Source: Malus domestica
Taxonomy: Eukaryota > Streptophyta > Magnoliopsida > Rosales > Rosaceae
Length of the DNA: 64,000 nucleotides
NCBI RefSeq assembly: GCF_042453785.1
Contig: NC_091664.1
Coordinates: forward strand, 29,188,501 to 29,252,500
Reading direction: 5' to 3'
Shown here: positions 1 to 64,000 of the stretch, piece after piece
Layout: each line of letters begins with the position of its first letter
Numbering within the stretch: position 1 is the stretch's first letter
The notes under the pieces: generated by a model
Told to the model about the DNA's origin: nothing
The model's input: only the letters and a program-made list of their open reading frames with translations
The model's database searches: none
Translations under genes and position numbers: made by a program

Positions 1-3000
1 CTCTACGGCCAAAACGATGAGTGCCGGGCAAGAACTGATTAGAGTTATATAATCCGGCATCCTGCATACAACTGAAATCAGTGCCAATCTCATGCTCGTT
101 GGAAGCCAAAGGAAGCGGCGCAGGTAATCCAAAATTTTCAGCCAGCTGAGAGGACGACCTTAACTGCATGGGACCAAAATTAGCACCGATTTCATGGTCC
201 ATAGCAAACTGCAAAGGGTGTCCATAGTTTTCATACAGCTGAGACGATGAAGTTAACTGCTCGGAAACAAAACTGCAACCAGTTTCATGGTGGTTGGCAA
301 ACATGCTAAACTGCCCAGGGTGTCTATTTCCAAATAGCTGAGATGATGGATTTAACTGCGAACGGAAAGTTGTGTAGGATCTAGCAGCAGCTGCTAGAGC
401 TGTTGGATGACTTCTATTTTGACGTTTCTCTGGTGGTTGAAACTGGGCGGTAGAACTAGTACTGCATCTCTTCCTTCTTTCCTGTTCTTGCTGTTCACAC
501 CTGGATGCCGTCCCCGTCGGCAAGAATCTCAAGTTCTCCTTTAGTCTTTCCAGCTGAACTATTTCCAATTCAATGTCCTTATATGGGTATTCGGACTCAA
601 GATTGTGATCCTTTATGCACTGAAGTACACCTCTCAGATCAGCTATTAGGTTGTTCATTACATTATCCTGTGAGAAAAATATAAGCCATGGTAAATATAT
701 ATTACATATACACTGAGGAGTCCTCGGTTTAACTATTCAAGAAGCATCGCTATTGGATGTAAAGAAGTAAAGGTACCTTTTCATAAATTCTTTTCTTTCC
801 CGGGAATATTGCACGGAAAGACTTCCTTAGATCCTCCACATAATTATTTAAGAGTACTACTGGCGGGAACCTGTCAGTTAACTTGAAGGTGCAAATCAAT
901 CTAACAGCCTTAATCATCTGTTTCCTTTCAATCAGATCCCGAATAAAGCCTGCAAAACAAAATTGCAGGTTCATCAAACTGCTTCAGATCAGTTTCGGAA
1001 ATAACAAAGGATTTAACAGAAAAGACGATTTTTCAAGTCAGTAAGCAACCCCTAGCGATCACCCTGGCACTATGGACACAGAAATGACATCTAGGTATTC
1101 ACAGTTACAAACATCTATAGCCAAAATGTTGTAAACTGAAGAGAAATGTAATGGAATACAAACATCACACTACGAATGCCATGTTGTTGAGAAACTTACC
1201 GGGGATCTTATCTGCAAAACTAAGTATCTGACATAATTGTAGGACCGGTTTATTCTGACATATGTTTCCAAGAAGCATCACAGTCTCATCTACACTCAAG
1301 GTAGAAAGCAATCCATATGCAGCCACAAATTGCAAAAAACCCAAAATCTCCCACGAGTTTTCTGTATCGGTTCTCATTTTTGCTTGCCACTGGACTGCTA
1401 GCTTGACTGCATCTTCTTTCACATCAAGGGCAACATTTGTTGAGATTTTCATCAGCTCATTCAACATGGGAATGTAGGTCTTCTTGAGATTGGCTATGAA
1501 ACCAACATTTCTATTGCTCCAGTACTGATCAAGAGATTTTTGCATCAACTTCAAAACTACTTTTTCTCGGTCTACTGGCAGTCGTAGAACATCAAGCAAT
1601 TCGTTATTAGCTGAGTCATTCCCACTTAAATGCTCATCTAGACAGTCCTGCGAATTCCTTGCATCTGTGGTGGCAGTCGCACTTAGTTGAAGAATTGGAG
1701 AAGGAGAAGTCGCTACATTTCTGACTGTTGAAGGTTCTGGTTCCTCAATTTTGACAGAGACTGACAGGGCGCTATATGCTATGGAATTGCAATAGGAAAC
1801 AAAACGAGGCAGCACACAGGTCAGTACCTGAATAATTCTGCATGTAATGTATCAAAAGATATATACAACACTATGTGCCATCTGTGCTTCTACTCAAGCA
1901 TTAACCAATAGGTGACGGTGTGCATAGCTTTTTGGGTCAAATTATACCGAGAAACACTAAATATATACATACAAAATACCCAAACATAAATAACAAAATG
2001 TTAGTTTAGATATCAGATGGTATGGTGTGCAAATTAGAAAGGCACAGCCTCAAAGTCAAATTTGAAGTATACGGAAAATATACTTCGGAAAATTTACGCC
2101 ACCGGCCAATATCAGAGAACGAGTATCCTGCCCCAGAGTGTACCTTATTATTAGACTCTCATAATGTGTTCTATGCTGTTGAAAGCTAGATCCAAAGGGG
2201 GTGTGTGATGCATAGCTAAAAACATGCCCATTACTATCCAAATGACTACAAATACCAGCTAATGCAGGGATCACTTCTATGAAGTGGCGGAGCCAACATA
2301 TTTTTTAAGAAGGGCCAGCTTCAAATAGTATCTATATATGCAATACAATCATTATAAACATTGCAACCTTGACATCCCATCTGTTATTATTCCAATCAGA
2401 ATCAGAAATGAGACTGCGAAACGCTTGCATATCATTCTAAAGAAATTCAGATATAAATATATGTTTTAGTTGAGAAGAAAATCCCTCACACGTAACACAC
2501 ACACACACACACATATGTTTTTAGTTGAGAAGAAAATGACAGTTCTTACCAGATGCATTGTATGTGATGCCAAGGGCCTGGCGCAGTTGAGGTGCATGTT
2601 CTGGGTGAGAAACTAAAGCAAGAAGACTTTGAAGCTCCCTCGCATCATAAGTTGAGGTCAACTCAAATGCTGTAAGAAGCCACAAAAGACCCAAAACCTC
2701 CAAACTATTTTCCACCACCACTGTCATCTTTTCCTTCCAGTCATCCACCAACTTAATTGCTTGTTCTCTCACCAGAGGATTAATCGGTGGTGATAACCTC
2801 TTCAACTCCTGTAACAAAAGAACACAACTTCTTCTTATAACTGTCAGATCATAATCAAACCCCTTGTTGTCCTGAATCGAATTTGAATGGTAAAACCCTT
2901 GCATTGCATCCAAAACCAATTTTGCTGGGTCTGATGACGCTTGAAGAAAAGCTGCCAATTCACTACTCAATAAATCAATTCTCTTTACACTCTCTTTCAT

Positions 3001-4110
3001 GAGTAACTGCAAGCCTCCACCATCCCTATCGATGCTGAAGTGATTACTTGTGGAAGAAGAAACAATGACACTGTTAGCATGGGTAGAATTTCGGATCGAA
3101 TCAATATCTTGTCGTTTTGATTCAAGTTCTTTATCCCGCTGCTCAAGTTGCCTTTCTTTTAATTCAAGACCATTGGAGAATTCTTTTAACAACCTTTCTT
3201 GTGAATCCAAATTCATTTTTCCTTCTCGAATCAATTTTTCAAGTGAATCCAAATGTTGTTCCTTCAACTGAACCTCATTGACGCATTCATCCACTCTCTT
3301 ATGAATCAAAGTAAGATCCTCAACTTTGGACTCGAATTCTCTCTCTTTCAATTCGAGTTTGGTGGACCACTCCTCCATGGATTTCTTCAGCAAGAAAAAA
3401 TCTTTCACTTTCAAATCCATTTCATCAATAATTTTCTCTCTTGATTCAATTTTCTTAGAGGATTCCTCAATCGACTTCTTAATCGCACTAAGTTTCTTCT
3501 CTTTATCCTTCGTCTCTCTATCACATTGATCAACCTTTCTTTCCGCCTCTTTAGTCTGCTCCTTTTTCAAAGCAAGTTCTTCCTTCTGCTCCTCAATTGA
3601 CCCCCGAATCTCATTTAATCGCTTCTTTTGAAACTCAATTTCCTCATTGTATATCTCTAATGTTCGTAGAACCCCTTTCAATTTTTCCTCCTTGGACTCA
3701 TACCAATTCAATTTACTTCTTCCATGTTCAATCCCTTTTTTGATCGAATCATACTCCCTCTCATTCTCCCTAACCCATCTCTGAACTTCTTCCAGCCGCT
3801 TCACCTTAGCAGAAAGCTCCTCATTGTGCTCTTCAATCGATGACTGACAGTCCCACAAGGAGGACTCGAGTGATTCGAGCTCATTTGATTTCTTTTCAAT
3901 CAACCTCTCAATTCCACGCAATTCCTCAGATTTGACTTCGACTTGGCTCTGTAAAACTCCAATTTTCTTAACCTTATCCTGGACCTCTTGAAATCGGCCA
4001 AGGATCTCGTTCCGGGCGGAATCAATACAGTCCAAAAGGCCCTCAAATTGCAGGGCCAGCTTTCCCTGCCTCAACTCAGATTCTTCCAACTTCAAACCTT
4101 TATCTTCCAT
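1..4110 (-). CDS. FRL5: FRIGIDA-like protein (FRL5-type), array gene 1, 3' end outside window
   Basis: Four exons read on the minus strand: 4110-2550, 1760-1200, 949-777 and 667-1 (continues past the window edge). Start is the ATG at 4110. Exon 1 encodes a charged coiled coil (about residues 20-345, rich in E/K/L/S heptads), then half a FRIGIDA domain (about 370-520, with [16 protein letters not shown]). Exon 2 (561 bp) encodes a second half-domain ([19 protein letters not shown]). Exon 3 (173 bp) completes it ([19 protein letters not shown]). Splice phases 1-1-0 fit without a stop. Exon 4 ends in three degenerate units beginning SSQL, each roughly 30-38 residues, rich in H, F and Q, unlike the lysine-rich tails of the two neighbours. 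FRIGIDA-family proteins are nuclear and founding members act in flowering-time control through FLC activation; the role of this FRL5-type member is not known from sequence. The N-terminus is shorter than in the neighbouring genes. Confidence 0.87.
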
Positions 4111-4938
4111 TCTAGCTTTCCTTCCCCTGTAAAAACCCTAACTTGTTACAGACGACACGGCCACGAAGAAGGGTCGATGGAAAAGCTCAAGCAAATGAAA
4201 AATAAACACAAAAATCCAGGTTGCCTCTGAAAAACTCTCCTGCCATGGAACCCAAAACCCTACAAACAGAGTAGTAACAGAAAAGAGCAGAAAAAAGCTT
4301 TGTGCTTGGTAGTTGGTATCACTGCCATGGGATGGAAGGTACAATTCCCAAAACCCTAAAGCATAAAACCCCTAAAAGGACTGTTCATCTTCTCCAAACC
4401 CTAGAAAACCTATTCATTTTCTCAGAAACTGAAAGAGAGAAAGGAAGCCATTGGACATACCTTTGAGTTGGGGTTTTAAGATTTTCAAGCAGTGGATTTT
4501 GTGGAAAAACTAGGGCAAACTTCTTCGTCTTCAACCTCCAACCAGCGCCCGCAAGTTTCCATCACTTTTCTCCAAGCCCTGTGTGGAGCTCTGGAGATGT
4601 GAGGAGGCACTGTCGTTCAACGCTTCTGAACCATGCAGGTGATTCTATACAATGCTCTGCTCAAAGATCATACATCTGAAATGACAGTCGGATAGAGTTT
4701 TAAAATTTGACACGTGTCCTGCATTTTCAAATTTTCTTTTGTTTTGTATTTCTTTAAATGGGAATTTACTGTTTAACCAAGCAACCACAGTTATGGAAAC
4801 ATTTAATCAAACACTCATTTTCTTTCTTTCATTTATTGAAAAGATCTCGTTTTGAAGTGCTTTTGTTGGAAAATATATTTTAGTCATCAGTGATCTTGAC
4901 TTTTGGAAGTTTTATTGACTTGCAAGAGTTTGTAGCTT

Positions 4939-5371
4939 AGAGCGTCTTTAAAAAGATATCAAAAAGCTCACATAAGTAATAATGATAAAAAAAGAAGACA
5001 CTAATGTTTTTCAACCGAAATTTTAATTCTTATATGGTATGACGTAAAATGGCAGCAGAGATGGTTGCTGTTAGTAGCTTCAAATTTTTTTTGTTTAATT
5101 ATTAAATACTTTTTATTAATTTTTTATTGGTTAAAACATTGCATTTTCATCTTCTTTCATTATCAATGCAATGTTTAAATATTTTTATACCTTATAATTC
5201 CTTGCCTTTCATAACCAATGCAAAAAAGATAAATATGAATTTTTATTTAATGTTTAAATTTGACATATAGGGTGGAGAGCAATATTTTAAAAGATGTCAA
5301 AGTACTACATAGACTGGTATATTTAAATTTTATGTTTAAAATTTGTATCTCCCTTTGAGATGTCCTTAGTT
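4939..5371. mobile_element. Degenerate MITE related to the one at 5447-5895
   Basis: Left end agagcgtctttaaaaag and right end ctttgagatgtcctta are weak inverted matches. The interior (ggcagcagagatggttgctg and a following ATTAAT-rich tract) resembles the reverse complement of the interior of the neighbouring MITE. Boundaries are approximate. Confidence 0.35.
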
Positions 5372-5446
5372 GGTTTATTATTGTACTTGAGATTTCAGAT
5401 TCAATTTTCTCTCCTCAAAATAGCTTGTATAAAGAAAAGGTTTCTC

Positions 5447-5895
5447 AGACCATCTCCAAAGGAGATGTCAATTTTTTAACATAAAATTTAAATTTTGACA
5501 GCTTATGTGGCACTTTGACATCTTGTAAAGTTTTGTTCTCCAACCGATATGTCAAATTAAATTATTATTTTATTATTTTATAAAATAAATTATTCAACTA
5601 ATTAAAATTTAATAAATGACATTTAAAGTTTAATCGGTAATATGTTCACCTTCTTTGACTGAAAAGAATAAAAAAGTAGGATAATTGCATCGGTCAATTC
5701 AACATTAATTATAATAAATGATTAAACTAATTAAAAATTAATAAAAAAAACATTTGAAGCTGCTGTCAAATTTGACAGCAACGTCTTTTTCTGCCAATCC
5801 ATGTTATCGCCACATAGAATTTAACACTTCGGTTGGAGAATATTAATATGTTCTTTTTTTATTATTATAGCTGATGTGTACGTTGGAGATGCTCT
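5447..5895. mobile_element. MITE with CATCTCCAA-type terminal inverted repeats
   Basis: Left end agaccatctccaaagg; right end cgttggagatgctct, whose reverse complement is agagcatctccaacg. Length about 450 bp, AT-rich, no coding potential. This terminal motif is common in small plant DNA transposons. Family not assigned and target-site duplication not resolved by eye. Confidence 0.5.
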
Positions 5896-7625
5896 TAAAA
5901 GTAACGAACATTTTAATTCACATTTAATGAATTATACATAGTGTTATTATTGCCAATACCCACATACTCGTCTTGCCTTTCCAACAACCTTATAACTAAA
6001 ATATAAATGACAAATAAATATAAAGTGGGTCAAAACATTCAATTTTTCTTTGATAGTATGTAAAACTAAGTGGTACAAAAATAAATTGAAAATAGAAAAT
6101 TTAATGACTTTTGAAATAAAATTTAACAACTAAAACACACTTAGCACTTAGTGTTTCATAGCATTTAAGTCACACTTGAAAACATTAAACAAGTAGTTTG
6201 GTGCATAATTATAAACTCGCGCATTATAAAACACTTAGATTTGATTTTGATCGCCTATTAATCATTCTCATTTGAGTCATAACCTAACAAATAAATATTT
6301 ATTTAAATACTAAAAACAATAACACACGTAACTATATTATCAACGTTAAAGATGAAAAATTGTTAGATCTAACGTTTTAGGCATAGAAAAGTGCTATCAC
6401 ACACTCATTTTTACCTCCAGCACATTCTTGTAAATTTTTTACTTGATATTTTTCAATTCATTCGATCCGACGATCGAAGAATAGGAAGGCTATCATATGC
6501 ATAAATGTTATCTTGTTTGTCTGGCGACGAAAGAATAGTCATTCACTCGTAATTTTACTATCGATAATTGAGATTAAAACATTAAAAATATTAATCCAAA
6601 AAGTAAACTCATTGCCAGAAATGCGATTTGCATCCCATGTGAAGATGGTACTACATTGCACAAAAATGGAAAAAAAGAAAGAAAGAGAGAGGGTACTAGT
6701 AGCCAGTAGCCTAGTACTACATTTAAGGGAAAAAAACACAAGAGAGATCTGACATTGGTGGGTCCGGCACCAAATCCTTATTCGAAATTGTTTGTATCCG
6801 ATTGCCAGCTTTTCTGGAAATCTTCAGCGAGATAATATATATTGTCTTCTTTTTTCTTTTCGGTTTGCAGGGCTGACTCAGCATTCACCAAAACAGGAAA
6901 TTTTTGTCTCTTGTCAATGAATGAGCTATGAAAATAACCATTAGTTCTTCAACTTATTATTAGAGTAATGATCGCTGAATTAAATTAGAGTAATAATCGT
7001 TTAATTAAAAATTCATAACCATTAGTTCTTCAACTTATCAAAATGTGTAGCTATGATCTTTTTCGTTAGTTTCATCAGAATTTTGTTAAAATAAATTATG
7101 TTGGAATGACCATTGCTACAATTAGGTTAAATTTGATAGACTATTGCTCTAATTGGGTTAAAGTCAATTTCTCCAGTTGGATTGAAGTTGAGGGACCAAT
7201 GGTAATATATTTTTAGTTGAGGGACCATAACTATATGTTTTGATAAGGAACCATAGCTACATGTTTTGATGAGTTGAGGGATCAATGGTAATGAATTTTT
7301 AGTTGATGGACTATTGCTCTAATTGAGTTAAAGTTAAAAGACCATTGTTACAATTTACTCTATATGAAATCAATATATTAAAGCATGACGTTTTGTACTA
7401 ATGAAATAAAGAAAAAAAATTGGATAAAAACTTAAACGTTCTTATTTCATTAGTGCAAAATGCTAACATGACGATGGTTGTGCCATGCAAGTCTATCCTG
7501 AATAAAAAATTAACAATAATCCACCACTCTCTAATTAGTTAAACATGAGGGCTAATGATGATCAGTTGATAACAAACGATTACGAGGAGAACGTATGGAA
7601 AGAAACTTACTTATATCCGAGGTTT

Positions 7626-7866
7626 AGAGCTTGTGTAAGTATTTTTAAAATGACTGAAATGGTTTTTAGATAAAAATATTTTTGGGTTCCAAAAACACTT
7701 CAAGTGTTTTCTGCAAGAAGCACCAGTTATGTGTTTCTTCTAGGAATCACTTAAGCACTTTAACTGTTTTCAGTATTTACTTGCATTTTTATTAAGAATT
7801 TATTTCAAAAACATTTTTACCATAAACCCCTTTCAGCTATTTTAAAAACACCTTCAAATAAGCTCT
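7626..7866. mobile_element. MITE-like element, 241 bp, about 36-bp imperfect TIRs
   Basis: Starts agagcttgtgtaagtatttt and ends with the near reverse complement (ttttaaaaacaccttc then aaataagctct). The interior has ttccaaaaacacttc and similar arms. A second member lies at 15324-15521. Confidence 0.6.
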
Positions 7867-8358
7867 TAGTTAATACATATGGGCCCGTATCCTTAAATTT
7901 GTGATTTGATATCAATGTTGGAGAGTTAACTGCTGTGATTTGATATCAATGTTGAAGAATTAAATGCTTTAATCCGAACTCTTAATATCAAATTTAAGGT
8001 TGTGTGACCATCCTCGAAGACAATACATCATTGTATAGTATGTATACCAGGAAGTTATTGAAGCAATATTCCAAACTAATCACATACTTCCACCGTTTTA
8101 ACTTTTTCTCACGTATTCATGTACGTGAGTAACTTGAAATACCGCCACCAAGACCTCGTCTATAAACATCGAACATCTATATTAATGTTTTCAAAATACT
8201 AGTCCAACTACGTCAGAGATTTCTAAAACTCTTGGATCCAAAAAAGCCAAGCGAAGATTTCTACAACTGAGCCACAAGAGGGTGGCAAAAATCAAAATTA
8301 GCACCGCACGCATTGGTCCTTCAAGGTTAGCATGCATGGCTGGTTCTTCGTACTAGGT

Positions 8359-11300
8359 TTAATAATAGCCATATGTCCGAGGGTTGGGCCAGAACATGTA
8401 CATATAGGCAGGAGGGATGGTCGACATTCCGTACGGTGTAACTGCGGATACATGTGTCCGAGGACGTTTACTTTGACGTTGTTGCCGTTGAAATGTAGAG
8501 CCGGAAGCGCTGGCACCGCGCTTCTTCCCGTTTTTCTCCTCTTGTTCGACCTTGGAGGCAAGAGATTTCTTCTCGGATTTCTCCTCTTGCTCGACCTTGG
8601 AGGGTGATGGTTTCTTCTCCGTTTTGCTCTCTTGTTCGACCGTGGATGCAAGAGAGGGGTTCTCCGTTTTCTCCTCTTGTTCGACCGTGGAGGCATGAGA
8701 TGGGTTCTTCTCTGTTTTCTCCTCTTGTTCGACCGTGGAGGCAAGAGACGGTTTCTTCTCCCCTTTATCATCTGGTCCAATCTTCGAGGCAAGAGAGGGT
8801 TTCTTCACCTTTTTCACCTCTTGTCCCACCTTGAAGGCAAGAGAGGGTTTCTTCGCTTTTTTCACCAGTTTCTTCACTTTATTCACCTCTTTTCTGACCT
8901 CGCAGGCAGGAGACGGTTTCTTCTCCTCCTGGCCGACCTTGGAGGAAGGAGGGGATTTCTTCACTTCCTGTCCGACCTTGAAGGAAGGAGAGGCTTTCTT
9001 CTCCTCTTGTCCAACCGTGGAGGAAGGAGACTGGTTCTTCTCTTTTTCCCCCTCTTGTCCAGGAGAAGGTGCCTTCTCTTTTTTCCCCTCTTGTCTGACC
9101 TTGGAGGCAGGAGACAGTTTCTTCTCCTCCTGTCCGACCTTGGAAGGAGGGGATTTCTTCTCTTTCTGTCCGACCTTGGAGGAAGGAGAAGCTTTTCTCT
9201 CCTCTAGTCCAACCTTGGGGGAAGGAGACTGGTCCTCTTTTTCCCCCTCTTGTCCGACGTTGGAGGCAGGAGACGGTTCATTCACCTCTTGCTTAACCTT
9301 GGACACAAGAGATTGCTCACAACGTCTCCAGTTCTCCTTCATTTTTACCAGCTCAACTATCAGTATATCGATGCCCTTGGATGGGTAATCAGACTCGAGG
9401 TTGTAATCTTGGAAGCATTGAGTCACAGCTCTTAGATCAGCTATTAAGTGGTCTACAACCTCCTCCTGTGAGCAAAAGCCATGCCGGATCAGCATTTAAA
9501 TTGGATGGCTTAGATTCAGGAAGCAGATATCAAATGGTCCAAAACAGAGTGAAAGTACCTTTTCATCAAGTGATTTCTTTTTCCTCCACATTGTCCTGCA
9601 AGACTTCCTTGCACCCTCCACATATTCTTTTAGAAGCGGTACCGGGGGTAACTTTTCAGCTATCTTGAAGGTGCAAATAAGTCTAGCAGCCTCTAAAAGT
9701 TGCTTCCTCTCAATTAGCTTCTTAACAAATTCTGTTACACGTAAAACGGAATTGCGTGATCATCAAACTGTTCAAGAGACGTTTCATAAAAAGAACTGCA
9801 CTCAATGAGCAAATGCATTAACAAAAGAAATCATATTTAAGATGGAAAAGAAATAACAATCATCACTATGCCGGAAAACACAGTTCCGTGAGAAAACACA
9901 TGTTTAAACGATACTCTCATCTAGGAGAGGATATTTCCACAAACTAAATTCCGAACCAATCAAAAGACACATTTCTGCAAAAATTTACAGAGCTCCCGAA
10001 AAACATGAGCTTACAATGTAGAACAAATCCAGACAAAACCAGCCAAAAGCAATCTCTAAACAAGATTTTACTTAACTTTGTCATGCATTTTCCTATCCCT
10101 CATCTCGTCTACTCTTCGGTTTCTAACTCATTATCCAGCCATTTGATAATACCCAGTAGCTCCTGGTGGCAGTGTAAAACCAATCCACGATAAATAGGTT
10201 TATAAGAACCCAAATATAACTATTTTTAAGAGCACAATATAACTATGAGTCTATGACATCTAGGACACTGTAGTTAAAAACTTTAGCCAAAATATTGCAT
10301 AGTTCAGAAGAAATTAAATACCATTCCAAGAAATAAATGAGCAATAGTAAGTGGAGCACAAACAGCACACTATGAAAGCCAATTTTCAAGAAATTTACCT
10401 GGGACAAAACCAAGTGTCTGGCATATTTTTAGGGCCTGCTTATGCTGACAAATCATCCCAAGAATCTTTTTGATCTCATCTTCCTTTAAGCGATAAAGCA
10501 ATCCGTATGTAGCTAAAAACTGCAAATATCCCAAACTCTCCAATGAATTTTCAGTGTTGCCTTTCATTTTTGCTTCCCACGTGTATGCTAGCTTTATTGC
10601 ATCCTCTTTCTCATGAGGTCCAACATTCGGAGAGACTCTCATTAGCTCCTCCAAAAGGTTGATCGTGCTTGACATGAAAGTTTCATCTAAAGCAACCTCT
10701 CCTCTACCCCAGTATCCAGCAAAAGATGTTTGAATCACATCCAACACAAGTTTTGCTGGGTCCGTTGACAATTGAAGAGCTGCCAACATGTCTTTTTGCA
10801 TTGAATGATTTTGCTTCATATGCTCAATTAAAATCCCCTGCAAAGTCCTTGCATCAATGGTGGCACTTGGTTGAAAATTTGGAGAAGATAAAGTTGCTTC
10901 ACTTTTGGCCAGTGAAGATTCCGGTTCCACAATTTTGACAGAGGTTATGCTGCACTCTATGCAATTACAATAAGGTACAAAAAAATGGTAGTAGATAGGT
11001 TACTGAGTGTAATTCTGAATTTAAGATTTTACTGAAATATTTATATCATTCCGGACCAGTTCCGTGGCACTTGTGCTTTGAGTGAAGAGATGAGGTGCGG
11101 TGGTGGTAGCATACCAATTAGGCAGAAATCTTATTTTGCATAAATGCCAAAGCATCAGATGGTATTTATGCGGAAACTGGAGAAAGTGACTGCCTAAAAA
11201 TATAATTTAGCATCAAGGATGAAAATCATGAAATGATACCTGATGAGCACCATGTGTTTGGCACCAGCACTGAGGTCACGGTGAAATAAATCACAAAAAA

Positions 11301-13535
11301 AAAAAAAAAAAAAAAAAAAAGCATGGACAAGAGATGCTAGGAGCCTCTAACAACATAGTTATAAAATGACCACAAAGCAACTATTACGATTTTCTGACTA
11401 GGAGACGGGATAAAGTATTTAGGAAAAATCAAATAAAAACACTTCTTTGCAGAATACAACTAGGCCTAAAAGGATCTCTTGTTAGAGATATGCTTAAAGC
11501 TCATTGCTTATTAACTTCTTAAAGTAAATGAACACTCTACGGTGGTACTCGAAAATGTATAAGTATAAAGCAAATCTACAACGCAAGAACTATAAGCATT
11601 CAATTTCCCTTTTTTACATCTAACGCGGAAACATATTCAAATAAGGGAAAGAGAATTATACAAATTAGAATTCAGATATAAACATGAATAAAAGAAAAAA
11701 AGCTTACCAGGTGCCTTATCTGAGATGCCAAGGCTCAATCCAGTAGCCTGTGCAACGTGTGCTTGCCGACCAGCCACAAGAAGAAGACTTTGAAGCTCAC
11801 TCTCAGGATAAGTGGAGGTCAAGTCAAATGTAGTAATAAGCAGCAAAAAACCCAGAACCTCCAACCCATTTTCTACTGCCACCGTCATCTTGTCCTTCCA
11901 GTCACCTGCCAACTTTCTTGCTTCTTCTCTCACCGGAGGATTAATTTGCGGTGAGACTCTCTTTAACTCCTGTAACAAAAGAATACAACTCCTCCTAATA
12001 ACGCTCAAGTCAAAATCACACTCCTTATTTTCCACAACCAAACTTGAAGGGTAAAACCCTTGCATTGCATCCAAAACTAATTTGGCTGGGTCTGATGACG
12101 CTTGAAGAATCCCTGAGATTTCAGTACCCAATAAATCATGTCTCTTCAAATGCTCGTTCAGAAACAACTGCAAGTCTTTACCACTCAAGTTGATGCGGGA
12201 TTGGATACTTGCGGGCAAAGGAACAGAGGGATTGTTAGCAGGATTATGTTCCAATTGCTCAATCTTCACTTGAGAATTGAGGATATTAGTCTTCTTCTCC
12301 AATGTCATTTTCTTGGAACGTTCTTCAGCGGATTTACGAATAGAATCAAACTTTTTCTGCTTAAATTCAAGCGTTCTGGCCTGTAGTTCAAGTTTCCTTT
12401 CTTTAACTTGAAGTCCATTGGAGAGTAAATCCAAACGCTTTTCATGTTCATGTATCGTTTGTTGGAGTGAATCCAAATGCTTTTCTTTCAACCGAACCTC
12501 ATCGAGGAATTCATTAACCCTCATATCTATCAAATGAAGTTCCTCTAGTTTCTGCTCAAATCCTTTTTCTTTCAGTTCAAGCTTCTCTAACCATCCGCCG
12601 AGTTCCCTTTCTTTATATTCAAGTTTACAGTACCATTCCCCCATCAGTTTCTTGAGCAAACAAAAATCCCTCTCTTTCAACTCCAATTCCCTAATTGCAT
12701 TCTCTCTGGATTCCAGTGTATTAGAGCATTCGGCCAATGACTTCCGAATCAAACTAAGTTTCTCCTCTTTCGATTTCATCTCTTCCTCACATCCTTTGAT
12801 CGATTTCTCAATCAAACCGAGTTTCTCCTTTCTCAATTTCATCTTCTTGTCACATTCTTCAATCGATCTTTCCGCCCTTCTAATCTCCTCCTCTCTCAAA
12901 TCATACACTTTCTTCCGCTCCTCAATCGACTCCACAATCGAATTTAACCGCCTCTCTTTCAACTCAATATCATCTCCGTACTTGCTCAACACCGTCCTGA
13001 CCTCTTCCACTTCCTTCTCTTTAGCCTCAATCTCTACAGACCTCTCTTCCGCATTTTTCACAAACCAATTCAATATCTTTTTCCGCTCTTCGATACATCT
13101 ATCAATCGAATCCCGCTCCCTCTCCTTCTCTCTAACCAAGCTCTCAACTTCCGAAACTTGCCTCTTTTTAACATCAATCGACATATCAACCGATTTCAAG
13201 CGGAGCTTACCAGATTCATACTCCTTCACTCTCTCCGCAATCGACTTCTCGATTCCGCGCAACTCCAAAGCTTTGGCCGCCATCTCCGAGTCAAACCTCA
13301 ACTCCGACGCCTCCAGCCGCTTCCCAAGATCGTCCATCTCCTTCTCGCGGTTCTCGAGTTCTTGTAATCGGGTCCGGATCTCGCTGCGGGTCGACTCGAA
13401 GTGCTCCTCGAGCTCCTTCCACTGCACAGAAAACAGAACGACGGAGTTCGCTTCGGCATGCAAGCTCTCGTACGCTCTGCAGAGGCTGCTCTGCCTCTCC
13501 TCCGAGATTCTCAAATCCGACTGAATCTTCTCCAT
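8359..13535 (-). CDS. FRL5: FRIGIDA-like protein (FRL5-type), array gene 2, complete, about 1221 aa
   Basis: Exons on the minus strand: 13535-11708 (1828 bp), 10956-10399 (558), 9731-9559 (173), 9465-8359 (1107, stop at 8359). The sum is 3666 bp with phases 1-1-0. The ATG at 13535 (MEKIQSDL) is chosen because the upstream extension of the frame lacks an ATG and because it aligns with MELEKIEAEL of array gene 3. Residues about 1-440 are coiled coil, 455-609 a first half FRIGIDA domain ([19 protein letters not shown]), 610-795 a second half-domain ([16 protein letters not shown]), and 796-853 the completing segment ([19 protein letters not shown]). The last exon opens with about 50 conserved residues ([13 protein letters not shown]) and then becomes a Lys/Ser/Pro/Glu-rich repeat tail of units like [13 protein letters not shown]. 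The protein ends in an aromatic stretch (PRTYGYY). Probably nuclear given the basic tail. Specific function unknown. Confidence 0.9.
8500..9320 (-). repeat. Coding minisatellite in last exon of array gene 2
   Basis: About 15-18 imperfect units of roughly 45-60 nt, encoding variants of [13 protein letters not shown] and, nearer the C-terminus, [16 protein letters not shown]. Because of the repeat, several other frames on both strands are open over the same stretch. Those are shadows. Unit lengths differ by multiples of three, so the frame is kept. Confidence 0.8.
11297..11322. repeat. Poly-A tract in intron 1 of array gene 2
   Basis: About 26 consecutive A on the plus strand, inside the intron between exon 1 and exon 2. 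It may be the tail of an old insertion, but no body could be recognised. Confidence 0.6.
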
Positions 13536-14401
13536 TCTTTGCGCTAGTTGCAAAATTTAACCGCGCTGACGCAGCCGCAGTTGGCGGACGAAGTGGCGGA
13601 GCTGGAAGAAGAAGGCGAAGAGAAACCCTAGCGCCGTGTGGAGATTTTCCCGCCTTTGTGACGGTTCGGTTTCTTAAAAACCCTAACAGAGTAACGAGAG
13701 TGCAGAGAAAAGAGAGCGTTTGTGTATTGTTCAACTATTATGTTCACGTATTTTGCTATATAGATTACGGGAGGGACACCCAAAGCATGCAATTTGCCAC
13801 GTGTCCAACTATTTCGTCCTAGTCGTAGAGAAAATTTTAAATGTAACGGGAATACAAGTGGTACATCACATGTTTTAATATGAATGGTAGGAAATTTTAT
13901 ATTTTAAGTTATTAAATTTTTAACACACATATCCCATCATTTATTTAGTGACATGTGATATACGATCTCGTATATCAATCACACTAAAAAATCTCTCGAA
14001 TTGTTTTCTTTCATATTTAGTCTTTTTTTTTTAAAGGATATTTAGTCATTTAATTGACTGCATTTTTCCCACCACGCTACTATTTATCCTGTTGAACGGA
14101 TTTAAATTTTAAAATTTATAAATGGATAATGGATTGATATCAATCTCAAAATTTTAATAAATCTCATAATAATAATTTGAATATTATTGACAAATTAAAA
14201 TGTCGATTTTGCTCAACCCAATCTTAAGGATAAAAATCTTGTATTTCATATTCGCACGCTCGATAAACGAATTTTTATCCTCTGAACAACACTTGAAGAA
14301 AGCCCAGGGCTTATTTAAAAGTTATTTAAAATGATTAAAAAAAATTTGGTGAAATTATTTTTGATTTCCAAAATACTTCCAGTCATTTTAATCTCATTCC
14401 T

Positions 14402-14582
14402 AAAAATCTTTATATTTTTAGGAAAAATAATGAAAAATGTTAGAAGACTTTGAGTTTTAATGATAAGGATAAAATAAAGGCTAAAGTGAATAGTACAAGT
14501 ATTGACATTTTAATGTAAAAATGTGATTTTTTGTTAAAGTGAACAAGTACATGGAGTTTTTTGTTAAAGTTTTTCTCTTAAT
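14402..14582 (-). repeat. Dispersed repeat, TTAACGAAAAA family
   Basis: Shares the phrase aaagtgaatagtac, a 'actttgagttttaa' arm and a 'tgtaaaaatgtgatttt' arm with copies at 47466-47606, 49576-49740 and 62508-62640. Likely an old non-autonomous element; ends not well defined. Confidence 0.5.
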
Positions 14583-14652
14583 TTGGTGTTTTAAGTTGTG
14601 GTGCACAACATGAATGCATTTCAATGATTTTGGTTTTTGTTAATCACAACCA

Positions 14653-15160
14653 AGGTCTAAAATATCGAGGATATCGGAAATATCAGTAGTCCAAAAACAC
14701 GGAAATTTTGATGGAAATATCGGGATATTATCGATATCAATAAAAATTGAATAAACATCATCGAAATTGTAAGAAAAACTTGGAAATTTTTATTAAAACT
14801 TTGCAGGATATTTATTTAGTCAATTATCTATTAGTTTATCACAAAAAATTGGAAGGAAATGCATTGCATGATGAATTTAATTGATTTAAGTTGATTATAT
14901 AGCGAGCTGGTAAACATTGTGAGTGTAGAAAATATGTAGTAATTAATGAAAGAAGTTTAAACACACCATAATCATTTATATATAATAAATTAGTACAATA
15001 TTTTACACTTTATACATTGCATGGTAAGATACATGGGTGACTTAGTACCACATAGAGTTTCTATCAAGGTCTAAAATATTGATAATATCGGAAATATCGG
15101 TAGTCCAAAAACACGGAAATTTTGATGAAAATATCGGGATAATATCGATATTTTAGAACT
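14653..15160. mobile_element. TATCGG-type repeat element, about 0.5 kb
   Basis: Begins ggtctaaaatatcgaggata and ends with cgatattttagaac, giving inverted ends (gttctaaaatatcg). Contains runs of TATCGG/CGATA and a second partial copy of its own start at about 15069 (ggtctaaaatattgataata). About 390 bp of the interior is shared with the element at 26695-28288. No coding frame. Class not assigned. Confidence 0.5.
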
Positions 15161-15323
15161 AAATCAAAGTCACATTTTGTGCACGTGAGAAAGAAAGAAG
15201 TTGTTCATGTGTTAACAAAACACGTCACTTATTACTATGGTTTAATGATATTCCTCTTCACTTGTAAGTGAGAGATCTTCGGGATGAAATTGAACCATGG
15301 CTAGTCCAGTGTGAGAAAACATT

Positions 15324-15521
15324 AAGACTTGTTTGGAAGTGCTTTTAAAATAACTGAAAGCGTTTTTTGTAAAAATGTTTTTGGAACCAATCATTCGTAA
15401 AAATCCAAAGTGGATCATAAAAAACACTTTAGGTGCTTTCTGTAAGAATCAAAGATATGGTGCTTTGATCAATTTCATCAAAACATTTTCAGTTATTTTA
15501 AAAGCACTTTCAATCAAGCTA
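15324..15521. mobile_element. MITE-like element, same family as 7626-7866
   Basis: Left arm agacttgtttggaagtgctt followed by ttaaaataactgaaag. Right arm is the inverse (cagttattttaaaagcactt then tcaatcaagct). About 200 bp, non-coding. Confidence 0.55.
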
Positions 15522-15851
15522 TATAAGGTTGTGAATTTAGGAGAAGCAACTCTAAATCAAGTTTGGACCCAAAAACCAAAAAACAAAAAAAACCAACACT
15601 ATAAAAACAAAGGCTATTTACAATAGTCAGGTCAGATTATGTTGCTTCTCCTAAATAGTTGTAGTGCAACTTACAGAAGACAGCGAGCTGCCAACCTATT
15701 GTGCCACCATAAAAACTAAGGGTACATTACGAGGAAGGTATCCGTAAGCAGCATTGCGCGCTAGGACGGGACTTCAGAGTTGTGCAGCGGTCTTTCGTAG
15801 TTAGTACGTATAGCAGGTTCATACTCGGTCTAATCAGGATTCGGCATGGCT

Positions 15852-18800
15852 TTAAAAACTCTCCCCAGGCAACGGACCTGGCTTCCGATAGCCTGGGGTG
15901 ATTGGTGGTGATGAATAGAATGTACCAGGGGAAGCAGATGTCTGATGATACATATTTCGACGCTGTTGTGGTGGTTGAATCGAGCAAGGCAAAGTGTTGG
16001 GTCTACGTTTCTTGCCTCTACTGTGTTCTTCTGGTTCAGCGTGGGAGGGAACAGATCTTTTCTGCTCTTGTCCCTCAACAGTATAAGCAAAAGGCTTTTC
16101 CGCCCCTTGTTCAACATTGGAGGCAAGAGGTTTGATCTGCTCTCGTCCCTCAATTCTAGGGGAAGGAGACTTTTTCTGCTCCCGTCCCTCAACTTTGGAG
16201 GCAGGAGACTGTTTCTGCTCTTGTCCCTCAACCTTGGAGACCGGAGAATTTTTCTTCCATCGTTGTTCAACCTTGGAGGGAGGAGATGTCATTTGGCGTC
16301 TGCGATGATTATTCATTTTTTCCAGAAAAGCTATTTGTGTTTCAATGAACCTGGAAGGGTACTCGGACTCGAGGTTGCTATCTTTGATACATTGAATCAC
16401 AACTCTAAGAGCAGCAATCTGGTTGTTTACACACTTATCCTGTGAACAAAGGTAAAAAGTATGAGTCAGTAAATGTATATTTACATTGAAGATATCGGAT
16501 GTCGAAAGAAAATACAACGGTACCTTTTCAGAAAATAATTTATGTCCCTTGCTCATTTGAATGCACGACAACTTTGCATTCTCCACAAATTCTTTCAAGA
16601 GTGGTACTGGTGGGAACTTGTCAATTAACTTAAACGGGCAAATTAATCGAACAGCCTCAATTAGTTGGTTCTTTTCAACAAGATCCCGAATGATATCTGT
16701 TACATATAAAACGGAATTGCAGAATTTATCAAAACTGCTCCAAAGAAGTTTCAAGACGAAAATATCATAGTAGCGCCACCCAAACATAAAGAAGGTAACG
16801 TTGACAAATGCATTGACAAGAGGAAGAAAATTTAAGATGGAAAAAGATGCAAGTTAAAACAGAATCAAAATTATGCAATTGTTAGTAAATTGAGAAATTA
16901 TTATTTGTTCACTGGAAAAAAAAAAAAATTGAGCAACTTGGAATCCCTTTGTTTTGAGAACAAGCATCATCATACTCCGGAAATTTGTAACCCTGCACTT
17001 TTCACAAAAGGATTTGAACAGAAACAGAAAACTACCTATCAGATTAATCCACCAAGATTGCAAAATTTATCAGTGAATCAAACAGCTACCAGTCCAACAT
17101 GTGTCTCTCAATAAAGCCGTCTTTCGAGCTTGTAATTGCAGCATTCTTTTCAAAATTATGATCTACACCCTACTTTCCAATAAAAAAAGGGCTGGAGAGT
17201 AGGATGGGGTCTAACATCTTGAGGAAGAAAGATTATAGAAGGTTGAGAAAGCTTCACTCTTGACATTGAAGAACAGGGATGAACAGATGAAGTTCTTTCA
17301 TTTATGTTTCAATTGGAAAGAAATAAGAAAGACTGAAAATAGTTTTAAGCCACTATTTTGTATTTGACACATTGCATGGTGATATTAAAAGCTTAGTTTG
17401 GTTAAGTGAGGATGGATTAGGAATTTAGGATAGAAGCCACTACCATCTCAATCACCTATAAAGCATTAAATAACGCCCGAGCCATCAGCTCCTTCAGGCA
17501 GTATAAAACCAACAAAGAAGTAACTATCACACTAAGGGGCACAAAAAGGGAATCTAGGACACTTATAGTGACTGATACCTATGGCCAAATTTTGCGAATT
17601 TTCAAAGAGAACTTAAATAGCATGCCGATAAACTAATTTGAGTAACTACCACACAGAAATTAATTTAATAAACTTACCAGGGATCTTATCAGCTAAACCA
17701 AGTGTCTGACATATTTCTAGCGCCTGCTTCTGATGAGAAATCCTTCCAAGAAACACTAAAGTCTCTCTATTAAACATGGAAAGCAGTCCATATGTAGCTA
17801 TGAACTGCAAAAAACCCAAAAGCTCGAGGGGTTGGGTACTGGCACCAATTTTTGATTTCCAATTGACTGCTAGCTTTAGAGCATCTATGTTAACATGAGG
17901 TCCAACATGCGGTTTAATTTTCATCAGCATGTCGAGTAGTGAAATGTATTTTGCCATGACAATTTCTTTAAAACCAGCATCCTCTATTGTGCAGTATTTA
18001 TAAAAAGAAGTTTGCATCACATCCATCACAAACTTTTCTGGTTCTGATGACGATTGAAAAGCAGCCCAAGTTTCAGTCTGTATCAAACAATCCCTACTGA
18101 AAAGCTCATTTAAAAACCCCTGCGAATGAGTAGCATCTGTGGTGGCAGTTAGTTGAAGATTCGGAGAAGAACAAGTTCCTGCATTGTTTGCCAGTGAAGA
18201 TTCCGGGGCCTCAATTGTGGCTGTGGGTAAGAAACAAAGAAAATGCAGTTGGCAGGTTAGAGAGTGAATAGTTCCAAATGTAACATATCAAATGTATCTA
18301 GAGCATTGTGTCCCGTTGTGCTTTGAGTCAATCGATAAGGTGTGGTGTGGGTGTGGTGGTCATAAGCTCTCACTTCAGAATCCTATCAAAGCAAAACGTA
18401 CTTGTTTTGCAAACTTGAGAGCATAAGATGGTATTATGGGCAAATTGGACATCACGATGGCCTAAAAGACCAATTCAGAAGTATATGTAAAATGTGCAAT
18501 AAGAGGATCTAAGATGAAATGGCATCAAAAGAAGATGAGATAAATGAGAAGAAAACTTGAAGCATGTTATGAAAAACCAATTAAGAAGTACATGAAAAAA
18601 TTGCAATAAGATTAATTTCCAAAAAAAAGAAGAAGAGATTCTTCTGAGATATGTGAAGAGAACTAGATACACTACATAATTGCAAGATAATTTGTCATCT
18701 TTGCAAAATATGACAACCGTTGCAAAAATTTCTGAAGGGACTAGTAAACAATCCTGCTCTAAACTGCAGACACTATAAGGCATGTCGAATAGGAAAATTT

Positions 18801-21062
18801 TCCATTCTTAATCGGAAGAGATAAGTTTCCTTAGTGAAAAATTCATCTTCTATGGACAACAAACGAGCCCTTAAAAGGCATCATTGCTGCTGATACACAG
18901 TTCTACTTATTGACTGAACAACAGTGAGAAACATAATAGGAACATTCGACTTTTCAAAGTAAATCAGGAAACCATTCATATATGTATGCAATAAAATAAA
19001 AAGACAACATAAGCAAATTAGAAAGTTAGATATAAATATGAACAAGCAAAAAGATTTTACCAGGTGCCTCACCAGTCATACCAAAAGCCCAGGATAATTC
19101 AGTTGTACGTTCATCCTTAGCAACAATCGCACAAAGACTTTGAAGCTCCTTCGCATCATAAAACGAGGTGATTCCATATGTACTAACAAGCCGCAGAAAA
19201 CCCAAAACCTCCAAGCAATTGTCCGTCCTCATTTTAACCTTCCAATCACCTGCCAACTTAATTGCTTCCTCTCTCACCTCAGGGTTAATTTGGGGGGAGA
19301 CACTCTTTAAATTCTCCAACAGAAGGCTACAAGTCATCCTAGTAATGCTCTCAAAATCACACTCGCTTTCGTCCACACTTGAATTTGCATGGTAAAACCC
19401 TTGCATAGCATCCAAAACTAATTTTGCCGGGTCTGGTGACGCCTGAAGAACAGCTGAGATTTCACTACCCAATACAACATATCTCTTCAAATGCTCATTT
19501 ATGAACAACAGCAAGCCTCTACCATCCATATTGACGCCGGACTGGTTACTTGAGGTAGAAGGAACAACAGCATTGTTGGCAGGGATATGTTCCAATTGCT
19601 CAATTTTAACTTGAGAAACAAGAATACTAGTATTCTCTTTCGATTTCAGGTTTTGGGTGCGTTCCTCGGAGATTTTTTTTATCGAATCAAATCCTTTCTG
19701 CTTCAGTTCAAGCTCTTTGGCCTGATCTTCAAGTTGCCTCTCTTTCAATTCCAAGTTTTTGGCGCGTTCTTCAGTGGATTTTTTTATCAAATCAAGTTCT
19801 TTCTGCTTCAATTTGAGCTCTTCGTCAAGGTCTTGAAGTCGGTTCTCTTTCTGTTCAAGTACCTGCGAGATAGATTCCAAACACCTTTCGCCTTCTTTCA
19901 ACTTTTGGAGTTCCCCAGCTTTTAACTCGACAATTCTCTCTCCCAATCTAACTTCCCTCTCTTTAACCTCAAGCCTACAGGACCACTCCTCCAATGATTT
20001 CTCACGCAAGCTCAAATCTTTATCTTTTTTCGAGTCTATTTCCCTAATCCTTTTCTCTCTTGATTCCAGCGCATTCGAGCACTCCGCTAAAGACTTATCA
20101 ATCACAACAAGTTTCTCCTTTTTCAGCTTCAACTCCTTGTCTCGTTCTTCAACCGCCCTTTCCGCCTCCGTTTTCAGCTTCTCTCTCCATTTCAACTCCT
20201 TGTCACATTCTTCAACCGCCCTTTCCGCCTCCGTTTTCAGCTTCTCTCTCCATTTCAACTCTTTGTCACATTGTTCAACCGCCCTTTGCGCCTCCTTAAT
20301 TCTCTCTTCTTTAAAACCCAGCTGCTCCTCCTGGACCTTCATCAACTTTTCCGCCTCCATAATCTGCTCCCCTATCGAATTGAACTCCTTCTTGCGCTTC
20401 TCAATCGACCCGATAATCTCATTCAACTCCCTCTTCTTCAACTCAATCTCTTCGACACACTTCTCCAACGCCTCTCCAAACCCCCTCACTTCCTCCGCCT
20501 TCACCTCAGCCAATTTCGACTTCTCCTCCACCCTTCTCTCAACCCAATCCAATTTTTTCTGCCTCCGCTCAACCCGATTCTCAATCGAATCGCACTCCCT
20601 CTTCTTCTCCACAACAAAACCCTCAGCCTCCGTCAATCTCTTCTCTTGCACCATAACCTCATTGCTAAGTTCCTGAATCAATGACTGGAGAGAGTGCAAG
20701 TGGTTCTTAGCCTCTATAACCTGGTTCTTACTCTGTATAACCTCCTCAACCTTCTCGTCGATCAACCTCTGAAGCCCCCCCAACTCGTCCGCTTTCGATT
20801 CGATTTCAGAGTTGTACTTCATCTCCTTCGCCTCCAACTCCCCGTACCGCAGCCGGACCGCCGTCTCGCGGCGGGCGAGTTCCCCGAATTGCAACTCGAG
20901 CGAGTACCGAGTCGACTCGAAGTGCTCCTCCAGATCCTTCCATTGCACGGCGAAGATAATAAGCGCGGTCGCCTGCGCGTGTACGCACTCGTACGCCTTG
21001 CTCAGACTCCTCTGCTTCGTCTCCGTCTCCTTCAGTTCCGCCTCTATCTTCTCCAACTCCAT
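15852..21062 (-). CDS. FRL5: FRIGIDA-like protein (FRL5-type), array gene 3, complete, about 1101 aa
   Basis: Exons on the minus strand: 21062-19061 (2002 bp), 18220-17678 (543), 16696-16524 (173), 16439-15852 (588, stop at 15852). The sum is 3306 bp with phases 1-1-0. The ATG at 21062 (MELEKIEAELKETE) is the first true ATG in frame; the frame runs further upstream but without an ATG. Residues 1-500 are a long coiled coil containing three tandem 21-residue units (ERAVEECDKELKWREKL). Residues about 515-667 are a first half FRIGIDA domain ([20 protein letters not shown]), 668-848 a second one (SSEPEKFVMDVMQTSFYKY) and 849-906 the completing segment (IIRDLVEKNQLIEAVRLIC). The tail is shorter than in gene 2, with units like SKVEGQEQKQSPA, then a Pro/Ser/Gln-rich end. 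Closest paralogue in the window is gene 2. Confidence 0.9.
20148..20283 (-). repeat. 63-bp tandem coding repeat in exon 1 of array gene 3
   Basis: Unit starts at 20148, 20211 and 20274 (ttcaaccgccctttccgcct on the plus strand). Period is exactly 63 bp, 21 residues or three heptads, so the coiled-coil register is preserved. Units 1 and 2 are almost identical, which points to a recent expansion. Confidence 0.85.
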
Positions 21063-24000
21063 TGTCTCCGCCGCCGCATAAACCCAAGTGAAACGTCGTC
21101 GTCGTCGTGCCGGAGAAGCCAATAAAAACAAGAAAACGAGAAGATCGTCGTGATCGGAATCTCTGGTCAAAGCAAGACTGCTTACCGTTCAACACAGTAG
21201 CCGGAAGCGGTAGTGGGCTAGTGGAATGAGTGGAGTGGCCACGGACGGATAGTGGAGCGAGTGGTGGGGCCACGAATGCATACAGGTCGCCACGTGTGAT
21301 AATCTGGACGATTGAGTCCTTGGGCCCAATTGAATTGAATTGCTTTACTGTTTGACTTTAGCTTTGTGTGGACCCCTTTTGGACGACAATTGTTGGATTG
21401 TGAAACCATGGATGTTGAACTGCTGCAAATTCGTCGGCGATGGTAATTTCGTAAATTTACTCTAGTAAATATCTTCTCTTTTCCTCTCCGCCGTCTTTGT
21501 CTTTTTCTCATCGGCCCACCATCTCATCTGAGATATCTTTTCTGAATTCTGTTTGGAAAAAACATATGAATCTTTATCTTTTAGGCGTTCATTGTATATG
21601 TGAAGTTAATTTTTCTTAAATATTATTTGTGTTTAATTTATATTATTTTTATTAATTAATTAAATCTTTTTTGTTAATTAAAAGATGATGAAAAGATAAC
21701 TTAGTCTTCTATCACACAAAAAATGATGGGCAATAATGTAATTTCATAGGTCTAAATTTTACTATTTTTTACTGAAACCTCACCTACAGGTGATGTTAAA
21801 ATATCTATAATATTTAAAATTGAAAACAAAAAAAAAATCAAAAACAAAAATGTCCCACTCCCCCCCCCCCCCACACACCCCACGTAATCCCTTTCTCCCT
21901 CTCTCGTTCTCATTTTCTAAAAAACTGTGTACATACACACAAAGTGTGCAGATAAATGCTAGTATTAAATTAAAAATTTAAAATAACTTTTAACCGCATA
22001 ATATACGATGAACGGTTAAGATATGAAGATTATTAGGATTCTCACAATTTGGATCCGACTGGGATCCAAATCCCACCATCTTATCCCCATCATCTTTTCC
22101 TCACTGACCCAACCATCTTAACCATCGTCTTTTCGTTTTTTTTTTTTAACAAATGATATTATATACACTAAAAAAGAAGAGGTAAACTTAACTTCACAAT
22201 AATCTAGCAATAATATAGTCCAAATTATCGATTTTGGTAAAAATCAAATCTAAGACAAAAGAAAACCACAATGGTGGTTTTTGTTGTTCATGCGAAGCGA
22301 AGATCATTCGCTTGGCGAATGAAGCAGGTCAACCTCTTTTTGGCTCTCCTGGGGACTTGTTACCATCACCAATCCGTTCGGACAGGTAATTTCAAGACCC
22401 CTGGCTCTCCGCCTCTACTGTGTAGCCATTGGCTTGAGATTCACAAATCAATGAAAAGAAAAAACTATTTCTACGAGGAAATAAAATGAGACAAGAATCT
22501 TTGGAGATCTCTTTTGGTTAGCATTTCCCTTTCAATTGAGGTCATCCCCTTTTTCATCCTCCACACATTTCGGTTGCTTAAGGCTTAATAAAAGATTCAA
22601 CATAATGAGAAAGGCTTTAAGTAATTCGATCAAACCGATCGAGAATCTCATCGTACTAAGTGGCTCTTCTCATTTTTATATTCCTTTAAATTTTCCTTTT
22701 CTCCTAACCCAATCATATTCTAACTTTTTTTATGAAATTTTTTATTTTATGTATTTTTAATTTGCATTTTGTTTTTTTTCTGATTTTCTAAATCAGTATA
22801 ATCTTTTTTTTTTCAGTATAAACACACTTATTTATACATTATATAATAAATTTACTTAAAAATAAATAAAAATTCCACTGTGTTATAAATATGTAAAAGT
22901 TAAAGAGATAACCTTTACTAGTGACAGAAGTTAAGCAGGTGTAAAATATCACACTGAAACTATAGCACAAAAGGATGACAAATAAAAGAGGGAGGAATAG
23001 ATACTGAAGTTATTAATCTTTTCTTTCTTCTCTGTATTCTTTCTATATCCTTTAACTGCAGTCGGAGCGCTCTATTTATAGAGCGGCTCCATACAAACAG
23101 GTTCTTACAGTTTGAAATTTACATCACATGACTTTGAAAATATGATCGCCTTTATTTCCAAAGTCTACATCGCTTTGTGTGGGTATTGAAAAACTTATGC
23201 GGGCATTCATTAAACTACCAACGGTTTCAACATTGCCAATGTTTTAAACTGCTAATGTTTTCAACTGTTAATGTTTTCAACACACTGCTTGACTAGCACC
23301 TTTTGAAGCCTTGCACCACGAGTCATTAAACCCGTTCAATGTCAATTGATCTTCAAAGAATGATGGTTTAGTTTGTTGGTGTCAAATAGGTTTTATTTTA
23401 TTTTATTTTATTTTTAAAGAACAAATTGATGTCAAATAGTTGAACAATAATTTTTCGCATTGTCAAGTAGTTTAACGATAAAAATAGGTGTCAAGGTTGA
23501 TCGATCGGGTGATTTAGTAACAAGGTACAAGTAAATATTGTGGGCTCAACGTCCTATATTAGTAGTTCACGATAAATACAATTCATGTTTCTCAACATTC
23601 TCCTCACCCTCACAACACTGGTAAGTACAATCTTGTGATTTCTCCGAGATGAATCTTCTCAGTTTGAAGGTTAAAACTAAATTCTGAAATCGAAGTAAAA
23701 ATTCTTGTACACGAGAGAAGGAGAAAGATTACAAATCTCAATAGGCCGATGAAGTAAACCCCAACTTGTTTCTGAAAGTTCCTTGGAGAAGCGTTCATCA
23801 GGGCTTTATACGAACAACGAATGAGCCTGTTCAACAATTTCAGCAAAAAGAATTAATCGATACTGCAACAAGGATGCCGGCAAACCAAGCAGAGATAATC
23901 TTTTCGATCTCAAGCCAACTTGCCAACTACAGTTCATTTATGAATGATGGCAACTGTATGTACACGAGATAACGAGGATGAATGGAATATTTGTCGAGAA

Positions 24001-24119
24001 TGTTGTGAGATCATGTCAGATTCAGTATTTCAGTGCATCAAATGATAATGAGACAGATACCCATTTAAGAAAATAAACACAGATACGCATGTAAGGTAAT
24101 AAACAGATTCTTATCGGTG
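21063..24119. other. Gap between array gene 3 and TRAPPC6; repeats and a possible exon fragment
   Basis: 21063-21300 is the GC-richer upstream region of array gene 3. A run of 12 C lies at about 21861-21872. A SINE-like fragment (ttaacaaatgatattatata) is at 22139-22255. A coding-looking fragment is at 22313-22386. A near-palindrome with a TATAAATAG core (gagcgctctatttatagagc) is at about 23066-23090 and may be a promoter of an old LTR on the minus strand. Nothing else recognised. Confidence 0.5.
22313..22386 (+). pseudogene. Possible isolated exon fragment, unidentified
   Basis: One plus-strand frame reads IIRLANEAGQPLFGSPGDLL then PSPIRSD and stops at a good donor (gacag|gtaattt). The composition looks coding, but no flanking exons are visible and I do not recognise the family. 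It could be chance. Confidence 0.25.
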
Positions 24120-26025
24120 TCAAATTGCAATGAAGGAGCAAGCTGCAAGCACAACAAAGTAAAATGCTTCACCCCTTGCCGTTTAATTTATAAAAAATTT
24201 GAATCACAAAGAGGTTGAGGCTTTTGATGCTATATAGGATAAAACAAGTTTGCATGACGAGCTATTGGATCAACTGACGGCATTTATATTCCAAGTGTTA
24301 GGTAGTCAAAGTGAAACCCATGATCCACCCAGTAAACATTCTAGGAAACAGATACCTGAGCCCACGAGAAGAAAATACAGGGTTCAAAGGTGATACTATC
24401 CGGGCAGATTATGATTGACTTTGTCACATTTATCCAGGAAATACGGAATTCTAAGCATGGATGGACAACAAAAATTCCCAAGAATTGTCCTCTTACCGAT
24501 TACTACACTTCAACGTGATACACTGCTCTAACTAAACATGAACCACCTCAAATATGCCGAAAAACATTAAAGCAACTAGCATAGGTGAGAATCATCTCAT
24601 GACTAGTGGGATACAGACGGACAGTTATTCAGTAGCCCAAAATATCGTAACTCACTTTTGGTAAGATTACGAAGAGGATATAGGCAGATAACACTGCAAA
24701 GTGATGCTTAGCGTATAAGTGGATTGTGGAGGGTATAGATTCTATATAATGATTTACTCCAAAAACAATGAATTATCGCAGGTGTATCAAATTTTCTAAC
24801 TTTACATGTTAAGGAGCTTATATTTGTTAAAAACAATGTCATATACAGTGTTGGCACAGAAAATGTACTCATAATTCTAAAGCACTAAACAGAGAACTAC
24901 TTACACGCAGGAAGGTGGGACGTGTCGGCAGAAACAGCACAAGCAATCCCCAAGTTATGAAGAGCACCTTTTATGACTCCACATGAGAAATGGAGATGCA
25001 TGTTTGGTTCTTCTGCTGCCTTGTTTTCAGCCGCCTCGGCATTTTCTTTAGACAAGTCTCCATTTTCGGAAGGATCAAGCGACATGCGTGAAACCCAACG
25101 AAACCGATTATCTTGCAATACAAAAGTACCCTACAACACAAACAAAAACCATCTTAGTCTTATCAAATTCACACATTGACAAAGAACCCCGATTCAGTAT
25201 TAGTCGATTGACTCGATTCTAAACAAATTACCCTATGATTGGTCTTTAAGTTGTCAATCTGCTTCTTGAAGAGCTCGGACCAAAAGTCCTTGCAGATGAA
25301 CTTAATTGCATCCAGATGATCAGTAAACCGAGGCCGCTCCATTGTGTACCTAACAAGTGAAATTGATCCATAATCACACTCCTATTCCTACAATTTACAA
25401 TGAGCATTATTTTGTTAACTTTAAATTATAAGTAGACCTAGAATAGCATAGGATTCAATGCCACACACATATGCTTTACTTTCCCACGTTTTCTCAGCAA
25501 CCAAACACTCTTAACAAATCATTACAAACGAAAAAAGAGAAAAAATTTCGAAATCAAACACTTCGAATTACTATTCCACATTTCTCAGCAACCAAACACT
25601 CTAACAAATCATTACAAACGAAAAAAGAGAAAAAAATTTCGAAATCAAACACTTCGAATTACTATTCCACATTTTCTCAGCAACTAAACACTACCAAATC
25701 ATTACAAACGGAAAAAAAGAGAACAAATTTCGAAATCAAACACTTCGAAAATAGGCATTTCAGATCTAAAAACCCCAAACCTGTGAGATCAAACAAATCC
25801 AATTCAATTACAATGAAATAAAGGGAAGAACTAGAGAGGGCAGGGTGGTTAGGAATAGTGTGGGGAGGTGTACCGCTCGGAGAGCTGGTGGCCGACCTGG
25901 TAGCCAATAGCGTCGATCCTACTGGCGGCGAGCTCGGGCTTGTTGGCGTATAACCGATTGCAGTACATAGAGACCATCTCTGTCAGTAGACTATCCACGC
26001 AGCTCTCTGAGACCTCTCTCCCCAT
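24120..26025 (-). CDS. TRS33: TRAPP complex subunit TRAPPC6/TRS33, copy A
   Basis: Exons on the minus strand: 26025-25874 (152 bp), 25349-25232 (118), 25130-24905 (226) and a short candidate last exon 24142-24120. Total is 519 bp, about 172 aa. ATG at 26025 ([20 protein letters not shown]). TRAPPC6 hallmarks: [45 protein letters not shown] and [13 protein letters not shown], followed by a C-terminal LPAC segment that in the family continues into a short beta strand. The fourth exon (ending SFIAI, then TGA) is inferred from the acceptor cttgcag and family similarity, and is the least certain part. TRAPPC6 is a Bet3-fold subunit of the TRAPP tethering complex in ER-Golgi and post-Golgi traffic. 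A diverged acidic insert ([20 protein letters not shown]) sits between the two conserved blocks. Confidence 0.88.
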
Positions 26026-27127
26026 CTCTCTCTCTCTCTCTAGCTCTCGCGCTCCCTGTGTATTTTCTCAGATTTTTCTCTGTAAATTGATTTTTTTTTT
26101 CATAAAAAAAAAAAATACAAAGAAAATAGATTTTGAGAGTGGATTATTGGGCTTATAGAATATGGGCTTGTTGTGGGTATGGAATAATTGGCCCATTGGG
26201 TGAACATATAACATTAGATCACCTCATAAAATAAAACTTAAAATATAAGCGTTAAACCCCCTTCCCAAATCATTTCCAACTATTGGACTAAAATAAGCTT
26301 TGAAGAGAAAATATATTTTTGGGTTAGATTCGTTCAGAAATTAAGTCTAGCTTAAATTATTCTGGACCCACCAAATTGTCATATTTCAAACTTTTCTTTT
26401 GTTTTTACTTATAATCCAACAGATGTGATCAAATCAGATCAAATTTAACGGTAAAGAAAATTTGACAGCCCAAAATCAAATCTAATGTCTAAAATATTTT
26501 TTTTTAAATCAAAATACACTTTATTTACCGAAATTTAAATATTTTTATATTAAAATGTTCATAAAGATAAATTATGATAATCTACATAAATTTTATTTTC
26601 AAAAAAAATAAGGCTAAAATCATCATTTAATAATCTCGGACTAAAATTTGAAGTCATAACTATTGGAGAAGAAAAGCAGTCTATGGGTTAGGACCAAGGA
26701 AGAAAATATCGGTAATATCGGAAATATTGGTAGTCCGAAAACATGAAAATATCGGGATAATATCGATATCGATAAAAATTACATGGAAACAACAGAAATT
26801 GTAAGAAAAACTTGGAAATTTTTATTGAAACTTTGCAGGATGTTTATTTAGTCAATTATCTATTAGTTTATCACAAAAAATTGGAAGGAAATGCATTGCA
26901 TGATGGATTTAACTGATTTAAGTTGATTATATAGCGAGCTGGCAAACATTGTAAGTGTAGAAAATATGTAGTAATTAATGAAATAAGTTTAAACACACCA
27001 TAATCATTTATATATAATGAATTAGTACAATATTTTACACTTTATACATTGTATGGTAAGATACATGAGTGACTTAGTATCACATAGAGTGAACATGGTG
27101 AGTAGTTCAAAAGTAGATACTTGAAAA

Positions 27128-27345
27128 GAAATTAATCAAATTTTAGTATGATGTAATTATTTGGACTTGATTTAAAATAGAAATTTATCATATATAATAT
27201 ATGTAACTGAAAAAAAATAATCAAATTTTAATATGATGTAATTATTTGGACTTGATTTAAAATAGAAATTTATCATATAGAATATATGTAACTGAAAAAA
27301 AATTAATCAAATTTTAATATGATGTAATTATTTGGACTTGATTTC
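27128..27345 (+). repeat. About 86-bp tandem repeat, 2.5 copies
   Basis: Units contain taatatgatgtaattatttg then gacttgatttaaaatagaaa and atttatcatatagaatatat. The first two are nearly identical; the third is cut after cttgattt. Confidence 0.8.
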
Positions 27346-27404
27346 TCTTTATACATATATTCTTCTTCCTATTTTCTAGTATTTCAGTTTAGTAAGTGAT
27401 TTTA

Positions 27405-27460
27405 AATTTCGGAGACGAAATTCTTTTAAGAGGGGTAGATTGTTACACCCACCCCCAATT
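27405..27460 (+). mobile_element. Polypurine tract and LTR-start remnant of a Ty3/gypsy element
   Basis: gagacgaaattcttttaaga then ggggtagattgttacaccc resembles the junction of internal region and 3' LTR in Tekay/Del-type chromovirus elements (GACGAAATT, purine tract, TGTTACACCC). No second LTR is visible. Based on motif recognition only. Confidence 0.4.
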
Positions 27461-27890
27461 TAAATTGTATTTTCACTAAGTTTGAGTTTATCTTGCTTTT
27501 AAAATTATTTTTAGATCTTAATAGGTGTGCCCAGGGGGCCCACCTTGCTTTTGTGTCCCCGTCTCTCTTTTCTCTCAGATCTCTCTTTTCCCTCACTCTC
27601 TCATCTCTACCGTGCTCTCTTTTTGCACTCTCTGCACTCTCTCCTTCTCCCCGTGAACCAACCCACACGCCACACCCTCACTTCCACACCACTTCAACGG
27701 CGACACCTCCTCATCACTCTCTGCACTCTCTCCTTCTCCCCGTGAACAACCCTCATTCTCCCTCTTCGCCCTCTCTGCACTCTCTGCATCTCTGCACTCT
27801 CTCCTTCTCCCCGTGAACAACCCACACCCTCACTTCCACACCACATCAACGGCGACACCACCTCATTGCCATCTCCGTCTCTACGTCTCT

Positions 27891-28034
27891 GTCTCTGCCT
27901 CGGTCTCTCCGTCTCCGTCTCTGCCTCGGTCTCTCCGTCTCCGTCTCTCCCTCGGTCTCTCCGTCTCCATCTCTGCCTCGGTCTCTCCGTCTCCGTCTCT
28001 CCCTCGGTCTCTCCGTCTTCGTCTCTCCCTCGAT
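27891..28034 (+). repeat. 26-bp CT-rich minisatellite, about 5.5 copies
   Basis: Unit gtctctgcctcggtctctcc then gtctcc, alternating with a variant with ctccctcgg. It is followed by a roughly 29-bp repeat around ttcttcgatctggtttctgg. Opens long artificial frames on both strands. Confidence 0.85.
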
Positions 28035-28125
28035 CTGGATCCTTCTTCTTCGATCTGGTTTCTGGATCCATCTTCTTCGATCTGGTTTCTGGATCCCTTT
28101 CTCACCTCCCGGCGGCGGCGACGAC

Positions 28126-28283
28126 GACGAATATCGCGATAATATCGCTAATATCGGTAATATCGCGATATTATCGATATTATCGCGATATTTTAAAGAT
28201 ATTTTATTTTTACTAAAAAAAATATCGCCGGGTCAAAAAAAACGATATTATCGGCGATATTTCGCCGATAATATCGATATTTA
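28126..28283. repeat. Dense TATCG/CGATA palindromic cluster
   Basis: Contains overlapping self-complementary units (atatcgcgataatatcgc, gatattatcgatattatcgc, cggcgatatttcgccgataa). The whole stretch can fold on itself repeatedly. It forms the right end of the copy-A insertion. Confidence 0.75.
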
Positions 28284-28740
28284 ATTCCTTAGGACATAAA
28301 TTTTTAAGCTTTATTCCTAAGTGTTATAAATGTTCTAATGGTGAAGAAATTTTTTTTTTATAAACACTCATTTTTTTTAGCACCATGTTAATTTATGTTA
28401 TTTGATTGTGTAGACAGAAAAACGAAAAAACGGATGTTAAAATAATTTTGATATAAATAGTTTCCAAGAAAAATTAAACTATTTTTCACAAGTTGGATAT
28501 ATAAGATTTGAAAACCAACTTTTCTTGGATCTTCCAGATCACTTAAGTTTGACCGTCCATAATAGATCGTGTGGCCAAAATAAATTCTCTCTCTTCAACT
28601 CGTCTTCCCTTTTAATTCTAGGCTCATATTTCGCAATGCATGTTATAGGCTCGATTATTGCCGTTTGTGAATTGTATGATGGTAGCCAAAGCAAGGTTAA
28701 AATGCAGTTATGAATCTTCCTAACTCTTGGAATGATAAAT

Positions 28741-30190
28741 TATCCTGGCAAACCCCCTTTATAAAAAATAAAAAGAAGATAAATTGTTTATGATTATGGT
28801 CCTTGTAACGTGCATGAAGTCCTACATTCTTGCTCCAAACTTCTTATTTTAATGCTCGGGAGAAAGCAACAAGCCAACAGCTAATTGTAGGCTTTGGATG
28901 ATACTAGCGAGTGACAATATATTTTTTTTTGGTGGCATTTTGATTGAGAGCAATCAAACTAGCAAATTCTATTAAAGAGAGAAATCAATCCAAATTTTAA
29001 GACAAGTTTTGAAAATTATTAAATAAAAACAAAACCAATAATGTTGCCGCTCCACATGCTTTGGACATCCGAAAGCCATATCACATGATTCACGCATGTA
29101 ATAGAAAATATCGTGTGTGGTGAATCATGATGAGCATAAAATTAATTATTTAATAATTTCATATTCCTAATATTGTCTCCAACCGAAGGGTCCAGAGGGC
29201 CAAAGGGCCAACCGGCTGGCCCAAAGCAATCAACCCTGGGCTGAGTCTGAATTTTCATTATTCCTATCAGTTATATCCGACAACATTGTACTTATTCCTG
29301 TCAGTTATATCCGACAAGCATGGTAGGCCAAAATTTCAAATACAACGTCTAGTTACTGTTGGATTCAATTTTTTTTTTTGGGCCAATTTTTTTTTTAATG
29401 AATTTAATTTTTGGTTTTTAAATTTAAGTTGTAATTTTTAAATATAAGTTGTAGTTTTTAAATTTAAGTTGTTGTTGTTTTTAAATTTAAGTTGTTGTAG
29501 TTTTTAATCTAAATAATAAATTATATTTAGCCCTATGAACCCTTTGGCTCTTGGTTGGAGACAGTTTTTTGTGACAGGGCTAAAACGAGCCCTTTGTTCC
29601 TTTGGCCCTTGGTTGGAGATGGAGACAAATATGATCATGTATTGTTCATTAAAATATTAATATCTTGGAGGACCAGAAGGCTAAAACAAACCTTCTGACC
29701 AGCCTTCAGTTGGAGATGGTCGTAAATTGTCATGGCAACAAGCCAACAGCTAATTATAAAAAAAAAAAAAAAAAAAAAAACCGAAGATAGATTGTTTATG
29801 ATTACGGTCCTTGTAACGTGCATGAAGTCCTACATTCCTGCTCCAAACTTCTTATTTTAATGCGCGGGAGAAAGCAACAAGCCAACAGCTAATTGTAGGT
29901 TTTGGATGATACTAGCAAGTGACTTTTTTGTTTTGTTTTGTCATTTTGATTGAGAGCAATCAATCTAGCAAACTCTCCTAAAGAGAGGAATCAAACCAAA
30001 TTCTAAGACAAATTTTGAAAATTATTAAACAGAAACAAAATAAAAGAATAAAATCATGTCCCCACTCCACATCCTTTGGACATCCGAAAGCCATATCACA
30101 TGATTCACGCATGTAATAGAAAATATTGTGTGTGGTGAATCATGATGAGCATAAAATTAATTATTTAATAATTTCATATGCCTAATACCA
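28741..30190 (+). repeat. Local tandem duplication upstream of AOP copy A, units about 985 bp apart
   Basis: A block with ggtccttgtaacgtgcatga, gaaagcaacaagccaacagc, ttttgattgagagcaatcaa and ccatatcacatgattcacgc occurs at 28785-29172 and again at 29800-30190, with a MITE between. The same arrangement is present in copy B (about 54360-54760 and 55385-55735), so it predates the large duplication. Confidence 0.8.
29173..29720. mobile_element. MITE with CTCCAACCGAAGG ends, copy A
   Basis: Left end gtctccaaccgaagggtc; right end ccttcagttggagatgg. Internal sub-terminal repeats of the same motif (ggttggagacag, ggttggagatgg). Length about 550 bp; the equivalent element in copy B is at 54761-55332. 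Confidence 0.55.
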
Positions 30191-30194
30191 CTGC

Positions 30195-30322
30195 CCAGCT
30201 ACTATATATCTATATCCATATATATCTCAACTCCATGCATCCTCATTCGACTCACTTAAACAGTTAAACTCACTCACATTCGCACACACCACGTTAGTGA
30301 CGATCAGTCGAGGAACTCAAGT
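30195..30322 (+). promoter_or_regulatory. AOP copy A proximal promoter and leader
   Basis: Contains TATA-like ctatatatctatatccatat about 110 bp before the ATG, then a CA/CT-rich leader. The 128 bp are identical to 55739-55866, while sequence further upstream has diverged. Confidence 0.55.
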
Positions 30323-33300
30323 ATGGGATCGGATTCCGAAACAGCGTCGCTAAAAATTCCTATCATTGATTTCACAAATAGTGGCAGTGACACCACGCCC
30401 GACCAAGTAAGACATGCACTTGAAGAGTACGGTTGTTTCGTGGCGGCGTATGACAGAGTTCCGGCTCAACTTGTTGACAAGGTGATGGCCCAGTCGAAGG
30501 ATCTGTTTGATTTGCCCACAGAAACCAAACTCAGCCACACTGGCGACGACGTACTCCGTGGATATATTGGACCAAGTCCTAGGCTTCCTTACTCCGAGAC
30601 CTTCGCGATTAGTCATGCTACAAGCTTCCAAGATGTGCAGAATTTCATGAACCTCGTGTGGCCTGCTGGCAAAGATAACTTCTGGTAATATTAATCAAAT
30701 TAATATATTATCGTTCGTGTTAATTTCTTATCACATATTTTACAGACATTCGAGTGGAACATGTATATATATATATATTTTTTTTTGGTTCGTTCGTGTA
30801 TATGTGACATAATATGGTTTTGAATTTGTTTGACTTCTATCTTCGGTTTAATTACTTTTTTTAATAATAAATGTGTGTAATATATGCATGTACATGTGCA
30901 GTGAAACTACTCACAGTTATGTGAAGTTGATAGAAGAGTTGGGTGAACGGGTGATGCGATTGTTGTTCGAAAGCTATGGTGTTGCAGCGAAGCACTATGA
31001 GTCCTTTGCTGCTTTCAATGACCACATTTTTCGATTAATCAAGTATAGAGAAATGAAAGACATCGACATCACTGGTACTAGTGTATGGTTTCCAAGCCAC
31101 ACCGACGCAAGCTTCATATCAATACTTTTCCAGCACCAAATTGGCGGTTTAGAAATCGAATCCAAGGATGGAACCTTTGTGGGTATTGACGCCTCACCTT
31201 GCCACTTCATAGTCTTCGCAGGAGATATGTTGCAGGTAAGCATGAGTTGATTGAAGAATAATGTTAGGGAGACCAAATTTGTAACTCAAATGATGTGTCA
31301 CAAATAAGAAATAAGCACGTTAATCAACATTTAAGCAATAATTCAATTATCAACATCCATATTATTTGGTTTACAAAACTTGGTTTAGAAATTTGATCTC
31401 CCTAACATTATAAGGGCCAAATTAGATATTTCTTTAAAGGGTGTGATATCCACACACTCTTTTTTATTTCTCACACACCTTTCTAATTTTCAACTGTCAG
31501 ATCAGATGGATTGAAGAAGATCAAATGACAGAAATTAAAAATGGTATATGGATAACACCCCAAATGAAAAAGACTAACGCTACGCTTACCACATTTGTCA
31601 TATCACATTTGTACAATCTCTCTAATAAAAGTACAGATAACACCCCGAATGAAAAAGACTAACGCTACACTTACCACATTTGTCATATCACATTTGTACA
31701 ATCTCTCTAATAAAAGTACGGCTCACCAACATATATGAGTTTCATCTCTATTAAAAAGATGATATTAAAGTGATATGGAAAAAGTAGTAAGAGTAATATT
31801 TTTGAATAAAAATGACCTATGTGGATGATATCATTATGACATCTGTTGATGCACAAAATCAGCGAAGACTTTGGTACAACAGAAAGTGTCAGGTTTTGTG
31901 ACCTTCGCTTGGTTGCTTCGGTCACTAGTGAGGATAAGTACGTAAATGAATAGAGACAGAGAAGCAAACACAGGATGTACGTGGTTCACCCAGATTGGCT
32001 ACGTCCACGGAGTAGAGGAGTTCTTATTAGTAGTGAAGGGCTTACACAAGTACAAAGGATCAAGCTCTCAATTTAGTGAGTTCTTGTGAATGATTTAACA
32101 CAAAATGGCATTAGGCAATATTGTGGGGGGATGACCCCTATTTATAGAAAAACTTGTAGCTTTGTCACATTGACATGTGTCATGTTATGATTGGTTCTTG
32201 ATGTTGACACGTGCTGCGCTCTGATTGGCTTCTAATCTTGACACGTGTTGAGTAGTGATTGGCCTCCTGGTCGGAGGGGAACTCTTCTGGGTCCTTGACA
32301 GTATAGCGTTGGCCGGTGCTCGGTAGTTTCGGGATTGGTCAAGTATGGTACAAACAGTGCTCCCCTAAGTTCCCGAGTGAGGGAAACTCCTCGGTTGGGG
32401 ACTTGCAAGATCCAATCCCTTGAGTAATCACGAAACTTCTAAGTACCGAAGTGTGGTCTGATCTTCATCTGCCCTTCTCTGGAAGTACCTTTCCTCCATC
32501 CGGGAATGGTGTATTTAGCTGATGTTGACGCACAAGGTAATGTATCAATTTCACTTGAAGCTTAGTTGTAGTTTCGGGCTTAGTCAAGTGTGATACAAAC
32601 CCTATAGTAGGAGTCCCCCAAGTCGCCGAGCTAGGAGATCTGCCGAAAGAGGTGACAGACAAGGTAAGCAGTCAAACTTCCAAGTAAGCAACCCAGGATC
32701 AGAGGTTTGACTTCGGCTTCCGGTTGATTGTTCTCCTTCTCCTTGTCTCTCATTCAACTGCCAGGATAAGGAGAAGCAAATGGATAAGAGATGATATGAG
32801 ATACTTTTGCTTTTGAAGAAGTAACTTTCCACAGGCTTATTCTTGAACTGTGCTGGAGGGTTTTCTGGTGCCCTTCAGAGTATAAGGCCGATTCAAAAAT
32901 TTGAGGGTCAAAACAAGTCCATCAAATCTAGAGTACGTTCGACCTTGATGATATGGGATACTTTTGCTGTTGACGGAATAATGAATGTGGTATGGAAAGG
33001 TGTCGTGCTGTAGTGATCTGTTTCAGCTCACCGTTGAACCTTCTGCTTCAATCTTTCGCATGGCAGAAGTGGTGTGCAACCTTTGCATTTAAATGGTCCT
33101 TCAGAACATTCCTTCATAGTGACTCAACCACGCTTGGCAGCTTCAGTGTAAAGAGCCAATATCTGATCAACTGTCATGAGGTATTTGCCGGTGGAATTCG
33201 TGACCTTGACAGCAGTTGAGGATGAGTACTCGAGAGCAATGCTAAGTAAGCAACCAGGCAAAGGCTCCAGGCAGTCAGTTCCAAATTGGAGGTTTGATTT

Positions 33301-36300
33301 CAGGTTCCGACTGACTGCTCTCTTTCTCCTTGTCCTGCAGGTGTGGACAAGGACAAAGACAAAGACAGGGAGAAAGCATGATATGGGATACTCTTGCTTT
33401 CGACCCTGATGATATGAGATACTCTTGTTCTTGGTGTGGCTTATTTGCTGAGGTATTATCGGGGGGAAATAAAGCTGAGTATTTCGAGAGGTTATGTTGA
33501 GGGTGCCTTTTCAAACGCGAGAAAGGGTTGAGCATTTTTGCAGGTTTGCCTGTCCGTTGAGGAGGGAGGTCAATGTATATAGGGATTTCCCAATAACAAG
33601 TAGTAATGCTATTCCTTTACCCTTCTTGGTCACAGCAATGTAGTGGGAGCTGCCAGCTTCACGTGTTTTAATTTTGTCAGAGCACTTTGAAAAAGTGGTA
33701 TGTGGTATCTGGAAAGCTGATATTACGTGTGGAGATTACAGACAAGCTTTATCTAAGGAAATCTGGCTCTCGAAGTTCTGAGAGTTGTGCCTCTTCGGTT
33801 TTCGAACAAGCAATCCCGTCGAGGATCTGACTCTCGAGATTCGGAAAGCGGTGCTACTCCGGTTTTTGAGAAAGTAATTATGTTGGGAGTTTTTTCTCGA
33901 ATGTGAGTAAAGGTTGGACGTTCTTGCCAACCTGTCTTGCCGCAAAACACGGAGGTCGACACACATAGGGACTTTCCAGTTGTCAAGCAGTGGTGCTGTT
34001 CCTTTACCCTTATGGGTAATAGTAGGGTAGCTGGAACTTCGAAATTCTCGTGCCTAAACTTTGTCAGAGATCTTTGACAAAGTTATATGTGGTACCCGAG
34101 GAGTTGATGGTGCATATGGAGAGCGGTGATTGATCAGTAAGATTCACGTGCTTTCTACTTCACCAGAAATCTTCGACAGATTGCCCGTAATTTCCGCAAA
34201 GCTGATTGTGCATGTGACAGGTGCTGACGAGGCTGCAAAAGCAGGTGCTTCTTCGATTTCTGAGATCGGCCCTCGTGGTCTCTGAGCAGCCCAGCTTTTG
34301 AGAAAGCAAACGCCTCTTCGATTTCTGAGATCGGCCCTCGTGGTCTCTGAGCAGCCCAGCTTTTGAGAAAGCAAACGCCTCTTCGATTTCTGAAGCTCCG
34401 TCGAGTGCAGATTTTTATAGAGGCTGGCATTAAGTTCCACAGCACACTTGAATCTCTACCAGTAGAAGCTCATTTCTTGCACTTCTAAGATCTTGATTTG
34501 TCTGACCTCTTCCTTCTTCAACACATTTGAAAATGTCTGGACCCTCCGACCGTCGTTTTGACTTGAACCTTGGAGAAGAGACAGCCACGCCTTCTCCAGA
34601 CAACATATGGCGCCCATCCTTCATATCCCCTACTGGTCCTCTTACCGTTGGGGATTCTGTGATGAAGAATGATATGACCGCTGCAGTGGTGGCCAGGAAC
34701 CTTCTCACTCCCAAAGATAACAGACTACTTTCCAAACGGTCTGATGAGTTGGCTGTTAAGGACTCTCTGGCTCTTAGTGTTCAGTGTGCAGGTTCTGTGT
34801 CTAATATGGCCCAACGCCTATTTGCTAGAACCCGCCAAGTTGAATCATTGGCTGCTGAAGTGATGAGTCTCAAACAGGAGATTAGAGGGCTCAAGCATGA
34901 GAATAAGCAGTTGCACCGGCTCGCCCATGACTATGCTACAAACATGAAGAGGAAGCTTGACCAGATGAAGGAATCTGATGGTAAGGTTTTACTTGATCAT
35001 CAGCGGTTTGTGGGTTTGTTCCAAAGGCATTTATTGCCTTCGTCCTCTGGGGCTGTACCTGGTAATGAAGCTTCAAATGATGAACCTCCAATGCCTCCTC
35101 CTTCTGGGGTTTTGTCAAGTACTGAGGCTCCGGATAACCACCCTCCGGTGCTTTCTCTTTCTGGGGCTCTACCGACTGCTGAGACTTCCCCTAAGCAACC
35201 TTTGTGAAGGCTCCCTTTTGTTTGTTTATTTTGACTCATGTATATGTACATATTTGTGGCTTATCGAAAATATTAATAAATAAGCTTTGCTTCATTTCAA
35301 CATATTGTGTTAAATACACCAAAGCCTTCTTCATAAAGTTCTTTGAATTTTTGCTTTTGTTGAAACCTGTATTATTGAAGCTTTGTGAGTGAAGCATGTA
35401 GTTTGAGGTAGTGTTCCCTTAATTTCCCGAGTGAGGAAAACTTCTCGGTTGGAAACTTGAAAAATCCAAGTCACTGAGTAGTCACGAACTTTTGAGTACC
35501 AAGGCGTAGTAGCATATGGTGGGAGTCCCCCAAGTCTCTAGTCGAGGGAGTTGACGAATGAGGTGTCTTGCGAATAGTCCATGGCGTAAGTACCAAAACT
35601 TCATTCTTTTGTTTTCTAAGTGGTAGCCCCGGACTTTTTCTTCATATATTTTGTTTATGAAGGTTGCTAGGCCCGAATAAGTGGAATTGCAGAAGGTGTA
35701 ACGGTTGGTAGCTGTTTTATGGAAAGCCATCTGACTACGATAGTCTTGCACATGATGACTATAGGGAGATACACACACATACTGCTATGATAGAGGGTGT
35801 AACCGTTGGTGCATTACAATCATAATGGAAGCATCACAATGATGGAAGCATCACAATGATGGAAGCATCACAATGATGAAAGCATCATAATGATGAAAAC
35901 ACCATAATGATGAAACATCATAATGATGTTTCTTTGGTGGAATTGGTTTTCATTTCCCCTAACAACCTGAATTGGTTTTCAATATAAGACCATCATCTGT
36001 AGCTCGAATCATAAAGTTGTCTTCATGAAAGTTGTTCTTTAATTCCTTAACTACAACATATCCAAATTTGAGAGCCATCAGATCAGTACAACTCTAGAAA
36101 TTCAGGTACGACGAGTGATTGTTCATCATTTGTCTGTCAACACGTCAGACCTGTTGTGAGCTTCAAAAATTCCATTTTCTCTTGCTTAGATCAACATACT
36201 TTCTTCATCGAAGTTGTTCCTTAACTTGTGAACTACAACATATCCAAAATTGAGATCCCTCGGAGCTGTATAACTCAAGAAATTCAGGTATGATGAATGA

Positions 36301-39300
36301 CTGGTTATTATTTTTCTGTCAACCCGTCAGATTTGTTGTGAGCTTCGAAACTCCATTTTCTATTGTTCAGATCAGCATGCTTTCTTCATTGAAGTTGTTC
36401 CTCAGCTCGTGAACTACAACATATCCAAATTTGAGATCCCTCGGAGCAGTATAACTCCAGAAATCCAGGTATGATGAATGACTGGTTATTATTTTTCTGT
36501 CAACCCGTCAGATTTGTTGTGAGCTTCGAAACTCCATTTTCTATTGTTCAGATCGGCATGCTTTCTTCATTGAAGTTGTTCCTCATCGTCTCTTTCATAA
36601 CATATCAAAAATTCAGAATGAACTAATGGTTAAATATTTCCAGATCTTCGAAACATCACAGCAGCTTCGAAATCTGCAAGAATCCGACTGTCATGTTTGG
36701 AGCTTCAACACTTTAATTTCCGTCGCTCAAACAGAAATGGTTCCTTCTTGAAAGTTGTTCATATGCTCAAGAACTATAGGGTGTCCAAAATTCAGCTCCA
36801 TTGGAGAAGAGCAGAGGTTGCAGAAATTTGATAGATGAAAGGAGGCGGAAGAGGGAGAGAGAGAAAAAGTCTCTTGGGTTGGATTTCTATTTTGGGGCAG
36901 ATTCCAATTTTTGTAGCACCTTCATTATTGATGAATTGCTTGTACTTTTGTCCATTATGAAACTTGGGACTTTGGCTTGTTGTTGGATCTATTATAATAT
37001 GTTTGGGAACATATATAAGTGAATAAATAAGAAGGAAAATTTTGGGCCCTTGTGGGTGTAAAACAAAAAATGTTTATGTTTACCCAAGTGTTTTTGTACA
37101 AGTTCAAGGGCATCTTGGGTTTTGTGAACAAAATTTGTTTATTTGGAGCAAGGTTTTGTGTTGAAGCTTTGTAGGTGAAGCTTTGGTGTTGAAGCTTTGT
37201 AGATGAAGCTTTCGAGGTGAAGCTTTGTAGATGAAGCTTTCTGGGTGAAGCTTTGATGGTGAAGCTTTGTAGATGAAGCTTTCGAGGTGAAGCTGTGATG
37301 GTGAAGCTTTGGAGATGAAAGTATGTAGAGGGAGCTTTATAGGTGAAGATTTTTTAGGTGAAGCTTTGTAGGTGAAGCTTTTTTAAGTGAAGCTTTTCGG
37401 GTGAAGTTTTTTTTGGGTGAAGCTTTTCGGGTGAAGCTTTTTGGATGAAGCTGTTTTTTTTTTTTTTTTTTTTGGCGCTTGACACGGTCTTCATTTGCTT
37501 GTTTTGTAGTGACTGTGGAAGACGGATTGCTTTCTGATTGAGAAGGGTTCCGGCATCGCTTGCTATGAATGTAAAAGAGTGAGGGCTGAGTTGGCTAAAT
37601 TACCTCTTTATTGAATTCATTGCCAAATGGCCTTCATTACATAGGATGCCGAACGGCTATAGCTCAACACTTGTACATCGTGAGTCTATTTGTAGTAGTA
37701 CTTCAAGTGATCAGCGTTCCATGGATGGCCAAGGGTCTTGCCATCGGAGCTTCTAAGTGTGTAAGAGCCAGGGCGACTGATGCCAATGACTTCATACGGT
37801 CCATCCCAGTTTGGACTAAGTGTGCCTTCACTCGGGACTCTGTCGCAGAGTAATCTTTTCTTTAAGACCCAGTCTCCTATTTTGAAAGAACGAGGCTTGA
37901 CCCTAGAGTCATAATAGTTGGAGATGCGCTGCTTGTAGGCGACATTCCTCAAGTGAGCTTGGTTTCTGTGTTCCTCGACTAAATCCAAGTTGAGGGTGAG
38001 TTGTTTGTCATTTTCACTTTGAATGTAGTTCTGGACTCGGAATGTTGCTTGCTCGAGCTCAACAGGGACAACCGCCTCTGTGCCAAAGGCAAGTGAGAAT
38101 GGAGTTTCTCCTGTTGAAGTCCGATATGAAGTGCGATATGACCAAAGAGCTTGGGGTACAAATTCTGGCCAACAGCCTTTAGCTTTGTCCAAGCTGGTTT
38201 TCAAAGTGCGCTTGATTATTTTGTTGATGGCCTCAACTTGTCCATTAGACTGGGGATGAGCTGGAGAGGCAAAGCATAAGTTGATGTTGAACTTAGAGCA
38301 GAACAACCTAAACTTCTTGTTGTCAAACTGTCGCCCATTGTCAGTGACTATCGCATTGGGAATGCCGAATCTACAAAGGATGTTCTTCCACACGAAGTCT
38401 TCTATCTTTGCCTCAGTAATGGTTGCCAAGGGTTCTACTTCGGCCCACTTTGTGAAGTAGTCCACTGCAACGACTGCGTAACAGACTTTGCCCTTCCCTG
38501 CCGGCATTGGGCCGATCAAATCAAGTCCCCACTGGGCGAAGGGCCAAGGGCTGATCATAGGAGTAAGAGGCTCTGGAGGGGAATGAGGAATAGTCGCATA
38601 TCGTTGACATTTGTCACATGAGCGGGATACTTTGATGGCATCCTGGTGGAGTGTTGGCCAGTAATATCCTTGGCGAAAAGTCTTGTGTGCTAGGGACCGA
38701 GATCCAGCATGATCTCCACAGACTCCCTCATGTATTTCCCGAAGGACGATTTCCGCCTCGGCAGGCGTAAGACACCTTAAGTATGGCAGGCTAAAACCTC
38801 GCTTATAGAGTTGATCATTGATGATCAGGTAGCGGGTAGACTTGTATCGAATTTGCTTAGCCTGGACTTTATCATTTGGGAGGGTGCCATGAGCAAGGAA
38901 ATTATAGATCGGGGTGATCCAACTATCCCCCTGTTGTAAGTTGCATACTTCTGCGGCCATGGTGCTTGGTGTTGCCAACAGTTCGACATGAATTTTTCTT
39001 CCAATCTTGTCTTCCACAGCTGAGGCGAGGCGAGCCAGGGCGTCTGCATGACTGTTTGCCGCTCGAGGAACTTGGGTGATCTGGTAGTGGAAGTGCTTGA
39101 GCAAAAGTTGTGTTTGCGCAAGATATGCTGCCATGGAGCTGTCCTTAGCATCAAAGTTGTTGGTAACCTGGTTGACCACTAATTGGGAGTCACTGAAAAT
39201 ATCAATTTGTTTAACCCCGAGGTGTTTGGCCAAACGTAATCCTGCTGGAAGGGCTTCATACTCGGCCTCATTGTTTGATGCCTTGAATTTGAAACGAAGA

Positions 39301-42300
39301 GCATACTCCATTGCTACTTTGTCGGGCGTAGTCAAGACTAGTCCCGCTCCACAGCCCTGTTGGTTGGATGAGCCATCAACATACAAACTCCATGCTGAGG
39401 TCGTTGATTCTACCTTCTGAGCTTCCGATGGTAATGAAGCTACTGCTTCAGGTGTAGAAGCAATGTCAACAGGATATGTGAAGTCGGCGATGAAATCTGC
39501 TACTGCTTGGCCTTTTTCGGCTGGTTTTGGTTGGTAGGAGATGTCAAACTCACCCAATGCTATCGCCCATTTGATCATTCGTCCAGACGTGTCAGGACTC
39601 TGGAGTATCTGTCGAAAAGGGTGATTGGTAAGCACGATGATGGCGTGTGCTTGGAAATAAGGGCGAAGTTTCCGAGCAGACATGACCAATGCTAGAGCTA
39701 ATTTCTCAATGTTGGAGTATCGTGTCTCCGCATCTTGTAGGGCCTTGCTAGCGTAGTAGACGGGCCGTTCGACACCACTGTCCATTCGAATAAGAACAGA
39801 ACTGACTGCTGAAGCCGAAACCGATAGATAGATGATGAGAGTGTCACCAACTTCTGGTTTGGAGAGCAGAGGGGCTTTACTCATGTACTCTTTGAGGTTC
39901 CTGAATGCCTTGGCACATTCCTCCGTCCATGTAATGTACTTCTTATTTCCCTTGAGTGCTTTGAAGAAAGGAGCACATCTGTCTGTGGCCTTAGAGATGA
40001 ATCTGGTTAAGGCTGCCACCTTGCCAGTAAGGCTTTGGATGTCTTTTGAAGTTATTGGCTCTTTCATGTCGAGGATTGCTTTGATCTTTTCAGGGTTAGC
40101 TTCAATGCCTCGTTGGCTAATCATGAAGCCTAAGAATTTGCCAGAGCCCACGCCGAAGGCACATTTGTTGGGGTTCAACCTCATTCGATACCTCTTTAGA
40201 ATGGTGAAAGTTTCAGATAGGTCGGTGATGTGTTGGTCAGCATGTTTGCTTTTGACTAGCATATCATCAACGTAAACTTCCATGTTCTTCCCAATTTGTT
40301 CGACGAACATTGAATTGACCAGTCTCTGATAAGTTGCTCCTGCATTCTTTAGGCCGAAAGGCATGACTTTATAGCAATATAGTCCCCTGTCAGTAGTGAA
40401 GGCCGTGTGTTCTTGGTCTGAGGGGTTCATGAGGATTTGGTTGTATCCTGAATAAGCGTCCATAAAGCTCAAAAGCTCACACCCTACCGTAGAGTCTATA
40501 AGCCTGTCAATAAGAGGAAGAGGGAAACTATCTTTCGGACACCCTTTGTTTAGGTCGGTGTAGTCAACACACATCCTCCACAAGACATTTTGAAGCGAAA
40601 GACTTTCTTTGGTCGGATTTTTCCTAACAAGGACCACATTTGCTACCCATGTCGGGTAATTGACTTCGCGGACAAAGCCTATGCCTTTGAGTTTTTCAAC
40701 TTCTGCTTTCATTGCCTCGTATCGTTCAGCGTCATAAGATCTTCGCTTCTGTCTCACCGGCTTGATCTTGGGGTCAATACTCAAACGATGACAGATGACA
40801 TCGGGAGAGATGCCTGGCATGTCCTCGTATGACCAGGCGAAGACTTCAGTGTTCTCTTTCAAAAAAGATATCAATGCTAACCGAAGGGGTGGTGACAATG
40901 TGGTGCCAATATTCACCATGCGGTCTGGATGATCTCTTGAGATAGGTACCTTCTCCAACTCTTCAGCAGGTTGGGCTTGCTGGGTGAAAGAGTCATCTCG
41001 AGGATCATCGGGTTGATTGTTGCTATCAAGAAGATCCAAGGTCGCTTCATCTAGGCTGGTCTTTGTGACTTGGTCATGTACAGACAGGGTTTCCTTGGGT
41101 CCGGGCAAGTGTTGTTGCTTAACTGAAGTGTTGTAACATGATCGTGCACTAAGCTGATCTCCTCTGATGTAGCCGTTGCCATGGGGGGTTGGAAATTTCA
41201 TCAACAGCATATGCGTGGATACCATAGCCTTGAGATCATTGATGCCTGTGCGCCCAAAGATGACATTGTATGCCGTTGGGCAGTCAACCACTAGGAAGTT
41301 AGTGGTAATGGTAGCCGTGTAAGGGCCTGTACCAATAGTAAAGGGTAAATGTATGCTCCCTAAAGGTTGCACGATATCACCGGAGAAGCTTATCAGAGGA
41401 GAAATCGAGCGATCGAGCAAGTGTTCAGCTACACTGAGTGCCCTGAAAGCTTCGGCAAACATGATATTGACCGAAGCCCCTGTGTCTACGAGGATTCGTC
41501 GAACATCAAAGTTGGCTATGTGAGCCTCCACGATCAATGGGTCGTTATGAGGGTAGATGATGCCTCTTTCTTCCTCAGGGTAGAAACATATCGGATCCCA
41601 GTTAGGTTTTTGATACTTCCCTCCCCTGATGTCTTCCACGTGAAACACTTGGTGACCAGGCCTCAGACTTCGTTCACTGTTTTTCATGGCCCTATTGGAA
41701 GATTCAGATATGGGTGTGCCGCCGCTTATGGAATATATGACATTCACCTGGCGTTGGTTACGGTTATCCCTTTGAGGGTGAAGAAGGAATTGATCAATTT
41801 TTCCTTCTCGTGCCAAAGCTTCAATACGATCACGGAGGATGATACATTTCTCGCTATCATGGCCGTTATGCTCATGGTAGCAACAAAACGTGCCCGCGTT
41901 ATTCGGGGGCGTGTAATCTGGGTGCCTCGGCTTTGGCTTTGGTATCAGGTGAGCTATGTTGGGGTAAATGGCCGCGCATGTGGCATTCAAGGGCGTGTAT
42001 GTCTCATACCTTGGGGTAGGGGGTATCTTGACGCGGGTTTGACCCACTGCATTGACTGCCTGGGGGCGAGCGTTATTGTGGCGATACCCTTGGTTATCGG
42101 GATAGTGTCCCTTACTCTTTTTACTGAAAGGAGAGTGGTGAGGATGGAAATCCTTCCTCTTGCCTTGAAATTGATATGTCTGTTGATTCGGTGAAGCATT
42201 ATGCAAGGCATGGAGAGGTGCCACTGCTGTTTGGAAAGTCGAGGTCTTCTCATTTAGGTGAGTCTGGCTTCCACCTCCCACTTATTGATAAAGGATGGTT

Positions 42301-45140
42301 GTAGGGGGTTTCTCCTGATATGTCTCTGCCTCGGCGGAGGCATGGTTATAAGCCTGCGCCATCACCTCAGAGTAAGTCTTCCAAGTATTGGCATTGATCA
42401 TGTATTTAAAGAAACAATCACGTAGGCCTGCCGTGAAGGCTTTGAGGGCAGTCTTGTCGTCTGCCTCGGCACACCGGGAGTATTCATGGCTGAAGCGGCC
42501 AGCATACATACGTAATGACTCGTCTGGCTTCTGGCGGATAGTGTACAAGTCATCTGCAGAGTGCAAGCGATCGGTTTGGAAAATGTGTTGGGAAACAAAT
42601 AGTTTCCTCAATTCCTCAAATGAGTCTACCGTCTCAGGTGTAAGACGACAATACCAATTTAGAGCTCCACCAGAGAGGGTGGAGGGGAAGAGAAGACATC
42701 GCTCTTCGTCGGTGTGCATCCGGTATGCCATGGTGGACTCAAAGAGGTTAAGGTGCTCAATCGGGTCCTCTTTTCCAGTATAAAGTTGCAAGCCAAGCTT
42801 TTGCTTTGTCTTTGCTTGAAGGGGGGTGTTGAGGATCCTCCTTGTAAGAGGGCCAGGCCTGGGTTGGTTCCAGTCAGGTATTTCAGCCTGACGTTCAGCC
42901 TTCAACTTGTTTACTTCCTCAAGAAGTTGTAGGACAAGGGGGTCCTGAGCGGAGTTACGTGCCACTGGAGCTTTCTTTCGTAAATCTCCATCTCCTCTTG
43001 GAATTAGGAAGGTTTGATCAAGGGCATGTGATTTTTCCCTGGACTCGCTGTACTGGCTTCCAGGGTATGTCTGTCGGAACACCTCTGAGTCCCCTGTACC
43101 CTCATGTCTCTCTAGGACTTGTTGCCCATTCCCCAAGTTGGTGGCCGGCTCGGGCCGTGGCAGGGGACCGAGTCTCTCAGAAATCATTGGGTCATTGATC
43201 TTTGAGCTTATATGGATGGAATTCTCTCGACGTTGCTTCAGGAAATCCCGACAATCGCGAAAGACGGCTTTCGATCCTTCTGCCCCTTCAGCAAAGAGGT
43301 GTCTCCCTCCGCTTCTCATGGTTCGGGTCGAAGCAACTGGGTTGAGAGAAGCCTCATGTTGATTATCAAATCGAGGGGTAATTTGTTCCCTATCAGGGAT
43401 ATCTATGTCGAATGCATGTGACCCTCCATGTTGGAGGGCACCCAATTGATGGTTGACTTCCACGGGGGCAACAAGCTCGCGTGTCTGAGCTTGCCTAGCT
43501 TCGTGGAGTGTCTCGAAGAGCTTCTCATATTGCTCCTGGAGGACCTCATTCCTCATTGCTATCTTGTTGTTCTGAGCTTCCAACTCATCGACTTTAGCTT
43601 GAAGAAGAACTCGTTTTCCTTCCTTCTTTCGTTGTTTCGCACTATGTGCAAGGGGGGTGTCATTCTGTGTGCTGTGGCTTCCTTCGCTTCCCATGTTGGA
43701 GAGGGATGCCTGATCAAAAGAAAGTGTACGAATGATAGAAACCAGCTTGACACAGCTGAAGAGAGTAGGAATAAGTATCGTTTCCCACAGACGGCGCCAA
43801 ATGTTGATGCACAAAATCAGCGAAGACTTTGGTACAACAGAAAGTGTCAGGTTTTGTGACCTTCGCTTGGTTGCTTCGGTCACTAGTGAGGATAAGTACG
43901 TAAATGAATAGAGACAGAGAAGCAAACACAGGATGTACGTGGTTCACCCAGATTGGCTACGTCCACGGAGTAGAGGAGTTCTTATTAGTAGTGAAGGGCT
44001 TACACAAGTACAAAGGATCAAGCTCTCAATTTAGTGAGTTCTTGTGAATGATTTAACACAAAATGGCATTAGGCAATATTGTGGGGGGATGACCCCTATT
44101 TATAGAAAAACTTGTAGCTTTGTCACATTGACATGTGTCATGTTATGATTGGTTCTTGATGTTGACACGTGCTGCGCTCTGATTGGCTTCTAATCTTGAC
44201 ACGTGTTGAGTAGTGATTGGCCTCCTGGTCGGAGGGGAACTCTTCTGGGTCCTTGACAGTATAGCGTTGGCCGGTGCTCGGTAGTTTCGGGATTGGTCAA
44301 GTATGGTACAAACAACATCTATGTAAGAGCTTAGCTCACGAGAACATCCTCTTGAAAAAAGAAAAGAATTTATATGGAAAAGGATCACCACCACATTGCA
44401 TCCATGTCCAATAATATTGTCATATGCAAGTTTTTCTTCACTTGACAATGTATGATTGGGTCGGAACTTCACATGGCGGTGAATCCATTCCATGTATGTT
44501 GCCCTCTTAAAATTGAGTACCAACTAGATCGGTGTGATTGCAAAATATAATTAAAAAAATAAAAAAGACTATTTACAGATTAATTAAAAGGACTGATGGT
44601 GAACAATTGGTAACTTTAAAGTTGCTTAAAGTTGTTTTGTAGACTTTTTTTTTGGACATATGATATTAGTTATATGAAGGAGATGAAAGAAGTAGACTAA
44701 ATCTCATAATAAACTAATAATAATATGATTTAAATTCGCATGTTGTAAACTTTTAATAGACAGAGCAAACTCATATATATACGCTCCTAAACCATGCCCC
44801 GCCTTCACACTTCAACATCCTAAATCATGAGTATGAAAACTTATAGCGTATATTATTCATTAATTAATTACAAATGATTGATTAATTTGTTAATAATCAG
44901 ATTTGGAGTAATAACAGAATAAAAGCTTGCAACCATCGCGTCAGGATTTGGGACGTGAATGTGGAAAGGTGCTCGGTGGGAATTTTCATATTCAACAGGG
45001 GAAAGATACAAGTACCAGAAGAAGTAACTGATGAGAAGAACCCATTGTGCTATAAACCATGCGATGGTCTTGGCTATATTGCTTTTGCTTTCTCCAACCT
45101 GGATTTGACCGGTCGTGTCAAGGCCTACTGTGGTATCTAA
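30323..45140 (+). CDS. AOP1: AOP-type 2-oxoglutarate/Fe(II) dioxygenase, copy A, 311 aa, with retroelement in intron 2
   Basis: Exons 30323-30684, 30902-31235 and 44901-45140 (362+334+240 = 936 bp, 311 aa, TAA/TGA-free until the final stop). Exon 1 starts MGSDSETASLKIPIIDFTNS. It includes the DIOX_N-like region with HALEEYGCFVAAYD. Exon 2 carries the iron motif H-x-D in FPSHTDASFISILFQ. Exon 3 supplies the distal histidine in CNHRV and the 2-oxoglutarate-binding R-x-S as RCS (VERCSVGIFIF), ending VKAYCGI. These are the family's H-D-H and RxS residues. AOP-type enzymes belong to the plant DOXC class; known members act in glucosinolate side-chain chemistry in Brassicaceae, so the substrate here is unknown. 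Intron 2 is 13665 bp because of the antisense retrotransposon; in copy B it is 1191 bp. Protein differs from copy B at only three residues, all in exon 1. Confidence 0.9.
31546..31720 (+). repeat. About 87-bp tandem duplication in AOP intron 2
   Basis: Two adjacent units with gaaaaagactaacgctac, cttaccacatttgtcatatc and aatctctctaataaaagtac. Present in both AOP copies (second set near 57105-57270). Confidence 0.75.
31839..31843 (+). other. Target-site duplication, left
   Basis: acatc directly before the left LTR; repeated at 44315-44319. Copy B has one acatc at the matching place (tatgacatctatgtaagagc near 57382-57401). Confidence 0.93.
32137..32148 (-). promoter_or_regulatory. TATA box of the 3' LTR
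   Basis: Minus strand reads CTATAAATAGGG. The same motif lies in the 5' LTR at about 44095-44106, where it would start element transcription. Confidence 0.6.
32170..32262 (-). promoter_or_regulatory. Three CCAAT plus G-box/ABRE modules in LTR U3
   Basis: Plus strand shows ttgacatgtg, ttgacacgtg and ttgacacgtg, each followed by gattgg, at about 34-bp spacing (32170, 32204, 32238). On the element strand these read CCAATC then CACGTGTCAA. CACGTGTC is an ABRE-type G-box core; the first module is mutated to CACATGTCAA. Also at 44128-44220. Confidence 0.65.
32357..32370 (-). other. Polypurine tract next to 3' LTR
   Basis: Minus strand reads acttaggggagcac just before the LTR start TGTTTG. A short purine-rich primer site for plus-strand DNA synthesis. 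Confidence 0.6.
34254..34390 (+). repeat. 65-bp tandem repeat, 2 copies plus a partial third
   Basis: Unit begins cgatttctgagatcggccct and contains gcagcccagcttttgagaaa; starts at 34254 and 34319, third partial start near 34384. Lies just upstream of the antisense ORF. Confidence 0.85.
34412..34420 (+). promoter_or_regulatory. TATA-like box ahead of antisense ORF
   Basis: tttttatag about 113 bp before the ATG at 34533. The distance suits a short leader. No experimental support. Confidence 0.35.
34533..35207 (+). CDS. Antisense ORF of Tat-lineage element, 224-aa coiled-coil protein of unknown function
   Basis: Starts at ATG 34533 (MSGPSDRRFDLNLGEE), stop at 35205-35207; the frame runs two codons further up without ATG. 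It lies between pol and the 3' LTR in the opposite orientation to gag-pol. Residues about 85-150 form a coiled coil (LAAEVMSLKQEIRGLKHENK), then a basic segment (MKRKLDQ). The C-terminal third has about three Pro/Ser-rich units (GAVPGNEAS, GVLSSTEAP, GALPTAETS). The N-terminal FDLNL resembles EAR-type repression motifs. An AATAAA signal follows at 35275-35280 and a TATA-like box precedes it. Antisense ORFs at this position are known in Retand/Tat elements. It is intact, which suggests selection or recent insertion. Function unknown. Confidence 0.8.
   Translation: MSGPSDRRFDLNLGEETATPSPDNIWRPSFISPTGPLTVGDSVMKNDMTAAVVARNLLTPKDNRLLSKRSDELAVKDSLALSVQCAGSVSNMAQRLFARTRQVESLAAEVMSLKQEIRGLKHENKQLHRLAHDYATNMKRKLDQMKESDGKVLLDHQRFVGLFQRHLLPSSSGAVPGNEASNDEPPMPPPSGVLSSTEAPDNHPPVLSLSGALPTAETSPKQPL
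35275..35280 (+). terminator. AATAAA polyadenylation signal of antisense ORF
   Basis: aataaa 68 bp after the stop codon on the same strand, followed by further AT-rich sequence. Confidence 0.45.
35828..35930 (+). repeat. 17-bp tandem array, about 6 copies
   Basis: Unit gaagcatcacaatgatg, drifting to aaagcatcataatgatg. Direct tandem units without spacers. Confidence 0.85.
36021..36600 (+). repeat. About 181-bp tandem array, 3.2 copies
   Basis: The anchor cttcat recurs at 36021, 36203, 36384 and 36565. Units share gaagttgttcct, actacaacatatccaaattt, gatccctcggag and tgtcaacccgtcagatttgt. Unit length is close to that of plant satellites. Confidence 0.88.
37150..37474 (+). repeat. 16-18-bp GTGAAGCTTTGTAGAT array with poly-T end
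   Basis: About 18-20 degenerate units such as ggtgaagctttgtagatgaa, many with a HindIII-like aagctt. Ends in about 20 T at 37453-37474. Directly downstream of pol on the element strand. Confidence 0.85.
37686..42281 (-). CDS. Retrotransposon NC-pol polyprotein (zinc knuckle, PR, RT, RH, aRH, INT), intact
   Basis: Open for 1531 codons in the same frame as gag; the frame has no ATG at its start (begins GTG directly after the gag TAA). Order: a zinc-knuckle-like motif near residue 130 (CCYHEHNGHDSEKC); aspartic protease with VDTGASVNI near 265; reverse transcriptase with VDYTDLNKGCPKDSFPLP and the catalytic YVDD; RNase H with a connection region; a second, archaeal-type RNase H (WSLYVDGSSNQQGCGAGLVL); and integrase with an HHCC region (GVCGDHAGS, CDKCQRY) and DDE residues in GLDLIGP, TDNGRQF and QVEAIN. 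No other stop or frameshift. Expression would need suppression of the upstream stop, an intron, or internal initiation. Confidence 0.93.
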   Translation of the reverse strand: MGGGSQTHLNEKTSTFQTAVAPLHALHNASPNQQTYQFQGKRKDFHPHHSPFSKKSKGHYPDNQGYRHNNARPQAVNAVGQTRVKIPPTPRYETYTPLNATCAAIYPNIAHLIPKPKPRHPDYTPPNNAGTFCCYHEHNGHDSEKCIILRDRIEALAREGKIDQFLLHPQRDNRNQRQVNVIYSISGGTPISESSNRAMKNSERSLRPGHQVFHVEDIRGGKYQKPNWDPICFYPEEERGIIYPHNDPLIVEAHIANFDVRRILVDTGASVNIMFAEAFRALSVAEHLLDRSISPLISFSGDIVQPLGSIHLPFTIGTGPYTATITTNFLVVDCPTAYNVIFGRTGINDLKAMVSTHMLLMKFPTPHGNGYIRGDQLSARSCYNTSVKQQHLPGPKETLSVHDQVTKTSLDEATLDLLDSNNQPDDPRDDSFTQQAQPAEELEKVPISRDHPDRMVNIGTTLSPPLRLALISFLKENTEVFAWSYEDMPGISPDVICHRLSIDPKIKPVRQKRRSYDAERYEAMKAEVEKLKGIGFVREVNYPTWVANVVLVRKNPTKESLSLQNVLWRMCVDYTDLNKGCPKDSFPLPLIDRLIDSTVGCELLSFMDAYSGYNQILMNPSDQEHTAFTTDRGLYCYKVMPFGLKNAGATYQRLVNSMFVEQIGKNMEVYVDDMLVKSKHADQHITDLSETFTILKRYRMRLNPNKCAFGVGSGKFLGFMISQRGIEANPEKIKAILDMKEPITSKDIQSLTGKVAALTRFISKATDRCAPFFKALKGNKKYITWTEECAKAFRNLKEYMSKAPLLSKPEVGDTLIIYLSVSASAVSSVLIRMDSGVERPVYYASKALQDAETRYSNIEKLALALVMSARKLRPYFQAHAIIVLTNHPFRQILQSPDTSGRMIKWAIALGEFDISYQPKPAEKGQAVADFIADFTYPVDIASTPEAVASLPSEAQKVESTTSAWSLYVDGSSNQQGCGAGLVLTTPDKVAMEYALRFKFKASNNEAEYEALPAGLRLAKHLGVKQIDIFSDSQLVVNQVTNNFDAKDSSMAAYLAQTQLLLKHFHYQITQVPRAANSHADALARLASAVEDKIGRKIHVELLATPSTMAAEVCNLQQGDSWITPIYNFLAHGTLPNDKVQAKQIRYKSTRYLIINDQLYKRGFSLPYLRCLTPAEAEIVLREIHEGVCGDHAGSRSLAHKTFRQGYYWPTLHQDAIKVSRSCDKCQRYATIPHSPPEPLTPMISPWPFAQWGLDLIGPMPAGKGKVCYAVVAVDYFTKWAEVEPLATITEAKIEDFVWKNILCRFGIPNAIVTDNGRQFDNKKFRLFCSKFNINLCFASPAHPQSNGQVEAINKIIKRTLKTSLDKAKGCWPEFVPQALWSYRTSYRTSTGETPFSLAFGTEAVVPVELEQATFRVQNYIQSENDKQLTLNLDLVEEHRNQAHLRNVAYKQRISNYYDSRVKPRSFKIGDWVLKKRLLCDRVPSEGTLSPNWDGPYEVIGISRPGSYTLRSSDGKTLGHPWNADHLKYYYK
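42282..43694 (-). CDS. Retrotransposon gag (capsid part), 470 aa, ends in TAA before the zinc knuckle
   Basis: The ATG at 43694 (MGSEGSHSTQNDTPLAHS) is about 108 nt after the LTR. Residues about 25-75 form a coiled coil (KVDELEAQNNKIAMRNEVL). The capsid-like Retrotrans_gag region is about 300-450 (LYTGKEDPIEHLNLFE, FPSTLSGGALNWY, FEELRKLFVSQH, FTAGLRDCFFKYMINA). The frame stops at TAA 42284-42282 and continues in the same frame into pol. The single stop separates capsid from nucleocapsid. Confidence 0.9.
   Translation of the reverse strand: MGSEGSHSTQNDTPLAHSAKQRKKEGKRVLLQAKVDELEAQNNKIAMRNEVLQEQYEKLFETLHEARQAQTRELVAPVEVNHQLGALQHGGSHAFDIDIPDREQITPRFDNQHEASLNPVASTRTMRSGGRHLFAEGAEGSKAVFRDCRDFLKQRRENSIHISSKINDPMISERLGPLPRPEPATNLGNGQQVLERHEGTGDSEVFRQTYPGSQYSESREKSHALDQTFLIPRGDGDLRKKAPVARNSAQDPLVLQLLEEVNKLKAERQAEIPDWNQPRPGPLTRRILNTPLQAKTKQKLGLQLYTGKEDPIEHLNLFESTMAYRMHTDEERCLLFPSTLSGGALNWYCRLTPETVDSFEELRKLFVSQHIFQTDRLHSADDLYTIRQKPDESLRMYAGRFSHEYSRCAEADDKTALKAFTAGLRDCFFKYMINANTWKTYSEVMAQAYNHASAEAETYQEKPPTTILYQ
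43782..43799 (-). other. Primer-binding site
   Basis: Minus strand tggcgccgtctgtggg, two bases after the 5' LTR. The first nine bases match the 3' end complement of plant tRNA-Asp; the rest do not, so the primer is uncertain. Confidence 0.7.
43802..44314 (-). repeat. 5' LTR of the Tat-lineage element
   Basis: 513 bp; no difference found by eye from the 3' LTR. Followed by acatc at 44315-44319. Carries the same TATA box and U3 modules. Confidence 0.93.
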
Positions 45141-46209
45141 TACTAATGCCACCATGAATTGATCTTTATATATGTATTTTCTCCCATGATTAGTAAATAA
45201 AAGTTGTGCATGCCATGAGTTATGTGATATAATTGATATTTTACGCCCCACCTTGAACGGACGGGTAACAAATCACCTTGTGTAATTAAGATATTTTGAA
45301 TTCAAAAAATGAGGCTAATTAATTTGTGTACGATATTTCTTTGTTGAATGATACTTTTGTCTACGCTATAATTGTTCCTTGGTCTTAATTTGGATAATAA
45401 TAAAGGAAATGTACGGTCCTAATTATAATATTTGTATAATAAAGAAACATTTATCACAATTGAATGGACATAAGTTTTGTACTTCTTTAATTATCTTGTA
45501 AATTAAGGGCTAACTTCCGTAAAATGATAGAGGGTTGGGGAGAAAATAGATCTTAAGGGTAAAGTTTAAAATGTAAGCCAACATTTTTTAAATTTTCTAT
45601 CCATTTAAACATAAATGGATTGTTCATTATTAACTACACGTGGTTTATGCCATTTAGTATTACAAGCTAATAGTACTTCTTTCTACTTGTAAGTGAGAGA
45701 TCTTATATTTGATTTTCATTAAAAGCAAATTTCCCCTTTGTGTAGATAATATCATTTGTTAAAAAAAAAAATTACACACGATCGGTTTGAAGTCAATACT
45801 TATCAAAAGAAACACAACCGTAAATGCATTTATTAAAAACAATAAAAGAGAAATATCACTTGTTTAAAAAAAAAGAAATAATGATGAATAGTTTTATTTA
45901 ATTTGTTTTCGTTGAGAAGTAATAATTAATCAAAACATGAATTGAGAGACACAACACAAAGTTAGAGTGTTCTAATAAATTAACATTTAGTTGCACTACA
46001 AGTAATGTAAGCAAAGGTTAGTACTTCTTTGTCACCAATTAAAGAATAGTTTGCATTGCTTACTTTTTTAGTCACCACAATATCAAAGTAGTGTGGTTTA
46101 CTCCTTGGGCCACCAGTATCAGTGACAATTGCAGCGCAACTCTTTAACTATTATACATTATTTTTTGCTAAATAAAACAAATAGCAACTCTAGTGATAAT
46201 ATTATCTAT

Positions 46210-46411
46210 ATTAACCACCACGGGATGATTCAATGGGTGGAGATGAATTTCAAGTATGTATTTCACAAGACACTTTTTGGTTTGATTTCTAGCGCTAGTG
46301 AATCACATGATCGTGACCAGGAGATGCTAAAATGTCTCTGTGAGTCTTCCCGATCCCTGAAAGGGTGGACTGCCGTGAGAAAGCCATCAGCTAATCTCAT
46401 AAGAAAAAAAA
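46210..46411 (+). mobile_element. SINE with 16-bp target-site duplication
   Basis: Flanked by tgataatattatctat at 46194-46209 and 46412-46427. Starts near ttaaccaccacgggatgatt, has a B-box-like ggtttgatttc (ggttcgatttc in the copy-B sister) and ends in an A-rich tail (aagaaaaaaa). About 200 bp. Any open frame is incidental. Confidence 0.7.
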
Positions 46412-46927
46412 TGATAATATTATCTATTTTACTAACGATAGATTTGTTTTGTAGAATATCTTTGTTAATTTTGAATTTTGGTAATTAGAGCTGTCAACTT
46501 GCAGCGGTCCGTATTATGTTGAAGCTGTTGGTAGGCAGTTAAAATGTTCCCAGTTTACTCCTTTGTAGGCACAACGAAAGTTGAACTAATTGTTGAACTT
46601 TGCAGTGATCTAGTAACATTGTCTTCAGGTTCTAAAACCCAAGGATGAAACTTCTTTCTTTCTCGGCCGTAATTGCTTTGGCACATAAGTTAGTAGCACA
46701 TTCAACACCACCACCACCTCCATTCTACTCACCCAATTGAGCTCAGTTGCGAGTTGACATGCCCGTATTCATAAAAATGACGTATATTCTTTGATTTTCC
46801 CTTTCTAAATTGAATTTTTTTTCTTCAGAAAAAAAAAAAGAACAAAGAAAAATAGATTTTGTGGGTGGAATATTGGGCTTACAGAACATGGGCTTGTGTG
46901 TAAGTGACAATTGGGTGATGACAAATA

Positions 46928-47093
46928 TTTTTTTTTTTAACAAATAATATTATTTACATTAAGAGAGAGGGAGTAAGCTTAAGCCTTATAATGAACTAAC
47001 AGTAATGTGGTTCAAATTCACTTTTGGCGAGAATCGAACCTAAGACCTCTCACTTACAAGTGAAGAGGAATATCACTAGACTATAGTACTAAG
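46928..47093 (-). mobile_element. tRNA-derived SINE, minus orientation
   Basis: Minus strand contains an A-box-like tagtctagtgat and B box ggttcgattctc, with ttcacttgtaagtgagaggt between. It ends in poly-A (poly-T at 46928-46938). Flanks tgacaaatat and tgacaaacatat suggest a TSD. A copy is at 61965-62133 and fragments occur near 15228, 22139, 45688 and 58758. Confidence 0.65.
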
Positions 47094-47465
47094 TGACAAA
47101 CATATGACATTTTGATGATGAAGAAAAACTGAAATAATTTATGCACGCTTATTTTTTTAGCACCCTATTAATTTACGTTCTTTGAAAAAAATGGGGATGT
47201 GAAAATCATTTAGTCTCGAAGAAACATGTTTTTGTTCTTTTGTTTCATTATTATGTTGTTATTTAAAATTTTCAGTGAGTGATGAAGTAAGGCTTGGATG
47301 GAGGTGAGGAGCGGAGGAATTGTCGCCAGTGGGACTGCGCGTCTGGCGAGTGGTTTTCCAATGCTGGCTGTGGTTGGGCTCCTTTTTGGGCCGGGGTTTG
47401 TATCACTTATTTTATTTTATAACAAGTTAACCGCAAATAAAGTTGAAAATAAATGTCTATATTCG

Positions 47466-47606
47466 TTTAAGGAAAATTAATAAAAATGATTTAAAAACTT
47501 TGAATTTTAACAATAAAGAAAAAATAACGAGTAAAGTGAATAGTACAAAGATTGACTTTTTAGTGTAAAAATATGGTTTTTCGTTAAAGTTCCCTTGTTA
47601 ATATTA
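47466..47606 (-). repeat. Dispersed repeat, TTAACGAAAAA family, copy A
   Basis: aaagtgaatagtacaaagat, then tgtaaaaatatggtttttcg. Same family as 49576-49740. Confidence 0.5.
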
Positions 47607-48210
47607 AAGTTGACACACATGTGGTACTGTAAGGGAGTAGAAATTTATTTTCCTCCAAATTTGCCGCCTCCAGTCTCCTACTACCACTTTTCTCTTTTTC
47701 TCCTTCTATAAAGAAATCAAGAAAAAATGTTGACCGACTTAAATGTAATCGTTCATATAGGAGCAGATTGAAGGGAAATTAAATTTTGAGAGAAAACAAT
47801 CCTACTCCATACAATAAGTTGAATGTATAAGATTTGAACAACTTTTCTATCAAAAAAGCATCCACATATAACATTATAATTGAAATTGGTTTTATAAAGA
47901 TAGATGATGAGGTCTCTTTTTTCTTACTTTCCGATCCGCTAAGTCTTACTAAACCCTAGTTCATATCAGACTAGGACTGGAGGGATGTAGAATTAATTAG
48001 TGAGATATAAAACCTTTTTTTTGTGAGAAACAGAATACAGTCCCATTCCTTGCAGGCTTAGGAAACCTAAGCCTCCTCGACTTAGAATTTAGGGACATAA
48101 GCTAGCTATATATATGTACATTACAAGTTACTAGAGTTTGTATACCGATCTCCGTTAATCAATTAAATTCTCCGAACCATATATTATTGGTTGATTGATA
48201 TCCAATAATC

Positions 48211-49161
48211 ATGCGGCCATCGTCCAGCGAGATATGTATACACCATTTTCTTAGCCGGGTGTGGGTGAACGACGATGCATACCACAAAGAGATGATGATT
48301 AAGAAGGGGCAGGAAGGCTTGGTTATGATCAGATTAAGGAACTACAAAACAACAGGAAGAGGTTGGATGAACGACGACGAAGGCTGGCCAATTAACGAAG
48401 ACGAAGATGAAGACGAAGAAGACAACGAAGTTGAAGAAGAAGAAGACAACGAAGATGAAGAAGAAGAAGAAGAAGAAACAACTCGTGGTCCACCGACAGT
48501 TAGAGGCTTTCGTTTTGTACAAAGTGACAGACCTGAAAAATTAGTAACGGTGAGCCTATGCTCTTTCAAACTAACATATTCAGCAGAGCGCATTGCAAGG
48601 GATCTTACAGATCTTCAAGTCCCAGAAGAAGAACAACCAAATATTATCGCCAAAGTGTTTCGGTTGATTGACGAACAGGACGTCGTCCCCTTCCAGACTA
48701 TTGAAGTCGACATGGATGACTTCACTGCGCATGTGAGACGCGGTCACCCAGTTGTACGTAGTAGGATTAGTGAGACTAAAGTCAAGTATATTCCTGCAAC
48801 TAAATCATCCATCGACGGTTTGGAGAAAGTGAGATTACTTGATCTCCAAGGCCTGTTAAAAAAAGGAGCAGCAGCTAATGATACAACGTCGCTGTTCTGC
48901 GTTATTTGCATGGAGGGATTTTTCAACGTTGACGGCCAAGGTCATGATCACGTTGATGATGATCAAAGTCCACTACTTGCTCGCATGCCCTGCAAGCACC
49001 TTTATCATGGAGACTGCATTGTTCAATGGTTGGAGAGGAGCCATTTGTGTCCCTTGTGCCGATACCCAATGCCAACGACGCCAAGGTACCCAATGCAAAC
49101 GACAAGAAATGCGTTGCAGATGTTGATAGACAACTACACCGATGACATGGACCAAGACTAG
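48211..49161 (+). CDS. RING-H2 finger protein, probable E3 ubiquitin ligase, copy A, 316 aa
   Basis: Single-exon frame from ATG 48211 (MRPSSSEICIHHF) to TAG 49159-49161. An acidic low-complexity block at about residues 66-92 (Asp/Glu with Asn) follows the N-terminus. The RING-H2 finger is at about 231-286: CVIC, a long loop (about 29 residues, His/Asp-rich), CKHLYH, GDCIVQWL and CPLC, matching C-x2-C...C-x-H-x2-H-x2-C...C-x2-C. Between the acidic block and RING is a region with no domain I recognise (VTVSLCSFKLTYSAERIARD). RING-H2 proteins recruit E2 enzymes for ubiquitin transfer. No transmembrane segment or signal peptide. The stretched loop between the first two zinc pairs is unusual. Confidence 0.87.
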   Translation: MRPSSSEICIHHFLSRVWVNDDAYHKEMMIKKGQEGLVMIRLRNYKTTGRGWMNDDEGWPINEDEDEDEEDNEVEEEEDNEDEEEEEEETTRGPPTVRGFRFVQSDRPEKLVTVSLCSFKLTYSAERIARDLTDLQVPEEEQPNIIAKVFRLIDEQDVVPFQTIEVDMDDFTAHVRRGHPVVRSRISETKVKYIPATKSSIDGLEKVRLLDLQGLLKKGAAANDTTSLFCVICMEGFFNVDGQGHDHVDDDQSPLLARMPCKHLYHGDCIVQWLERSHLCPLCRYPMPTTPRYPMQTTRNALQMLIDNYTDDMDQD

Positions 49162-49575
49162 CTAGCTAGCGATCTAAAACTACACTGATACTAAATTATT
49201 TTTATATTTAATTGATTGATGTCATTATATTGGAATGTTGTTAATATGCAGCTAGTTTTTTTCTTTAATTCACTTTTTTTGTTACGACGACGACTTTTTT
49301 TGTTTTTTACTGAAAATATAACTTTAGCCCCTGAAACTTAATTTTTTTCACATAAAACCCGACATAAATTTTTTACTCGAATAAAACCCATTGATTGGAT
49401 TCCACATCAACAAATTCATTAATTATATTTGACTTTACACATTTAAAAAATTTCGATGCCCAAAACACCCCTATTTGAATGTTTGATTTACACAATTAAT
49501 TCCATACAAATTGTAAGGGAGAATTAATGATTTTACAAAAATAAAAAAAAATAATAAATTTGTTGCCTAATATAT

Positions 49576-49740
49576 AATAGAGAGCTTTAACGAAAAGCTC
49601 ACGGTACTATTCACTTTAACGAAAAACCACATTTTTACACTAAAAAGTCAAACCTGGTACTATTCATTTTACCTTTTATTTTGTCCTTATCGTTAAAACT
49701 CAAAGTTTTCAAGCCATTTTCATTAATTTTCCTTATATAA
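49576..49740 (+). repeat. Dispersed repeat, TTAACGAAAAA family
   Basis: ctttaacgaaaagctcacgg, then cacatttttacactaaaaag and ttgtccttatcgttaaaact. Best preserved of the four copies in the window. Confidence 0.55.
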
Positions 49741-49832
49741 TAACAATAAAACATGCCTAATAAATGTAGTAATACATGCTTAGTTAAGTCAATAAAATTA
49801 TATTTTACATATAAATGTAGGTAAATTATTTC

Positions 49833-49866
49833 GCGCGCACGCGCGCACACACACACATATATGTAT
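49833..49866. repeat. CG/CA/TA alternating run
   Basis: cgcgcgcacgcgcgcacaca then cacacatatatgtata: strict purine-pyrimidine alternation, potentially Z-DNA forming. Confidence 0.7.
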
Positions 49867-50361
49867 ATATAACAACAAAAAAAAAAGCCTGATATACAAA
49901 AAAATTTATCTACATAATAAAGCGAACCCAATATATGCAAAATACATGCAAAGTAATATACCTACATAAAAAATGTTATTATTTTATTCAATACTAGTTT
50001 ACCTATTATTTGTACATATAATAATAAAATGTGCCCAATATACACGATGATACATAAAAAATAAAATACCTACATTATGAAGAAATGTTATTTGATACAA
50101 AAGTAATTTACTTACAAAATAAAGAAATGGTATTTTATTCAAGATTAATTTACTTGTTTTATTGTACGTATATCTTATAATAATAAAATGTGCCAAATAT
50201 ATGTAATAATACATGGAAAATAAATTACCTCCAAAATAAAAGAATGTTATTTGATTCAATATTAATTTACTTACAAAATTTATGTTATTTGCTCATCATA
50301 AATTTAAATATAGGTAGATTAATTTGTTTAGCATGTTTGATCATATATGTAGTACTGTGCA

Positions 50362-50392
<31 letters not shown>

Positions 50393-50561
50393 GAACTTAT
50401 AGTAGTACTATATATATAAGTAAACTACTATACGTTTATATAGGTAAACTCTATATGTGTGTGTATATATAGGTAAACTATATATGTGTGTGTGTATATA
50501 TATACACATACATATATTGAGCTTATGGCAGTAATACATACATTTGAACGTATATATGTGT

Positions 50562-50900
50562 GTGTTAGGGGTAATAATATGTGCAATAATTATATTTTCA
50601 TTGTAATTAAAATGAGTAATGTTGCAGTCCTATTAGATTAGGAATGTGATTGTGTAAATCCTAGTAGATATAAGAATGAATCTTATATTCCTATTAGGAA
50701 TAGATTACCTATAAAATGTAGTAATCCTAAAGGGTAAAGAATTAACCTTCCATATTACTATAAATAAAAGCACAATGGGGTGGAATAACACACACCTACA
50801 ATTACATATCTCTCTCTTCTCTCTCTATGCCGCACTCCCTCTCTCTATATGGCCTCCATACTTGTGCAAATGGAAGAAAGGGAGGTGCGCGACAATTGCC
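50562..50900 (+). mobile_element. Possible solo LTR
   Basis: Starts tgttaggggtaataatatgt, has a TATA-like ctataaataaaag at 50759 and a CT-rich leader (tctctctcttctctctctat). No second LTR or internal domains are visible and the right end is unclear. Tentative. Confidence 0.3.
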
Positions 50901-52198
50901 CAAAATCACTCGCGCCCAAAAAATGAACGCGCTGCAACATTAAAGATTGCTGCAAAGTGCAGCCCCACCCACGGTGGGTATGTCAATGACATGTTGGCAA
51001 TGGAAAGTGAGCCCAATGGCTCTTTTGGTTGATCAACGGAGGAAATTCAATGGGTCCAACGGTCCATGTTTAATTTAGGAAATATTTTTGTTTTATATTT
51101 ATAAATGTAGTGAACTCAATGACTAAGATTGAACATGATCAAATCTAACGGTGAAAAAACAAATCTAATGGCCAAATTTTAAAACTAACGGCTAAATAAT
51201 TTTAAAATATTATTTAACTCAAAATTCACCGAAAAACTCTATAAATACCTATATATTTGTTCAAACATTCACACAAAATTCATTTTTCTCTTACATTTCT
51301 TCCAATTTTTCTTTCTACCATCTTCCAAAACCATGTGTTTATTCATGTGTTTTGTATTTATACATTTCTATCATGTATTTCTTATTCTTCCATAGTGTTT
51401 CATGACTTTTATGTGTCGATTTAGTGATTTTTCAATGTTTATCGGAATTTAAATATTTTTAGGTTAAAATGTTCATAAAATTAATTTATGATAGCCCAGA
51501 AGGGTTGAAGCAGAAAAGTTGTTTCTAGGTTAAAAACTAAATGTTGGAGATGGTATAAAGGACGGGGATGCACGCTAAGCATATAATAATATGGGTCAGC
51601 CAAAAGATCAACAAATGCCTCACCGAAAAACTAGAATTTTTTTTTTTAGCGATGTATTGTCTACCGTTAGGGTGCAACGAGGCCAGAGTCTTGAATTTGC
51701 CATTACTTAGTTGTTTCCCCAGTGAACAAACTTTCTAGCTTTGCTTCTGCTCTCCTCCCCCTTCTTGTTTCGTTGAAGCTCCTCTACATGTCTGTTTACT
51801 GTGGGAAAAATAATAATAAATTTAAGATTATGTTGGTCAGTGGCGGGATATTAGTTAAAGTTAGTAACAACAACTTGCTAATCAGATTCATGGAAAGAGA
51901 GCCAAATGAGGTATTTCTTTTCATCTTTTTGTGAATTGGGTTATGTGTTGTGTGGTTATGGGAAGCAAAGAAACACTGCACTCATTGTAATAACACTGCA
52001 TAGTGATGCTTAACGTATAAGTGGATTGTGGAGGGTATAGATTCTATAGAATGATTTACTCCAAAAACAATGAATTATCACAGGTATATCAAATTTTCTA
52101 ACTCTACATATTAAGGAGCTTATATTTGTTAAAAACAATGTCATACACAGTGTTGGCACAGAAAATGTATTCATAATTCTAAAGCACTAAACAGAGAA

Positions 52199-53222
52199 CT
52201 ACTTACACGCAGGAAGGAGGGACGTGTCGGCAGAAACAGCACAAGCAATCCCCAAGTTATGAAGAGCACCCTTTATGACTCCACATGAGAAATGGAGATG
52301 CATGTTTGGTTCTTCTGCTGCCTTGTTTTCAGCCGCCTCGGCATTTTCTTTAGACAAGTCTCCATTTTCGGAAGGATCGAGCGACATGCGTGAAACCCAA
52401 CGAAACCGATTATCTTGCAATACAAAAGTACCCTACAACACAAACAAAACCCATCTTAGTCTTATCAAATTCACACATTGACAAAGAACCCCAATTCAGT
52501 ATTAGTCGATTGACTCGACTCCAAACAAATTACCCTATGATTGGTCTTTAAGTTGTCAATCTGCTTCTTGAAGAGCTCGGACCAAAAGTCCTTGCAGATG
52601 AACTTAATTGCATCCAGATGATCAGTAAACCGAGGCCGCTCCATCGTGTACCTAACAAGTGAAATTGATCCATAATCACACTCCTATTCCTACAATTTAC
52701 AATGAGCATTATTTTGTTAACTTTAAATTATAAGTAGACCTAGAATAGCATAGGATTCAATGCCACACACATATGCTTTACTTTCCCACATTTTCTCAGC
52801 AACCAAACACTCTAACAAATCATTACAAACGAAAAAAAGAGAAAAAATTTCGAAATCAAACACTTCGAATTACTATCCCACATTTTCTCAGCAACCAAAC
52901 ACTCTACCAAATCATTACAAACGGAAAAAAGAGAACAAATTTCGAAAATAGGCATTTCAGATCTAGAAACCCAAAACCTGTGAGATCAAACAAATCCAAT
53001 TCAATTACAATGAAATAAAGGGAAGAACTAGGGAGGGCAGGGTGGTTAGGAATAGTGTGGGGAGGTGTACCGCTCGGAGAGCTGGTGGCCGACCTGGTAG
53101 CCAATAGCGTCGATCCTACTGGCGGCGAGCTCGGGCTTGTTGGCGTATAACCGATTGCAGTACATAGAGACCATCTCTGTCAGTAGACTATCCACGCAGC
53201 TCTCTGAGACCTCTCTCCCCAT
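52199..53222 (-). CDS. TRS33: TRAPPC6 copy B, last exon lost at duplication edge
   Basis: Exons on the minus strand: 53222-53071 (152 bp), 52651-52534 (118) and 52432-52207 (226), same splice sites as copy A. The block copied here began inside intron 3, so the counterpart of the 24142-24120 exon is absent. If intron 3 is not spliced, translation ends two codons past exon 3 (LPACK, then TAG at 52199), giving about 167 aa that lack only the final short strand. Exon 3 differs by H to L (TSLLPAC versus TSHLPAC). Whether this makes working protein is open; a partial duplicate or pseudogene is equally possible. Copy A should be the functional parent. Confidence 0.65.
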
Positions 53223-54760
53223 CCCTCTCTCTCCAGCTCTCGCGCTCCCTGTGTATTTTCTCTGTAAATTGATTTTTTTTTTCATCAAATAAAAAAAAAA
53301 CAAAGAAAATAGATTTTGAGAGTGGATTATTGGGCTTATAGAATATGGGCTTCTTGTGGGTATGGAATAATTGGCCCATTGGGTGAACATACAACATTAG
53401 ATCATCTCATAAGATAAAACTTAAAATATAAGCGCTAAACCCCCTTCCCAAATCATCTCCAACTATTGGACTAAAATAAGCTTTGAAGATAAAATATATC
53501 TTTGGGTTAGATTCCCTCAGAAATTAAGTCTACCTTAAATTATTCTGGACCCACCAAATTGTAATATTTCAAACTTTTCTTTTGTTTTTACTTATAATCC
53601 AACGGATGTGATCAAATCAGATCAAATTTAACAGTAAAAAAAATTTGACAGCCCTAAATCAAATCTAATATCTAAAATATTTTTTTTAAAATAAAAATTC
53701 ACTTTATTTACCGAAATTTAAATATTTTATATTAAAATGTTCATAAAGATAAATTAGGATAATCTACATAAATTTTATTTTAAAAAAATAAGGATAAAAT
53801 CATCATTTAATAATCTCGGGCTAAAATTTGAAGTCATAACTATTGGAGAAGAAAAGCAGTTTATGGGTAATGACTTAAATTTTTAAGCTTTATTCCCAAG
53901 TGTATAAATGTTCTAATGGTGAAGAAAAAAAAATTATAAACACTCAATTTTTTTAGCACCCTGTTAATTTATGTTATTTGATTGTGTAGAAAAAAACGAA
54001 AAGACGGATGTTAAAATAAGTTTGATACAAATAGTTTCCAGGAAAAATTAAACTATTTTTCACAAGTTGGATATATAAGATTTGAAGGCCAACTTTTCTT
54101 GGATCTACCAGATCACTTAATTTTGACCGTCTATAATAGATCGTGTGGCCAAAATAAATTCTCTCTCTTCAACTCGTCTTCCCTTTTAATTATAGGCTCA
54201 TATTTCACATTACATGTTATAGGTTCGATTATTGCTGCTCGTGAATTGTATGATGGTAGCCAGAACAAGGCTAAAATGCAGTTGTAAATCTTCTTAGCTC
54301 TTGAAAGGATAAATTATCCTGGCAAACCCCTTTTATAAAAAATAAAAAAGAGAAGATAAATTGTTTATGATTACGGTCCTTGTAACGTGCATGAAGTCCT
54401 ACATTCCTGCTCCAAACTTCTTATTTTAATGCTCGGGAGAAAGCAACAAGCCAACAGCTAATTGTAGGTTTTGGATGATACTAGCGAGTGACAAATTTTT
54501 TTTTTTTTTTTTTTGGCATTTTGATTGAGAGCAATCAAACTAGCAAATTCTCCTAAAGAGAGAAATCAAACCAAATTTTAAGACAATTTTTGAAAATTAT
54601 TAAATAAAAACAAAACAAAAGAATAAAATCATGTCGCCGCTCCACAGCCTTTGGATATCCGGAAGCCATATCACATGATTCACGCATGTAATAGAAATTA
54701 TCGTGTGGTGAATCATGATGAGCATAAAATTAATTATTCAATAATTTCATATACCTAATA

Positions 54761-55332
54761 CCGTCTCCAACCGAAGGGTCAGGAGGGTCAAAGAACCGAC
54801 AATAGTTCGAAAACCGTCTTCAACCAAGAGCTAGGCCAAAGGGCTTGTGGGCCCCATCAAAGGGCCAACTGGCTGGCCCAAAGCAACCAGCCAGCCAGCC
54901 CCGGGCTGGGCCAGAATTTTCATTATTCCTGTCGGTTATATCTGACAAGAATGGTAGGCCAAAATTTCAAATACAACGGCTAGTTACCGTTGGATTCAAT
55001 TTTTTTTTTGGGTCAATTTTTTTTTTATGAATTTAATTTGTAGTTTTTACATATAAGTTGTCATTTTTAAATATAAGTTGTAGTTTTAAAATTTAAGTTG
55101 TTGTTTTTAAATTTTAAGTTGTTGTAGTTTTTAAATCTAAATAATAAATTATGTTTGGCCCTCAGTTGGAGACAGTTTTTTGTGACAGAGCTAAAATGAG
55201 CCATATATCCCTTTGGCCTTCGGTTGGAGATGAAGACAAATATAGCCATATACTGTTCATTAAAATATTAATATATTGGAGAACTAGAGGGTTAAAACGA
55301 ACTTTCTGACCAGCCTTCGGTTGGAGATGGCC
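54761..55332. mobile_element. MITE with CTCCAACCGAAGG ends, copy B
   Basis: Left ccgtctccaaccgaagggtc; right ccttcggttggagatgg, a close inverted match. More sequence is kept here than in copy A, e.g. the duplicated ggctggcccaaagcaaccag. Confidence 0.55.
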
Positions 55333-55738
55333 ATAAATTGTCATGGCGAACCCCTTTTATAAAAAACAAAAAAAAAAACGAAGATAGATTGTTTATGATT
55401 ACGGTCCTTGTAACGTGCATGAAGTCCTAATTGTAGGTTTTGGATGATACTAGCAAGTGACTTTATTTATTATTATTTTTTTTGGCATTTTGATTGGAAG
55501 TAATCACACTAGCGAACTCTCCTAAAGAGAGAAATCAAACCAAATTCTAAGACAAATTTTCCAAATTATTAAATAGAAACAAAATAAAAAAATAAAATCA
55601 TATCGCCGTTCCCCATCATTTGAACATCCGAAAGCCATATCACATGATTCACACATGTAATAGAAAATATCGTGTGTCGTGAATCATGATGAGCATAAAA
55701 CTAATTATTTAATAATTTCATATACCTAATACCGCTGC

Positions 55739-55866
55739 CCAGCTACTATATATCTATATCCATATATATCTCAACTCCATGCATCCTCATTCGACTCACT
55801 TAAACAGTTAAACTCACTCACATTCGCACACACCACGTTAGTGACGATCAGTCGAGGAACTCAAGT
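55739..55866 (+). promoter_or_regulatory. AOP copy B proximal promoter and leader
   Basis: 128 bp identical to 30195-30322, including the TATA-like ctatatatctatatccatat. Confidence 0.55.
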
Positions 55867-58213
55867 ATGGGATCGGATTCCGAAACAGCGTCGCTAAAAA
55901 TTCCTATCATTGATTTCACAAATACTGGCAGTGGCACCACGCCCGACCAAGTAAGACATGCACTTGAAGAGTACGGTTGTTTCGTGGCGGCGTATGACGG
56001 AGTTCCGGCTCAACTTGTTGACAAGGTGATGGCCCAGTCGAAGGATCTGTTTGATCTGCCCACAGAAACCAAACTCAGCCACACTGGCGACGACGTACTC
56101 CGTGGATATATTGGACCAAGTCCTAGGCTTCCTTACTCCGAGACCTTCGCGATTAGTCATGCTACAAGCTTCCAAGATGTGCAGAATTTCATGAACCTCG
56201 TGTGGCCTGCTGGCAAAGATAACTTCTGGTAACATTAATCAAATCAATATATTATCGTTCGTGTTAATTTCTTATCACATATTTTACAGACATTCGCGTG
56301 AAACATGTATGTGTATATATATAATTATTTTGGTTCGTTCGTGTATATGTGACATAATATGGTTTTGAATTTGTTTGACTTCTATCTTCGGTTTAATTAC
56401 TTTTTTTTTAATAATAAATGTGTGTAATATATGCATGTACATGTGCAGTGAAACTACTCACAGTTATGTGAAGTTGATAGAAGAGTTGGGTGAACGGGTG
56501 ATGCGATTGTTGTTCGAAAGCTATGGTGTTGCAGCGAAGCACTATGAGTCCTTTGCTGCTTTCAATGACCACATTTTTCGATTAATCAAGTATAGAGAAA
56601 TGAAAGACATCGACATCACTGGTACTAGTGTTTGGTTTCCAAGCCACACCGACGCAAGCTTCATATCAATACTTTTCCAGCACCAAATTGGCGGTTTAGA
56701 AATCGAATCCAAGGATGGAACCTTTGTGGGTATTGACGCCTCACCTTGCCACTTCATAGTCTTCGCAGGAGATATGTTGCAGGTAAGCATGAGTTGATTG
56801 AAGAATAATGTTAGGGAGATCAAATTTGTAACTCAAATGATGTGTCACAAATAAGAAATAAGCACGTTAATCAACATTTAAGCAATAATTCAATTATCAA
56901 CATCCATATTATTTGGTTTACAAAACTTGGTTTAGAAATTTGATCTCCCTAACATTATAAGGGCCAAATTAGATATTTCTTTAAAGGGTGTGATATCCAC
57001 ACACTCTTTTTTATTTCTCACACACCTTTCTAATTTTCAACTGTCAGATCAGATGGATTGAAGAAGATCAAATGACAGAAATTAAAAATGGTATATGGAT
57101 AACACCCCAAATGAAAAAGACTAACGCTACGCTTACCACATTTGTCATATCACATTTGTACAATCTCTCTAATAAAAGTACAGATAACACCCCGAATGAA
57201 AAAGACTAACGCTACACTTACCACATTTGTCATATCACATTTGTACAATCTCTCTAATAAAAGTACGGCTCACCAACATATATGAGTTTCATCTCTATTA
57301 AAAAGATGATATTAAAGTGATATGGAAAAAGTAGTAAGAGTAATATTTTTGAATAAAAATGACCTATGTGGATGATATCATTATGACATCTATGTAAGAG
57401 CTTAGCTCACGAGAACATCCTCTTGAAAAAAGAAAAGAATTTATATGGAAAAGGATCACCACCACATTGCATCCATGTCCAATAATATTGTCATATGCAA
57501 GTTTTTCTTCACTTGACAATGTATGATTGGGTCGGAACTTCACATGGCGGTGAATCCATTCCATGTATGTTGCCCTCTTAAAACTGAGTACCAACTAGAT
57601 CGGTGTGATTGCAAAATATAATTAAAAATAAATAAAAAAGACTATTTACAGATTAATTAAAATGACTGATGGTGAACAATTGGTAACTTTAAAGTTGCTT
57701 AAAGTTGTTTTGTAGACTTTTTTTTTGGACATATGATATTCGTTATATTAAGGAGATGAAAGAAGTAGACTAAATCTCATAATAAACTAATAATAATATG
57801 ATTTAAATTCGCATGTTGTAAACTTTTAATAGACAGAGCAAACTCATATATATACGCTCCTAAACCATGCCCCGCCTTCACACTTCAACATCCTAAATCA
57901 TGAGTATTAAAACTTATAGCGTATATTATTCATTAATTAATTACAAATGATTGATTAATTTGTTAATAATCAGATTTGGAGTAATAACAGAATAAAAGCT
58001 TGCAACCATCGCGTCAGGATTTGGGACGTGAATGTGGAAAGGTGCTCGGTGGGAATTTTCATATTCAACAGGGGAAAGATACAAGTACCAGAAGAAGTAA
58101 CTGATGAGAAGAACCCATTGTGCTACAAACCATGCGATGGTCTTGGCTATATTGCTTTTGCTTTCTCCAACCTGGATTTGACCGGTCGTGTCAAGGCCTA
58201 CTGTGGTATCTAA
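55867..58213 (+). CDS. AOP1: AOP-type 2-oxoglutarate/Fe(II) dioxygenase, copy B, 311 aa
   Basis: Exons 55867-56228 (362 bp), 56449-56782 (334) and 57974-58213 (240), same splice sites as copy A. Intron 2 is 1191 bp and retains the intact target site of the copy-A retrotransposon. Iron ligands in FPSHTDASF and CNHRV, RxS as RCS. Differences from copy A: S to T in IDFTNTGS, D to G in GSGTT, R to G in YDGVPAQ. Exons 2 and 3 encode identical protein. With its shorter intron, this copy is the better candidate for normal expression. Substrate unknown; the family belongs to plant DOXC dioxygenases. Confidence 0.9.
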
Positions 58214-59659
58214 TACTAATGCCACCATGAATTGATCTTTATATATGTATTTTCTCCCATGATTAGTAAATAAAAGTTGTGCATGCCATGAGTTATGTGA
58301 TATAATTGATATTTTACGCCCCACCTTGAACGGACGGGTAACAAATCACCTTGTGTAATTAAGATATTTTGAATTCAAAAAATGAGGCTAATTAATTTGT
58401 GTACGATATTTCTTTGTTGAATGATACTTTTGTCTACGCTATAATTGTTCCTTGGTCTTAATTTGGATAATAATAAAGGAAATGTACGGTCCTAATTATA
58501 ATATTTGTATAATAAAGAAACATTTATCACAATTGAATGGACATAAGTTTTGTACTTCTTTAATTATCTTGTAAATTAAGGGCTAACTTCCGTAAAATGA
58601 TAGAGGGTTGGGGAGAAAATAGATCTTAAGGGTAAAGTTTAAAACGTAAGCCAACATTTTTTAAATTTTCTATCCATTTAAACATAAATGGATTGTTCAT
58701 TATTAACTACACGTGGTTTATGCCATTTAGTATTACAAGCTAATAGTACTCCTTTCTACTTGTAAGTGAGAGATCTTATATTTGATTTTCACTAAAAGCA
58801 AATTCCCCTTTTATGTAGATAATATCATTTGTTAAAAAAAAATACACTCGATCGGTTTGAAGTCAATACTTATCAAAAGAAACACAACCGTAAATGCATT
58901 TATTAAAAACAGTAAAAGAGAAATATCACTTCTTAAAAAAAAAAAATGATGAATAGTTTTATTTAATTTGTTTTCGTTGAGAAGTAATAATTAATCAAAA
59001 CATGATTTGAGAGACACAACACAAAGTTAGAGTGTTCTAATAAATTAACATTTAGTTGCACTACAAGTAATGTAAGCAAAGGTTAGTATTTCTTTGTCAC
59101 CAATTAAAGAATAGTTTGCATTGCTTACTTTTTTAGTCACCACAATATCAAAGTAGTGTGGTTTACTCCTTGGGCCACCAGTATCAGTGACAATTGCAGC
59201 GCAATTCTTTAACTATTATACATTATTTTTTGCTAAATAAAACAAATAGCAACTCTAGTGATAATATTATCTATATTAACTAGGGCTGGAAAAAAAATCC
59301 CAAAAATCCCAAACCAAACCAAAAAAATCCCGATCCCAAACCGAAATTTTCGGTATGGGATTCGTTATTGCATCTCCATTTTTCGGTATTCCCATACCAA
59401 ACCGAAAAAAAAAAATATATATATATATATTATTTTTTAATTATAAGAGAATTATTTCAACCGTTGATTATTTTGGATTTAATCTGTGCCGTTGATTTGT
59501 TTTTAGGTCATATCCAAATGGTACTCTTTCTTTCCTTTCATTTGTTTCCTCCATCCATCGAAGTGATCTGAGTCTAACTGTCTACCACCACCGGCCCTCA
59601 TCTCTCATCTAGAAGTGATCTGACTGTCTACCACCACCGGCCTACCACCACACAGCCAC

Positions 59660-59667
<8 letters not shown>

Positions 59668-59692
<25 letters not shown>
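59668..59692 (+). repeat. CT microsatellite in the hAT-type element
   Basis: ctctctctctctctctctct continuing to about 59692; resembles a 5' leader of a captured gene. Confidence 0.7.
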
Positions 59693-59695
<3 letters not shown>

Positions 59696-60180
59696 GCTCT
59701 ACCTCCAAATATTTCGCTCACTTTCGCTCCCGCTCTCTCTCTCTCTAGAAGCCGAAAAATACATTCACCAGTAAGCGCTCTCTCTATCTCCATATCTCTT
59801 AGCTAACTCTGGTTAGCAACATTTCTAGGTTTTTGAAATTTTTGCATACTTACAATTTGCCCCGCGATCCTGGGTAATTTTATTCTAGCTCCGTGCCTTC
59901 TTCGAATTCTTATTTTCTAAGCTTTATTTTGGCTATTTGGTCCTCCAGCTCTGGTTCTCCGATCATGCATTTACTTAGATTTGTAATTTTTGTTTTGTTT
60001 GGGGTTATCATTTTTGGATTTTTTGTATTTTATGTATATGTTTGGATTTTGGTTGATTTTATTGTGCACTGTGAAACTAACAAATTGATGGGAAACTCAC
60101 TGATTATTCCGTCTAACTAACTTTAAAATTGATGTATATTTTACAGCTGTTGGATATTAATCACTTACTTTCTGATGCAG

Positions 60181-60233
60181 GATGTTGATCCAAGTATTCG
60201 AGCTGAAGTGTGGCCGTTTCTTCTTGGAGTGTA
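60181..60233 (+). pseudogene. Captured exon of a TBC/Rab-GAP gene
   Basis: Preceded by an acceptor (tctgatgcag) and a T-rich tract. Reads DVDPSIRAEVWPFLLGV, which matches the start of the TBC domain of plant Rab-GAP proteins (consensus recalled as GVDPSIRAEVWPFLLGVY). A GTAACT-type donor follows within a few bases. Frame ends soon after; fragment only. Gene capture by a hAT-type element is the simplest explanation. Confidence 0.7.
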
Positions 60234-60576
60234 ACTGTGTAAGTATTTTCATATCTATGCGATTGCTTTAATGCTTCAAGTTTTGTATGTGTTTTATGAA
60301 AATTAGTTAGTATATGATTTTCAAATTTTCACCCTGAACCTACACTACGTACATATTTGCTCTCCTAATTTAGAAACAAGCTGGATTTTATTTGCTTTCT
60401 AGTTCAAATACACGATATATGCTCCGATTTTTGAATGCTATGTTGAATGCTCAGATGTTTCTATGTTGAATGCTCAGATTTTTCTATGCTCAAATTATTG
60501 ATTGGAATTTGGATATATGCTGAACTGTGGTTGTGATATATATTGATGTGCATTGTTATGTTATTTGTTAGGTAGG

Positions 60577-60819
60577 ATAGACGGGTCTAGTAGCCAATCT
60601 AGTACACATATGGTCTCGGTATTAGGAAAACGAAAACAAACCCAACCTAGTGGTACCCTTCAACTAGGCACTCCCTCACCTCAAGATTATTTGCATAATG
60701 ATTATTATGTAGATTCTTGGGAGGATGATCCGGATATGGAGGAGGATATTGCATTAGAACAAATAGAAGAAGAGGGGGAAGAGGGGGGGAAGAGGGGGAA
60801 GAGGAGGAAGAGGAAGTAG
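60577..60819 (+). pseudogene. Unidentified open fragment inside the hAT-type element
   Basis: After an acceptor-like ttatttgttag, the frame reads IDGSSSQSSTHMVSVLGKRK, then a Pro/Gly-rich part (TPSPQDYLHNDYYVDSW) and an acidic/basic tail. May be the end of a host gene or of a transposase. Not recognised. Confidence 0.35.
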
Positions 60820-61327
60820 AAGTAGTGAGACAATTGGATTTGGTACTTAATTTATTTTTATTCATGCATGTGTGGTAGAAATTAAATAGGTAGATGCTAT
60901 TGTGCATAGATTGGAAAATTGCTTTAAAATAGATTTGTACACAGATTTGACATGTTCTACTTCACTATTGCTACATCTACTCAGTTGCTCATTTAATCCT
61001 ACAGCAGCAGCTGCTCAAAATTGTTTTTTGTTGAATCAGGTTAAGCCCATATGGGCTATGGGCTGTTGAATTGACTACACAATTGGACATATTCATTACT
61101 GGGCTGGGTGGACAAATTCTGGGCATGGCCCAATATTGGCTTTTTGTCCAAAAGCCCAAAACATTTCGGGATTCCCGATTTGTCCCGAAATCCCGAAACT
61201 ATTTCGGGATTCCCGAAAATTTGGTTTGGGATCGGTATTGAAATTGTGATTCCCAAAAATTTTGGTTTGGAAATCGGGACAAGGGTTTCGGTATGGGATC
61301 CCATACTGAACCGCCCCTAATATTAAC

Positions 61328-61525
61328 CACCATGGGATGATTCAATGGTTGGAGATGAATTTCAAGTATGTATTTCACACGACACTTTTTGGTTCGATTT
61401 CTAGCGCTAGTGAATCATATGATGGTGGTCATGAGAGACTGAAATGTCTCTGTGAGTCTTCTCGATCCCTGAAAGGGTGGACTGCCGTGGAAAAGCCATT
61501 AGCTAATCTCATAAGAAAAAAAAAA
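61328..61525 (+). mobile_element. SINE, sister of 46210-46411
   Basis: Contains ggatgattcaatggttggag and an intact B box ggttcgatttc, ends gaaaaaaaaa followed by tgataatattatctat. Its left boundary was split by the hAT-type insertion. Confidence 0.7.
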
Positions 61526-61964
61526 TGATAATATTATCTATTTTACTAACGATAGATTTGTTTTGTAGAATATCTTTGTTAATTTTGAATTTTGGTAATT
61601 AGAGTCGTCAACTTGCAGCGGTCCGTAGTATGTTGAAGCAGTTGGTAGGCAGTTAAAATGTTCCCAGTTTACTCCTTCGTAGGCACAACGAAAGTTGAAC
61701 TAATTGTTGAACTTTGCAGTGATTTAGTAACATTGTCTTCAGGTTCTAAAACCCAAGGATGAAACTTTTTTCTTTCTCGGCCGTAATTGCTTTGGCGCAT
61801 AAGTTAGCAGCGCATTCAACACCACCACCACCTCCATTCTACTCACCCAATCGAGCTCAGTTGCGAGTTGACATGCCTGTATTCATAAAAATGACGTATA
61901 TTCTTTGATTTTCCCTTTCTAAAGAACATGGGCTTGTGTGTAAGTGACAATTGGGTGACGACAA

Positions 61965-62133
61965 TTTTTTTTTTTTTGAACAAATAATATTATTTACACT
62001 AAGAGAGATGGAGTAAGCTTAAGCCTCATAATGAGCTAACAGTAATGTGGTTCAAATTCACCTTTGGCGAGAATCGAACCTAAGACCTCTCACTTACAAG
62101 TGAAGAGGAATATCAATAGACCATAGTACTAAG
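61965..62133 (-). mobile_element. tRNA-derived SINE, sister of 46928-47093
   Basis: Minus strand shows B box ggttcgattctcgcc and the A-box-like stretch tggtctattgat; poly-T at 61965-61978 is its tail. Confidence 0.65.
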
Positions 62134-62507
62134 TGACGAACATGACATTTTGATGATGAAGAAAAACTGAAATAATTTATGCACGCTTATTTTTTTAGCA
62201 CCCTATTAATTTATGTTCTTTGAAAAAAATGGGGATGTGAAAATCATTTAGTCTCGAAGAAACATGGTTTTGTTCTTTTGTTTCAATATTATGTTGTTAT
62301 TTAAAATTTTCAGTGAGTGATGAAGTAAGGCTTGGATGGAGGTGAGGAGTGGAGGAATTGTCGCCAGTGGGACTGCGCGTCTGGCGAGTGGTTTTCCAGT
62401 GCTGGCTGTGGTTGGGCTCCTTTTTGGGCCGGGGTTTGTATCACTTATTTTATTTTATAACAAGTCAGCCGCAAATAAAGTTGAAAATAAATGTCTATAT
62501 TCGTTTA

Positions 62508-62640
62508 AGGAAAATTAATAAAAAAAGATTTGAAAACTTTGAATTTTAACAATAAGGACAAAATAACGAATAAAGTGAATAGTATCATGATGGACTTTTT
62601 AGTATAAAAATATGATTTTTCGTTAAAGCTTGTTAATATT
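62508..62640 (-). repeat. Dispersed repeat, TTAACGAAAAA family, copy B
   Basis: Counterpart of 47466-47606, with a short deletion near its right end (cgttaaagcttg). Confidence 0.5.
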
Positions 62641-63245
62641 AAAGTTGACACACATGTTGTACGGTAAGGGAGTAGAAATTTATTTTCCTCCAAATTTGCC
62701 GCCTCCAGTCTCCTACTACCACTTTTCTCTTTTTCTCCTTTTATAAAGAAATCAAGAAAAAATGTTGACCGACTTAAATGTGATCGTTCATATAGGAGGA
62801 AATTGAAGGGAAATTAAATTTTGAGAGAAAAGAATCCTACTCCATACAATAAGTTGAATGTATAAGATTTGAACAACTTTTCTATCAAAAAATCATCCAC
62901 ATATAACATTATAATTGAATTTGGTTTTATAAAGATAGATGATGAGGTCTCTTTTTTCTTACTTTCCGATCCGCTAAGTCTTACTAAACCCTAGTTCATA
63001 TCAGACTAGGATTGGAAGGATGTAGAATTAATTAGCGAGATATAAAACCTTTTTTTTGTGAGAAACAGAATACAGTCCCATTCCTTGCAGGCTTAGGAAA
63101 CCTAAGCCTCCTCGACTTAGAATTTAGGGACATAAGCTAGCTATATATATGTACATTACAAGTTACTAGAGTTTGTATACCGATCTCCGTTAACCAATTA
63201 AATTCTCCGATCCATATATTATTGGTTGATTGATATCCAATAATC

Positions 63246-64000
63246 ATGCAGCCATCGTCCAGCGAGATATGTATACACCATTTTGATAGCCGGGTGTGGG
63301 TGAACGACGATGCATACCACAGAGAGATGATGATTAGGAAGGGGCAGGAAGGCTTGGTTATGATCAGATTAAGGAACTACAAAACAACAGGAAGAGGTTG
63401 GATTAACGAAGACGAAGGCTGGCCGATTAACGAAGACGAAGGAGAAGAAGACAACGAAGATGAAGAAGAAGAAGACAACTAAGATGAAGAAGAAGAAGAA
63501 GAAGAAACAACTGGTGGTGCACCGATAGTTAGAGGCTTTCGTTTTGTACAACGTGACAGCCCTGAAAAATTAGTAACGGTGAGCCTATGCTCTTTCAAAC
63601 TAACATATTCAGCAGAGCGCATTGCTAGGGATCTTACAGATCTTCAAGTCCCAGAAGAAGAACAACCAAATATTATCGCCAAAGTGTTTCAGTTGATTGA
63701 CGAACAGGACGTCGTCCCCTTCCAGACTATTGAAGTCGACATGGAGGACTTCACTGCGCATTTGAGACGCCGTCACCCAGTTGTACCTAGTAGGATTAGT
63801 GAGACTAAAATCAAGTATCTTCCTGCAACTAAATCATCCATCGACGGTTTGGAGAAAGTGAGATTACTTGATCTCCAAGGCCTGTTAAAAAAAGGAGCAG
63901 CAGCTAATGATACAACGTCGCTGTTCTGCGTTATTTGCACGGAGGGATTTTTCAACGTTGACGGCCAAGGTCATGATCACGTTGATGATGATCAAAGTCC
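63246..64000 (+). pseudogene. RING-H2 protein copy B, nonsense mutation in acidic block, truncated by window
   Basis: Starts at ATG 63246 (MQPSSSEICIHHF). The frame stops at TAA 63480-63482, where copy A has GAA in the acidic repeat, a single G to T change. After the stop the same frame stays open to the window end and still encodes the pre-RING region and the first zinc pair (CVICTEGFF, versus CVICMEGFF in copy A). The acidic block is also shortened in frame. Divergence from copy A is visibly higher than in the AOP genes. A predicted product would be only 78 aa with no RING. Downstream re-initiation cannot be excluded. Confidence 0.82.

Follow-up and report, generated by a model that had tools for sequence, protein, structure and literature searches.

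An antisense gene with a conserved TATA block and a leucine-zipper protein under purifying selection in a Tat-lineage retrotransposon of Malus domestica

Antisense open reading frames (ORFs) between pol and the 3' LTR have been called a general trait of Retand elements, in which the region between pol and the 3' LTR spans 2,933-6,566 bp, and antisense TRP28 proteins are reported for 97% of recent Retand clusters (PMC11963269), while a survey of such extra ORFs (eORFs) gives TRP28 for 23% of Retand elements (PMC6317226). The function of the antisense Retand-type ORFs is called unknown (PMC11963269, PMC7264820), and they have been likened to the antisense genes of HTLV (PMC11963269). Grande gene23 is described as having a promoter of its own, located upstream of the frame, and a product found in the nucleus (PMC7264820, citing Gomez-Orte 2013). 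Expression has been reported for Grande and weakly also for Retand.

We report that a gene of this kind lies in a 64,000-nt stretch of the Malus domestica genome (contig NC_091664.1), hereafter the window, within a Ty3/gypsy retrotransposon (Table 1). Like Grande gene23 (maize), Retand ORF4 (Silene) and the RIRE2 antisense ORF (rice) it is an antisense accessory ORF in a long 3' region, and it is known from its sequence and likened to these by description; at 224 codons it is shorter than the minimum of 250 set in the eORF survey (PMC6317226). The preliminary description had called a complete antisense transcription unit poorly understood; as something new the unit does not hold up, given the generality of Retand antisense ORFs (PMC11963269) and the own promoter of gene23 (PMC7264820): the kind is already known from Grande. 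Less known is the variant, which lacks TRP28 and has a leucine zipper together with an FDLN motif that is conserved; the preliminary description had overlooked the TRP28 relation, the zipper and the motif.

Table 1. Features of the retrotransposon and its antisense gene (positions in the window)
Feature	Position	Strand	Remarks
Target duplication ACATC, 5-bp	31839-31843 and 44315-44319
Retrotransposon, ~12.47 kb (12.5-kb), Ty3/gypsy Tat	31844-44314	-	LTR pair and frames
3' LTR, 513 bp	31844..32356	-	100% identical to 5' LTR over 513 bp
65-bp tandem repeat	34250..34393	+	immediately upstream of antisense TATA
TATA block, antisense promoter	34412..34423	+	TATA at 34416; kept in 32/32 and 18/20 copies of two sets
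Presumed transcription start (~34445) and 5' leader	34440..34532	+	start placed from TATA spacing only
Antisense gene, 224 aa and stop, single exon	34533..35207	+
FDLNL, residues 9-13	34557..34571	+	resembles part of EAR motif
WRP/T-GD region, residues 26-85	34608..34787	+	resembles what follows TRP28 in a second Retand-like element's antisense protein
Leucine zipper	34839..34913	+	a: V103 V110 I117 N124; d: L106 L113 L120 L127
Pro/Ser-rich C-terminal tail	35034..35204	+	low model confidence; varies among copies
AATAAA	35275..35280	+
pol frame, stop to stop	37686..42281	-	RT, RNase H, second RNase H-like domain, integrase
gag, Retrotrans_gag PF03732	42282..43694	-	from first Met; stop-to-stop frame 42282-43943
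5' LTR, 513 bp	43802..44314	-	identical to 3' LTR

In the retrotransposon gag and pol share one frame and are separated by a single in-frame stop (42282-42284). The order of the pol domains was determined using hmmscan against Pfam (RT_RNaseH_2, residues 785-883; RT_RNaseH, 813-912; PF13456, 969-1085; Integrase_H2C2, 1175-1228), and the additional RNase H (aRH, PF13456) thus lies between RNase H and integrase, which is a trait of Ogre and Retand (PMC6317226). The gap between pol and the 3' LTR is 5,329 bp and holds the antisense 224-aa frame, as in Retand elements. The element would thereby fit the Retand type of Tat, the domain order itself being common to Ogre and Retand. The identical LTRs, the 5-bp target duplications and a paralogous site without the element (near 57361-57391, where the segment around the element is duplicated) together indicate an insertion that is recent and probably younger than the segmental duplication.

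The signals of the antisense unit were found where the preliminary description had put them. The TATA-like box (placed at 34412-34420) corresponds to GATTTTTATAGAGG at 34410-34423, with the core TATA at 34416-34419 within that span; the frame translates into 224 amino acids followed by a stop; AATAAA is present at 35275; and gag and pol are both on the minus strand while the antisense frame is on the plus strand. When the region was shuffled 500 times by dinucleotides, an ATG frame of at least 224 aa arose once. The number of cores in the 65-bp tandem repeat varies among 30 young copies (one core in nine copies, two in 19 and three in two). In addition, a 245-bp direct repeat (33492-33735 and 33878-34122; 68% identity) is present upstream of the antisense promoter. 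The 91 bases that adjoin the 3' LTR on its polypurine side (32357-32447) recur with 81% identity just past the antisense poly(A) signal (35411-35500), and therefore the antisense cassette is flanked by direct repeats, which are possibly the trace of a cassette gain, or a second polypurine tract.

Copies of the gene were searched for in the 651-Mb assembly (19 contigs). The 150 copies that were scored, out of 10,207 first-look candidates, were 99-100% identical to the gene and three had one TAG; near-identity of such young copies points to recent amplification and is not evidence of selection. A 20-base stretch of the window's gene that includes an AGA codon was counted 564 times (control 0); a degenerate pattern that encodes these residues but has CGN for this codon gave 5,189 matches (control 2) and an FDLN-type pattern 6,854 (control 52). 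These numbers are pattern matches and comprise intact and broken copies alike. Two sets of diverged copies were then used. The first (L031-L060) was obtained with a pattern that required a synonymous change, and 30 of 279 places were fetched. The second comprises 20 loci picked through another stretch of the gene, not FDLN, and is a non-random sample taken from the first-listed places on chromosome 1, partly for rare codon variants. In the first set 20 of the 30 copies fail the intact-frame criterion, and in the second the core is interrupted by a stop or a frameshift in 10 of 20.

For the region upstream of the frame, 32 copies (L001, L002 and L031-L060) were aligned. All 32 have TATA(A/G/T)(A/G)GG 100-122 nt 5' of the ATG, at a distance of 117 in 17 of them. 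Among 15 representatives, the mean column identity was 0.95 in the ten bases with the TATA compared to 0.75 and 0.76 in the flanking tens; a second block approximately 150 nt before the ATG reached 0.89 and the leader 0.77-0.85. The pattern was also present in 18 of the 20 copies of the second set, the exceptions being L082, which carries TATAATGG, and L085, which has none. At the 3' end, 12 open copies (10 diverged and two young) were inspected, and 11 of them have AATAAA no more than 250 nt past the stop; the sole exception (L042) appears to enter other sequence past the stop. AATAAA by itself is weak evidence because the DNA here is so AT-rich. The TATA block, the frame and the downstream AATAAA are thus also found in diverged subfamilies, in keeping with the self-contained unit originally proposed.

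The ratio dN/dS, whose comparison across copies had been suggested at the outset, was estimated over a core of 163 codons with the young copy L002 as the reference; the core had this length in 22 of 22 copies compared. Between subfamilies the values are well below 1, ranging between 0.15 and 0.36 for the 10 diverged copies of the first set that passed the intact-frame criterion, and between 0.09 and 0.43 for the 10 open copies of the second (0.16 for L088). The 28 pairs among eight representatives gave 0.08-0.50, apart from one close pair at 1.00. This close pair is L042-L056 (three synonymous and 10 non-synonymous changes) while another, L042-L045, gave 0.50, and we read the high values in close pairs as decay after insertion. 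Neutral change was simulated in 1000 runs for each of three comparisons and amino-acid changes were never so few as those observed (24 versus a simulated minimum of 32, 14 versus 17 and 16 versus 20); the simulations introduced a stop in 605-806 of the 1000 runs. Across 11 cores the other five frames carry between 2 and 20 stops per core, and therefore an overlapping frame cannot explain the pattern. Third codon positions were the most divergent in five of seven comparisons and tied with first positions in the other two, and some conservation at the DNA level was seen around the SVSNM codons. Judged from these substitutions, selection acts on amino acids and appears to maintain the 224-aa protein. 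Random stops and frameshifts, which the preliminary description took to speak against the gene, do occur in many older copies, as is expected of any transposon, but open copies of different subfamilies differ by far more synonymous than non-synonymous changes, and decay alone would not yield such an excess between subfamilies.

The 224-aa protein gave nothing above cut-off in Pfam and NCBIfam. In a single-sequence AlphaFold2 model (mean pLDDT 69) helices were predicted at residues 44-56 and 60-167, with 74 residues at a pLDDT of at least 90 and ends of low confidence; the search against solved structures returned weak coiled-coil matches at most (best E 0.39). The coiled coil of the preliminary description is borne out by heptads and by the predicted long helix, and it includes a leucine zipper of four heptads (residues 102-137) with V, V, I and N in the a positions. 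The heptad score of the zipper was matched by seven of 10,000 segment shuffles, and its four leucines are invariant in all 20 copies of the second set. The basic segment is weak: KRK is present at 139-141, but residues 106-148 are mixed with nine K/R versus six D/E. A Pro/Ser-rich tail is present, but its sequence and length differ from copy to copy. Inspection by eye revealed no classical nuclear signal in the 224-aa protein. In bZIP proteins the basic region has the form N-x7-R/K followed by x9 to the first zipper leucine. The protein was considered and rejected as a bZIP member: N91-x7-R99 is present but the position ten residues past R99 is E109, few basic residues precede the zipper and there is no bZIP match in Pfam.

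In the second set, which was not chosen by FDLN, all 17 of the 20 copies that are in frame at this point have the FDLN motif unchanged (L082, L085 and L100 are out of frame there and were left out of this N-terminal count). It is followed by L in eight copies, F in seven and I in two. Of 163 columns 70 are invariant in the 17 copies, and FDLN is the sole run of at least four besides the stretch that defines the set; the probability of 0.03 that four columns would be invariant by chance is post hoc. Conservation of FDLN in the first 30 loci was discarded as circular since these loci were found by FDLN itself. For the EAR motif, a repression motif of plant repressors that recruit TOPLESS, the first form was (L/F)DLN(L/F)(x)P and later forms are LxLxL or DLNxxP, and the motif alone is not sufficient for binding of TOPLESS/TPR (PMC7446885). 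FDLNL fits (L/F)DLN(L/F) but is without the proline and is not LxLxL, so that it falls outside these definitions, and the last EAR-like position is occupied by I in two of the 17 copies. We regard the resemblance between FDLN and EAR as a lead offered by the sequence. Among the matches listed in a search of mostly open-access literature, no title or abstract opening connected an antisense gene of a retrotransposon with a zipper or an EAR-like motif.

With regard to TRP28, PF04195 (Transposase_28) gave no match to the 224-aa protein up to E 0.1 using hmmscan. In the same genome PF04195 matched 24 places (150 of 420 candidates scored), of which 20 were fetched; the gene without TRP28, by comparison, has pattern matches in the thousands, although the two numbers come from different search methods. 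One of these loci, L078 (G000:C15), carries WRP.F...T.GD...A..VARGL..P.D in an open exon that follows TRP28, and this exon is similar to residues 20-86 of the 224-aa protein (phmmer E 1e-4). A family profile matched this exon at E 4e-5 and 19.9 bits, compared to 6.9 bits for the best of ten-fold shuffled controls and 9.8 bits for the next score; the other TRP28 loci are relics. Conversely, the best place of the exon in the window is the antisense gene (32% identity over 72 residues, E 8e-4). The next L078 exon is coiled-coil-like (by eye) and downstream lies pol on the opposite strand (L081; 45% identity over 306 residues), hence L078 with L081 looks like the Retand arrangement with a multi-exon antisense gene of the TRP28 type. 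The antisense protein would thus share the sequence downstream of TRP28 with L078, a remote similarity at one locus, so that common descent with the TRP28 protein is supported but weak. The TRP28 exon of L078 itself left no convincing trace within the element (best E 0.04). Compared to the Retand aORF-3R or eORF-3'R with TRP28, the likeness, as seen at L078, is the WRP/T-GD region followed by a coiled-coil-like part, and the differences are the missing PF04195 and one exon rather than several. We conclude that the gene is probably related to the antisense gene usual in Retand elements but has neither TRP28 nor introns, TRP28 having been lost here or gained elsewhere. An ancestral EAR motif was also considered, since YDLNYSP in L078 fits DLNxxP, and it was rejected as DLN is confined to L078: other loci have DSNYS at this position (L066, L067, L070, L072, L073 and L077) or NSNYF (L068).

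Given these data we hold, with reasonable confidence, that the locus is an antisense accessory gene (aORF-3R, eORF-3'R) with its own TATA promoter and a selected 224-aa protein that is likely a dimeric nuclear regulator. Transcription would proceed from the internal TATA promoter, against gag-pol, and the transcript would be translated into the 224-aa protein, a putative shortened and intronless relative of the Retand TRP28 antisense protein in which the WRP/T-GD region and the coiled coil remain. The leucine zipper would mediate dimerisation, while the flexible ends may carry short binding motifs, with FDLN at the N end. The protein may be located in the nucleus and tune expression of the element or its nuclear handling, by analogy with HBZ for HTLV-1. 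A nuclear dimeric regulator is proposed because Grande gene23 is nuclear with its own promoter (PMC7264820) and because Retand antisense genes have been compared with those of HTLV (PMC11963269).

That the frame arose by chance, or is a relic riding on a recent burst, is very improbable: young copies are nearly identical irrespective of function and the broken frames in both diverged sets would suit it, but the length of the frame is rarely reached in shuffled sequence, dN/dS is low between subfamilies and the TATA block is conserved. We give next to no credence to a host gene fragment recently captured by the element. Transduction is known in plant LTR elements (PMC7264820), but patterns of the gene occur at thousands of places, the ones read include diverged subfamilies, and a TRP28-type element has a similar region in the same antisense position.

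The antisense RNA rather than the protein might instead be what matters, if it paired with full-length sense RNA to give dsRNA and small RNAs that restrain the element. A review proposes this role for antisense units (PMC7264820), the unit lies entirely within the expected sense transcript and the DNA around the SVSNM codons shows some conservation. We nevertheless find this rather unlikely, as a dN/dS far under 1 means selection on amino acids and third codon positions are the most divergent in most comparisons; RNA and protein roles could coexist. Also unlikely, but deserving some weight, is that the protein is a component of the particle or of the pre-integration complex (e.g. one that brings the DNA copy into the nucleus or directs it to chromatin) and not a regulator of transcription. 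Nuclear import of the pre-integration complex has been raised (PMC7264820) and, going by the model, a coiled-coil adaptor with flexible ends would suit it; a separate antisense promoter, in contrast, would uncouple the protein from gag-pol, an unusual arrangement for part of a particle, and the protein has no capsid-like or integrase-like match in Pfam.

HBZ of HTLV-1 combines a motif in its N-terminal part with a leucine zipper. Its gene is antisense and situated in the direction of the retroelement's 3' end, as is that of the protein studied here, whereas the presumed promoter here is internal and not in the LTR, a canonical basic region is missing and the element is from a plant; the likeness is one of layout and no homology is expected. 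A far-reaching form of the regulator reading, which we consider a long shot, is that of a plant counterpart of HBZ, where a zipper dimer would use FDLN to recruit TOPLESS to LTR or host promoters and time the expression of the element, with many copies acting in trans. If so, a retrotransposon would use the plant's own repression machinery, and if the protein is a regulator at all, a crop genome would contain a great many copies of a transcription factor encoded by a transposon. The gene family is tractable, being short, of one exon, TRP28-less and under purifying selection with thousands of pattern matches in one genome, and its design is readable: the FDLN motif, the zipper and a flexible tail behind a conserved TATA block.

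Two further observations concern the window as a whole. Positions 24688-48971 and 51990-64000 form a segmental duplication with pieces that are approximately 84-98% identical, with the element in one copy and the empty site in the other. Moreover, between 527 and 20632 there are three related blocks (approximately 66-76% identity) spaced roughly 7-9 kb and with long frames on the minus strand, which perhaps represent a diverged tandem gene cluster.
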